Assembly (NCBI RefSeq): GCF_001921215.1
Contig: NZ_MSIF01000044.1
Coordinates: 1-40,992 of the forward strand
Length of the DNA stretch: 40,992 nt
Direction: 5' to 3'
DNA from: Actinophytocola xinjiangensis
GTDB lineage: Bacteria; Actinomycetota; Actinomycetes; Mycobacteriales; Pseudonocardiaceae
Under the pieces are notes generated by a model that was not told where the DNA came from, did not search any database, and was given only the letters and a program-made list of their open reading frames with translations. Position numbers and translations under genes: made by a program. Of the stretch, positions 1-40,992 are shown piece by piece (position 1 is the first letter of the stretch; every line of letters begins with the position of its first letter).

Positions 1-330
1 GTCGCGTTGGCCGGTCGGGGCGGCGGCGAGATCAGCGAGGTCGGCGAGCAGAGCGTCGGCCTCGGCGAGTTCACCGGCGCGTCCGGCGGGCGGGTGCGGG
101 TGGTCGAGGTGACCGCGCACCGGCCGACCGTGCCCGACGACCCGGGCGGGGCGGGCGTGCTGGTGGTGCTGACCGCCGGCACCCGCACGGCGTGGGAGCT
201 GGTGGGGCTGGCGCAGGCGTGCGCGGACGCCGGGCAGGACGTGCTGGGCGTCGTGGTGGTCACGCCGACCGTCCCGGCGCGGCCGGAGCCGGTGGTACCG
301 GCCGGCGCGGTCCTGGCGGGGTCACCGTGA
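1..330 (+). CDS. C-terminal fragment of an unidentified polysaccharide-operon protein
   Basis: The reading frame is open from the first base and stops with TGA at 328-330, so only about the last 109 residues are present; the start lies upstream of the window. The visible part has an alternating hydrophobic pattern (VLVVLTAGT, then a helix with AQACADAG, then VLGVVVVTP). This matches in style the end of the next protein (VLVVRAG, then ADARIPVIGVVLVDP). That pattern suggests a degenerate P-loop or BY-kinase-like C-terminal fold, as seen at the ends of chain-length regulators, but no Walker motif is visible here. Its stop overlaps the next GTG start by 4 bases, so it belongs to the same operon. 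The function is not identified. Confidence 0.6.
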   Translation, partial: VALAGRGGGEISEVGEQSVGLGEFTGASGGRVRVVEVTAHRPTVPDDPGGAGVLVVLTAGTRTAWELVGLAQACADAGQDVLGVVVVTPTVPARPEPVVPAGAVLAGSP

Positions 331-1796
331 CCGCCCGGGCGACCGGCCAGACCGGTCAGCAACCGCTGCTCGACCTGGGGCGGCTGGTGGTCGCGGCCCG
401 TCGGGGCCGGCGGCTGTGGCTGGCGTGCGGGCTGCTGGGGCTGATCGGCGGCGGGCTGCTGGCGGCGCTGCTGCCGGCGCCGCCGACGGCGGTGACCCGG
501 GTACTGGTGATCCACGAGCAGGACCAGCCCTCGGACACCGGCAGCCTGATCCGCACCGACGCCGCGCTGGTGGCCACCACCCGGATCGCCTCGGCCGCCC
601 TGAAGGAACTGGGCTCCGACCAGCGGCCGGAGGACTTCCTCAAGGAGTACACAGTCACCGGCCTGACCAACAACGTGCTGGAGATCAGCGCCGAGGGCGA
701 CACCCCCGCGCAGGCGCTGGCGCGGACCAGGGCACTGGCCGACGCGTTCATCGCCGACCACGTCGGCCGGGCGCGGTCGGCCGCGCAGGCCGAGGCCACG
801 GCACTGACCGACCAGCGCGGGCGGATCGAGAAGGAGCTGGCCGGGGTCAACGCCGAGATCGGCCGGGTGGAGAACACCGACGGGGACACCGACGGGGCCG
901 CTGGCCTGGACTCGCTCTACGCCCGCCGCGCCGAGCTGACCTCCCGGGTCTCCGACCTCACCCAGCAGGCCGAGCAGGCCGCGATCGGCGCGCCCCGGGT
1001 GGCCGCCGGCACCCAGGTCGTCGACGCGCCCGAGCCGGTGCCGGTGTCACTGGTCCGCGCGGCCGCCACCAACGGCGCGGTCGGCCTGGTCCTCGGGCTG
1101 GTCGCGGGCCTGGCGCTGGTGATGGTGACCGGTGTGGTCAAGGACCGGCCGGTGCTGCGCCGCGACGTCGCCGCGCACCTCGGCGCGTCGGTCATCGCCC
1201 AGCTGCCGGCCGGCCGACGCCGCCGGGCGACCCGGGAACGGGAACGGGTGGCCGGCACGCTGGCCAGGCTGGTGCGCGCCGGCCCGGCGCCGGTGTCGGT
1301 GCTGGAACTGGGCGCGGCGCGGGCCGCCGAGGCGCTGACCGTCGACCTCGCCACGACGCTGTCCGCCGACCGGGACGTGCTGGTGGTGGCCGAGCCGGCC
1401 GGCCGGATCGCCCTGGACGCGGGCCGGGCGCGGGTCGTCGGCGCCGGCGAGGCCGGGCCGGTGTGGCCGGGGCAGACCCGGATCGGCCTGGGCTCGGTCA
1501 CCCCGGGAACGGCCTGGACCGACCTTCCGCACCTGGGCGTGGAGACCGTGCTGGTGGTGCGGGCCGGGTTCGCCGGCACCGAGTGGCTGCACACCGTGGC
1601 CCGCCAGCTCGCCGACGCGCGGATCCCGGTGATCGGCGTCGTGCTGGTCGACCCGGACCCGCGCGACCGCACCGACGGCACCCTCTGGGACGGCCTGCAC
1701 ACCGCCGTGCGCGGGCGGGCCGCGCCGCCGCCGGTTCACCAGCAGGTCAACGGCACCCGGCAGGACCTGCGCAGACTCACCGAGACACCGGGCTGA
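327..1796 (+). CDS. Wzz-like polysaccharide co-polymerase / chain-length determinant
   Basis: A 489-residue protein starting at GTG 327, which overlaps the previous stop (GTGA). An in-frame upstream extension to 192 is shadow coding inside the previous gene. The layout is that of Wzz/Etk N-terminal domain proteins: a first membrane helix at about residues 30-50 (rich in G and L, ending ALLPAPP), a long extracytoplasmic part with a coiled coil around 140-225 (repeated A/E/L/R), and a second membrane helix at about 248-270. The cytoplasmic C-terminal domain (about 280-480) has a Rossmann-like alternation but no P-loop, so it is probably not an active tyrosine kinase. The inferred role is control of polymer length together with the Wzy-like protein encoded at 9402-10640. 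Confidence 0.72.
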   Translation: MTARATGQTGQQPLLDLGRLVVAARRGRRLWLACGLLGLIGGGLLAALLPAPPTAVTRVLVIHEQDQPSDTGSLIRTDAALVATTRIASAALKELGSDQRPEDFLKEYTVTGLTNNVLEISAEGDTPAQALARTRALADAFIADHVGRARSAAQAEATALTDQRGRIEKELAGVNAEIGRVENTDGDTDGAAGLDSLYARRAELTSRVSDLTQQAEQAAIGAPRVAAGTQVVDAPEPVPVSLVRAAATNGAVGLVLGLVAGLALVMVTGVVKDRPVLRRDVAAHLGASVIAQLPAGRRRRATRERERVAGTLARLVRAGPAPVSVLELGAARAAEALTVDLATTLSADRDVLVVAEPAGRIALDAGRARVVGAGEAGPVWPGQTRIGLGSVTPGTAWTDLPHLGVETVLVVRAGFAGTEWLHTVARQLADARIPVIGVVLVDPDPRDRTDGTLWDGLHTAVRGRAAPPPVHQQVNGTRQDLRRLTETPG

Positions 1797-1809
1797 GAGG
1801 GACGAATCC

Positions 1810-3723
1810 ATGTGCGGCATCGCGGGCACCTACCGGTGGCCGGCGGGCGGTCAGCTGACCGACCGGCTGACCGAGATCCTCGCCCACCGGGGCCCGGACG
1901 GCTCCGGCCGCTACCGGCACGAGGCCGGCGACGGCGAGGTCCACCTGGGCCACCGGCGGCTCTCGATCATCGACCTGTCGCCGACCGGCGCGCAGCCGAT
2001 GGTCGCCGGCGGGCTGGCCATCACCTACAACGGCGAGCTGTACAACGCCCCCCAGCTGCGGCGTGAGCTGGCCGACGCCGGGGTGGTGTTCCGGGGCACC
2101 AGCGACACCGAGGTCCTGCTGGAGGCGTGGCGGCGCTGGGGCGTTGACTGCCTGCCCCGGCTGCGCGGCATGTTCGCCTTCGCCGTGTTCGACGAGCGCA
2201 CCGGCGAGCTGACCCTGGCCCGCGACCAGCTGGGCATCAAGCCGCTGTTCCTGGTGCGCCGGGGCGACGGGCTGGTGTTCTCCTCGGAGTTGAAGGCGCT
2301 GGCCGCCGGGCTGGGCGACTCGCTGCACGTCGACGACGCGGCGATGGTCGCCTCGCTGCTGTACTACTGGGTTCCCGACGGGCGCTGCGCCTACCGGGAG
2401 GCCGAGAAGCTGCCCCCGGGCAGTTGGCTGACGATCCGGCCGGACGGGCGCACCGAGCGGGGCGTGTACTGGTCGCTGCGCGAGGTCGCCGAGCAGGCCG
2501 CGCACGACCCGGCACCGGATCTCGCGTGGATCGTCGAGGAGTCGACCAGGGCGCACCTGCTGGCCGACGTCCCCGTCGCCACGTTCCTGTCCGGCGGCCT
2601 GGACTCCAGCTACCTGACCGCGCTCGCGGCCCGGCACCGGCCGGGGATCTCCGCGTACACCATCGGTTTCCGCGCCGAGGACGCCCGGTTCGAGGCGATG
2701 CCCGACGATCTGCGCTACGCCAGGCTGGTCGCCGCCCGCTACGGCGTGGACCTGCACGAGATCGAGATCGCGCCGGACGTGCTCGACCTGCTGGGCACGA
2801 TGACCTACCACCTGGACGAGCCGATCGGCGACCCGGCGGCGATCAACACGTACCTGATCTGCACGGCCGCCCGCGAGGCCGGGGTGAAGGTGATGCTGTC
2901 CGGGATGGGCGCCGACGAGCTGTTCGCCGGCTACCGCAAGCACTTCGCCAACCTGCTGGCGCTGCGCTACCAGAAGGTGCCGGCGGTCCTGCGGCGTCCG
3001 ATCGGGACGGTCGTGGACCGGCTGCCGGTGGCCACCGCGCGGCGCGGGTACCGCTCGGTGCGCTTCGCCAAGCGGTTCCTGAGCTTCGCCGGGCTGGACG
3101 AGGAAACCGCGTTCCGCCGCAGCTACACCATGTACGACCGCGCCGAGCTGCTCGACCTGGTCAGCCCCGACCTGGCGTCCACCGTGGACGACGTGCTGAC
3201 CGAGCACGCGGACACCTACCACGACACCGCGCTGACCGACCACGTCAACCGGATGTGCCTGGCCGACGCCCGGCTGTTCCTGCCCGGCCTGAACCTGGCC
3301 TACACCGACCGGTCGAGCATGGCCGCCTCCACCGAGGTGCGGGTGCCGTTCGTCGACGTCGACGTGGTGCGCGCGGCGTTCGCGCTGTCCGGCCGGGACA
3401 AGATCGCCGGCCGGCAGGGCAAGGCGGCGTTGAAGAAGGCCGCGCTCGGGGTGCTGCCCCGGGAGGTCGTGTACCGGCCCAAGGGGCTGTTCAGCGCGCC
3501 GCTGCGGGCCTGGATGAGCCGCGACCTGGCGCCGCTGGTCGACGAGGTCGTCCACGACGGCCTGTTGGTGCGTAACGGAATCCTGCGACGCGAGGCGCTG
3601 GCGCGGCTGGTCGAGCAGGACGCCAGCGGGGCCCAGGACCGGGCCAAGCACCTGTGGCACGTCCTGACGTTGGAGCACTGGTACCGGGGCGCCACCGCGC
3701 CGGCGAACACGTTGTCCGCATAG
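1810..3723 (+). CDS. asnB: Asparagine synthase (glutamine-hydrolysing) family amidotransferase
   Basis: A 637-residue protein starting MCGIAGTYRW, so Cys2 is exposed as the class II glutamine amidotransferase nucleophile after Met removal. The N-terminal glutaminase domain covers about residues 2-230. The synthetase domain carries the ATP pyrophosphatase loop SGGLDSS at 261-267 and a later SGMGADELFAGYRKH segment typical of AsnB. A GAGAGGGA ribosome site lies just before the ATG. AsnB paralogues are a familiar part of exopolysaccharide clusters, next to bi-domain oxidoreductases and heparinase-like genes as here, where they are thought to amidate a uronic acid or another acidic substituent. 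That specific substrate is inference. The last codons lie in a short tandem duplication at 3709-3738. Confidence 0.9.
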   Translation: MCGIAGTYRWPAGGQLTDRLTEILAHRGPDGSGRYRHEAGDGEVHLGHRRLSIIDLSPTGAQPMVAGGLAITYNGELYNAPQLRRELADAGVVFRGTSDTEVLLEAWRRWGVDCLPRLRGMFAFAVFDERTGELTLARDQLGIKPLFLVRRGDGLVFSSELKALAAGLGDSLHVDDAAMVASLLYYWVPDGRCAYREAEKLPPGSWLTIRPDGRTERGVYWSLREVAEQAAHDPAPDLAWIVEESTRAHLLADVPVATFLSGGLDSSYLTALAARHRPGISAYTIGFRAEDARFEAMPDDLRYARLVAARYGVDLHEIEIAPDVLDLLGTMTYHLDEPIGDPAAINTYLICTAAREAGVKVMLSGMGADELFAGYRKHFANLLALRYQKVPAVLRRPIGTVVDRLPVATARRGYRSVRFAKRFLSFAGLDEETAFRRSYTMYDRAELLDLVSPDLASTVDDVLTEHADTYHDTALTDHVNRMCLADARLFLPGLNLAYTDRSSMAASTEVRVPFVDVDVVRAAFALSGRDKIAGRQGKAALKKAALGVLPREVVYRPKGLFSAPLRAWMSRDLAPLVDEVVHDGLLVRNGILRREALARLVEQDASGAQDRAKHLWHVLTLEHWYRGATAPANTLSA

Positions 3724-3738
3724 ACGTTGTCCGCATAG
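3709..3738 (+). repeat. 15-bp perfect tandem duplication across the asnB stop codon
   Basis: The unit acgttgtccgcatag occurs at 3709-3723 and again, without a gap, at 3724-3738. The first copy contains the TAG stop of the amidotransferase gene, and the second adds another TAG in the same frame. The duplication lengthens the spacer before the next gene's ribosome site (aggggaag at about 3742-3749). Confidence 0.95.
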
Positions 3739-3753
3739 ACACAGGGGAAGCCC

Positions 3754-5934
3754 GTGAAGCAGGTCGTACAGAACTACCGCAGCGGCGAACTGGCGCTGCT
3801 GGACGTGCCGGAGCCGGCGGCCAAGCCGGGCGGGGTGCTGGTGCGCACCACGTACTCGCTGATCTCCACCGGCACCGAGCTGATGAAGGTGTCCGAGGCG
3901 TCCAAGTCGTTGCTGGGCAAGGCGAAGGCCCGCCCGGACCAGGTGGCGAAGGTCGTGGCGAGCGTGGCGACCAACGGGCTGGCCGCCACCTACCGCAAGG
4001 TCACCAGCAAGCTCGACTCCTACACCCCGCTCGGCTACTCCCTGGCCGGGCGGGTGGAGGCGGTCGGCGCCGGCATCGACGACGTCGCGGTCGGCGACCT
4101 GGTGGCCTGCGCCGGCAACGAGCACGCACTGCACGCCGAGCTGAACTGGGTGCCCAAGAACCTCTACGCGACGGTGCCCGCCGGCCTCGACCCCCGGCAC
4201 GCGGCGTTCGGCACGGTCGGCGCCATCGCCATGCAGGGCGTGCGCCGGGGTGAGCCGCAGCTGGGGGACGTGGCGCTGGTGATCGGGCTGGGGCTGATCG
4301 GCCAGCTGGTCGTGCAGCTGCTGGTGGCCTCGGGCGTGCGGGTGGTGGGGGTCGACCCGGACCCGGCGCGCTGTGAGCTGGCGCAACGGCTCGGCGCGTG
4401 GTCGTGCGCGCACCCCGACTCCGGGGTGGTGGACACGGCGGTCGCCGAGCTGACCCGCGGGCACGGCGTCGACCAGGTGTACCTGGCGGCCGGCGGCGGC
4501 TCCAACGGTCCGGTGGAGCTGGCGGCCAGGCTCGCGCGGGACCGGGGCACGGTCGTGGACATCGGCAAGTGCTCGCTGGACCTGCCGTGGAACGCCTACT
4601 ACGAGAAGGAGCTGGACGTCCGGTTCTCCCGCTCCTACGGGCCGGGCCGCTACGACCCGTCCTACGAGCTGGAGGGCCGCGACTACCCGATCGGGTACGT
4701 GCGGTGGACCGAGCGGCGCAACCTGGAGTGCTTCCTGGACCTGGCCGCCCGCGACCGGCTCGACCTGGAGCCGCTGGTCTCCCACGTCGCCGAGTTCGCC
4801 GACGCGGCGGCGACCTACGCCGAGCTGGAGTCGGGTGAGCGCAAGGCCGTCGCCGTGCTGTTCCGCTACCCGACCGCCGAGCCGGCCCCGACCGACACCG
4901 CCCTGTCGGTCCCGGTGCCGGCCGCCGGGTCCCGCCGCTGGCAGCGGCGGACCGGGGTGCTGCGTCTGGGGTTCGTCGGCGCCGGCAACTACGCCTCGTC
5001 GATGCTGCTGCCCCACCTGGCCCAGCGCGAGGACGTGCGGCTGGCGCACGTGGTGACCACCTCGGCGCTCTCGGCGGCCAACGCGCGGCGCACGTTCGGG
5101 TTCGGTGGCGCGTCGACCGAGCTGGACGACGTGCTGGCCGACGAGGACATCGACGCGGTGTTCGTGGTGACCAGGCACAGCTCGCACGCGGAGCTGGCGG
5201 CGCGGGCGCTGCGAGCCGGCAAGGCGGTGTTCGTGGAGAAGCCGCTGGCCCTGTCGCCCGAGGGTCTGGCGACGGTGCTGGACGCGGTCGAGGAGTCCGG
5301 CAACGACCGGTTGCAGGTCGGCTTCAACCGCCGGTTCGCGCCGATGCTGCGCGAGGCCCGCGCCCGGTTCGGCACCCGGGTCGGTCCGGCGTCGGTGCGT
5401 TACCTGGTCAACGCCGGCACCCTGGACCACGGCTCCTGGTACAACCGCGCCGACGCCGAGGGCACCCGGTTCGCCGGCGAGGGCGGGCACTTCGTCGACA
5501 CGGTCAGCTGGCTGCTTGGCGAGGACCCGGTGTCGGTGTTCGCCACCGCCACCCCCGGCGGCGCGGACCTGCAGGTCGTGCTGCGCTACCCGGACGGCTC
5601 GACCGCCACGGTCTCCTACGTCACCAGCGGCGCCCCCGGTTTCCCGAAGGAGACCCTCGACCTGCTGGCCGACCGCAAGGTGCTGCGGCTGGACGACTTC
5701 CTGCGCGCCTCGGTGCACTTCTCCGGCCTGGCCAGGAAGCGGTGGGCCACGCCGAGGATCCCGCGCGGGCGGGACAAGGGCCAGCGCGCCGAGCTGGACG
5801 CGTTCCTGACCGCGCTCGCCACCGGCGGCCCGATGCCGGTCCCGCTCGCCTCGCTGGCCGCCACCACGCTGGCGACCCTGGCCGTGGAGACCTCCCTGGG
5901 CACCGGCGCCCCGGTGCGCCTGGGGGTCCGGTGA
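3754..5934 (+). CDS. Bi-domain oxidoreductase: medium-chain dehydrogenase fused to Gfo/Idh/MocA
   Basis: A 726-residue fusion starting at GTG 3754, 4 bases after an aggggaag ribosome site. Residues 1 to about 370 are a medium-chain alcohol-dehydrogenase-like domain with a Rossmann nucleotide loop (VIGLGLIGQLVVQL). I do not see a structural zinc Cys cluster. Residues from about 400 on are a Gfo/Idh/MocA sugar oxidoreductase, with an NAD(P) site GFVGAGNYAS near 405 and the EKP motif (VFVEKPLAL) near 493. This fused architecture is found in exopolysaccharide loci and is presumed to oxidise or reduce a nucleotide sugar. It overlaps the following heparinase-like gene by 4 bases, which suggests the two products act on linked steps. 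The substrate is unknown. Confidence 0.88.
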   Translation: MKQVVQNYRSGELALLDVPEPAAKPGGVLVRTTYSLISTGTELMKVSEASKSLLGKAKARPDQVAKVVASVATNGLAATYRKVTSKLDSYTPLGYSLAGRVEAVGAGIDDVAVGDLVACAGNEHALHAELNWVPKNLYATVPAGLDPRHAAFGTVGAIAMQGVRRGEPQLGDVALVIGLGLIGQLVVQLLVASGVRVVGVDPDPARCELAQRLGAWSCAHPDSGVVDTAVAELTRGHGVDQVYLAAGGGSNGPVELAARLARDRGTVVDIGKCSLDLPWNAYYEKELDVRFSRSYGPGRYDPSYELEGRDYPIGYVRWTERRNLECFLDLAARDRLDLEPLVSHVAEFADAAATYAELESGERKAVAVLFRYPTAEPAPTDTALSVPVPAAGSRRWQRRTGVLRLGFVGAGNYASSMLLPHLAQREDVRLAHVVTTSALSAANARRTFGFGGASTELDDVLADEDIDAVFVVTRHSSHAELAARALRAGKAVFVEKPLALSPEGLATVLDAVEESGNDRLQVGFNRRFAPMLREARARFGTRVGPASVRYLVNAGTLDHGSWYNRADAEGTRFAGEGGHFVDTVSWLLGEDPVSVFATATPGGADLQVVLRYPDGSTATVSYVTSGAPGFPKETLDLLADRKVLRLDDFLRASVHFSGLARKRWATPRIPRGRDKGQRAELDAFLTALATGGPMPVPLASLAATTLATLAVETSLGTGAPVRLGVR

Positions 5935-7895
5935 CGTCTACAGGTTGGTACCTGCGGCGGCTGTCGCGGATGGGGCCGGCGGAGGTCGTCGGGCGGGCCG
6001 GGGACGTGTGGCGGCGGCGGCGTTGGCGGTCGGTGGCCGGGGAGCCGGTGGCGCCGAGGTGGCTGGCGGACCGGTCGTTCGCCACCGTGCCGGGGCTGGT
6101 CGACGCGGTGCCGGCGGACGCGCGGCTGCGGCTGCTCGCCACCGCCGACGAGCTGCTGGCCGGCCGCGCCGAGTACTTCGGCGTCGCGCGCACCGACCTG
6201 GTCGACCCCGACTGGTCGCACGACCCGAAGACCGGGCGCGGCGCCCCGCCCAGCGCCTACGCCTTCGACATCGCCTACCGCAGCGAGGACACCGTCGGCG
6301 ACGTCAAGCAGCTGTGGGAGCCCTCCCGCCACCAGCACCTGACCGTGCTGGCCGCCGCCTACGCGCTGACCGGCGAGCAACGGTACGCCGTGCGGGTCGG
6401 CGAGCACCTGCGGTCGTGGTGGGCGGCGAACCCGCCGCTGCGCGGGGTGCACTGGGTCAGCGGCATCGAGCTGGGCATCCGGCTGCTGTCGTGGGTGTGG
6501 ACCCGCCGGCTGCTCGACGGCTGGCCGGGCGCGCCGGCCCTGTTCGAGGACAATCCCGTCGCCGGACACCAGATCCGCCACCACCAGCGGTGGCTGGCAG
6601 CCTTCGGCAGCCGAGGCTCCTCGGCCAACAACCACGTGATCGCCGAGGCCGCCGGGCAGCTGGCGGCGTCGGCGGCGTTCGGCTGGTTCCCCGAGTCGGC
6701 CGGCTGGGGGGTGGCGGCGTTACGCACGCTGGACGACCAGTTGCGGCGCAACACCTTCGGCTCTGGCCTGAACCGGGAGCTGGCGACCGAGTACCACGGG
6801 CTGGTGCTGGAGCTGGGTCTGGCCGGGGCGCTGGAGGCGCACGCCGCCGGCATCACCGTCCCGCAGACCACCTGGCTGGTGCTGACCAGGATGTGCGACG
6901 CGCTCGCCGCGATCGTCGACGGCACGCTGCGCCCGCCCCGGCAGGGCGACGCCGACGACGGGCACGGCCTGGTCCTCGACGGCGCCGGCACCCACCGCTG
7001 GGGTTCGCTGCTGGCCACCGGCGCCGCGCTGTTCGGCGCCCGCGACTGGTGGCCGGCGGTCCCCGGCACCGACGTCCGCACCCCGCTGCTCACGGCCCTG
7101 GGCACGGCGGCGGGAACGACGGCAGGCACGACGGCAGGCAGGACGCTGGGCACCGGGGTGCCGGTGGCGTTCGCCCGTCCGGCGGTCCGGCCCACGCACC
7201 TGCCCGACGCCGGGCTGACCGTGCTGCGGTCGCGGACCACCGGCGGCGGCGAGATCTGGTGCCGCTGCGACGGCGGCCCGCACGGGTTCCTGTCGATCGC
7301 CGCGCACGCGCACGCCGACGCGCTGTCACTGGAGGTGCGCCACGACGGCGTCGACGTCCTCGCCGACCCCGGAACCTACTGCTACCACGGCGAACCCGAG
7401 TGGCGGCGCTACTTCCGGTCCACGCTGGGGCACAACACCCTGGAGCTGCACGGGCGGGACCAGTCGGTCTCCGGCGGGCCGTTCCTGTGGACCAGGCACG
7501 CCACCACCGGCGTGCTGGCCGCCGAGGCCGGGCGCTGGCAGGCCGAGCACGACGGCTACGCGCCGGACGTGCACCGCCGCACGGTCGAGCTGTCCGGCCA
7601 ACTGCTGCGGATCGTCGACGAGGTGAGCGCGGCGGTGCCCGGGCGGCTCGCCTTCCACCTCGGCCCGACGGTCACCGTCGCCCTGCACGGGCACACCGCC
7701 CGCCTCGACTGGCCCACCGGCGGCGCGGTCCTCGCCCTGCCGGCGGAGCTGACCTGGCGCGCCCACCACGGCCAGCAGGACCCGCCGCTGGGCTGGTACT
7801 CGCCGGGCTTCGGTGTCCGGGTGCCGGCGACGACCCTGGTCGGCACCGGCACCGTGCGCGCCCCGCTGACCACCCTGCTGCGCTTCGACGGCTGA
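5931..7895 (+). CDS. Heparinase II/III family protein
   Basis: A 654-residue protein; GTG 5931 is chosen because it forms the GTGA overlap with the previous stop. The N-terminal half is the alpha-toroid typical of heparinase II/III and alginate lyases, with the signature GSSANNHVIAEAAG near residue 228. The C-terminal half is the beta-sandwich domain with HAHADALSLEV (near 461) and LADPGTYCYHG, then LGHNTLELHGRDQS. No signal peptide is visible: the N-terminus is arginine-rich (VWRRRRWR). This is usual for heparinase-like genes in polysaccharide clusters and leaves it unclear whether the enzyme is a lyase or a modifying enzyme. Codon 264 (6720-6722) is TTA, a rare leucine codon in high-GC actinomycetes. 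Confidence 0.88.
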   Translation: MTSTGWYLRRLSRMGPAEVVGRAGDVWRRRRWRSVAGEPVAPRWLADRSFATVPGLVDAVPADARLRLLATADELLAGRAEYFGVARTDLVDPDWSHDPKTGRGAPPSAYAFDIAYRSEDTVGDVKQLWEPSRHQHLTVLAAAYALTGEQRYAVRVGEHLRSWWAANPPLRGVHWVSGIELGIRLLSWVWTRRLLDGWPGAPALFEDNPVAGHQIRHHQRWLAAFGSRGSSANNHVIAEAAGQLAASAAFGWFPESAGWGVAALRTLDDQLRRNTFGSGLNRELATEYHGLVLELGLAGALEAHAAGITVPQTTWLVLTRMCDALAAIVDGTLRPPRQGDADDGHGLVLDGAGTHRWGSLLATGAALFGARDWWPAVPGTDVRTPLLTALGTAAGTTAGTTAGRTLGTGVPVAFARPAVRPTHLPDAGLTVLRSRTTGGGEIWCRCDGGPHGFLSIAAHAHADALSLEVRHDGVDVLADPGTYCYHGEPEWRRYFRSTLGHNTLELHGRDQSVSGGPFLWTRHATTGVLAAEAGRWQAEHDGYAPDVHRRTVELSGQLLRIVDEVSAAVPGRLAFHLGPTVTVALHGHTARLDWPTGGAVLALPAELTWRAHHGQQDPPLGWYSPGFGVRVPATTLVGTGTVRAPLTTLLRFDG

Positions 7896-7909
7896 GGCGG
7901 AGGACTGCT

Positions 7910-9409
7910 GTGGACACCCGGTCACTGGTCGCCGTGCTCTTCCTGCCGGTGATGCTGCTGGCGGCCTGCACGAGCGCCCCGCAACCCGGCGCCGAGACCG
8001 GCGACGGGCCGGCGGGCGCGGTGCCGGCGGTGTGCGACCACCTCGAACCCGGTCCGCGCGCCGCGCCGGCCGGGGCGGTGACCGTCGACCCGACCGTCGA
8101 CGGCGCCCTGTCCGAGCTGACCATGGCCAACCCGCCGGGCACCACGTTCTGGCTGGCCCCCGGCCGGCACACGCTGACCACCGACCTCTACGGCCAGGTC
8201 ATCCCCAAGGACGGCAACAGCTACCTCGGCGCGCCCGGCGCGGTGCTCGACGGGCAGGGCAGGAACCTGTTCGCGTTCACCCAGCCCGCGCGCGAGGTCA
8301 CCATCCGGTACCTGACCATCCAGGGCTTCGCCGCCCCGCACAACCAGGGCGTGGTCAACCACGACTCCGGCGAGGACTGGGTGATCGAGCACAACACCAT
8401 CCAGCGCAACGACGGCGCCGCGATGATGGCCGGCGCCCGCCAGCGGATCGTCGGCAACTGCCTGCGGGACAACGGCCAGTACGGCATCAACGCCTACAGC
8501 GAGGGCAACACGATCACCGGCCTGGTGGTCGAGGGCAACGAGATCGTCGGCAACAACACCGGCGACTGGGAGCGCCGCCGGCCAGGCTGCGGCTGCACCG
8601 GCGGGGTCAAGTTCTGGGCGGTCGACGGCGCCGACGTGCGGCGCAACTGGGTGCACGACAACCGGGGCCCCGGCCTGTGGGGCGACATCAACAACAACGA
8701 CTTCCTCATCGAGAACAACCTCATCGAGGACAACGACGGCGCCGCGATCGTCTACGAGGCCAGCTACAACGCGATCATCCGGGGCAACACCATCCGGGCG
8801 AACAACTGGGTGGAGGGCAAGGACTTCGCCGGCCGGGGCGACCCGTTCCCGGTGGCCACCATCTACGTCTCCGAGTCCGGCGGCGAGCCCCGGCTGGACG
8901 CACGCACCGACCGGATCGACATCACCGGCAACCTGCTGGAGAACAACTGGTCGGGGATCACCGCGTGGGAGAACGCCGACCGTTTCTGCAACAGCCCGGC
9001 CAACCCCAGCGGCGACTGCACCGCCCTGGTGCCCGACGCGGCGACCTGCGCCCAACCGGCGATCACCCGGCCGCCGCTCTACGACGACTGCCGGTGGAAG
9101 ACCCAGCGGCTCTCGGTGCACGACAACCGGTTCGTGCTCGACCCGACGGTGGTGACCTGCGAGTCGCTGTGCACCAGGATGGCGGTGCTGGCCAACTACG
9201 GCACCTACCCGGAGTGGTCGCCGTACATGGGTGAGGTGGTCGGCGAGGCCATCACCTTCCACCAGGACAACCGCTGGTACGACAACAGCTACTCCGGCCC
9301 GTGGACGTTCTTGGCCCACGACACCGACCGGGTGCTCACGCACACCGCGTGGCAGGCGCGGCCCTACGGGCAGGACGAGGGCAGCACGTTCGTCCCGGGC
9401 GGTGGCTGA
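7910..9409 (+). CDS. Right-handed beta-helix lipoprotein
   Basis: A 499-residue protein starting at GTG 7910, after a gaggcggagga ribosome site. The N-terminus is a lipoprotein signal: positive start, hydrophobic LVAVLFLPVMLL, then the lipobox LAAC, so it should be anchored to the outer face of the membrane. Residues from about 60 on contain many asparagine-rich rungs (NHDSGEDWVIEHNTIQRND, VEGNEIVGNNTG, NDFLIENNLIEDND, IIRGNTIRANN). This is the pattern of parallel beta-helix (PbH1) polysaccharide lyases and hydrolases. Several cysteines (a CGC pair near residue 228 and others toward the end) may form disulphides. In context it probably trims, binds or modifies the polymer outside the cell; the catalytic type cannot be read from the sequence. 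Confidence 0.8.
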   Translation: MDTRSLVAVLFLPVMLLAACTSAPQPGAETGDGPAGAVPAVCDHLEPGPRAAPAGAVTVDPTVDGALSELTMANPPGTTFWLAPGRHTLTTDLYGQVIPKDGNSYLGAPGAVLDGQGRNLFAFTQPAREVTIRYLTIQGFAAPHNQGVVNHDSGEDWVIEHNTIQRNDGAAMMAGARQRIVGNCLRDNGQYGINAYSEGNTITGLVVEGNEIVGNNTGDWERRRPGCGCTGGVKFWAVDGADVRRNWVHDNRGPGLWGDINNNDFLIENNLIEDNDGAAIVYEASYNAIIRGNTIRANNWVEGKDFAGRGDPFPVATIYVSESGGEPRLDARTDRIDITGNLLENNWSGITAWENADRFCNSPANPSGDCTALVPDAATCAQPAITRPPLYDDCRWKTQRLSVHDNRFVLDPTVVTCESLCTRMAVLANYGTYPEWSPYMGEVVGEAITFHQDNRWYDNSYSGPWTFLAHDTDRVLTHTAWQARPYGQDEGSTFVPGGG

Positions 9410-10640
9410 GGTGGCCGGCCCCGGGACCAGTTCCGCGCCCACCGACCGGCTGGCCGGCACCGGGCCGGTCGACCCGCCGAAGCTGGTCGGCGTGGCGTGG
9501 GCGCTGCTGGTGGTGAACACCCTCGGCTCGCAGGGCGCGCAGACGTTCCTGCCGGTGCCCCAGCCGGTGTACCAGCTGGTCACCATGGGGTCGCTGCTCG
9601 GCGCGTTCGGCCTGGCGCTGGTGCTCAACCCGAGGGTGCGGCTGCGGCCCAACGCGTACCTGCTGCTGCTGAGCCTGCTGCTGGTGGTCAGCGTCGTGGC
9701 CACGGTCGGGCAGGAGGTCGGCTTCGGCGGGCTGTTCCGCTGCTGGCGGCTGGCGATGTTCCTGGCCACGCTGTGGCTGCTGACCCGCTGGTGGGACGGC
9801 ACGCTGGCGTTCGTCCGCTACCACATCCGGGGCTACGCGGCCGTGCTGGTGACCGTGGTCGTCGGGCTGGTGGTGGCGCCGGGGCTGGCGCTGCCGGAGA
9901 CCTACGGCGGGCGGCTGACCGGCGCGCTGTGGCCGCTGACGCCCCCGCAGGTCGGCCAGTACGCGGCGGTGGTCGCCGGGCTGACGCTGGTGCTGTGGCT
10001 CTCGCGGCGCACCGACCACGTCAGCACGCTGGCGATCGCGCTGCCGGCGGTCGGGCTGGTCCTGTTGTCCTACACCAGGACCGCGACGCTGGGTCTGGTC
10101 GTCGGGCTGGTGGTGGCCGGGGTGAGCCTGGCCCTGACGACCTCGCGGGCGCGCCGGTTCATCGCGGGGGCAGCGGTGACCGGCGCGCTGGTCGCGGTGG
10201 CCTTCGCCGGCGCCGTGCAGACCTGGTTCCTGCGCGGGCAGGACGAGGAGAACTTCGCGAACCTGACCGGCCGGCAGAAGGTCTGGGACGCGCTGCTGGG
10301 CGCCGAACGCACGCCCAGCGAGCTGGCGTTCGGTACCGGCCTTGGCAACAAGTCCTTCGACGGGCTGCCGATCGACAGCGGCTGGCTGGCCGTCTACCAG
10401 GAGCAGGGCCTGGTCGGCGTGGCGATCGTCGCCGCGTTCCTGCTGACGCTGCTGGCCGTGGCGTTCCTGCGTCCGCCATCGCCCGCGCGGGCGTGCGCGG
10501 TGTTCCTGATCGCCTACTGCCTGATGGCCTCCTACACCGAGGTCGGGCTCGGTGACGCCTCGCCCTACCTGCTGCACCTGGCGGTCGCGGCGTCCCTGCT
10601 CGGCCCCCACCCCACCCCACGAACGGAGCTGACACGATGA
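9402..10640 (+). CDS. O-antigen ligase/polymerase (Wzy-like) membrane protein
   Basis: An integral membrane protein of 412 residues if GTG 9402 is used. GTG 9411, just after the previous stop, is an equally good start, and no strong ribosome site decides between them. I count about 10-12 hydrophobic segments, beginning with LVGVAWALLVVNTL. The larger loop between later helices (WFLRGQDEENFANLTGRQKVWDALL) matches the position and style of the periplasmic loop of O-antigen ligase / Wzy proteins, where FxNxTGRxxxW is often seen. The inferred role is polymerisation of lipid-linked repeat units at the outer face of the membrane, with the Wzz-like protein. The stop overlaps the methyltransferase start (ATGA at 10637). 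Confidence 0.82.
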   Translation: MAEVAGPGTSSAPTDRLAGTGPVDPPKLVGVAWALLVVNTLGSQGAQTFLPVPQPVYQLVTMGSLLGAFGLALVLNPRVRLRPNAYLLLLSLLLVVSVVATVGQEVGFGGLFRCWRLAMFLATLWLLTRWWDGTLAFVRYHIRGYAAVLVTVVVGLVVAPGLALPETYGGRLTGALWPLTPPQVGQYAAVVAGLTLVLWLSRRTDHVSTLAIALPAVGLVLLSYTRTATLGLVVGLVVAGVSLALTTSRARRFIAGAAVTGALVAVAFAGAVQTWFLRGQDEENFANLTGRQKVWDALLGAERTPSELAFGTGLGNKSFDGLPIDSGWLAVYQEQGLVGVAIVAAFLLTLLAVAFLRPPSPARACAVFLIAYCLMASYTEVGLGDASPYLLHLAVAASLLGPHPTPRTELTR

Positions 10641-11302
10641 ACCTGGCGCGGCGCCTGCACCACCTGATCGGCGATCCCGACCAGCGGAACTCCTTCTCCA
10701 GCCGGCGGCGCTCGCTGCGCTTCCAGGAGCTGCTGCGTCGCTTCCCCGACCTGCGCTCGATGCGGGTGCTCGACCTGGGCGGCACCCCGGAGTTCTGGCG
10801 GTCCGCGCCGGTGGCCCCGGCCTACGTCACCACCGTCAACCTGGACCCCAAGTACGACCCGGACGAGTCGTGGTTGGACCACGTGGTGGCCGACGCGTGC
10901 GAGCAGGCGACCCTGGGCAAGACCCCCGGCGACTACGACTTGGTGGTGTCCAACAGCCTCATCGAGCACGTCGGCGGCTACCAGCGGCGGCGGGACTTCG
11001 CCGAGGTGGTGCGGGCGGCGGCGCCGGCGCACTGGGTGCAGACCCCCAACCGGTACTTCCCGGTGGAGCCGCACTACGTGGCGCCGGGGTTCCAGTTCCT
11101 GCCGGTGCGCACCCGCGCGCGGCTGGTCAGCCGCTGGCCGCTGGCCCACGAACGGGTGTACACGGTCGAGGACGCGCTGGCGCAGGTGCTGACCATCGAC
11201 CTGGTGAGCACGGCGGAGCTGCGCCACCTGTTTCCCGGCTCGGACATCTGGCACGAGCGCCTGGGCGGGCTGTCCAAGTCGATCGTCGCGGTGAAGGCGT
11301 GA
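10637..11302 (+). CDS. Class I SAM-dependent methyltransferase
   Basis: A 221-residue protein whose ATG overlaps the Wzy-like stop (ATGA). A Rossmann SAM-binding motif I is visible as MRVLDLGGTPEFW at about residues 36-48, followed by VNLDPKYDPD (acidic end of strand 2) and DYDLVVSNSLIEHVGGY (motif with the typical post-IV EHV). This is the arrangement of methyltransf_11/23-like enzymes. It lies between the polymerase and a GT4 glycosyltransferase, with 4-base overlaps on both sides, so O-methylation of a sugar in the repeat unit or of its capping residue is the likely role. The acceptor is unknown. Confidence 0.85.
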   Translation: MNLARRLHHLIGDPDQRNSFSSRRRSLRFQELLRRFPDLRSMRVLDLGGTPEFWRSAPVAPAYVTTVNLDPKYDPDESWLDHVVADACEQATLGKTPGDYDLVVSNSLIEHVGGYQRRRDFAEVVRAAAPAHWVQTPNRYFPVEPHYVAPGFQFLPVRTRARLVSRWPLAHERVYTVEDALAQVLTIDLVSTAELRHLFPGSDIWHERLGGLSKSIVAVKA

Positions 11303-12471
11303 AGGTTCTGGTCGTGCACAACCGCTACCGCTCGGGCCAGCCGAGCGGGGAGAACGCGGTGGTCGACCAGGAGGTGGCGTTGTTGGCCGGCGCCGGCCAC
11401 GAGGTGTCCCTGTTCGAGCGGCACAGCGACGACATCGCGGCGATGTCGTTGCCCGCCAAGGCCTCGGTGCCGCTGCGGGTGCCGTGGAACCCGGCGGCGC
11501 GCGGGGCGCTGGCGACCCGGCTGGCGCGGGAGCGGCCGGACGTGGTGCACCTGCACAACACGTTCCCGCTGCTGTCGCCCTCGGTGCTGGCGGCGTGCGC
11601 GGACGCGGGCGTGCCGGTGGTCGCCACGCTGCACAACTACACGCTGGTGTGCACGCCGGGAACCCTGTTCCGGGACGGGAAGGTCTGCCGGGACTGTGTC
11701 GGCGGCTCGCCGCTGCCGGCGGTGCGCCACGGCTGCTACCGGGGTTCGGCGGTGGCGACCGTGCCGGGCGCGGTCAGCCAGGTGCTCAACCGGCGGCGCT
11801 GGCGCACCGGGGTGTCCCGGTTCTTCTGCATCTCGGCCGCGCAGCGTGAGCTGCTGGTGGCCGCCGGGCTGCCGGCCGCGCGGCTCGTGGTCAAGCACAA
11901 CTTCGTGCCCGACCCGGGGGTGCGGCGCGCCGGGGCCGGCGAGCACGTGCTGTTCCTCGGGCGGCTCGCCGAGGAGAAAGGTGTGCGGCTGCTGATGGCG
12001 GCCTGGGAGCGGGCCGGGGTGGGGCTGCCGCTGGTGGTGGCCGGCACCGGGCCGCTGGAGCGGGAGGTGGCGGCGTGGGCCGCCGGCCGCGACGACGTGC
12101 ACTACGTGGGGCTGGCCGACCGGGCGCGCTGCCGGGAGCTGACGGCGCGGGCGGCGGCGGTGGTCGCGCCGTCGGAGTGGCTGGAGACCTTCGGTCTGGT
12201 GGTGGTGGAGGCGATGGCGGCCGGGGTGCCGGCGGTCGCGGCGGGGCACGGCGCGTTCGTCGAGCTGCTCGGAGACGGGACGGGGTTGCTGCACCGGCCG
12301 GGCGACGCCGGCTCGCTGGCCGACGCGCTGGCCGCGATCGTCGAGCCGGGACGCAACGCGGCGCTGGGGGCGGCCGCGCGTCGCCGCTACGTTCGGGACT
12401 TCACGCCGGAGGTCGGACTGTCCCGCCTGCTGTCCGGGTACGAGGCCGCGGTGGGTCACTCGCTACGGTAA
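11299..12471 (+). CDS. Glycosyltransferase family 4
   Basis: A 390-residue protein; GTG 11299 overlaps the previous stop (GTGA). It starts VKVLVVHNRYR with the loop SGENAVVDQEVALLAGAGHEV, which is typical of GT4 enzymes. The N-terminal GT-B domain includes HLHNTFPLLSP and a cysteine-containing segment (FRDGKVCRDCVGG, then HGCYRG) found in one actinobacterial/cyanobacterial GT4 subgroup. The C-terminal domain has FLGRLAEEKGVRLL and the EX7E-type donor motif ETFGLVVVEAMAAGVP near residue 296. It should transfer a nucleotide-activated sugar to the lipid-linked intermediate in the cytoplasm. Only 4 bases separate it from the TPR-CHAT gene. Confidence 0.9.
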   Translation: MKVLVVHNRYRSGQPSGENAVVDQEVALLAGAGHEVSLFERHSDDIAAMSLPAKASVPLRVPWNPAARGALATRLARERPDVVHLHNTFPLLSPSVLAACADAGVPVVATLHNYTLVCTPGTLFRDGKVCRDCVGGSPLPAVRHGCYRGSAVATVPGAVSQVLNRRRWRTGVSRFFCISAAQRELLVAAGLPAARLVVKHNFVPDPGVRRAGAGEHVLFLGRLAEEKGVRLLMAAWERAGVGLPLVVAGTGPLEREVAAWAAGRDDVHYVGLADRARCRELTARAAAVVAPSEWLETFGLVVVEAMAAGVPAVAAGHGAFVELLGDGTGLLHRPGDAGSLADALAAIVEPGRNAALGAAARRRYVRDFTPEVGLSRLLSGYEAAVGHSLR

Positions 12472-12475
12472 CCCC

Positions 12476-15400
12476 ATGGCGTGGACCAAGCGCACGCAGC
12501 GACCACCGGCCGACACCTACTCCCAGCTCGCCCGCGCGGTCGACGCCGTCTACGCGGCGATCAGGGCGAGTGAGGTCCCCGCACTCGGTACGGCCATCGA
12601 CGAGCTGACCGCCGGGATCGGCCGGTTACCCGACGACGAGCCGAACATCGGTGTGTACCAAGCGGTTCTGGGTTTCGCACTGGCCCGGCGGTACCGGTTC
12701 ACCGGTGAGGTGGACGACCTGCGGGCCGGCATCGACCACGGCGAGCTGGCCCTGGACGCGCTGCCGGCCGACGACCCGCAGCGGCACAAGGTGCTCCTCC
12801 AGTTGTCCAACCACTACGTCGATCTGTTCCGGGTGGACGACGAACTGTCCGATCTGGACGCCGCGATCGAGCTGGCCGAGGAGCACCTGGAGCTGGCGCC
12901 CCAGGACGATCCGGAGTTGGCGGAGAAGCTGTACAACCTCGCGGTGGCCTACCGCTGGCGCCATGAGCGCACCGGCGACGTCGACGACCACGACTCGATG
13001 CTGGAGCTGTGCGAGGAGGCGCTGACCGCCCCCGCGATGCCCGGGGTGCGGCACGGCGACGTGCGGGCGTGGCTGCGCAACGGGTACTTCGACCGCTACC
13101 TGCGCGAGGGCGTGTTCGAGGATCTGGACACCGCCGCCCGCCACGGCGAGCGCTGTCTGGCCGAGACGGCGGCCGACGACCCGGAGCGGGTCCCCCGGCT
13201 GTTCCTGCTGGCCCTGGTCTACCAGCACCGTTTCGACCTGACCGGGGACCTCGCCGACGCCGACTCGATGGCCCGGCGGGCCGACGCCGCGGTGGCGCTG
13301 GGCGACCCGGACGCCCCGAGCTGGCCCTCGCTGCTGGCGATGGCCGCCGAGGGGCACCGCCGCAAGTTCGACCGGCTGGGCACCCGGGCCGACCTCGACG
13401 CGGCCATCGACGGGCTGGAGCGGGCGGTCGCCGCGCTCGACCCGGACGACCAGCGGCGGGCCCGCTGGCAGGCCAACGCCGGCCTGGACCACCTGGCGCG
13501 CTTCCGGCTCACCGGCGACGAGGCGTCGCTGCGGACGGCGGTGGACCGGCTGGAGTCGGCGTGTGCGGCGATCCCCGAGGACCACCCCGACCACATCGAC
13601 TGTCAGGGCAAGCTGGCGATGGCCTACCAGGCGCGGTTCGAGCTGACCCGCGACGACGATGACCTGGCGGCCAGCATCACGCTCAACGAGCGGGTGGTCG
13701 CCGGCACCGAACCGGCCGAGGGCGGCGCCCACGTCCCGGCGCTGGTGAACCTGGCGGCCGACCTCCTGGAGCGCTACCACCACCTGGGCGACCCGGCCGA
13801 CCTGGACACCGCCATCGGCTTCGGGCAGCGGGCGTTGCCGCTGCTGCCGGAGACCGGCGCGGACCGCAGCGCCTGCCTGTCCAACGTCGCGGTGGGCCAC
13901 CGCCGCCGCTACGACCGGTTCGGCGCCGGCGCGGACCTGGACGCGGCGATCGTCCTGGGCGAACAGGCCGTGGCGGCGCTGCCCGATGACCACCCGCAGC
14001 GCCCACCACGGCTGGGCAACCTGGCGCTCGCCCACGCCCAGCGGTTCCGCCGCACCGGCTCCACCGGGGACCTGGACACCGCGATCGAGCACGGCGGGCA
14101 GGCGGTCGCCGGCCTGCCGGACACCGGGGACCGGGCGCGTTTCCGGCTCGCCCTGGGCGTCCACCACCGGGAGCGGTTCGTGGCCGGCGGCGACCCCGAG
14201 GACCTGGCGCGGGCGGTCGAGCTGGCCGAGCAGGGTCTGGCCGGCGCCACCGGGGACACCCCGGAGTGGGCCGAGCACGCGGCCGCGCTGGCCGGCGCCC
14301 TGCTCGCCCGGTACCGGCACGCGGGCGAGCAGGCCGACCTGGACGCCGCGATCGACACCATGGAGCGCGCGGCCGTCCACGGGTCGGTGAACTACCTGGG
14401 CAACCTGGCCATCGCCTACGGCGAGAAGGCCGACCGGCTGCCCGATGGCACGGTCGAACGACTCGTCGAGGGGGTCCTGTCGGCCGCCGACGACGTGCTG
14501 GCCTCGGAGCTCTCGGCCGCCCAGCAGAACGTCGGCACGCTGGCGTTGCGCGCGGGCGAGCCGACCGCCGCGGCCAGGGTGCTGGCGGCGGCGGTGCGGG
14601 CGCTGCCCCGGTGCGCGCCGCGCGGGCTGGAGTGGTCCGACCAGGAGTTCCAGCTGGCGCCCCGGCGCGGCCTGGTCGGCGACGCGATCGCCGCCCAGTT
14701 GGCGGCCGGTGACGTCGAGGGCGCGCTGGAGCTGGCCGAGCTGGGGCGCGGCGTCCTGCTGGGCAACCAGCTCGACGCCCGCGCCGGCACCGGTGGCCTG
14801 GCGGGCGCCGACCCGGAGCTGGCCGCCGAGTTCGACCGGGTGTGCGCCGAGCTGGACCTGCCGCGCCCGCCGGAGCTGGACACCGTGCGGGCCGCCGCGT
14901 GGCTGTCGCGACGAAGAGCGGCGGCCGGCGAGTGGGACGAGTTACTCGACCGGATCCGCGCCCTGCCCGACTTCGCCGACTTCCTCGCCCCGCCGCGTGC
15001 GCGGGACCTGCGGGCGGCTGCGACCGGCGGAACGGTCGTGCTGGTCAGCGTCGGCCATACCGTCGGCCACACCGTCGGCCAGCCGGGTGGCGACGCGATC
15101 CTGGTCCGCCCCGACGGCCTGACCCATCTGCCGCTGCCCGGCCTGGACGCCGGCGAGGTTCGCGCCAGGGTCGCCACGCTGACCGGCGTCACGGTCGCCG
15201 ACGAGGGCGGCGGTTCGCTCACCCGCCCGGTGCCGGCCGACCCGGGCCTGCTGTCCTGGCTGTGGGAGACGATCACCGGCCCGGTCCTCGACGCCCTGGG
15301 CCACACCGAGCCGTCCGACGAGCCGCCTCGGGTCTGGTGGGTGCCGACCGGCCTGCTGGGCCTGCTCCCGCTGCACGCCGCCGAGCGTCCCGGCGGCCCG

Positions 15401-16054
15401 TCGGCCCTGGACCGGGTGACCAGCTCCTACGCCCCCACCGTCCGGTCCCTGCTGCACGCGCGGGCCAGGCCCGCCGGCACCGGCGGCCGGCTCACGGTCG
15501 CGATGCGCCACACCGCCGGGCTCCCCGACCTGCCGGGCACCACGGCCGAGGCCGAGGCGCTGCGCACCCGCCATCCGGACACGGTCGCCCTGGCCGACGC
15601 GACGGCCACCGCCGGCGCGGTGCTGGCCGCGTTGCCGGCGGCGAGCGTCGCGCACTTCGCCTGCCACGCCACCAGCGACCCGGCGGCCTCGGCCGGCAGC
15701 GGCCTGCACCTGCACGACGCCCTGCTGACCGTTCCCGAGGTGGCGCGGCTGCGGCTGTCCGGCGCGGAGCTGGCCTACCTGTCGGCGTGCTCGACCGGGC
15801 GCGGCGGCGTGGTCACCGCCGACGAGGCGATCCACCTGGGCTCGGCGTTCCAGCTGGCGGGCTTCCGGCACGTGGTCGCCACGCTGTGGCCGGTGTCCGA
15901 CGCGGTCGCGGCCTCGGCGGCCCAACGGTTCCACGAGCTGCGCGACCAGGACGTCCCGCCCGCGCAAGCGCTGCACCGGGTGGCCAGGCGGCTGCGCGCC
16001 GAGCACCCCCGCGACCCCCGGCTGTGGGCACCCTTCGTCCACAGTGGACCGTAG
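12476..16054 (+). CDS. TPR-repeat CHAT-domain (caspase-like) protein
   Basis: A 1192-residue protein starting at ATG 12476, 4 bases after the GT4 stop. No ribosome site is evident, so it may be translationally coupled. Residues about 15-700 consist of about a dozen TPR-like repeats of 45-50 residues with a recurring core (DLDAAI, then ALP DDPQR, then NLAVAYRRR). The C-terminal part (about 880-1192) is a CHAT peptidase domain: catalytic His1064 lies in HFACHA and Cys1105 in LSACST, followed by SAFQLAGFRHVVATLWPVSD. Both residues are intact, so protease activity is plausible. CHAT proteases act on protein partners; the TPR part would recognise the substrate. Codons 51 and 823 are TTA. Its place inside a polysaccharide operon is unusual, and its target is unknown. 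Confidence 0.9.
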   Translation: MAWTKRTQRPPADTYSQLARAVDAVYAAIRASEVPALGTAIDELTAGIGRLPDDEPNIGVYQAVLGFALARRYRFTGEVDDLRAGIDHGELALDALPADDPQRHKVLLQLSNHYVDLFRVDDELSDLDAAIELAEEHLELAPQDDPELAEKLYNLAVAYRWRHERTGDVDDHDSMLELCEEALTAPAMPGVRHGDVRAWLRNGYFDRYLREGVFEDLDTAARHGERCLAETAADDPERVPRLFLLALVYQHRFDLTGDLADADSMARRADAAVALGDPDAPSWPSLLAMAAEGHRRKFDRLGTRADLDAAIDGLERAVAALDPDDQRRARWQANAGLDHLARFRLTGDEASLRTAVDRLESACAAIPEDHPDHIDCQGKLAMAYQARFELTRDDDDLAASITLNERVVAGTEPAEGGAHVPALVNLAADLLERYHHLGDPADLDTAIGFGQRALPLLPETGADRSACLSNVAVGHRRRYDRFGAGADLDAAIVLGEQAVAALPDDHPQRPPRLGNLALAHAQRFRRTGSTGDLDTAIEHGGQAVAGLPDTGDRARFRLALGVHHRERFVAGGDPEDLARAVELAEQGLAGATGDTPEWAEHAAALAGALLARYRHAGEQADLDAAIDTMERAAVHGSVNYLGNLAIAYGEKADRLPDGTVERLVEGVLSAADDVLASELSAAQQNVGTLALRAGEPTAAARVLAAAVRALPRCAPRGLEWSDQEFQLAPRRGLVGDAIAAQLAAGDVEGALELAELGRGVLLGNQLDARAGTGGLAGADPELAAEFDRVCAELDLPRPPELDTVRAAAWLSRRRAAAGEWDELLDRIRALPDFADFLAPPRARDLRAAATGGTVVLVSVGHTVGHTVGQPGGDAILVRPDGLTHLPLPGLDAGEVRARVATLTGVTVADEGGGSLTRPVPADPGLLSWLWETITGPVLDALGHTEPSDEPPRVWWVPTGLLGLLPLHAAERPGGPSALDRVTSSYAPTVRSLLHARARPAGTGGRLTVAMRHTAGLPDLPGTTAEAEALRTRHPDTVALADATATAGAVLAALPAASVAHFACHATSDPAASAGSGLHLHDALLTVPEVARLRLSGAELAYLSACSTGRGGVVTADEAIHLGSAFQLAGFRHVVATLWPVSDAVAASAAQRFHELRDQDVPPAQALHRVARRLRAEHPRDPRLWAPFVHSGP

Positions 16055-16092
16055 GGCGAAACACCGGTGGCCGGCGCGACGATGCCCCTGTC

Positions 16093-16677
16093 GTGCGTGT
16101 CTCCTGGCGGGTCGCCCTCGCCCTCATCTCGCTGGGTGCCGCGCTGACCGTGGCGGTCCTCGGCGTGCTGTTCGCCGGCGCCACGGCCGGCACCGGCGTG
16201 GACGAGTGGGCGCGCTCGACGCTGCTGGGCGCCGGATCCCCCTGGCACCAGCTGGCGCTGGCGGTGGACTTCACCGCCGAACCGGTCGGCGGCGCGCTGA
16301 CCATCGGCCTGCTGGTGCTGGCCTGCCTGGTCACCGGCCACCGCCGGGGCGCCGTACTGGCGATCGTGGGCACCGGCGGCTCGATCGCCGTCACCACCGC
16401 GCTCAAACCCCTGGTGGGCCGGGAGATCAACGGCGGGTTCCTGGCCTTCCCCAGCGGCCACACCGCGACCGCCACCGCCGTGGCCCTGGTCGCGATGCTG
16501 GTGTTCACCCGCCGCCGCGTGCTCACCGCGCTGGTCACCCTCGCCGCCGGGGCCGCCATGGCCTGGGCGCAGGTGCTGCTCAATGCCCACTACGCCACCG
16601 ACACCCTCGGCGGGTTCGCCACCGCGCTGGCCGTCGTGCCGGCGACCGCGCTGGTCCTCACCCGCCCTCAGGCGTAG
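16093..16677 (+). CDS. PAP2-family phosphatase, membrane-embedded
   Basis: A 194-residue protein; GTG 16093 is chosen because it is followed directly by the first membrane helix (VALALISLGAALTVAVLGVLF). About five hydrophobic segments are present. The three PAP2 phosphatase motifs can be traced: KPLVGRE (Lys105 to Arg110), PSGHTATAT (Ser121, His123) and AHYATD (His166, Asp170). In motif three the Arg usually found six residues before His is Gln160. The enzyme probably removes phosphate from undecaprenyl pyrophosphate or a related lipid, recycling the carrier used by the polysaccharide pathway. It lies 38 bases after the CHAT gene, and its last 10 bases overlap the convergent aminotransferase gene. 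Confidence 0.85.
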   Translation: MRVSWRVALALISLGAALTVAVLGVLFAGATAGTGVDEWARSTLLGAGSPWHQLALAVDFTAEPVGGALTIGLLVLACLVTGHRRGAVLAIVGTGGSIAVTTALKPLVGREINGGFLAFPSGHTATATAVALVAMLVFTRRRVLTALVTLAAGAAMAWAQVLLNAHYATDTLGGFATALAVVPATALVLTRPQA

Positions 16678-17987
16678 CGGCGGAACACCGGGCGCACCGG
16701 CCGCCCACCCAGCCACGGCGTCGGGTCACCGGCGTCCAGCGCCCGGCGGTACACCGCGCAGGCGCGGGCCACCACGTCCACCGTGTACTCCAGGTCCACG
16801 TCCGACAGCGCGCTGCTGACCACGAACGACGGGCCCAGCACGCCACCACTGACCAGCTGGCGCAGGAACAGCGTCCGGTAGGCCTGCGAGGGTTGGCCGT
16901 CGCCGTCGAGCGTGCCGAACACCAGGTTCGACTCGCGGCCGCGCACCACCACGTGGTCGGCCACCCCGGCCGCCCGCGCCGCCGCGCGCACCCCGGCCGC
17001 CAGCCGGGTGCCCAGCACGTGCAGCTGCTCGGCGATGCCCTCCCGGTCGTAGGTCTGCATCACCGCCATCGCCGCGGCCAGCGAGTGGCTCTCGGCGCCG
17101 TGCGTGGTGGACAGCAGGAACACCCGCTCCCGGTGGTCCCGCAGCCCACCGAGCTCCATCAGCTCACGTTTGCCGGCCAGCGCCGCCACGGCGAACCCGT
17201 TGCCCAGCGCCTTGCCGAACGTCGACAGGTCCGGCGTCACCCCGTACACGCCCTGTGCCCCGGACTCCGACCAGCGGAACCCGGTGATCATCTCGTCGAA
17301 GACCAGGACCACGCCGTGGCGGGTGCACAGCTCACGCAGGCCGCGCAGGTAGCCCGGCGGCGGGTCGGCCTGGGTCGCGGCCTCCAGCACCAGAGCGGCG
17401 ATCCGCCCGTCGTGCTCGGCGAACAGCGCCTCCACGGCCGGCAGGTCGCCGTAGGGGAAGGTGACGGTGAGGTCGGCGATCGCGCGCGGCACCCCGGCCG
17501 CCATCGCCGTGGTCGCCACGAACCAGTCGTCGGTGGCGAAGAACGGCTGGTCGGCGCACAGCGCGACCAGGTCGCGGCCGGTGGCCGCGCGGGCCAGCCG
17601 CACGGCGGCGGTGGTCACGTCCGAGCCGTTCTTGGCGAACTTCACCATCTCGGCGGTCGGCACGGTCGCCAGGAACATCTGCGCGGCGTCGATCTCCAGC
17701 CGGCTGGGCCGCACGAAGTTCGACCCCAGCTCCAGCTGCGCGCGCACCGCCTCGGTGACCCGGGGGTGCACGTGCCCGAGGCTGACCGACCGCAGCCCGG
17801 AGCCGTACTCGACGTAGGAGTGCCCGTCGACGTCCCACACGTGCGCGCCGCGCCCGTGCGAGATCACCGGCGCGAGGCCCTCGGGGTACTGGTCCTCGCC
17901 CTTGGCGTAGGTGTGCGCGCCGCCGGGCACCAGGTCGTGCAGCCGTTTGTTGGCCTCCCGCGAGTGGGGCAGGTCCGGTGTCCTCAT
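16668..17987 (-). CDS. Class III aminotransferase, glutamate-1-semialdehyde aminomutase-like
   Basis: A 439-residue PLP enzyme starting MRTPDLPHSREANKRLHDLV at ATG 17987, which overlaps the previous gene's stop (ATGA). Landmarks of the HemL-like family are present: PGGAHTYAKG near 21, GHVHPRV near 71, FAKNGSDVTTAAVRLARA near 117, FDEMITGFR with cofactor Asp231, and TFGKALGNGF with the Schiff-base Lys259. A true HemL is unlikely because the gene is the last member of a polysaccharide operon. Such paralogues are presumed to aminate a keto-sugar or make an amino-acid-like substituent. This operon has no other aminotransferase. It converges on the PAP2 gene with no terminator between them. Confidence 0.87.
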   Translation of the reverse strand: MRTPDLPHSREANKRLHDLVPGGAHTYAKGEDQYPEGLAPVISHGRGAHVWDVDGHSYVEYGSGLRSVSLGHVHPRVTEAVRAQLELGSNFVRPSRLEIDAAQMFLATVPTAEMVKFAKNGSDVTTAAVRLARAATGRDLVALCADQPFFATDDWFVATTAMAAGVPRAIADLTVTFPYGDLPAVEALFAEHDGRIAALVLEAATQADPPPGYLRGLRELCTRHGVVLVFDEMITGFRWSESGAQGVYGVTPDLSTFGKALGNGFAVAALAGKRELMELGGLRDHRERVFLLSTTHGAESHSLAAAMAVMQTYDREGIAEQLHVLGTRLAAGVRAAARAAGVADHVVVRGRESNLVFGTLDGDGQPSQAYRTLFLRQLVSGGVLGPSFVVSSALSDVDLEYTVDVVARACAVYRRALDAGDPTPWLGGRPVRPVFRRYA

Positions 17988-18544
17988 GGCAGTTCCTCCA
18001 GCACCGAATCCGTCAGTGAGGCCAGCGGGCTGGCCTGTCTGTCCCGGTCGGACAGCAGCGCGACCGGCAGCGGCCACGGGATGGCCAGGTCCGGGTCGTC
18101 GTGGGCGATCGCCACGTCCTCGCGCGGGTCGTGGCGGCGGTCGATGCGGTAGGACACGTCGGCCGGGTCGGTCAGCGCCTGGAACCCGTGCGCGCAGCCG
18201 GCCGGCACGTACAGCGAGACCTGGGTGTCGCCGGAGAGCACGATGTGCAGCTGTTTGCGGTGGGTCGGCGAACCCGGCCGCAGGTCGACGACCACGTCGA
18301 ACACCCGCCCGGCCGAGCAGCGCACCAGCTTCGCCTCCCCCGCGCCCGACCGCAGGTGCATCCCGCGCAGCACGCCCCGGCGCGACCGGGACACGCTGTC
18401 CTGCACGAACGCGTCCGGGTCGAGGCCGGCGGCGCGCACCACGTCGGCGTCGAAGGTGCGGGAGAAGAACCCGCGCTCGTCGCCGTGCGGGGTCGGCTCG
18501 AACAGCAGCGCCCCGGCGATCTCGGGGACCGGCCGGGCCCTCAC
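17984..18544 (-). CDS. dTDP-4-dehydrorhamnose 3,5-epimerase family protein (RmlC-like)
   Basis: A 186-residue cupin starting at GTG 18544, within a GTGA overlap with the pyruvyl transferase gene. The RmlC signature is clear: HGDERGFFSRTF near 20, RGVLRGMHLR with the catalytic base His63, Lys72, VPAGCAHGF (His119) and Tyr132 in SYRID. The residues needed for proton abstraction and protonation are kept, so it should be active. It may act on a 4-keto-6-deoxy sugar at C3, C5 or both. No RmlA, RmlB or RmlD gene lies in the window, and the only nucleotidyltransferase here is of the cytidylyl type. The substrate may therefore be a CDP-sugar instead of dTDP, or be supplied from elsewhere in the genome. 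Confidence 0.88.
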   Translation of the reverse strand: MRARPVPEIAGALLFEPTPHGDERGFFSRTFDADVVRAAGLDPDAFVQDSVSRSRRGVLRGMHLRSGAGEAKLVRCSAGRVFDVVVDLRPGSPTHRKQLHIVLSGDTQVSLYVPAGCAHGFQALTDPADVSYRIDRRHDPREDVAIAHDDPDLAIPWPLPVALLSDRDRQASPLASLTDSVLEELP

Positions 18545-19704
18545 GAGGCCACCATCGCCGAGAGCGCGGCGAACTGCTCGTCGAGCAGCTGGCGCTGGTA
18601 TTTGGCCGCCACCAGCAACGCGGCCGACACCTCCTGCGCGCGCCGGCACAGGTCGGCGACCTGCGCGCGGACCAGGTCGACGTCGAAGTCGCGGATCGAG
18701 TGGCTGAACCCGGGCAGGCCCATGGTGTCCATCAGCGCGGCGTTCTTGGCGGCGTAGCCAAGCGACACGACCGGCCGGCCGAGCCCGAGCGCGCACAGCA
18801 CGTTGTGGTACCGGCTGGCGACCACCACGTCCACGCCGGCCAGTTCGGCCAGCAGTTCGTCCACTGTGGACGCGTTGGCGGCGCTGACCGGCGCGTCCGG
18901 CAGGGCGGCGACGACCGCGTGCGCGACCGCGAGGTCCATCCGGTCGCCGGTGAGCAGCCGCACGGCCCGGCCGTCGCCGGTCAGCCCCCGCACCAGCTCG
19001 ATGAGCCTGGCCAGGTAGTCGTCGTGGATCCGGTCGGCGTGCGCCCGGTCGCCCGGCCCGCCCCGGTAGGCCATCACCCCGACCCCGACCACCCCGGTAC
19101 CACCGGGCGCGTCCGGCCCCGGCAGGGCGAACGCCAGGTCCGGGTACACCCGGTCGGCGCGCACGTCGACGCCCAGGGCGGCCAGCGCGTCGCGCGACCC
19201 GGTGTCCCGGTAGGACCGGTAGGTCGCCAGCCGCGCCGCGCGCACCACGAACCAGCGCACCCCCGGCTGACGGATCGGCCCGGCGCCAACGCTGACCAGC
19301 GCCACCGGCGTGCCGAACAGCCGCCCGGCCAGGCACAGCACGAACAGCGAGTACGGGAAACCCCACGGCCGCAGGGGAAGCGTCGCTTCCAGCACGCCCA
19401 TCCCCGGCACGATCACCACGTCGTGGCGGCGGACCCAGGCGGCCGTGCGCACGAGTTCCCCGAGCTTGGCCACGGCCTTGGCCACCGCCGAGCGCACCCC
19501 GGACGCGGTGGTGAACTCGGTCGTGCGGTACAGCGCCGTGGCCTCCAGCCCGAACGTCGCACGCACCTGGTCGGGGCCGCCGCACAGCGCGTCGATCCTG
19601 GCGTGCGGGTGCGCGGCGCGCAGGTGCCCGAGCATCGCCAGCAGCGACGCGTCGTTGCCCAGGTTGCCCGAGCCCAACAGCCCGAACAGGCCGATCCCGC
19701 TCAC
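18541..19704 (-). CDS. Polysaccharide pyruvyl transferase family protein
   Basis: A 387-residue protein starting VSGIGLFGLLGSGNLGNDAS at GTG 19704 (GTGA overlap with the upstream GT2 gene). The N-terminal GSGNLGNDA glycine loop, the mid-protein GMGVLEATLPLRPWG and the C-terminal ASRYHNVLCALGLGRPVVSLGYAAKNAALM are characteristic of PF04230 (CsaB/WcaK-like) enzymes. These add a ketal pyruvate from phosphoenolpyruvate to a sugar and so give the polymer a negative charge. Both sides of the gene show 4-base overlaps, so the product is made with the other repeat-unit enzymes. The acceptor sugar is unknown. Confidence 0.86.
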   Translation of the reverse strand: MSGIGLFGLLGSGNLGNDASLLAMLGHLRAAHPHARIDALCGGPDQVRATFGLEATALYRTTEFTTASGVRSAVAKAVAKLGELVRTAAWVRRHDVVIVPGMGVLEATLPLRPWGFPYSLFVLCLAGRLFGTPVALVSVGAGPIRQPGVRWFVVRAARLATYRSYRDTGSRDALAALGVDVRADRVYPDLAFALPGPDAPGGTGVVGVGVMAYRGGPGDRAHADRIHDDYLARLIELVRGLTGDGRAVRLLTGDRMDLAVAHAVVAALPDAPVSAANASTVDELLAELAGVDVVVASRYHNVLCALGLGRPVVSLGYAAKNAALMDTMGLPGFSHSIRDFDVDLVRAQVADLCRRAQEVSAALLVAAKYQRQLLDEQFAALSAMVAS

Positions 19705-20645
19705 CCGAGCCGCCGGTCCCGCCCGGCGACGATCGCGTCGACGAGCAGCGGCTCGGTGGTGACCGGCGCGCGGTCCTCCACCCGGTGGGTGCGGTGCGGG
19801 CGCGCCCGGCTGCCCAGCCAGGACGCCAGGTGCCGATAGCACTCGCGGCGCTGGCGCCCGGTCAGCGGCGCCCGGTTGATCGCCCCGGCGAAGCCAAGCA
19901 CGTAGTCCGACAGCAGCCGCACCGTCGGGTGCCGCAGCCGGTCGGCGCGGCGCGGGTCGAGGTTGGCGCAGCGCGACCGGATCGTCGGGTTGGCCCGCTC
20001 GGCCCGGTCGGGGTGGTCGCGGCGGAAGAACAGCAGCTCCGGGACCTGGCGGAACGGCCCGTGCAGGGCGATCTCGGCGACGAACGTGCGGTCGGCGTGG
20101 TGGTAGCTGTCGTGCGGGCGGACCCGGCGCAGCACCTCGGTGCGGATCACGCCGTAGAAGTCGTCGCCGCCCGGCTCGAACAGCAGACTGCGGAAGCGTT
20201 GCGGGGCGTGCGGCGAGTCGGTGGCCAGCCGGTAGTCGAAGGTCACGGTGACCGCGCCGTCGCCGTCGATGATGGCCTGCCCGGCGTGCGCGAGCACCGC
20301 CTCGGGGTGCTCGTCGAGTTCGCGCACACACCGGGCCAGCAGCTCCCGGCCGTACAGGTCGTCGTGCGAGGCCCACTTGAACAGCTCGCCCCTGGCCAGG
20401 GTGAACACGTGGTTGTGGTTGGGCGCCGCGCCGATGTTGCGTTCCAGCTTCAGGTAGCGCACCCGCGAGTCCCTGGCGACGTAGTCGCGGGCGACCTGTT
20501 CGGTGGCGTCGGTGGACGCGTTGTCGGTGATGATCAGCTCGAAGTCGTGGAAGGTCTGGCCGAGCAGCGCGTCCAGCGACTCGGCGAGGAACTCCTCGCC
20601 GTTGTAGACCGGCAGGCCGATGCTCAGCCGTGGCACCGTGTTCAT
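19701..20645 (-). CDS. Glycosyltransferase family 2
   Basis: A 314-residue protein starting MNTVPRLSIGLPVYNGEEFL at ATG 20645, overlapping the flippase stop (ATGA). It has the GT-A fold landmarks of GT2: the nucleotide-binding LSIGLPVYNGEEF, the metal-coordinating region with DNASTD near 41-46, and the DXD-equivalent SHDDLYG (Asp95 and Asp96). No membrane helices are apparent, so it should work at the cytoplasmic face. It probably extends the undecaprenyl-linked oligosaccharide. The C-terminal about 100 residues, arginine- and histidine-rich, are less conserved. Confidence 0.9.
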   Translation of the reverse strand: MNTVPRLSIGLPVYNGEEFLAESLDALLGQTFHDFELIITDNASTDATEQVARDYVARDSRVRYLKLERNIGAAPNHNHVFTLARGELFKWASHDDLYGRELLARCVRELDEHPEAVLAHAGQAIIDGDGAVTVTFDYRLATDSPHAPQRFRSLLFEPGGDDFYGVIRTEVLRRVRPHDSYHHADRTFVAEIALHGPFRQVPELLFFRRDHPDRAERANPTIRSRCANLDPRRADRLRHPTVRLLSDYVLGFAGAINRAPLTGRQRRECYRHLASWLGSRARPHRTHRVEDRAPVTTEPLLVDAIVAGRDRRLG

Positions 20646-21892
20646 CTCGTCCCCATCTCCGCTGGTACTCGGTCAGGTTCGTGCTCACGCAGCGCCGCCC
20701 GCAGGTGCGCCCACCAGGCCAGCGCCCCGCACCACATGGCGATCGCCGACCCCCAGGCCGCGCCGGGCGCCCCGGCGGCGGCCGCGCCGGCCAGCGCGGC
20801 GCCCAGGTAGCCGGCCGAGGCCAGCAGCTGGGCGCGCAGACTCCGCCGCGCGGCGCCCAGCGCCCGCAGCCCCGCGCTCGCCCCGGCCACCACACCGGCC
20901 CCGGTCACCGACAGCGACACCGGCAGGATCAGCGCGGACGCCGGCCCCCACACGTCGTCGAGCACCAGCTCGCCCAGCGTGTCGGGCACCGCGAACAGCA
21001 GCGCCGCTCCCCAGCTCGCCGCCGCCAGCGCCTGCACCCCGCCCAGCGCCAGGCAGAACCGGGCGAGCCGGTGCGGGGCCTGGCGCAGCACCCGCGCCGC
21101 CTCCGGCACGGCGACCAGGTTCAGGCCCATCAGCAGCGCCAGGAACGGGCCGAGCAGCAGCTCCGCGCCCCGCAGGGCGCCGACGTCGGCCAGGCCGGCG
21201 ATCGCGCCGAGGCCGTACATCCGCAGCTGCCCGGCGCCGGAGTTGCTGACGTTCTCCACCAGGTAGCGCGTGCCGAGTTCGCGGTGCGCGCGCACCCAGT
21301 CGCCGACCCCGCCCGGCGTGGGCCGGATCCCGCTCTGCCACCACCCGCAGCCGGCGGCCACCACCGACGAGCCGCCCCAGGCCAGCACGAACGCCCACAC
21401 CTGGCCGTGCGCCGAGGCGACCAGCAGCGCCGGCACCATCGCGCCCGCCCAGGCCAGGTCGTTGAGCAACGCGCGCCGCCCGGTGCCGGCGGCGAAGAAC
21501 GCGAACCGCCAGCTGTCCTGCAGCAGCATCGCCGGGGCGACCACCCCGAGCGCCACGAACGCCGCCCCCAGCTGCCCACCGATCACCAGCCCGGCGAGCA
21601 CGCTCACCACCCCGAACGCGAGGCCGACGGCGATCGCCGTGCCGGCGGCGCGCGCGGTCGCCCGCGCCCACGTGCCGTGCTCGACGCCGGAGAAACGCAC
21701 CACCAGCGGGTCGGTCGCCAACCCCCGCGAGACGTTGAGCACCACGCCGTAGGTCACCCAGGCCAGGCTGAACAGCCCGAACCCGGCCACCCCCAGTTCC
21801 CGCGCGACGAACACCCCGACGACGAAGTTCGTCATGCTCGACAGTGCCTGGTCACCCAGTCCCCAGGTCAGCCGCCCGGCCAACCCCCTCAC
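20642..21892 (-). CDS. Wzx-type flippase / polysaccharide exporter membrane protein
   Basis: A 416-residue protein starting at GTG 21892 in a GTGA overlap. It has about 12 hydrophobic segments and opens with LTWGLGDQALSSMTNFVVGVFVARELGVAGFGLFSLA, an arrangement typical of the MOP/MATE superfamily branch that includes Wzx flippases (the early GDQALSS.TNF and the ELG..GFG.FSLA loop). The expected job is moving undecaprenyl-linked repeat units across the membrane for the Wzy-like polymerase. This is the only flippase candidate seen in either operon. Confidence 0.87.
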   Translation of the reverse strand: MRGLAGRLTWGLGDQALSSMTNFVVGVFVARELGVAGFGLFSLAWVTYGVVLNVSRGLATDPLVVRFSGVEHGTWARATARAAGTAIAVGLAFGVVSVLAGLVIGGQLGAAFVALGVVAPAMLLQDSWRFAFFAAGTGRRALLNDLAWAGAMVPALLVASAHGQVWAFVLAWGGSSVVAAGCGWWQSGIRPTPGGVGDWVRAHRELGTRYLVENVSNSGAGQLRMYGLGAIAGLADVGALRGAELLLGPFLALLMGLNLVAVPEAARVLRQAPHRLARFCLALGGVQALAAASWGAALLFAVPDTLGELVLDDVWGPASALILPVSLSVTGAGVVAGASAGLRALGAARRSLRAQLLASAGYLGAALAGAAAAGAPGAAWGSAIAMWCGALAWWAHLRAALREHEPDRVPAEMGTR

Positions 21893-23154
21893 GGGGCGTC
21901 CTTCAGCAATCCGGCGGCCAGCAACGCGTCAGCGGCGGCGGCCACCGACGTGAACGGCAGGCCGGCGCGTCGCGCGGTGTCCAGCAGGGAGTGCTGGCCG
22001 TCGGCCAGGTTGAGCACCCAGAGCATCGCCAGCTGGGCGTCGTGGGCGTCGCTGCGCCCGCCGAGGGAGTCGTAGAGCCCACGCCGGCCCAGCTGCGGCT
22101 CGCCGTAGGGCGACAGGTTGACGTAGCGCCGGTCCCGGTCCAGCACCGCCACCGCCTCCCGCAGCACCTCCAGGGTGTCCACCATGGACTCCGGGCTGAC
22201 GAGGTCGGGGTTGTCGCCGGAGGTGTGGTACTCGGGGTAGCCGGCGTAGGGGGTGCGGGTCAGCGAGCCGACCCCCAGGTCGAAGCCGGGTGAGCAGTAC
22301 TGGCGCTCGTCGTAGCCGTAGGGCGTGAACTCGCGGATCTCGTGCGGGCGGTCGCGCAGCACGTACTCCATTACCTGGTCGATCGGCGCGTCGCCCCGGC
22401 GACTTCTCTTGTAGGTCAACGATCCCCGGTCGCCGGCGCAGGCCAGCACGATCCCGTGCCGCACCCGGTCGATCCGCTGCGCGTTGCGCGCGAGCCAGGT
22501 GATGGCGCCGATCGTGCCGGGCGCGAAGACGAACCGGTAGGTGTAGTAAGGGTTCTCCAGCGACAGCGCCAACCCGACGGCGACCGCGATCCCCGCCAGG
22601 TTGTCGTTGGCCAGCGACGGGTGGCACACGTGGGCGCTGACGATCACCTCGTCCTCGACCTGCCCCGGCACGACGTGTTCGGCGTAGGTCAGCGAGCCGT
22701 CGGCCAGCGTCGAGTCGACACACACCTCGTACTCGCCGTCCGGCAGAGAGTCCAATGTGGACTGTGCGAGGCAGAAGCCCCAGGTCGGCGCGTAGTAGCT
22801 GGTGCGGTACGGCACGAGTGCTGGCTGGTCGGGCAGCGTGTGCAGGTGCTCGCGCAGCTCCGCCAGCGGCAGCCGGGTCGCCACCGGCACGCTGTAGCCC
22901 ACCACGTGCAGGTTCGACTCCCGGAAGTCGATCACCCGCCGGCCGCTCGCGTCGGCGACGTAGGCGTCGCGGATGTTCCACTCCTGGGGCACCGTCCAGT
23001 CCAGCACCGGCGTCCCGGTCGGCACCTCGTGCACGGTCAGCGGCAGGTGCTCGCCGACGATCGCCAGCGTCTGCCGCACGCCGTCGCCGGTGATGCTGCG
23101 GCACAACGGGTACAGCCGCGACACCAGCGTGTGCATCCAGGGGCCGGTGGTCAT
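21889..23154 (-). CDS. DUF4910 aminopeptidase-like protein with winged-helix C-terminus
   Basis: A 421-residue protein starting [20 protein letters not shown] at ATG 23154 (ATGA overlap). The start [17 protein letters not shown] and the sequence [15 protein letters not shown] are hallmarks of the DUF4910/DUF2172 family, a zinc-peptidase (M28-like) fold. Possible metal ligands are His178 in [12 protein letters not shown], Asp184, and His310 in PEYHTSGDN. Glu283 in [10 protein letters not shown] may also take part. The last about 70 residues look like the small winged-helix domain that ends these proteins. Family members recur in surface-polysaccharide and sugar-modification clusters, but I know of no assigned reaction. 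Amide or peptide cleavage on a sugar-linked group is a reasonable guess only. Confidence 0.82.
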
Positions 23155-24179
23155 CTGGCGGGTTGCGCGGCGGGCCGCAGGGACTGGTCCGCGGCGCCGT
23201 GTTCGCGCAGCCAGGTCAACCGGGTGAACCGCTGGTCGAAGTCCTCGCGGGTCAGGCCGTGGCGCCGGTAGGCCTCGATCAGCTCCCGCGCGCCGTCACG
23301 CACCGACCAGGCACAGGCGAACCCGGGGACCGCCGCGCGGAAACGGGCGAAGTCGACCCGGTAGGAACGCGGGTCGGCGCCGGCCTCCCCGGTGATCCGC
23401 AGCCGCGACCCTGGCACCGCCTCGACCACCTCGGCGGCGATCTGCGCGACCGTCACGTTGTTGGCCTCGGTGCCGATGTTGAACGCCCGGTCGTGCACCG
23501 CCTCGCGCGGCGCCTCCAGCGCCGCCAGGAACGCCGAGGCGATGTCACGGGCGTGCACCAGCGGCCGCCACGGCGTGCCGTCGGAGAGCACCAGCACCTC
23601 CCCGGACAGGTGCGCGTGCCCGACCAGGTTGTTCAGCACGATGTCCGCGCGCAGCCGGGGCGAGAAGCCGAACGCGGTGGCGTTGCGCAGGTACACGGGG
23701 GTGAAGTCGCCGTCGGCCAGCTCGTGCAGGTCGTCCTCGACGCGGACCTTGGACTCCGCGTACGGGGTCACCGGCCGCAGCGGCGCGTCCTCCCCGACCA
23801 GCTCGTCGCCGCCGGCCGCCCCGTACACCGAGCAGGTGGAGGCGTAGAGGAACCGGGAGACACCGGCGTCGCGGGCCAGCCGGGCCAGGCGCACGGCGGC
23901 GTGGTGGTTGATGTCGTAGGTCAGCTCGGGGGCCAGCGCGCCGAGCGGGTCGTTGGACAGCGCCGCCAGGTGCACCACGGCGTCCACACCGGACACCTCG
24001 GCGGCGGTGACGTCCCGCAGGTCGACGGTGTGACCGGGCGGGTCGGTGGGGGCCGGGCCGAGCACGCACCGGTCGAACAGGCCGGAGTCCAGCCCGACCA
24101 CGTCGTGGCCGGCTGCCGTGAGCACCGGCGCCATCACGGTGCCGAGGTAGCCGAGGTGACCGGTCAGCAGCACACGCAT
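23151..24179 (-). CDS. NAD-dependent epimerase/dehydratase (extended SDR)
   Basis: A 342-residue protein starting [20 protein letters not shown] at ATG 24179, three bases after the PIG-L stop. The Rossmann glycine motif TGHLGYLG is at residues 6-13, Asp31 at the end of strand 2 suggests NAD, and the active site follows the extended SDR pattern: Ser114 or Thr115 in YASTCSVYG, and Tyr140 with Lys144 in PYAESK. It resembles 4-epimerases and 4,6-dehydratases acting on nucleotide sugars, but it lacks the longer N-terminus of CDP-glucose 4,6-dehydratase (RfbG). Following the cytidylyltransferase and C-methyltransferase genes, it is a candidate for epimerising or reducing the sugar they make. Confidence 0.87.
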
Positions 24180-24182
24180 CGT

Positions 24183-24827
24183 TCAGCCCTTCAGGTCGAG
24201 GATCAGCTTGGTGACGTGGAACGCCTCGGCGTAGCGGGCCTGGCACTCGATGCCACGGATCCTGGCCAGCCCGAGGAAGACCTCCCGGTCGTACCACGGA
24301 CGGTGTCGCTGCGAGGGGTAGTGCCGTTGCAGCAGCTCGACCTTTTTCTCGGCGAGTTCGGCCGTCAGCGGCTGGTAGGCGTTGGGCGGGGCGAGGTCGC
24401 CGTCCCACTTGACGATCTCGTAGCCGAGCACCAGGTGGTCGCGGAAGGCCGTCGGCACGAGCTGGGCCAGGCCCCGGTGGTCCTGGTGCGCGTCGTCCAC
24501 GCGCGGCGCGAGCACCAGGTCCGGGTCGGTGCCCGCGCGCAGGGTCTCCAGGGCGTTCTTGGCCTCGTCCCAGTGCGCCGGCAGCCGCCCGTCGGGGATC
24601 TTCAGCACGGTCAGCGCCAGGTCGGCCCCGGGACAGAACGCGGCCAGCGCCGCGTGCTCCTCGGCCTCCCGCTCGGTCCCGCCCCCGGACAGCACCAGCG
24701 CGTCCACCCGGATCCCCGGCGTGGCGTCGCACAGCGCGAACAGCGTCGCCCCGGCCCCGATCGCGATGTCGTCACAGTGAGCACCCAGGGCGACCACGCG
24801 CCGGACCGCACCAGCAAGTCCAATCAC
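24183..24827 (-). CDS. PIG-L family deacetylase
   Basis: A 214-residue protein starting at GTG 24827, which overlaps the cytidylyltransferase stop (GTGA). The zinc and catalytic motif GAHCDDIAIGAGATL (His17, Asp19, Asp20) and the second element RVDDAHQDHRGL (His114, His117) define the PIG-L/LmbE family. These enzymes remove acetyl groups from N-acetylamino sugars. In this operon it probably frees an amino group on a nucleotide- or lipid-linked sugar. That would fit an N-acylated or N-methylated residue in the polymer. No signal peptide is present. Confidence 0.88.
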   Translation of the reverse strand: MIGLAGAVRRVVALGAHCDDIAIGAGATLFALCDATPGIRVDALVLSGGGTEREAEEHAALAAFCPGADLALTVLKIPDGRLPAHWDEAKNALETLRAGTDPDLVLAPRVDDAHQDHRGLAQLVPTAFRDHLVLGYEIVKWDGDLAPPNAYQPLTAELAEKKVELLQRHYPSQRHRPWYDREVFLGLARIRGIECQARYAEAFHVTKLILDLKG

Positions 24828-25735
24828 ACGAGCACCTGTTTCTCCTGGGCGCCCCGCTCATCCGCTGAGTCGGCGTCTTCCCTCGTCGCGTGCTCGGCGC
24901 TGGCGCGCCTGCGCGCGCTCCTCAGTCCAGACGCCGACCGCTCCTTCGCTCCTGGCGCCGGCCGGGACTCCCACAACGCCCACGGCCGTTCGCCACGGGA
25001 GTAGCCGTCGTCGAGGGCGAAGCGTTCCTTGACGGTGTCGGTCGGCTTCCAGAAACCCCGGTACGGGTAGGCGAGCAGCCGCCCGCGCTTGGCCAGCTCC
25101 CCACAGCCGTCGGCGACCAGGTCACCGTCCGGCGGGAGGTGGTCGAAGATCTCCTGGCGCAGCACGAAGTAGCCGCCGTTCTCCCACAGCGGCATCTCGC
25201 TCACCGCGGTGATCGCACCCACCCGGTTGTCCTCGCCCATCTCCACGCAGTGGAACGACGACTGCGGCGGCACCACCATCATCGACGCGCCGGCGTCGCT
25301 GGCGGTGAACCGGTCGACCATCACGTCCAGCGGCGCGTCGGTCAGCACGTCGGCGTAGTTGGCCAGGAACATCTCGTCGCCGTCGAGGTGCTCGCGCACC
25401 CGGCGCAGCCGCTCACCGATCGCCGAGGAGATCCCGGTCTGCACGAACGAGATCGACCAGTCGGCGATGTCGGTGGACAGCAGCGTCGCCCGGCCGCCGC
25501 GCAACACGAAGTCGTTGGACACCGTCTCCTCGTAGTTGAGGAAGAAGTTCTTGATGTGGTGCGCCCCGTAGCCAAGGCACAGCACGAACTCGGTGTGCCC
25601 GAAGTGCGCGTAGTAGCGCATCACGTGCCAGATCAGCGGTCGCGGCCCGACCATCGCCATCGGCTTGGGCACGTCGTCGGCGGCGCCGGCGCGCATCCGC
25701 ATCCCGTAACCGCCGCAGAACAGGACGACCTTCAT
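24824..25735 (-). CDS. rfbF: Glucose-1-phosphate cytidylyltransferase-like protein with extra C-terminal tail
   Basis: A 303-residue protein starting MKVVLFCGGYGMRMRAGAAD at ATG 25735 (ATGA overlap). The nucleotide loop FCGGYGMRMR, VPKPMAMVGPRPLIWHVM (Lys24) and FVLCLGYGAHHIKNFFLNYEE are diagnostic of RfbF, which makes CDP-glucose from CTP and glucose 1-phosphate. The normal C-terminus is reached at WALWE near residue 256. The last 47 residues are rich in R, A, S and E and are encoded by an inverted-repeat stretch (24845-24957). No RfbG-type 4,6-dehydratase gene is in the window, so the next step is unclear. Exact sugar specificity is not proven. Confidence 0.88.
   Translation of the reverse strand: MKVVLFCGGYGMRMRAGAADDVPKPMAMVGPRPLIWHVMRYYAHFGHTEFVLCLGYGAHHIKNFFLNYEETVSNDFVLRGGRATLLSTDIADWSISFVQTGISSAIGERLRRVREHLDGDEMFLANYADVLTDAPLDVMVDRFTASDAGASMMVVPPQSSFHCVEMGEDNRVGAITAVSEMPLWENGGYFVLRQEIFDHLPPDGDLVADGCGELAKRGRLLAYPYRGFWKPTDTVKERFALDDGYSRGERPWALWESRPAPGAKERSASGLRSARRRASAEHATREDADSADERGAQEKQVLV
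24845..24957. repeat. Inverted-repeat element inside the 3' end of rfbF
   Basis: A stretch of about 110 bases contains the arms gtcggcgtct (24869-24878) and agacgccgac (24929-24938), a perfect 10-bp inverted repeat. Between them is a self-complementary core (ggcgcgcctgcgcgcgctcc). The outer edges also match, with cctgggcgcc at 24844-24853 and cctggcgcc at 24951-24959 as near-direct repeats. It coincides with the non-conserved tail of RfbF and carries the stop region. It resembles small palindromic repeats found between actinobacterial genes, but no other copy is evident in this window. Confidence 0.6.
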
Positions 25736-26964
25736 GGGTTCACCTCGACGATCTCGAGACGGGGGATCGGGAAGACCAGCCGCCCACCCCAACCGCCCAC
25801 GAAGGACAGTTGGTCGGTCAGCTCGGTGCGCAGGTTCCACGGCAGCACCAGCACGTAGTCCGGCCGGTCGGCGGCGATGCGCTCGGGCTCCAGGATCGGG
25901 ATCCGGGTGCCCGGGGTGAACCGGCCGTGCTTGTACGGGTTGCGGTCCACGGTGTAGGCGAGCAGGTCGGGGCGGATGCCGCAGTGGTTGAGCAGCGTGT
26001 TCCCCTTGCCCGGCGCGCCGTAGCCGACGACACTGCGGCCCTGCTCGGCCGCCAGGGTCAGGAAGCTCAGCAGGTCGCGGCGCACGCCGGCCACCCGGCG
26101 GGCGAACTCGGCGTAGCCGGCCAGTTCGTGCAGCCCGGCCGCCTTCTCCCTGGCCAGCACGTCCAGCACGGCCGCGCTGGGCTCCCCGGCGACCTCGCTG
26201 GGCCTGGCCAGCAACCGGATCGACCCGCCGTGCGTCGCCAGCAGCTCGACGTCCACAAGGGACAGTCCACCGCTGGCCAGCGCGCGCTGCGCGGAGGCGA
26301 CCGTGTAGTACTGGAAGTGCTCGTGGTAGATCGTGTCGTACTGGTTGTGCTCGATCAGCGTGAGCAGGTGCTGCACCTCGATCGACACCCAGCCGTCGTC
26401 GGCGACCAGCGCCCGCAGGCCCTTGGTGAACCCGACGACGTCCGGGATGTGCGCGTAGACGTTGTTGGCCACCACCAGGTCCGCCGGCCCGTGCTCGGCG
26501 CGCACGCCCGCCCCGGTGTCCGGTGTGAGGAACGCGGTGTGCGTCGGCACGCCCCGCTCGCGGGCCGCCGCGCCGACGTTGACCGACGGCTCGACACCCA
26601 GACAGCGGATGCCGGCGGCGGCCACGTGCTGGAGCAGGTAGCCGTCGTTGCTGGCGACCTCGACGACGAACGAGTCGGCACCGAGGCGCAGCCGCGCGAC
26701 CGAGTCGTCGACGAAGCGCCGGGCGTGCTCGACCCACGACGTGGAGTACGACGAGAAGTACGCGTACTCGGTGAACGTCTCCTCCGGCGTGATCAGCGGC
26801 GGCAGCTGCGCCAGCCAGCACGACGTGCACACCCGCAGGTGCAGCGGGTAGGTGGTCTCCGGCTCGTCGAGCTGGGCCCGCGTGAGGAACCGTTCACACG
26901 GCGGGGTCGCCCCCAGGTCCACCACGCTCACCAGGCTCGCCGACCCGCACAGGCGGCACCGCAT
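25732..26964 (-). CDS. NDP-sugar C-methyltransferase with zinc ribbon (TylC3/TcaB9-like)
   Basis: A 410-residue protein starting MRCRLCGSASLVSVVDLG at ATG 26964, one base overlapping the sugar transferase stop (TGATG). Cys3, Cys6, Cys46 and Cys49 form the N-terminal zinc site of methyltransf_13 proteins. The SAM site is VVEVASNDGYLLQ at about 100-112. The motif YHEHF (Tyr213, Glu215, His216) matches the catalytic residues known for sugar C-3-methyltransferases such as TcaB9 and KijD1. The C-terminal methyltransf_14 domain includes VGYGAPGKGNTLLNHCG. It should add a methyl branch to C3 of a 4-keto sugar nucleotide, probably the CDP-sugar of this operon. Confidence 0.88.
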   Translation of the reverse strand: MRCRLCGSASLVSVVDLGATPPCERFLTRAQLDEPETTYPLHLRVCTSCWLAQLPPLITPEETFTEYAYFSSYSTSWVEHARRFVDDSVARLRLGADSFVVEVASNDGYLLQHVAAAGIRCLGVEPSVNVGAAARERGVPTHTAFLTPDTGAGVRAEHGPADLVVANNVYAHIPDVVGFTKGLRALVADDGWVSIEVQHLLTLIEHNQYDTIYHEHFQYYTVASAQRALASGGLSLVDVELLATHGGSIRLLARPSEVAGEPSAAVLDVLAREKAAGLHELAGYAEFARRVAGVRRDLLSFLTLAAEQGRSVVGYGAPGKGNTLLNHCGIRPDLLAYTVDRNPYKHGRFTPGTRIPILEPERIAADRPDYVLVLPWNLRTELTDQLSFVGGWGGRLVFPIPRLEIVEVNP

Positions 26965-28451
26965 CAGTACGCCCCCTGTCCGCCGAGCACGGCGCGGAAC
27001 GTCTTCCACAGGATCATCACGTCCATGGCCAGTGACCAGTCCTCCACATAGCGCAGGTCCAACCGGACCGCCTCCTCCCACGACAGGTCGCTGCGACCGC
27101 TGACCTGCCACAATCCGGTCAAGCCGGGTTTGACGAGCAGCCGGCGCCGCATGTCCGGCTCGTAGCGGGCGCACTCCTGGGGCAGCGGCGGCCGGGGCCC
27201 CACCAGCGACATGGCGCCGGCGAGCACGTTGAGCAGCTGCGGCAGCTCGTCGAGCGAGTAGCGCCGCAGGACCGCGCCGACCCGGGTGACCCGGGGGTCG
27301 CGGCGCATCTTGAACAGCACACCGGCGCCTTCGTTGTCGCCGGCCAGCGCCGGCTTGAGCCGGTCGGCGTCACGCACCATCGTGCGGAACTTGAGGATGG
27401 TGAACTCGTGGCCGGCCTTGCCGACCCGCCGCTGCCGGTAGAGCACCGGCCCCCGGCTGTCGATGGCGATCGCCACGGCGATCAGCGCCATCAGCGGCAG
27501 CGCCATCGCCAGCAGCGCGACCGCCCCGACCCGGTCCATCACGCCCTTGACCACGCGCCGCATCCCGGTGAACACCGGGGCGCTGACCCGCAGCATCGGC
27601 ATCCCGAGCACCCCGGAGACGTGCAGCCGGGGCCCGGCGACCTCCATCAGCGTCGGCGCGACGACCATCTCCGCGCCGCTGTCCTCCAGCCGCCACGCCA
27701 GGCGCTGGAGCCGACGCGGGTTCCAGTAGGGGTCGGCGGTGATCGCCACGATCCGGTAGCCGCCGCGCCGCACGTGCTCGGCCAGCTCGTCGAGCCGGCC
27801 GACGACCGACACCCCGGCGATGCCGGCGATCGAGTCGCCGGTGCCGTCGGCGGTGCACACGGCGGCGACCTGCCAGCCGATGTGCGAGTTGTCCCTGGTG
27901 CGTTCGATGAGGTCGCGCACGGTGTCCGGGTGGCCGGCGGCCATCACCGGCAGCAGGCACTGCCCGATCCGCCGCGCCCGGTGCAGTACCTGGCGCAGCA
28001 GGTAGCGGGCGAACAGCGCGACCAGCGCGGTGGCCGGGACGACGACGAACACCCACGGCCGGGTGGAGACCACGCCGGTCGCGAGGCCGGCCAGGGCGAG
28101 GGTGACGGCCGCGGCGAACAGCCCCCGGCCCAGCCGCACGTACTCCTCGGCGCCCTGGCCGAGGACGACCGGGTGCCAGGCGCGGCCGGCGGCCAGCGCA
28201 CAGACCTCGATGGTGACGGTGAGGAAGCCGAGGGTGAGGTCCTTGAACAGGGCGGCGCCGCCGACGCTGAGCAGCCCGCCGAGAACGACGGCGACGACGA
28301 CCGCGACGGTGACGTCGCTGAGGATGACCAGCCGGCGGTAGCGGGGTTCCCAGCCGGCCACGGGTAACCGGGAGTGCTCACCGCCGGTGGTGGTGAGACT
28401 GCGCAGGATCGTTGGTCTTCGCCGCCGGACCCCCAGCCGTGGTCCGGTCAC
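26964..28451 (-). CDS. Priming sugar transferase (polyprenyl glycosylphosphotransferase)
   Basis: A 495-residue protein; GTG 28451 is chosen because it lies in a GTGA overlap with the short leader ORF. The N-terminal half has four membrane helices (about 42-150) and a cytoplasmic Rossmann-like domain. A fifth hydrophobic segment near 310-330 starts the C-terminal catalytic domain. Diagnostic motifs are RRVGKAGHEFTILKFRTM, DELPQLLNVLAGAMSLVGPRP and KPGLTGLWQVSGRSDLSWEE. This is the WbaP/WcaJ family, which transfers a sugar 1-phosphate to undecaprenyl phosphate and so starts assembly of the repeat unit. As first full gene of the minus-strand operon, it makes the whole pathway depend on the leader region at 28448-28866. 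Confidence 0.92.
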   Translation of the reverse strand: MTGPRLGVRRRRPTILRSLTTTGGEHSRLPVAGWEPRYRRLVILSDVTVAVVVAVVLGGLLSVGGAALFKDLTLGFLTVTIEVCALAAGRAWHPVVLGQGAEEYVRLGRGLFAAAVTLALAGLATGVVSTRPWVFVVVPATALVALFARYLLRQVLHRARRIGQCLLPVMAAGHPDTVRDLIERTRDNSHIGWQVAAVCTADGTGDSIAGIAGVSVVGRLDELAEHVRRGGYRIVAITADPYWNPRRLQRLAWRLEDSGAEMVVAPTLMEVAGPRLHVSGVLGMPMLRVSAPVFTGMRRVVKGVMDRVGAVALLAMALPLMALIAVAIAIDSRGPVLYRQRRVGKAGHEFTILKFRTMVRDADRLKPALAGDNEGAGVLFKMRRDPRVTRVGAVLRRYSLDELPQLLNVLAGAMSLVGPRPPLPQECARYEPDMRRRLLVKPGLTGLWQVSGRSDLSWEEAVRLDLRYVEDWSLAMDVMILWKTFRAVLGGQGAY

Positions 28452-28498
28452 GACCGGTGTCCGTCGGGCGGCATGGATTCGCTCGTCTGCTCACTCAT
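28448..28498 (-). CDS. 16-codon leader ORF coupled to the priming sugar transferase
   Basis: The peptide MSEQTSESMPPDGHRS runs from ATG 28498 to TGA 28448-28450. It has the best ribosome site of the operon, GAGGGGA (reverse strand of 28504-28510), five bases before the ATG. Its stop overlaps the GTG of the sugar transferase in the same GTGA arrangement used between the genes of this operon, while that GTG has no ribosome site of its own. It therefore looks like a translated leader that delivers ribosomes to the operon by translational coupling. I see no run of regulatory codons that would suggest classic attenuation. Confidence 0.65.
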   Translation of the reverse strand: MSEQTSESMPPDGHRS

Positions 28499-28866
28499 TG
28501 TGGTCCCCTCCCGGCCGCGCGCGCACGCGAGCACGACGGGGTTGAGGGCATCCCCGAGAAGCCCATGGTGTGGACGATTCGCTTGCGACCCAACGATTCG
28601 GACTGCCCCAGGCCGAGCCGCGGTCGCCGTTGAGAGATTCGTTTCCCCCGACCTGACCGTTACACGGACAGTGAGACCGGTATCCCCCGGAGCGGGGAGG
28701 TCAGGCCCCGGGACCTGCGCCGATCGCCCGCCGGACCGACCTGATTCCTGGTGCCCCAACGACTTCACGACCGGCCGTTCCGGCACTGAGACATGCGTCG
28801 CACCCGGGGCCGGTGTCCAGTGTTCACCGGACATCGGCGGGCCGGTGGACGCTCTAGCTTCGTCGA
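28499..28866. promoter_or_regulatory. Divergent intergenic region between the polysaccharide operon and the PQQ-type gene
   Basis: There are 368 bases between the leader ORF and the plus-strand gene at 28867, with no convincing gene. It must contain the promoter of the minus-strand polysaccharide operon and that of the plus-strand gene. For the plus strand, a TAGCTT hexamer at 28855-28860 lies 6 bases before the ATG, which would suit a leaderless transcript, but no matching -35 box is present. For the minus strand I cannot name a -10/-35 pair. An imperfect palindrome lies at 28815-28832. Base composition is less GC-rich than in the surrounding genes. Confidence 0.6.
28815..28832. promoter_or_regulatory. 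Imperfect 18-bp palindrome, candidate operator
   Basis: The sequence gtccagtgttcaccggac reads as GTCCrGTG-ww-CACyGGAC and matches its reverse complement at 14 of 18 positions. It lies 34 bases before the start codon of the PQQ-type membrane protein gene and inside the shared divergent region. The size and symmetry suit a dimeric repressor or activator site. The protein that would bind is unknown. Confidence 0.4.
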
Positions 28867-30450
28867 ATGACGCAGTATCCCCCGCGACCGCAGCAGTACC
28901 CACCGGGCCAGCCCGGCCCCGGTCGACCCGGCCCGGGTCAGCCCGGCCCCGGTCCGCAGGGTGGGTGGCAGCCGACACCACCACCCCCGGGATACGGCCC
29001 GCAGCCCCCCGGTTACGGTCCGCCGCCGCCCGCCCCCAGGAAGAGCAGACGCGGCCTGGTGATCGCCGTCGTGGTCGTGGTGGTGGCCCTGGCCGCCGGC
29101 GGCGGCGTCTGGTTCTGGCAGCAGAGCGGCGACGGTGGCGGCGGCGGTGGCGATCTGGCGGCCGGGGCCGACACCCAGCTCACGCTCACCATGGAGGAGA
29201 AGATCCCCGACGACTGGACGCCCGAGGGCGACGAGGTCGAGATGTCGGTCGGTTCGTGGATCGAGGGCCGCTGGTGGACCGACAAGCACCTGGTCCGGGA
29301 GATGCCCGACGAGGTCGTCGCCTACGACCCGGCGACCGGCGAGGCGGCGTGGCGGCTGCCGCTGGAGGGCAACGGTTCGTGCCCGTCGTCGCGGGAGGTC
29401 ACGTCGGAGGGTTACGTCGCGATCCTGCGCGGTGACGGGATGGGCAGCAAGGCGGAGAAGGGCTGCCACCAGCTGACGATGGTCGACATCACCCAGGGCA
29501 AGGAGGTGTGGACGGTCGAGCTGGAGAAGATGAGCCCGAACCAGCTCGTGGGCATCACCCCCATCCCGGTGATCCTCGGCGACTACGTCCACCTCGCCAC
29601 CGGCGACGGCGGTGTGCACCTGTCGGTGGCCGACGGCTCGCCGACGCAGATGACGCTGGTGGGCAACTGCGAGCCCGCGGCCTACCAGGCGATCGACGAG
29701 ACCCTGATCTCGTGGATGAGCTGTGTGAACAAGGAACGCGAGCCGTTCTACGCGCTGCTGGGCTGGACCGGGGAGATGCGGGAGATCGCCTGGGGCTGGC
29801 GCCACCCGGAGGGGGGCAAGAAGCCGGTCGTGGCGCGGGTGCTGTCGCTGGAGCCGCTGGTGGTGGTCTCCGACACCCGCACCGAGCAGGAGATCTGGCG
29901 GGTGCAGCCCGGCAAGGGCACCGTCGACGACCCCGGCGAGCACACCGTGCTCGTCCCGTCCGACCCGTCGATCTCCCGGCCCTGCCCGGCGTCCACCAAC
30001 CTCACCCACTGCGACCACGTCCTGGTCGGCGACGGCGTGCTGTACCTGCGCGAGCGCCTCGACGAGAACGGCCGCCAGCACGGCATCGTCGCCGTGGACA
30101 TGGAAACCGGCGACAAGCGTTGGACGGCCCGCGCCGAGGGCGAGGCGTCCCTGTGCCTGATCGACCTCGACGAGAACGGCCGCCCGATCCTGTTCCAGCC
30201 CCAGGAGGGCGACGCCGCGGCCGCGGTCGTGGCCGCCGACCCGAAGACCGGTGACCTCACCGCCCTGGCCGGCCTGCCGAAGGTGGAGACCGGCGCCCCC
30301 GGCCAGAACATGGTCAGCAACGGCGACCACGGCACCGGCCTGCTCACCTGGCACGACGGCACCCTCGGCCTGCTGACCTCGGCGGTCGTCGTCACCAAGG
30401 AAGGCGGAGGCGGCGGCGCCGGCTCCCTGGCCAGCCTCGTCTACTCCTGA
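28867..30450 (+). CDS. Proline-rich single-pass membrane protein with PQQ-like beta-propeller
   Basis: A 527-residue protein. Residues 1-58 are a low-complexity cytoplasmic tail of P, G, Q and Y (repeats of PGQPGPG and PPGYGP). A basic KSRRG precedes a single membrane helix at about 63-84, and a glycine linker leads to the extracellular part. That part (about 100-520) has repeated blade-like elements such as VVAYDPATGEAAWRLPL, MVDITQGKEVWTVEL and IVAVDMETGDKRWTAR, the pattern of PQQ/WD-like beta-propellers. Several cysteines may pair outside the cell. Proline-rich tails with this build are common on actinobacterial membrane sensors and scaffold proteins. No enzymatic motif is visible, and the role is unknown. 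Confidence 0.82.
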   Translation: MTQYPPRPQQYPPGQPGPGRPGPGQPGPGPQGGWQPTPPPPGYGPQPPGYGPPPPAPRKSRRGLVIAVVVVVVALAAGGGVWFWQQSGDGGGGGGDLAAGADTQLTLTMEEKIPDDWTPEGDEVEMSVGSWIEGRWWTDKHLVREMPDEVVAYDPATGEAAWRLPLEGNGSCPSSREVTSEGYVAILRGDGMGSKAEKGCHQLTMVDITQGKEVWTVELEKMSPNQLVGITPIPVILGDYVHLATGDGGVHLSVADGSPTQMTLVGNCEPAAYQAIDETLISWMSCVNKEREPFYALLGWTGEMREIAWGWRHPEGGKKPVVARVLSLEPLVVVSDTRTEQEIWRVQPGKGTVDDPGEHTVLVPSDPSISRPCPASTNLTHCDHVLVGDGVLYLRERLDENGRQHGIVAVDMETGDKRWTARAEGEASLCLIDLDENGRPILFQPQEGDAAAAVVAADPKTGDLTALAGLPKVETGAPGQNMVSNGDHGTGLLTWHDGTLGLLTSAVVVTKEGGGGGAGSLASLVYS

Positions 30451-30462
30451 CCCCTCCACGCG

Positions 30463-30493
30463 GAACGCCCCGTCCTTTCCGGACGGGGCGTTC
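30463..30493. terminator. Strong bidirectional hairpin terminator
   Basis: Perfect 13-bp arms gaacgccccgtcc (30463-30475) and ggacggggcgttc (30481-30493) enclose the 5-base loop tttcc. The hairpin lies between the convergent ends of the PQQ-type gene (stop 30448-30450) and the VOC remnant (stop 30501-30503), so it can serve both strands. The core and its right flank are nearly identical to the hairpin at 35976-36011. Confidence 0.9.
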
Positions 30494-30500
30494 GTGCTGG

Positions 30501-31034
30501 TCAGGGGCGCGACTCGGTCCCCGTGATCCGTTCGACGAGTTCGTCGCGGTACTCCCGCACCGCCTGGTACTCCGGTTCGTCGCCGCTCGCCCGTGTCAAC
30601 GCGCCTTCGAGGATCTTCAGCCCCTGGCGTTCGTCGCCGTGCGAGTCGGCCTGCCTCGCGGCGTTCTCCAGGGCCGCGGCGAGCGTGGTCCGCGCCTCGG
30701 GTTCGGCGGTGGCCCTGGTGATCCGGATCCAGTTGCCCCCGGGATCGACGACGGTGAACCCGGTGTACCGGTCGTTGCGCAACCTCGGCCGGGTCATCCG
30801 TGGGATGCCGGAGATGAGCAGTTTTCCGCGCACGGACCGCATCCCCGCCGCGAAGGCCTCGAACAGCCCGCCGGTGTCCACCACGACGATCACGCACGTG
30901 CTGTAGGACTGCGCCGGGTCGTAGTCGTCCATCCCGAAGAAATGCAGATTGATGCCCTCCCGCCGCACCGCGACATACGGGTTCGGCCGCGTCTGCCATA
31001 TCCAAGTGTCGTCAGGCAAGCTCGAACTGAGCAC
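30501..31034 (-). pseudogene. VOC-family (glyoxalase/bleomycin-resistance-like) gene lacking its 5' end
   Basis: The readable protein from GTG 31034 has 177 residues. It joins the VOC family only at WQTRPNPYVAVRREGINLHFFGMDDYDPAQSYSTCVIVVVDT, then continues normally with GGLFEAFAAGMRSV, GIPRMTRPR, FTVVDPGGNWIRI and the usual helical C-terminal tail (LEGALTRASGDEPEY). Intact relatives begin with about 30 further residues (first strand and helix, ending FYEALGF). Here that part is replaced by CLAVLSSSLPDDTWI, which has no such pattern. No better start exists: the frame upstream reads through GTA and the neighbouring kinase gene. It is most likely a truncated, non-functional copy, perhaps cut by recombination at about 31000-31070. 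Confidence 0.7.
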
Positions 31035-31069
31035 CGCGAGGCACCGCTCCGAGGCACCACCAGTACGGG

Positions 31070-31960
31070 TTACGAGACCGCCTCCCAGCGGACGGACCGG
31101 TCCCCCGTGCGCAGCGAGTACACCCGCCGGGCAAGTTCGTTGGCAGCGGCGGGTTTGGTAGGCGCGAGGCGGATGTAGGCGGCCAGTGAGTGCAGTTCGG
31201 CTATGTCGCGGAGCAGGGGCCAGCTGGGCCAGCGGGTCAGGTCGTACCCGTAGGCGGTGAGGAACGTGGTTCGGGCGGATTCGGATTCGTTGAAGTGGTC
31301 GGGCAGGCCGGTGAGAAGGTCGAGCTCGCGAGGCCCCAGGCAGGTCTGGTCCCAGTCGATCAAGACCCAGCCGTCGCCCTGGCGGACGAGGTTCTCGCTG
31401 TGGGCGTCGGCGTGCACGAGACCGAACCCGAGCGGGAAGGTCGTCCGGGCGTAGTTGTCGAGCAGAGCGGTGACTCGGCCTTCCAACCACGCTCGCGTCG
31501 TGCCGGTGAGCACCGGGTCGGATCGGTGTCGGTCGATGTCCAAAGCTTCGCGAAGGCGGTACAACGGGCGGTACCGGGGCAGCGGGAATGGCGGCGGCGG
31601 CACCTGGTGCAGACGGTGCACCAGTCGCGCCAACTCACCGAGCGTCGGCGGCGGGGTCGTCGGCCGGTACGGCCAGAACGTGGCGATCGCGGATCCCGCG
31701 AACACCGGCTGGTCACCCGGAACGGGGGCCAGGGCGATCGGTTCCTGGTGCTCGGCAAGCCAGCGGGTCACCTTGATCACGGTGGCAGCTCGTTCTCGAC
31801 GCAGGTCCGTAGCCGGCGCCAGACGAACGACAACCTGGTCCCGGGGAAGCAGGTACACCACGTTCGACCGGTGGTGCAGCAGGCGTGCGTCGGTGTCTTC
31901 CAGGCCGAACACGGCACACGCCGCCGCGAGCGCCGTCAGCCCCGGGGGATCTTCCGCCAT
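31070..31960 (-). CDS. Aminoglycoside phosphotransferase (APH)-fold kinase
   Basis: A 296-residue protein starting MAEDPPGLTALAAACAVFGL at ATG 31960, 15 bases after the XRE regulator stop. The APH/choline-kinase motifs are present: catalytic loop LVHADAHSENLV (His183, Asp185, Asn190) and metal-binding VLIDWDQ (Asp202). The nucleotide-binding lysine of strand 3 appears as Arg46 (VVVRLAP), which also occurs in many uncharacterised actinobacterial members. Because it follows a regulator gene and not resistance genes, it probably phosphorylates a small metabolite. I cannot name the substrate, and antibiotic resistance is only one option. Confidence 0.8.
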   Translation of the reverse strand: MAEDPPGLTALAAACAVFGLEDTDARLLHHRSNVVYLLPRDQVVVRLAPATDLRRERAATVIKVTRWLAEHQEPIALAPVPGDQPVFAGSAIATFWPYRPTTPPPTLGELARLVHRLHQVPPPPFPLPRYRPLYRLREALDIDRHRSDPVLTGTTRAWLEGRVTALLDNYARTTFPLGFGLVHADAHSENLVRQGDGWVLIDWDQTCLGPRELDLLTGLPDHFNESESARTTFLTAYGYDLTRWPSWPLLRDIAELHSLAAYIRLAPTKPAAANELARRVYSLRTGDRSVRWEAVS

Positions 31961-31975
31961 AGGTGTGATCGTCGA

Positions 31976-33469
31976 TCAGATCACGCCACGGTGGCCAGCG
32001 GGCCCTGAATCCGCCGTGGCGGACACGCGCCGGATCCGCTCCCGCAGGTCCGCGACAGCCGAATCTGCGGCGAACCGGGCCGCCGCATCGTCGAGTACCG
32101 CCAGCCGGGCATAGGCCCGCTTGGAGGACAGTGTGCCGATCTCGGTCACAGCCTCATGTCCGGTCGCCACTGCCGCGTCTACGTCGCCGACGTAGAAGTA
32201 GCTCCCCGCAAGGCCAGGCAAGTTGACCGCGCGGGAGCGCGCGTAGGCCGACCCGAATCCGTCCACCGCGACGCGGAGATGCTCGACCGCCTTCGGTGCG
32301 TGGCCGGGCTCCGCCCGGGCCAGTAGATAGTAGGAGTGGCCGTGCTGTGCCGCGATCTCCGCCGAAGTCACGTTCGCCGCCCACGGCGGTGCGTTCGTGG
32401 GGTCGGCATCGGCGTAGGACTGCTCGGCGTCACCCAGCGCACGCCAACAAGCCTCGGCGTCACCGAGGGAGGCATGGCACCAGGCCAGGGTCGCTGCGAT
32501 GTAGCTGCGGGTACTGGCACTGACCGGGTACCTGCGGGTCGTCGCTGTCGTCGCGGCGAGCTGCACCAGCCGCAGTGCTTCGTCCGGTCGGTCGAGGTGC
32601 AGCGCCTGGTGTGCGAGGTCGAGCAACAAGATCACCGTCAGGTCCACGGCGAATGGGTGATCGGCACGGCGCGCGGTGTCGAGCGCGATCATCCACAGCC
32701 GGCGCGCGGCCTCGTGCTGCTCCACGTCGTAGGTCATCCACGCGGCCGCCATCGCGAGGTCGGCTGTCGCGAGCAGCAGCTGAGCGTGCACCTGGTCGGA
32801 ACACAGCGAGTCCTGGAGTTTGAGGACGTAACCGAGTTGCGCGACCGCCGCCGCCCTGGACAAACCGCCGCCATGCCGGTAGTCGGACTGCCGAAACGCC
32901 TCCGTGGTCTCCTGGATCGCCTCCACGTCGGAGGCCCCGATCCGACGTGGAGGGGCCGGGTCGCTACGGACAGGCAGGAGAGCCTCGATCCGTTCGAGTT
33001 CGGGATGCAGCCCAGCGCCGAGAGTGATGGCGGCAACCGCGCCGAAGAAGTCCCGGCGATCCACCCAACCCACCTCCTCGCCATGCACGCTACCTGCGGG
33101 CGAGGAGTGGAAGCCGAGCAGCGGAGCTGGGACACCCAGCGCCGAAGCGATGCGGGCGACGATCGCGACATCACGGATCTTGTGGTCGCCACGCTCAACG
33201 GCGGAGACGCGCGGTTGGTGTAGTCCGACGAGAAACCCGAGTTCCTCCTGGGTGAGGGTGGCTTGTGCCCGAACGGCACGGAAGATCGTGCCGAAGTCGT
33301 AGTTGGCGAGGGCGCTGCGCAGGGACGGTGTGTCGTAGAAGCCGTCCGGAACTGGGCATCGGTCGTAGGAACGCGCCGTGCGTGCGCAGGGGTCACACAG
33401 CACGCCCACGTGCCCTCGACGCAATGAGCACCCGCACGCTCGGCAGCGGTGTCCCGAGTTGCCGGCCAT
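31976..33469 (-). CDS. XRE-family regulator with zinc ribbon and TPR domain
   Basis: A 497-residue protein; ATG 33469 is preferred over the longer frame because a GGAAGGGA ribosome site lies just before it. Residues 9-28 hold a CxxC...CxxC zinc ribbon (CRACGC, then CDPC). Residues about 55-118 are an XRE helix-turn-helix (TLTQEELGFLVGLHQPRVSAVERGDHKIRD). A DFFGAVAAITLGAG segment follows, then about 280 residues of TPR-like helices (EAARRLWMIALDTARRA, DEALRLVQLAATTA, ACWRALGDAEQSYADA). This is the design of actinobacterial regulators that sense a peptide or a small ligand through the TPR part. It is divergent from the PLP enzyme gene and probably binds the palindrome at 33576-33599. Confidence 0.87.
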   Translation of the reverse strand: MAGNSGHRCRACGCSLRRGHVGVLCDPCARTARSYDRCPVPDGFYDTPSLRSALANYDFGTIFRAVRAQATLTQEELGFLVGLHQPRVSAVERGDHKIRDVAIVARIASALGVPAPLLGFHSSPAGSVHGEEVGWVDRRDFFGAVAAITLGAGLHPELERIEALLPVRSDPAPPRRIGASDVEAIQETTEAFRQSDYRHGGGLSRAAAVAQLGYVLKLQDSLCSDQVHAQLLLATADLAMAAAWMTYDVEQHEAARRLWMIALDTARRADHPFAVDLTVILLLDLAHQALHLDRPDEALRLVQLAATTATTRRYPVSASTRSYIAATLAWCHASLGDAEACWRALGDAEQSYADADPTNAPPWAANVTSAEIAAQHGHSYYLLARAEPGHAPKAVEHLRVAVDGFGSAYARSRAVNLPGLAGSYFYVGDVDAAVATGHEAVTEIGTLSSKRAYARLAVLDDAAARFAADSAVADLRERIRRVSATADSGPAGHRGVI

Positions 33470-33699
33470 CGTCCCTTCCGTGCCGTGATGTGACGGATCC
33501 TCCCCGCAACGTCCTTCGCTGGCCTCCGGTGGTGGAGCCGACCGACCGAGATATGCATAACCGTGGTCCACCAGCCCGAGTCGGTCTAGACCGACTCGGT
33601 ATATCGGCAGGCGTAGAAGTCGGAGACGGCCGACGAGACGGTAGGTACGTGCGTTCTCCAGGTAAGGCAGCAACCGTCCTCAAACGAAGGGGAGTCCGG
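33470..33699. promoter_or_regulatory. Divergent promoter region between the XRE regulator and the PLP enzyme
   Basis: The 230-base spacer is visibly less GC-rich than the flanks. Besides the perfect palindrome at 33576-33599, it holds AT-rich blocks that could be -10 elements: tatgcata in 33551-33562 for the minus strand and ggtatat at 33598-33604 for the plus strand, one on each side of the palindrome. The motif gaccgac recurs: gaccgaccgagatat (33543-33554 region) and gaccgactcggtatat (33589-33604), suggesting two related half-sites. A good ribosome site, gaaggggag (33686-33694), precedes the PLP enzyme ATG. Confidence 0.6.
33576..33599. promoter_or_regulatory. Perfect 24-bp palindrome, candidate XRE operator
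   Basis: The half-site ccgagtcggtct (33576-33587) is followed directly by its exact reverse complement agaccgactcgg (33588-33599). The centre is tctaga. The palindrome lies between the two divergent start codons (107 bases from the regulator ATG and 101 bases from the PLP enzyme ATG). Perfect symmetry over 24 bases is not expected by chance at this scale. Auto-regulation by the adjacent helix-turn-helix protein is inference. Confidence 0.75.
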
Positions 33700-35304
33700 A
33701 TGCTCGCCCCGACAGCCAGCGGCGCGAACCTCAATGCGCTACCACAGACATGTTTCGACGATCTGTATACAGCGGTTTACGAGCTGATTGACGACGCCAA
33801 AGCGGCGTACCAAGTGGTGAAGCTCTACAAGGGCTCGCACAGCTCACCCGATCCACATGAGATCGTCACGGATTTCGGTTCGTGGTTCTTCGAACATCGT
33901 CGCGGATTGTTTGGGTACGTGTGCGAGAGGGCCCAGTCCGACCCCGGACGCTACGTCGTCGACGATTTGACCGCCTTCGACAGCGCCCACCAACCACGGG
34001 TATCGTCCGGCGAAGCGTTCAACATCCTCGCCCATCACCGAAATCAAGTGGACGGGATGCTCGAGGAGTTCCTGAACCATGTCGCGGACCGGGAACATCG
34101 GCTCGGCTGGTACCGGGGTGGGACGTCCGGGTTCGACGACGAGGCTCGCGCCTTCATGTGCGCGCATTTCCGCCAGCTCGGCATCCCGTCCGACATCGAC
34201 GACGTGATGATCTTCGCTGGAGGAGCGAAGGCCGTGTTCCTCGCATGTTGCGCGGCGCTGATGTGCCACCGGACATTCGACGAACTGCGCCACCGTGGCG
34301 GTGTGCTACTCGCGCCGTCCGGCTACTACCAGTCACTGCGGCTGCTGCCGGCGGTGTTCGGCGGCACGATTAACGTCGAGGACGAGTTGACCGGTACGAC
34401 CGTCGCCGACTGGCTTGCCGAGACTGAACACCTGCCGGGCCGGCTGATCTACGTCCCGTTGGTCAACAACCTGGACGGTCACGTGCTGACCCGGGAGCGT
34501 GCCCACGACCTCGCTGCCGCGATCGTGGCCCACAACCTGGACCACCCCGACAACCCCGCCTACGTCGTGGGTGATGACGTGTACGTCGGCTCCTACCTCC
34601 ACGATGGGATCGACGCCATGCCGATCGGCGCGGCGCCTGGCATGGCCCCGTGGTGTGTCTCGGTGGTCACCCCGTCCAAGACATTCACCCTGCCAACCGG
34701 ACGGGTCGCGTTCGCCACCGCTCGCAGCCCGGTCATTCGCACCGCGCTGGCCCACTACCGGACGGTGTTCTCCCACGGCCGGGTGCCGCAGTCCAACGAG
34801 TTGGTCAGCGCCGCCGCGATCTGCCTGACTCCGGCGAACTGGGTCACCCGATGGAACATCTGGAACCGGGAGCAGGTCCGCTTCTTCGCCAGCGAGATCA
34901 CCAGCCTGAACACCACCCTGCGCCGGGACATGTTCTGGACCGAGCTGCCACAAGGCGGCTGGTACGTCCCGGTGCGGATCGCACGGGGCCTGTTCGGCGA
35001 CCGGGTCCGCAACAGCGTCGAGGCACTCGCGGTCCTGCTCTACTACGGTGGCGACAACCCCGAGTCCGGACTCGCGGCACTCCCCGGCGAGCTGTTCGGG
35101 CATGACGGTGACGACGCCTGGTTCACGGTGCGAACGAACCTCGCGGTGGACACCGACACGATCGTGCGGACCGTACAGCGCTTCCACGACGTCGCGACCG
35201 CTCTACTCGGCAATCGACGCGACCAGGTCGTCGACCATGCGCTCGGGCGCGCTCACCGCATCGTGCCCGACCTTGATCAGATCCTGGCGAACCGGCGGTA
35301 CTAA
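33700..35304 (+). CDS. Class I/II-fold PLP-dependent aminotransferase-like enzyme with N-terminal extension
   Basis: A 534-residue protein starting at ATG 33700 behind a gaaggggag ribosome site. The fold-type I landmarks come late: IFAGGAKAVFLACCAALM (PLP phosphate region) near 171, APSGYYQSL with stacking Tyr near 205, PLVNNLDGHVLT in place of NPxNPTG near 253, VVGDDVYVGSYL (Asp292) and the Schiff-base TPSKTFTLPTGRVAF (Lys327). About 130 residues before the core are extra and helical. The gene has lower GC at third positions than its neighbours, judged by eye, which suggests transfer. It is likely controlled by the XRE protein through the 24-bp palindrome. The substrate is unknown. Confidence 0.8.
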   Translation: MLAPTASGANLNALPQTCFDDLYTAVYELIDDAKAAYQVVKLYKGSHSSPDPHEIVTDFGSWFFEHRRGLFGYVCERAQSDPGRYVVDDLTAFDSAHQPRVSSGEAFNILAHHRNQVDGMLEEFLNHVADREHRLGWYRGGTSGFDDEARAFMCAHFRQLGIPSDIDDVMIFAGGAKAVFLACCAALMCHRTFDELRHRGGVLLAPSGYYQSLRLLPAVFGGTINVEDELTGTTVADWLAETEHLPGRLIYVPLVNNLDGHVLTRERAHDLAAAIVAHNLDHPDNPAYVVGDDVYVGSYLHDGIDAMPIGAAPGMAPWCVSVVTPSKTFTLPTGRVAFATARSPVIRTALAHYRTVFSHGRVPQSNELVSAAAICLTPANWVTRWNIWNREQVRFFASEITSLNTTLRRDMFWTELPQGGWYVPVRIARGLFGDRVRNSVEALAVLLYYGGDNPESGLAALPGELFGHDGDDAWFTVRTNLAVDTDTIVRTVQRFHDVATALLGNRRDQVVDHALGRAHRIVPDLDQILANRRY

Positions 35305-35360
35305 CCCACCAGGGTCGGCGTGGCGCACCCGAAACCGTCGGTGTCCTGCGCTACGGTCCA

Positions 35361-35407
35361 ACACCACATCTGGTAGTTGCAAACAAACAAGACACCACAA
35401 ATAGTGC
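35361..35407 (+). promoter_or_regulatory. Two tandem NrdR-box-like sites spaced 31 bp
   Basis: The sites acaccacatctggtag (35361-35376) and acaccacaaatagtgc (35392-35407) start exactly 31 bases apart. The published NrdR box is a 16-mer of the form acaCwAtATaTwGtgt and usually occurs as two copies about 31-32 bases apart, three helical turns. Box 2 fits that consensus at 12 of 16 positions and box 1 at about 10. They lie just before the ggagg ribosome site (35410-35414) of the TSCPD gene. A possible promoter is ttgcaa (35377-35382) with aatagt (35400-35405), which box 2 would cover. Confidence 0.55.
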
Positions 35408-35423
35408 ATGGAGGCGTGCCTTG

Positions 35424-35903
35424 ATGAACCACTCACCCGCCCGCGAACGACTGCCACGACGCCGTCACGGCATCACTCACGCGGTCACGATCAACGGCGC
35501 TGAGGTGTTCATGACCACCAACCAGTTCCCGGACGGCCGCCCGGGTGAGGTGTTCGCCAGATGGGGCAAGGACGGCTCCACCGCAGGCGGCATGATGGAC
35601 GCCTTCTCGATCATGCTCTCCCTCGCCCTGCAGTACGGTGTGCCCGCCGAGGCGATCGTGGCCAAGCTCAGGGACCTGCGGTTCGAGCCCTTCGGCATGA
35701 CCGACGACGACGAGATCCCCGACGCCTCCAGCATCATGGACTGGGTCGCCCGGCGCCTCGCGCTCGACTGGCTGCCGTTCGACACCCGCAAGGACCTCGG
35801 CGTCCTGACCACCAAGGAAGAAGCCGCACTCCCGGCCGACGCCTACGCCCCCACCCCGCTGGCCCGCCGCCAACCCCCGAACCCGCGAGCCGCCACCGCG
35901 TAG
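35424..35903 (+). CDS. Stand-alone TSCPD-domain protein, like the C-terminus of class II ribonucleotide reductase
   Basis: A 159-residue protein from ATG 35424; TTG 35421 is possible, but ATG has the better spacing to ggagg at 35410-35414. Residues about 8-120 match the TSCPD domain at the end of adenosylcobalamin-dependent ribonucleotide reductase (NrdJ): RERLPRRRHGITHAVTINGAEVFMTT, then PDGRPGEVFARWGKDGSTAGGMMDAFSIMLSLALQYGVP, RFEPFGMTDDDEI and SIMDWVARRLALDWLP. The catalytic barrel of NrdJ is absent, so it is a separate domain and not an enzyme by itself. No nearby nrdJ gene is seen. Tandem NrdR-box-like sites upstream support a link to deoxynucleotide metabolism. Confidence 0.85.
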   Translation: MNHSPARERLPRRRHGITHAVTINGAEVFMTTNQFPDGRPGEVFARWGKDGSTAGGMMDAFSIMLSLALQYGVPAEAIVAKLRDLRFEPFGMTDDDEIPDASSIMDWVARRLALDWLPFDTRKDLGVLTTKEEAALPADAYAPTPLARRQPPNPRAATA

Positions 35904-35975
35904 TCGATCACCGCAGGCATCACGCCAAGCGCTACCAGCACTGGCCGACGTGCGGACCTGCCGAGAACTGAGACG

Positions 35976-36011
35976 CAAACGCCCCGTCCGTGATCACGGA
36001 CGGGGCGTTTG
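35976..36011. terminator. Perfect 18-bp inverted repeat, bidirectional terminator
   Basis: The arm caaacgccccgtccgtga (35976-35993) is followed without a spacer by its exact reverse complement tcacggacggggcgtttg (35994-36011), so the hairpin has only the minimal loop. It lies between the end of the TSCPD gene and the 3' end of tRNA-Phe, so it can stop both. It shares its core and right flank (gtgctg, then tcag) with the terminator at 30463-30493. Confidence 0.9.
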
Positions 36012-36026
36012 TGCTGTTCAGAGCAG

Positions 36027-36100
36027 TGGCCAGGGGCGGGATCGAACCGCCGACCTACCGCTTTTCAGGCGGTCGCTCATACCAACTGAGCTACCTGGCC
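36027..36100 (-). tRNA. tRNA-Phe (GAA)
   Basis: On the minus strand the gene starts GGCCAGG TA GCTC and ends CCTGGCC A. The acceptor arm of 7 bp, the D arm (GCTC/GAGC), the anticodon arm ACCGC-CTGAAAA-GCGGT with anticodon GAA, and the T arm GGCGG-TTCGATC-CCGCC all pair. The CCA end is not encoded. It follows tRNA-Asp by 14 bases, so the two are probably processed from one transcript. Confidence 0.97.
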
Positions 36101-36114
36101 GAGGAAAAGTGAAG

Positions 36115-36188
36115 CGACCCAGACGGGACTCGAACCCGCGACCTTCGCCGTGACAGGGCGACGCGCTAACCAACTGCGCCACTGGGCC
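36115..36188 (-). tRNA. tRNA-Asp (GTC)
   Basis: On the minus strand the gene starts GGCCCAG TG GCGC and ends CTGGGTC G. The anticodon arm is TCGCC-CTGTCAC-GGCGA with anticodon GTC, and the T arm is GCGGG-TTCGAGT-CCCGT with one G-T pair. CCA is not encoded. A tRNA-Asp/tRNA-Phe pair is a common arrangement in actinobacteria. Confidence 0.97.
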
Positions 36189-36244
36189 TGGCAACGAGTG
36201 GAACTGTAGCAGACGCCTGACACCGCTCTCACAGGGCCGTCGTA

Positions 36245-36919
36245 CTACAGCGCGACGTCGTTGAGCTCGGCCAACGTGATGACGCCGTCGTCCAGGGCGC
36301 GGGTCACCAGTTCGCTTTTGGTTCTGGCTGGGCGGCCGGCGTTGGCGTACTTCACGCGGACCCGGGCGATGTGTGTGTCGACCGTCTTGACGGTGATGTG
36401 CAGCTTGGCGGCGACCAGTTCCTTGGAGGAGGACGCGAACCAGGCGCGCAGTACCTCGGTCTCCCGGGGGGACAGTCGCGGGCGGTCGGGGGCGTCGTCG
36501 GCGGCCAGGGCGCCGGACAGGGACGGGCCGGTGTAGGGCAGGCCCTGGGCGGCGGCGCGGATGGCCGGCACGAGGTGGTCGGGGCCTTCGCGTTTGGTCA
36601 GGTACGCCAGCGCGCCGAGGTCGATGCACTTGATGGCGGTCGCGTTCTCCGAGTGCTGGGAGTACACGATCACTCGCCGGCCGCTGTCGACCAGGCGTCT
36701 CAGTTCGCCGAAGTCGGGGTTGCGGGGCACGAGCTCCAGGTCGAAGATCACCACGTCGGCGTCGGCGCCGGGGCCGGTCCACACGCCGGCCAGCCGGTCG
36801 CCCGCGTCGATGAGGCTGATCGGCGGGACGGCCTGGTCGCACCAGTACCGCACGCCGGCGGCGATGGCCGCGTGGTCGTCCACGATCACCGCCGTGATCA
36901 GCTCGCCATGGGCTGCCAT
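36245..36919 (-). CDS. LuxR/NarL-family response regulator
   Basis: A 224-residue protein from ATG 36919, whose start lies 22 bases inside the upstream gene's end. The receiver domain (about 8-125) has the acidic pair Asp14-Asp15 in VIVDDH, the phospho-acceptor Asp60 in VIFDLEL, Ser87 in VYSQHS and Lys109 in LTKREG, all as required. The C-terminal LuxR helix-turn-helix (about 152-212) reads LSPRETEVLRAWFASSSKELVAAKLHITVKTVDTHIARVRVKYANAGR. It should be phosphorylated by the kinase of the same operon. No DNA target can be inferred from this window. Confidence 0.93.
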   Translation of the reverse strand: MAAHGELITAVIVDDHAAIAAGVRYWCDQAVPPISLIDAGDRLAGVWTGPGADADVVIFDLELVPRNPDFGELRRLVDSGRRVIVYSQHSENATAIKCIDLGALAYLTKREGPDHLVPAIRAAAQGLPYTGPSLSGALAADDAPDRPRLSPRETEVLRAWFASSSKELVAAKLHITVKTVDTHIARVRVKYANAGRPARTKSELVTRALDDGVITLAELNDVAL

Positions 36920-38070
36920 TGCGCCTCCGTCCAGATCGTCCCGCCGCTGCCGAAGGTTTCGATCCGCACCTCGGGGGTCGCCGGGGCGAGTACGCCCGAC
37001 TCGCCGCAGTCGGCGACCACACTGACCGACACCAGGTCCACGCTGCCGACGAGGGTGACCCGCGCCCACGAGGTCGCGGTCGCGAGCGCGGTGAGCGCGG
37101 CGTCGGTGAGGTCGCGGCGCACCGCGACCGGCAGCTGCGGCCACTGGCCGCGCGCGTCCAGTTCGACCTCGACGCCCTTGCGGTCGGCGATGTCCGCGCA
37201 GTGCCGCAGCTCGTGCAGCAGCGGGTTCTCCACCGAGTCGGTTTCGGCGAACAGCCGGCGCATCCTGGCGGCCTCGATGGAACATCGCCGGCGGACGACC
37301 GGGTCGGTGGGCGCCAGTGTGCCGTCGGCGAGGCCCTCCAGCAGCGGCACGGCGGTGTCGGACAGTTCGGCGAACCGTTGGGTGCGGCGGCGGTGGGTGG
37401 CGGCGGCGACGGCCTCGGCGGTGCGCACCCGTTCCAGTTCCCTGGTGGCGGCGGCGGCTTCGCGGCCGAGCCAGGCGAGCACGGCGGCGGCGACGGCCAC
37501 GCACAGCGGGAAGCCGAGCACGCTGACCGTTCCGGTGGCGAACCGGGCGAGTGACGCCCGGTCCACTTCGTGGAACAGCACGAGGTTGCCCAGCGCGAAC
37601 AGCTCGTGGGCCACCAGGAACGAGGCGGTTGTCCGGAACGGACGGTCGAACAGGACGACGACGCCGACCCAGTTGGCGGCGCCGAAGATCCAGTCGGTGG
37701 TGGTCGAGGTCTTGCCGTCGGGCAGGGTCAGGTAGGACAGCGCGACGGCCAGGAACACGACGGCGATCGCGGCCCGGCGCCACCTGCCCCACTGCAGCCG
37801 CAGCACGACCAGCAGCGTGGTCATCCCCAGGATCCCGGCGAGCAGGGCGAAGGCGATGACCTGGACGACGAAGTTGTCGTGGGTGTCCTGCTGCCGCAAC
37901 AGGTTCAGCAGACCGAGCCCGCAGACGATGGCGATCGCCACGATGAGTGTGGCGATCCGCAGGCTGCGTTGCAGGTGGATCCTGGTCCGCGCCTCGACGT
38001 CGTCCGCGTTGTCGGCGGCCCTGTCGACAGCTCTGTCGTCGGTTCTGGTGTCGGTACCGGCGTCGGTCAC
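36898..38070 (-). CDS. Membrane protein with degenerate histidine-kinase-like C-terminus
   Basis: A 390-residue protein from GTG 38070 (GTGA overlap with the kinase gene). The N-terminus is acidic and repetitive (TDAGTDTRTDDRAVDRAAD). About six membrane helices follow (about 38-215), then a coiled coil and a domain shaped like a kinase module. The expected phospho-accepting His in an LHD motif is absent, the N box position reads DAALTALATATSWARVTL without Asn, and the G box position reads VVADCGESG. It is therefore probably not an active kinase. Its place between a complete kinase and a response regulator suggests a sensor, a partner or a regulator of that kinase. Confidence 0.75.
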   Translation of the reverse strand: MTDAGTDTRTDDRAVDRAADNADDVEARTRIHLQRSLRIATLIVAIAIVCGLGLLNLLRQQDTHDNFVVQVIAFALLAGILGMTTLLVVLRLQWGRWRRAAIAVVFLAVALSYLTLPDGKTSTTTDWIFGAANWVGVVVLFDRPFRTTASFLVAHELFALGNLVLFHEVDRASLARFATGTVSVLGFPLCVAVAAAVLAWLGREAAAATRELERVRTAEAVAAATHRRRTQRFAELSDTAVPLLEGLADGTLAPTDPVVRRRCSIEAARMRRLFAETDSVENPLLHELRHCADIADRKGVEVELDARGQWPQLPVAVRRDLTDAALTALATATSWARVTLVGSVDLVSVSVVADCGESGVLAPATPEVRIETFGSGGTIWTEAQWQPMAS

Positions 38071-39212
38071 GCGTCATCCCGCCATTCCAGGCACACCACG
38101 GTGCCAGCCCCAGGAGTGGACGAAATCGTTGCCGCGCCGCCGATCCGGCTCATCCTGCCGTAGATCGACTCGCGCAGCCCGCGTCGGGTCACCGAGCTCT
38201 CGTCGACCGAGAACCCTCTGCCCTCGTCGGTGACCTCCACCCTGACGGCCACCGCGTCACCTTGGACGCGCACCCAGGCACGGTCGGTTCCGGCGTGCCG
38301 GCGCACGTTGTTGACGGCTTCGACGGCGGCCCCGGCGATCGCTCCGGCGACCTCGAAGGGCAGCGAAAGTCGTTGTGGCGCAGACAACTCGACACTGATC
38401 ATGGTGGCGTCGAGGTCGGCGCTGAGCAGGTCGACGAGGTCGGCGCGTTCGGGGACGGGGCCGCCGTCGGAGCGCAGCCGGTCCAGGTCGCGGCGGGCCT
38501 GCGGGGCGAGCCAGGACACGTCGTCGGGGACCTGTCCGGCGCCGACCATGAGCAGGGTGGTGGCGGCGGTGTCATGCAGCGAGTTGGCCAGTTCGCGTTC
38601 CTCGGCGCGTTCGGCGGCGGCCACCGCGGAGTCGCGCCGGGCCTGCTCGGCGGCGAGGGTGACCCGGTCGGCGCGCTCGGCGGCCCGGGTGACCAGCACC
38701 CAGACGGCGCGGGAGAGGCTGGCGGCGACCAGCACCCACCAGTGCGACAGTCCCATCTCGGCGTCGGCGATGACGAACAGGATGATCATCCCGCCGCCGG
38801 TGGTGAACGCGGCCACCAGCCCGGTGACCGGCCGGGTGTGCCACTGGGTGGCGACGCAGGCGAAGGTGAGCAGCAGCCGGATCCAGCCGGTGTTGGTCTC
38901 GGCGACCAGGTCGGCCGACACGCTCAGGCACAGTGCGAGCAGCACGACGACGTCGAGGGCGACCGGGAGGGCGCCGGTGAGCGGGGAGTCGGAGCGGTTG
39001 AGCCACCAAGCGTAGCCGCAGGACCAGGCGGCCATGACGATGACGACGGTGATCGTGCTCGCGTACTGGTCGCCGGAGGCGCGCAGCAGGGCGATGGCCA
39101 GGATCGGGGGCAGGGTGACGACCCGGACGGCGCCCGCGTACCGGCGTCCGAACCGATCCAGCATCCGCACGGCCGGTCCAGCCACGGTCACCTCGCCGGA
39201 TCTGAAACGCAT
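38067..39212 (-). CDS. Sensor histidine kinase (HisKA_3/NarL-partner type)
   Basis: A 381-residue protein from ATG 39212. About six membrane helices are packed in residues 30-175 without a large outside loop, so it may sense a membrane or intramembrane signal. The phospho-acceptor is His213 in ERELANSLHDTAATTLL, the HisKA_3 pattern. The HATPase_c domain has the N box EAVNNVRRHAG (Asn301, Asn302) and the G box TDEGRGF (about 328-334). The module is complete and should phosphorylate the LuxR-type regulator two genes downstream. Confidence 0.9.
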   Translation of the reverse strand: MRFRSGEVTVAGPAVRMLDRFGRRYAGAVRVVTLPPILAIALLRASGDQYASTITVVIVMAAWSCGYAWWLNRSDSPLTGALPVALDVVVLLALCLSVSADLVAETNTGWIRLLLTFACVATQWHTRPVTGLVAAFTTGGGMIILFVIADAEMGLSHWWVLVAASLSRAVWVLVTRAAERADRVTLAAEQARRDSAVAAAERAEERELANSLHDTAATTLLMVGAGQVPDDVSWLAPQARRDLDRLRSDGGPVPERADLVDLLSADLDATMISVELSAPQRLSLPFEVAGAIAGAAVEAVNNVRRHAGTDRAWVRVQGDAVAVRVEVTDEGRGFSVDESSVTRRGLRESIYGRMSRIGGAATISSTPGAGTVVCLEWRDDA

Positions 39213-39475
39213 CGGGTCAGTCGGGCCATGACACTACCGGATGACATACGACTGTTATGCATCCCTGTCGGGCATTCGCCTGACGACACGCGTCACCCGC
39301 ACAGACTAGGAGGCCCGTGGCAAGCCCCTGTAGGCGCGTCTGGTCACAGCCCTTACCGGCCGAAACCGATCGGCCGAATTGGTCAATTCATTACCAGTTG
39401 CACCGAAGTTATGGCCTTTTCTTACGGCCACTGTCAGTATCCCCAGCCTGGCCGTCCAACTGATCGGGGAACGAG
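39213..39475. promoter_or_regulatory. Divergent intergenic region between the sensor kinase and the M23 peptidase
   Basis: There are 263 bases with no gene that I can support. It must contain both promoters. The right part is relatively AT-rich and includes a 6-2-6 inverted repeat at 39376-39389, a ggccg/cggcc stem around 39358-39375, and a weak stem tggcc/ggcca around 39412-39431. I looked for a c-di-AMP (ydaO) riboswitch, which precedes some actinobacterial cell-wall hydrolase genes, and did not recognise its conserved parts. Confidence 0.5.
39376..39389. promoter_or_regulatory. Inverted repeat upstream of the M23 gene
   Basis: The arms gaattg (39376-39381) and caattc (39384-39389) are perfect reverse complements around gt. 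AT-rich palindromes are rare in this GC-rich window, and this one lies 87 bases before the M23 start, so a regulator site is possible. Which protein binds is unknown. Confidence 0.35.
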
Positions 39476-40405
39476 ATGTGTGAGTCCTGTGGCGCGACGG
39501 GCCTGTCCCGCCGGAGCCTGATGGTCGCCCTGGGTGCCGCCCTGGTGGCGGTGCCGGCCCTGGCCGTCCCGGCCTCGGCCGCGACCCTGCGCAACGGCGC
39601 GTGGTGCAACCCCGGGCTCGGCTACTTCCCCTCCGGCGGCCACTACGGCGCCCCGCGCCCCGGCGGCGCCCACGCCGGCCAGGACGTCACCAACTCCACC
39701 GGCACCGCCGTCTACGCGGCGGCCGCCGGCACCGTCATCCGCCGCCAGTGGGGCGGCGGCCTGGGCGGGCGAACCGGCAACGCCCTGGTCATCTCACACG
39801 GCGGCGGGGTGTACACGTACTACGGGCACCTGAACACGTACCGGGTGTCGCTCAACCAGCGGGTGGCCGCCGGCCAACGCATCGCCGACATGGGCGCGAC
39901 CGGCAACGTCACCGGCCCCCACCTCCACTTCGAGACCCACAGCGGCGCGCTCGGCAGCACCGTCAACCCGGTGAACTACCTGTCCGCCCGCGGCGTCGAC
40001 CTGGGCGGCGGCTGGCCCGCCCTCGACCCCGGGGCCGCCGGCCAGACCGTGTCGGTGATCCAGCACCTGCTCAACCAGCGCGGCAACAACCTGGTGGTGG
40101 ACGGTTCCTACGGCACCCTGTCGGTGAACGCCGCCAAGAAGTTCCAGTCCGGCGCGGGCCTAGTCGCCGACGGCCAGATCGGCCCGCTGACCTGGCCGAA
40201 ACTCGTGTACACGCTCAGCCAGGGCAAGTCGGGCCACCACGTCCGGGGACTCCAGACCGCCCTCAACAAGCGCAGCGCCGGCCTGCTCGTGGACGGCGAC
40301 TTCGGCTCGGTGACCACCACGGCCGTCCGCACCTTCCAGAGCGCCAACCGTCTGGTGGTGGACGGCAACGCCGGCCCGATCACCTGGCGCGCCCTCGTCG
40401 GCTGA
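39476..40405 (+). CDS. Tat-exported M23 endopeptidase with two peptidoglycan-binding domains
   Basis: A 309-residue protein from ATG 39476 behind a gggga ribosome site. The N-terminus (MCESCGATGLSRRSLMVALG) carries the twin-arginine motif SRRSL and a signal-peptidase site after VPASA, so it should be exported folded. The M23 zinc ligands are His66 and Asp70 (HAGQD) and His151, with His149, in GPHLHFE; His118 lies in YYGHLN. Two PG_binding_1 domains follow (about 183-240 and 250-309; repeated LVVDGSYG/LLVDGDFG and GPLTW/GPITW). It should cut peptide cross-links in the cell wall. The divergent two-component operon may regulate it, which is inference. Confidence 0.93.
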   Translation: MCESCGATGLSRRSLMVALGAALVAVPALAVPASAATLRNGAWCNPGLGYFPSGGHYGAPRPGGAHAGQDVTNSTGTAVYAAAAGTVIRRQWGGGLGGRTGNALVISHGGGVYTYYGHLNTYRVSLNQRVAAGQRIADMGATGNVTGPHLHFETHSGALGSTVNPVNYLSARGVDLGGGWPALDPGAAGQTVSVIQHLLNQRGNNLVVDGSYGTLSVNAAKKFQSGAGLVADGQIGPLTWPKLVYTLSQGKSGHHVRGLQTALNKRSAGLLVDGDFGSVTTTAVRTFQSANRLVVDGNAGPITWRALVG

Positions 40406-40992
40406 CCCGGCCGCCCGGCCGTCGACCCCCGTGGTCGGCGGCCACGCCGGGCCGACCGACGCTGATCGGCGGCCACGCCACCCAATCGGCCGACCAACCG
40501 AACACGACCCCGGTCAACAGACCACCCACCCCAGCCACCAGCGTGGCCGGCCACCACACCGACCCAGCCAACCGAACACCGCTCCGGCCAGCGGAGCAAC
40601 CGCCCACGACCGGCCGCCACGCCGGCCGACAGCACTTGGGGTTGCCAGTGTCCTGATCGAGACGCCACCATGGTTGTCTGCCACCACGGCCCTGCTCGAT
40701 CAACGGCTCCCGTCGCCTGCCAGGCCGCCGGCTCACCACCGCCGGTTTCTTCGCTGGTCCGGCGGCGGTGTCCCGGTCGTCCGTGTCGTCCGCGCCCGTC
40801 GCGCACCGCCCGAACCGCAGGCGGTTCCACCGGCCACCCCGCGAATTGAACTCCCCCTGGCACGGGGATCCCCCCGATTTCCATTCTAGTCGTGGGGGTG
40901 GTGGGTTTTGGGGTGCGCGTTGACTCATCAAAAATGCCCGGGAAGGTGAGTCGTTGCCTCACGAAAGGATGCCCGCGTAGCGGCGTGGCATC
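40406..40992. other. Non-coding or unassigned end of window
   Basis: I see no supported gene in these 587 bases; open frames on both strands have low-complexity translations and no ribosome site. The left part holds imperfect repeats: tcggcggccacgcc at 40435-40448 and 40466-40479, with a related ccgccacgccgg near 40614-40625. Further right are the palindrome ggggatcccc (40864-40873) and gtgag/ctcac arms in gtgagtcgttgcctcac at about 40946-40962. A promoter or terminator for a gene beyond the window is possible. Confidence 0.5.

Follow-up and report, generated by a model that had tools for sequence, protein, structure and literature searches.

A close described chemistry is that of the GDP-D-glycero-heptose pathway of C. 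jejuni, which, as set out in an excerpt of PMC10680097, comprises the C4-dehydrogenase Cj1427, the C3/C5-epimerase Cj1430 and the C4-reductase Cj1428. Cj1427 oxidises C4 of GDP-heptose without dehydration, and C3/C5-epimerisation then follows; the steps in this excerpt are described without C-methylation, PIG-L, DUF4910 or HemL. DUF4910 proteins have themselves been associated with sugar operons, those of actinobacteria included (PMC3068675, 2010; PMC4000134, 2014). In the latter study (Das et al. 2014), as for Cj1295 (PMC3068675), they are found beside a sugar epimerase/dehydratase, a nucleotidyltransferase and a methylase in surface-carbohydrate loci; the words PIG-L, cytidylyltransferase and aminotransferase do not occur in the main text of PMC4000134. 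For Cj1295, there is genetic evidence that a protein of this family alters a sugar N-acyl group (PMC3068675).

The CDP-3,6-dideoxyhexose pathway uses RfbF, RfbG, RfbH (E1) and E3. In the noviose and mycarose antibiotic pathways, a C-methyltransferase acts on a 4-keto sugar, and the route proceeds via a 4,6-dehydratase to 6-deoxy sugars. The portion of PMC3539893 on virenose, a sugar of bacterial lipopolysaccharide, likewise places a C-methyltransferase on a 4-keto sugar, with a TDP- or GDP-sugar 4,6-dehydratase leading, in the known or proposed routes, to a 6-deoxy product. In S. meliloti, the genes SMb21416-21418 are annotated in an excerpt of PMC4053727 as ddhA, ddhB and an NDP-hexose 3-C-methyltransferase. 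This set combines a nucleotidyltransferase with a sugar 3-C-methyltransferase, as the locus described here probably does, and differs in having a CDP-glucose 4,6-dehydratase.

The window analysed here is a stretch of 40,992 nucleotides from Actinophytocola xinjiangensis (contig NZ_MSIF01000044.1). Eleven minus-strand genes form a single tightly packed operon at 16668-28451, from the GTG start of the glycosylphosphotransferase gene at 28451 to the terminus of the HemL-like gene at 16668 (Table 1). Nine of the ten junctions are overlaps of 1 or 4 nt and one is a gap of 3 nt, therefore the genes are likely to constitute one transcription unit. Seven of the eleven (nucleotidyltransferase, C-methyltransferase, PIG-L, SDR, DUF4910, RmlC and HemL-like) make up a sugar module that also occurs in Proteobacteria. 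A preliminary description had named these seven enzymes on this strand, within 16668-28498, and all of them are present there. The remaining genes encode a polyprenyl glycosylphosphotransferase, a membrane protein, a GT2 and a PS_pyruv_trans protein.

Table 1. Operon genes and flanking features, in window coordinates.
Feature	Position	Strand	Details
Polyprenyl glycosylphosphotransferase (lipid carrier receives first sugar)	26964..28451	-	495 aa; TIGR03025 407.2 bits (cut-off 295.55); PF02397
Zinc-ribbon sugar C-methyltransferase	25732..26964	-	410 aa; PF08421, PF13489 and PF08484 above cut-off; IYHEHF motif
RfbF-like sugar-1-phosphate nucleotidyltransferase	24824..25735	-	303 aa; substrate predicted
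PIG-L type zinc deacetylase	24183..24827	-	214 aa; PF02585 49.3 bits (cut-off 28.2)
SDR, proposed Cj1427-type C4-dehydrogenase	23151..24179	-	342 aa
DUF4910/DUF2172/HTH_47 protein, proposed optional tailoring enzyme	21889..23154	-	421 aa; PF16254 358.6 bits; PF09940 and PF16221 above cut-off
Membrane protein, putative flippase (position alone)	20642..21892	-	Relatives occupy matching operon place
GT2 glycosyltransferase	19701..20645	-	PF00535 87.3 bits
Polysaccharide pyruvyl transferase family protein	18541..19704	-	PF04230 89.6 bits; relatives at matching operon position
RmlC-like 3,5-epimerase	17984..18544	-	TIGR01221 158.3 bits, barely above cut-off (155.75)
HemL-like class III aminotransferase (PRK06209 type)	16668..17987	-	NF004856 689 bits (cut-off 486)
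PAP2 phosphatase, convergent to operon	16045..16677	+	PF01569 45.3 bits; same arrangement in Streptomyces KN37 cluster
Rest of exopolysaccharide cluster: Wzz, AsnB-type amidotransferase, bi-domain oxidoreductase, heparinase II/III, unknown, Wzy_C-like, methyltransferase, GT4	3..12471	+	

What does the operon make? The product is probably a C-branched polysaccharide sugar, made by a route in which C4 is oxidised and C6 keeps its oxygen. Our best reading, to which we give a probability of about one half, is an exopolysaccharide sugar that is activated, C-branched, not 6-deoxy and probably an amino sugar, and that a Wzx/Wzy-type system assembles; a branched, probably amino-bearing sugar, as had been proposed, is still the most economical product. 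The glycosylphosphotransferase and Wzz score above cut-off, the Wzy_C match (24.6) is below its cut-off of 31.7, and Wzx is assigned by position only, the membrane protein having no match in Pfam or NCBIfam. The family order of the plus-strand cluster is closely similar in Streptomyces KN37, and its methyltransferase scores 25.9, under the cut-off. A relative of the glycosylphosphotransferase adjoins the C-methyltransferase in locus L040 (78%) and in several MT2 variants, and was not detected at E 1e-8 in four operons of the same class (L029, L030, L031 and L034).

The operon represents a gene set for sugar building that soil actinobacteria and rhizobia have in common. The five core genes keep one order on the same strand in 79 of 80 loci, as do all ten genes downstream of the glycosylphosphotransferase in 61 of the 80. 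In 199 genomes of a genus taken to be Streptomyces (that of G023), DUF4910 was found in 71 and the module-type nucleotidyltransferase in the identical 71, at a spacing of 2.4-2.8 kb. The co-occurrence of the module genes is far beyond chance, and the conserved association of DUF4910, nucleotidyltransferase, PIG-L and zinc-ribbon methyltransferase, for which the preliminary description had proposed a search, is borne out. The module genes also have a shared history: distance matrices of the core five agree with each other (r 0.89-0.97) and with that of RmlC (0.73-0.78), and for any gene pair none of 300 permutations scored as high.

How is C4 oxidised in this system? In the CDP-3,6-dideoxyhexose pathway, the first enzyme is likewise an RfbF-superfamily nucleotidyltransferase and RfbG follows. 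Here, the C-methyltransferase is an addition, and neither the window nor the genome, which is 99.26% complete, has a CDP-glucose 4,6-dehydratase above cut-off (TIGR02622 reaches 74.3 bits at best, against 278.45). None is annotated in the opened module stretches either, where the gene tables of the plasmids have gaps and L156 is unannotated. Neither E1 (RfbH) nor E3 enzymes are present within the operon. A non-standard route without RfbG had been suggested on condition that no such dehydratase lay nearby, and the suggestion withstands this genome-wide search. The dehydratase step does not appear to be simply missing, since the SDR resembles C4-dehydrogenases of the Cj1427 type. The PDB sequence closest to the SDR is 6vo6 (Cj1427), and Cj1427 occupies Foldseek ranks 1-6 for its AF2 model (pLDDT 81.3). 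Identity is only 30%, and the two proteins have the stretch R.AT..G.SPR.R.D...N in common. The SDR reads S-T-C-S-V-Y-G where dehydratases have S-T-D-E-V-Y-G, and thus is without their Asp-Glu pair; the catalytic Tyr and Lys are retained (P-Y-A-E-S-K). Sequence and model together suggest a Cj1427-type C4-dehydrogenase that substitutes for the dehydratase. The operon is thereby a testable case of C4 oxidation in place of 4,6-dehydration, likely on a CDP-sugar.

The likeness to the heptose pathway of C. jejuni, as far as the excerpt of PMC10680097 describes it, extends to C4 oxidation by the nearest solved relative of the SDR and a subsequent C3/C5-epimerase. The operon differs from it in having another nucleotidyltransferase and no identified C4-reductase. 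No dedicated 4-ketoreductase was identified in the operon, hence what becomes of the 4-keto group is explained only if the aminotransferase or the SDR handles it.

Alternatively, the operon might serve an ordinary CDP-6-deoxy-3-C-methylhexose pathway, in which the 4-keto-6-deoxy intermediate comes from a dehydratase whose gene lies elsewhere or from a different cellular dehydratase, and the SDR acts as the final 4-ketoreductase. RmlC and the C-methyltransferase, both present in the operon, are the usual partners of 4-keto-6-deoxy sugars. The genome has other dehydratase-like SDRs, the best being the 74.3-bit match, and module loci L120 and L123 both have a GDP-mannose 4,6-dehydratase gene annotated at their edge, which favours this pathway and counts against our best reading. 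The S. meliloti annotation in the excerpt cited above lists the corresponding genes together; in the S. meliloti strain that was opened, rfbF (above the RfbF cut-off) and rfbG were seen, and the stretch has no match to the window C-methyltransferase. Against this pathway stand the failed searches for a CDP-glucose 4,6-dehydratase and an SDR nearer to Cj1427 than to any reductase, and we consider it unlikely.

The SDR could also be a GalE-like 4-epimerase, since folds of this type match its model too; the product would then be an ordinary epimerised, methylated hexosamine, with DUF4910 as an accessory. TIGR01179 (GalE) is the top NCBIfam match of the SDR, at 87 bits far below the cut-off of 262.3, and the many GalE folds matching its model all rank below Cj1427, which comes first by both sequence and fold and shares the stretch given above. 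A free keto sugar is required both by RmlC and by C-methyltransferases of this family. We regard a 4-epimerase as quite unlikely.

Which sugar and nucleotide enter the pathway? The nucleotidyltransferase has a solved relative in 1tzf (E 4.1e-41), and its description as an RfbF-type cytidylyltransferase holds at the level of the superfamily. As glucose-1-phosphate cytidylyltransferase (RfbF, TIGR02623) it is rejected, scoring 173.2 bits against an equivalog cut-off of 300.25, which the enzymes of two other loci also fail (L137, 177; L033, 211.8 bits) and S. meliloti RfbF, the positive control, passes (327.3). The window protein has T-A-V and S-F-H in place of the motifs E-K-P and R-F-G, which we take to be those of the RfbF pocket. 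Glu-Lys of the former and Arg and Gly of the latter are lost in 16 of 16 module-type alignment rows and kept in all four standard-type rows; 1tzf, L132, L133 and L037 retain Glu-Lys and Arg-Phe/Tyr-Gly. CDP and glucose, taken as given in the preliminary description, are assumptions because of this low score and these altered motifs. The same two observations would fit an enzyme that uses a phosphate other than a glucose-type sugar-1-phosphate, as Cj1416 of C. jejuni does with a non-sugar phosphate, and yields a nucleotide-activated non-sugar or acyl-type decoration, but RmlC, the C-methyltransferase and the SDR all belong to sugar-nucleotide enzyme families and the operon includes a glycosyltransferase and a glycosylphosphotransferase of its own, so this is improbable.

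The other enzymes have intact active-site motifs. The C-methyltransferase, in which the expected YHEHF motif was found, has the three domains and the YHEH motif of the TylC3/TcaB9 family; its best solved relative is D-mycarose 3-C-methyltransferase (4rv9, E 4.2e-87). The PIG-L motifs AHCDD and DAHQDHR are, small changes aside, conserved through the module. RmlC, one of three RmlC matches in the genome, has the His, Lys and Tyr of the active site, presumably in their catalytic roles. The HemL-like protein has its PLP lysine within FGKALGNGF; a true HemL, glutamate-1-semialdehyde aminomutase, was rejected (TIGR00713 209.2 against 527.3).

For the activated, C-branched, non-6-deoxy sugar that we favour, we infer the following scheme, from the starting sugar and its nucleotide through the individual reactions and their sequence to the product. 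The RfbF-like enzyme would activate a sugar-1-phosphate, probably using CTP; this substrate is unlikely to be plain glucose-1-phosphate. PIG-L would take an N-acetyl group off the sugar or an intermediate. The SDR would then oxidise C4 while the C6 oxygen stays, unlike in the RfbG reaction, and the C-methyltransferase would methylate the carbon next to the new ketone, C3 or, as in the precedent of NovU, C5. RmlC may invert C5 and/or C3, and the HemL-like aminotransferase, where present, may convert a carbonyl to an amine. An optional DUF4910 step could modify the product at an N-acyl or related group. The glycosylphosphotransferase, GT2, PS_pyruv_trans protein, membrane protein and plus-strand genes would build and export the polymer.

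The preliminary description had made DUF4910 a central member. It is optional within the operon, a result that comes from the present analysis rather than from PMC4000134 or PMC3068675. Among 16 DUF4910-less loci that were read, four have the same operon minus DUF4910, one of these without PIG-L too, and nine have a second C-methyltransferase relative. No DUF4910 remnant was detectable in L137-L140; L140 matches neither DUF4910 nor PIG-L, and the absence of PIG-L counts against our best reading. The window protein is 47% identical to 3k9t over the model, and its Zn ligands H178, D184 and H310 are invariant in 14 module members. An active M28 zinc peptidase, with catalytic Asp and Glu and a two-metal site, was rejected: the replaced catalytic residues of CA_C2195, Ser191 and Pro225 (PMC4000134), correspond in the alignment to Ser180 and Pro212. 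Pro212 is invariant and Ser180 nearly invariant in the 14 members. Since natural operons without DUF4910 exist, the function of this unsolved structural-genomics family is directly testable.

No paper was found on this gene combination or naming its product. To call the system undescribed, as the preliminary description did, is too strong for the DUF4910 part, whose link with sugar operons was already reported in two papers (2010 and 2014). A bolder scheme, which we advance tentatively and regard as unlikely, is a new route common to two phyla. Its substrate would be a non-glucose sugar-1-phosphate (e.g., an N-acetylhexosamine), which a divergent cytidylyltransferase would activate and PIG-L would de-N-acetylate, before oxidation at C4 with the C6 oxygen kept; C-methylation, epimerisation and amination would give a branched diamino sugar, on which a mono-zinc DUF4910 might swap the N-acyl group in a non-peptidase reaction.

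Some loci depart from the common set, and all of those below except L032 count against our best reading. HemL matches are missing from the fetched stretches of class B, L033, L119 and L141; L149 and L151 have the nucleotidyltransferase and no C-methyltransferase, PIG-L or SDR; the stretch of L037 has no SDR match, the other genes being present with a nucleotidyltransferase of the standard type. The fetched stretches of three phylum genomes (L035, L036 and L038), like three of 12 opened plasmid records, have DUF4910 and no module. In L032, a GHMP kinase and a nucleotidyltransferase-HAD protein accompany the SDR, the C-methyltransferase and DUF4910, and neither RfbF nor PIG-L has a match; by analogy, this set would be that expected for a GDP-heptose, which favours our best reading.

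Of the genomes sampled, about one in three in the genus taken to be Streptomyces (the 71 of 199 above) and one in five in the window's own family (41 of 200) have the DUF4910 form of the operon. Rhizobia and other Proteobacteria have the same module with a rearranged gene order. It was found in eight of the 12 opened DUF4910 plasmid records (seven proteobacterial and one from Streptomyces), four of which have it beside exopolysaccharide kinase or export genes. The symbiont S. fredii NGR234 is among the carriers of the module.

The operon consists of eleven minus-strand genes, whose junctions overlap by 1 or 4 nt, except for one with a gap of 3 nt (Table). The genes encoding a zinc-ribbon sugar C-methyltransferase (CMT), the RfbF-like nucleotidyltransferase, PIG-L, the SDR and DUF4910 (the core five), together with RmlC and the HemL-like aminotransferase, are referred to here as the module. 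The membrane protein of the operon gave no match in the family search and can, therefore, be called a flippase by position only. The plus-strand genes at the start of the window look like the remainder of the same exopolysaccharide cluster; the Wzy_C-like and methyltransferase-like proteins among them are both under family cut-offs. A closely similar set of families forms a single run on an annotated Streptomyces plasmid (KN37). The divergent gap between the operon and the PQQ-like repeat protein is likely to be a promoter region.

Coordinates of features in the window and in the loci and genomes compared
Feature	Source	Position	Strand	Remark
Wzz, AsnB-type amidotransferase, bi-domain oxidoreductase, heparinase II/III, Wzy_C-like, methyltransferase-like protein, GT4, one unknown	window	3-12471	+	
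CHAT-domain protein, 1192 aa, CHAT C-terminal	window	12476-16054	+	between both halves of the exopolysaccharide cluster
PAP2 phosphatase	window	16045-16677	+	precedes operon
Operon, in order: glycosylphosphotransferase, CMT, RfbF-like nucleotidyltransferase, PIG-L, SDR, DUF4910, membrane protein, GT2, PS_pyruv_trans, RmlC, HemL-like aminotransferase	window	28451-16668	-	
Divergent gap, 415 bp	window	28452-28866		
PQQ-like repeat protein	window	28867-30450		divergent from operon
DUF4910, CMT, GHMP kinase, SDR, nucleotidyltransferase-HAD fusion	L032	8155-16955		
Module-type nucleotidyltransferase	L149	8737-9570		
Module-type nucleotidyltransferase	L151	8554-9330		
DUF4910, AAC(3)-family N-acetyltransferase, pseudaminic acid gene set	L135	5986-9266		DUF4910 near the others, IS3 transposase between
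DUF4910, two-piece match	G671	C1:5794697-5795785		
DUF4910, two-piece match	G683	C1:8066763-8067842		
Nucleotidyltransferase, two-piece match	G620	C1:2517101-2517906		

How well is this arrangement conserved? A scan of one-genome-per-species contigs gave at least 589 DUF4910 loci, of which the best 80, all actinobacterial by their titles, were kept. In 79 of these best 80 loci, the core five follow one another in the operon order on one strand, with between-match gaps of at most 155 bases; the one locus that departs from this, L117, is on a short contig. In 61 of the 80, the order is kept by all ten genes that follow the glycosylphosphotransferase. The remaining 18 core-positive loci comprise seven that are cut by contig ends, two that are short of one gene (GT2 in L109, HemL in L114), and nine, from Kutzneria, Nonomuraea, Planobispora, Microbispora and [Actinomadura] parvosata, that keep the core with different downstream genes. 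Across the phylum, DUF4910 was matched in 20 of 396 genomes (15 above the cut-off). Eleven phylum loci with matches of at least 186 bits, including the window, were compared over the fetched stretches. Six besides the window have CMT, the nucleotidyltransferase and PIG-L, and no SDR was found in the stretch of one of these six, L037. The stretch of L032, which comes from outside the window's class, contains CMT and SDR, and the module was not found in those of the DUF4910-bearing genomes represented by L035, L036 and L038.

Which enzyme could provide CMT with its substrate? The standard CDP-dideoxyhexose route, for which the preliminary description had already noted the absence of the CDP-glucose 4,6-dehydratase (RfbG), was rejected: no RfbG above the cut-off was found in the 99.26% complete genome, where the best match scores 74.3 bits against 278.45. 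The operon SDR itself reaches 19.6 bits on the model for this enzyme. Dehydratases carry the motif S-T-D-E-V-Y-G, in which the Asp-Glu pair performs the elimination; at this site the SDR has S-T-C-S-V-Y-G, and S-S-C-S-N-Y-G is found in its rhizobial copies. The SDR retains the catalytic Tyr and Lys and has the stretch R.AT..G.SPR.R.D...N in common with Cj1427, the Campylobacter jejuni C4-dehydrogenase of GDP-heptose. The nearest solved relative by sequence is the Cj1427 structure 6vo6, and Cj1427 chains are the top six fold matches of an AlphaFold2 model of the SDR (pLDDT 81.3, pTM 0.85). On the basis of 30% identity and this predicted fold, the SDR is a putative C4-dehydrogenase of the Cj1427 type. 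Cj1427 oxidises GDP-heptose at C4 with 2-oxoglutarate recycling, and a C3/C5-epimerase and a C4-reductase act after it (excerpts of PMC10680097). The operon SDR and RmlC match this logic of C4 oxidation and subsequent epimerisation, and CMT requires a 4-keto sugar of the kind that a Cj1427-like SDR would give. No separate 4-ketoreductase was identified in the operon.

The gene set of L032 (Table), in which RfbF and PIG-L gave no match, is read as a GDP-heptose route. Because of this setting, the SDR-CMT-DUF4910 trio seems to act on another activated sugar too, and we regard L032 as independent support for the SDR assignment. L032 also encodes an aldo-keto reductase, which might be the missing reductase.

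The window nucleotidyltransferase scores 173.2 bits on TIGR02623 and two further module enzymes 177.0 and 211.8 bits, against a cut-off of 300.25; the control, Sinorhizobium meliloti RfbF, whose gene adjoins a CDP-glucose 4,6-dehydratase gene, scores 327.3 bits. The E-K-P and R-F-G residues of such enzymes have a role in sugar-1-phosphate binding. In a 20-row alignment, all 16 module-type rows have T-A-V, T-P-V, A-P-V, R-A-A or R-S-S in the E-K-P columns and S-F-H, T-F-H or T-Y-H in the R-F-G columns, while Glu-Lys and Arg-Phe/Tyr-Gly are retained in 1tzf, L132, L133 and L037. Since the cut-off is failed and these columns are altered, glucose-1-phosphate is a doubtful substrate, and the view of the enzyme as a straightforward CDP-glucose maker (RfbF) is weakened. 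CTP is the presumed nucleotide donor. The suggestion that PIG-L occurs always and only with the divergent nucleotidyltransferase failed in L140 and L037. A module-type nucleotidyltransferase without CMT, PIG-L and SDR is encoded in L149 and L151, where its product may be used directly; in L151 its gene is flanked by those of the glycosylphosphotransferase and a glycosyltransferase, and a Wzy_C protein is encoded nearby.

The most economical product would be an epimerised non-6-deoxy hexose that carries a C-methyl group at C3 or C5 and, in loci with HemL, also an amino group. A link to the Anabaena heterocyst polysaccharide island was considered and then set aside; for CDP-vinelose, no paper was found among the open-licence PMC literature. 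A link of DUF4910 to sugar operons, actinobacteria included, has already been published (excerpts of PMC4000134 and PMC3068675). Full-text searches of open-licence PMC papers, supplements excluded, found no description of the gene combination, and it is possible that one exists elsewhere, for example in the additional files of PMC4000134. The matching passages of PMC4053727 and PMC3539893 contain terms of the combination without describing it, and a match to a haloarchaeal genome paper was judged coincidental. Among the open-licence papers, DUF4910 is named in two and DUF2172 in three.

What does DUF4910 contribute? All three Pfam domains of the family are present in the window protein, which is 47% identical to 3k9t. 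Its zinc ligands H178, D184 and H310 do not vary among 14 module members; L035 and L036, which lie outside the module, have Asn at the D184 position. The two M28 catalytic positions are Ser and Pro, as in CA_C2195 (Das et al. 2014, excerpts of PMC4000134), and the reading as a peptidase was rejected in view of the loss of the M28 catalytic residues.

Two genome samples bear on its association with the module. The genus of G023 is read as Streptomyces because operon DNA from four of its genomes is 86-91% identical to named Streptomyces loci over 16.6-19.7 kb. Of 199 genomes from this genus, 71 encode DUF4910, and the module-type nucleotidyltransferase is found in exactly these 71, 2368-2779 bases away on the same contig; 128 have neither. 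In the window's own family, 41 of 200 genomes encode DUF4910, in all 41 with the nucleotidyltransferase within 2.9 kb, and 65 nucleotidyltransferase places, from 60 genomes, are without DUF4910 in the 6 kb around them. DUF4910 accompanies the module in both samples, yet the module does not require DUF4910. The lowest nucleotidyltransferase match retained was 379.5 bits; those dropped were, in the genus of G023, weak matches in G602 and G707 (104 and 117 bits) and a second fragment in G620 (119 bits), and seven own-family places of 136-153 bits, where only G532 had no stronger one. Four extra DUF4910 pieces were also dropped: the second half of the match in each of G671 and G683, a short one in G182 and a weak one in G685. 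The two-piece matches in G671, G683 and G620 are perhaps frameshifts or decay.

Sixteen of the 65 own-family places were examined, hand-picked across identity and genera, and proportions among them are no estimates. Four, L137-L140 (one genus), have the same operon minus DUF4910; no DUF4910 remnant was detected in any of them, and L140 also gave no PIG-L match. Nine (L141-L148 and L152) have MT2, a second protein of the CMT family, which in L143 occupies the DUF4910 position of the full operon. L150 has CMT, the nucleotidyltransferase, PIG-L and SDR only, and the last two of the sixteen are L149 and L151, described above. The MT2 form is also found on two further plasmids, from Tsukamurella and Gordonia; both copies carry R-H-G-H-F in place of the Y-H-E-H-F of CMT, and for this reason the MT2 reaction may differ from that of CMT. 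DUF4910 as a core enzyme was rejected because of its absence from L137-L140 and its replacement by MT2 elsewhere; being missing or replaced in these loci, DUF4910 is read as a tailoring enzyme at an exchangeable position. The only functional clue found comes from the genetics of Cj1295, which is needed for pseudaminic acid to carry a di-O-methylglyceroyl rather than an acetyl group; the authors hypothesised that it cleaves the acetamido bond (excerpts of PMC3068675).

A DUF4910 relative is encoded in 42 plasmid records, 12 of which were examined. Eight of the 12 carry the module: Streptomyces KN37 and seven proteobacterial plasmids (Mesorhizobium WSM1497 and WSM1284, Roseateles XES5, Qingshengfaniella, Agrobacterium pusense, Neorhizobium and S. 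fredii NGR234). The seven share the arrangement SDR-DUF4910, RmlC on the opposite strand, and CMT-nucleotidyltransferase-PIG-L. HemL lies within the fetched stretch of five, the NGR234 HemL is cut by the stretch end, and a GDP-mannose 4,6-dehydratase gene is found at the edge of two (L120 and L123). The set on the Paroceanicella plasmid is partial: its nucleotidyltransferase is of the standard type, and no PIG-L is annotated. In a comparison of pairwise distances over 29 chosen loci (DUF4910 in 20, HemL in 15), the core five agree with r of 0.89-0.97, RmlC agrees with those five at 0.73-0.78, and HemL, over its 15 loci, with the others at 0.90-0.96; none of 300 permutations was as high as the observed r for any gene comparison. 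The lower RmlC values fit different RmlC copies and orientations across several lineages.

On the Halorussus, Maritalea and A. salinitolerans plasmids, DUF4910 occurs in nonulosonate-type or other settings, like Cj1295. The neighbourhood of DUF4910 in L135 (Table) is likewise reminiscent of the Cj1295 setting.
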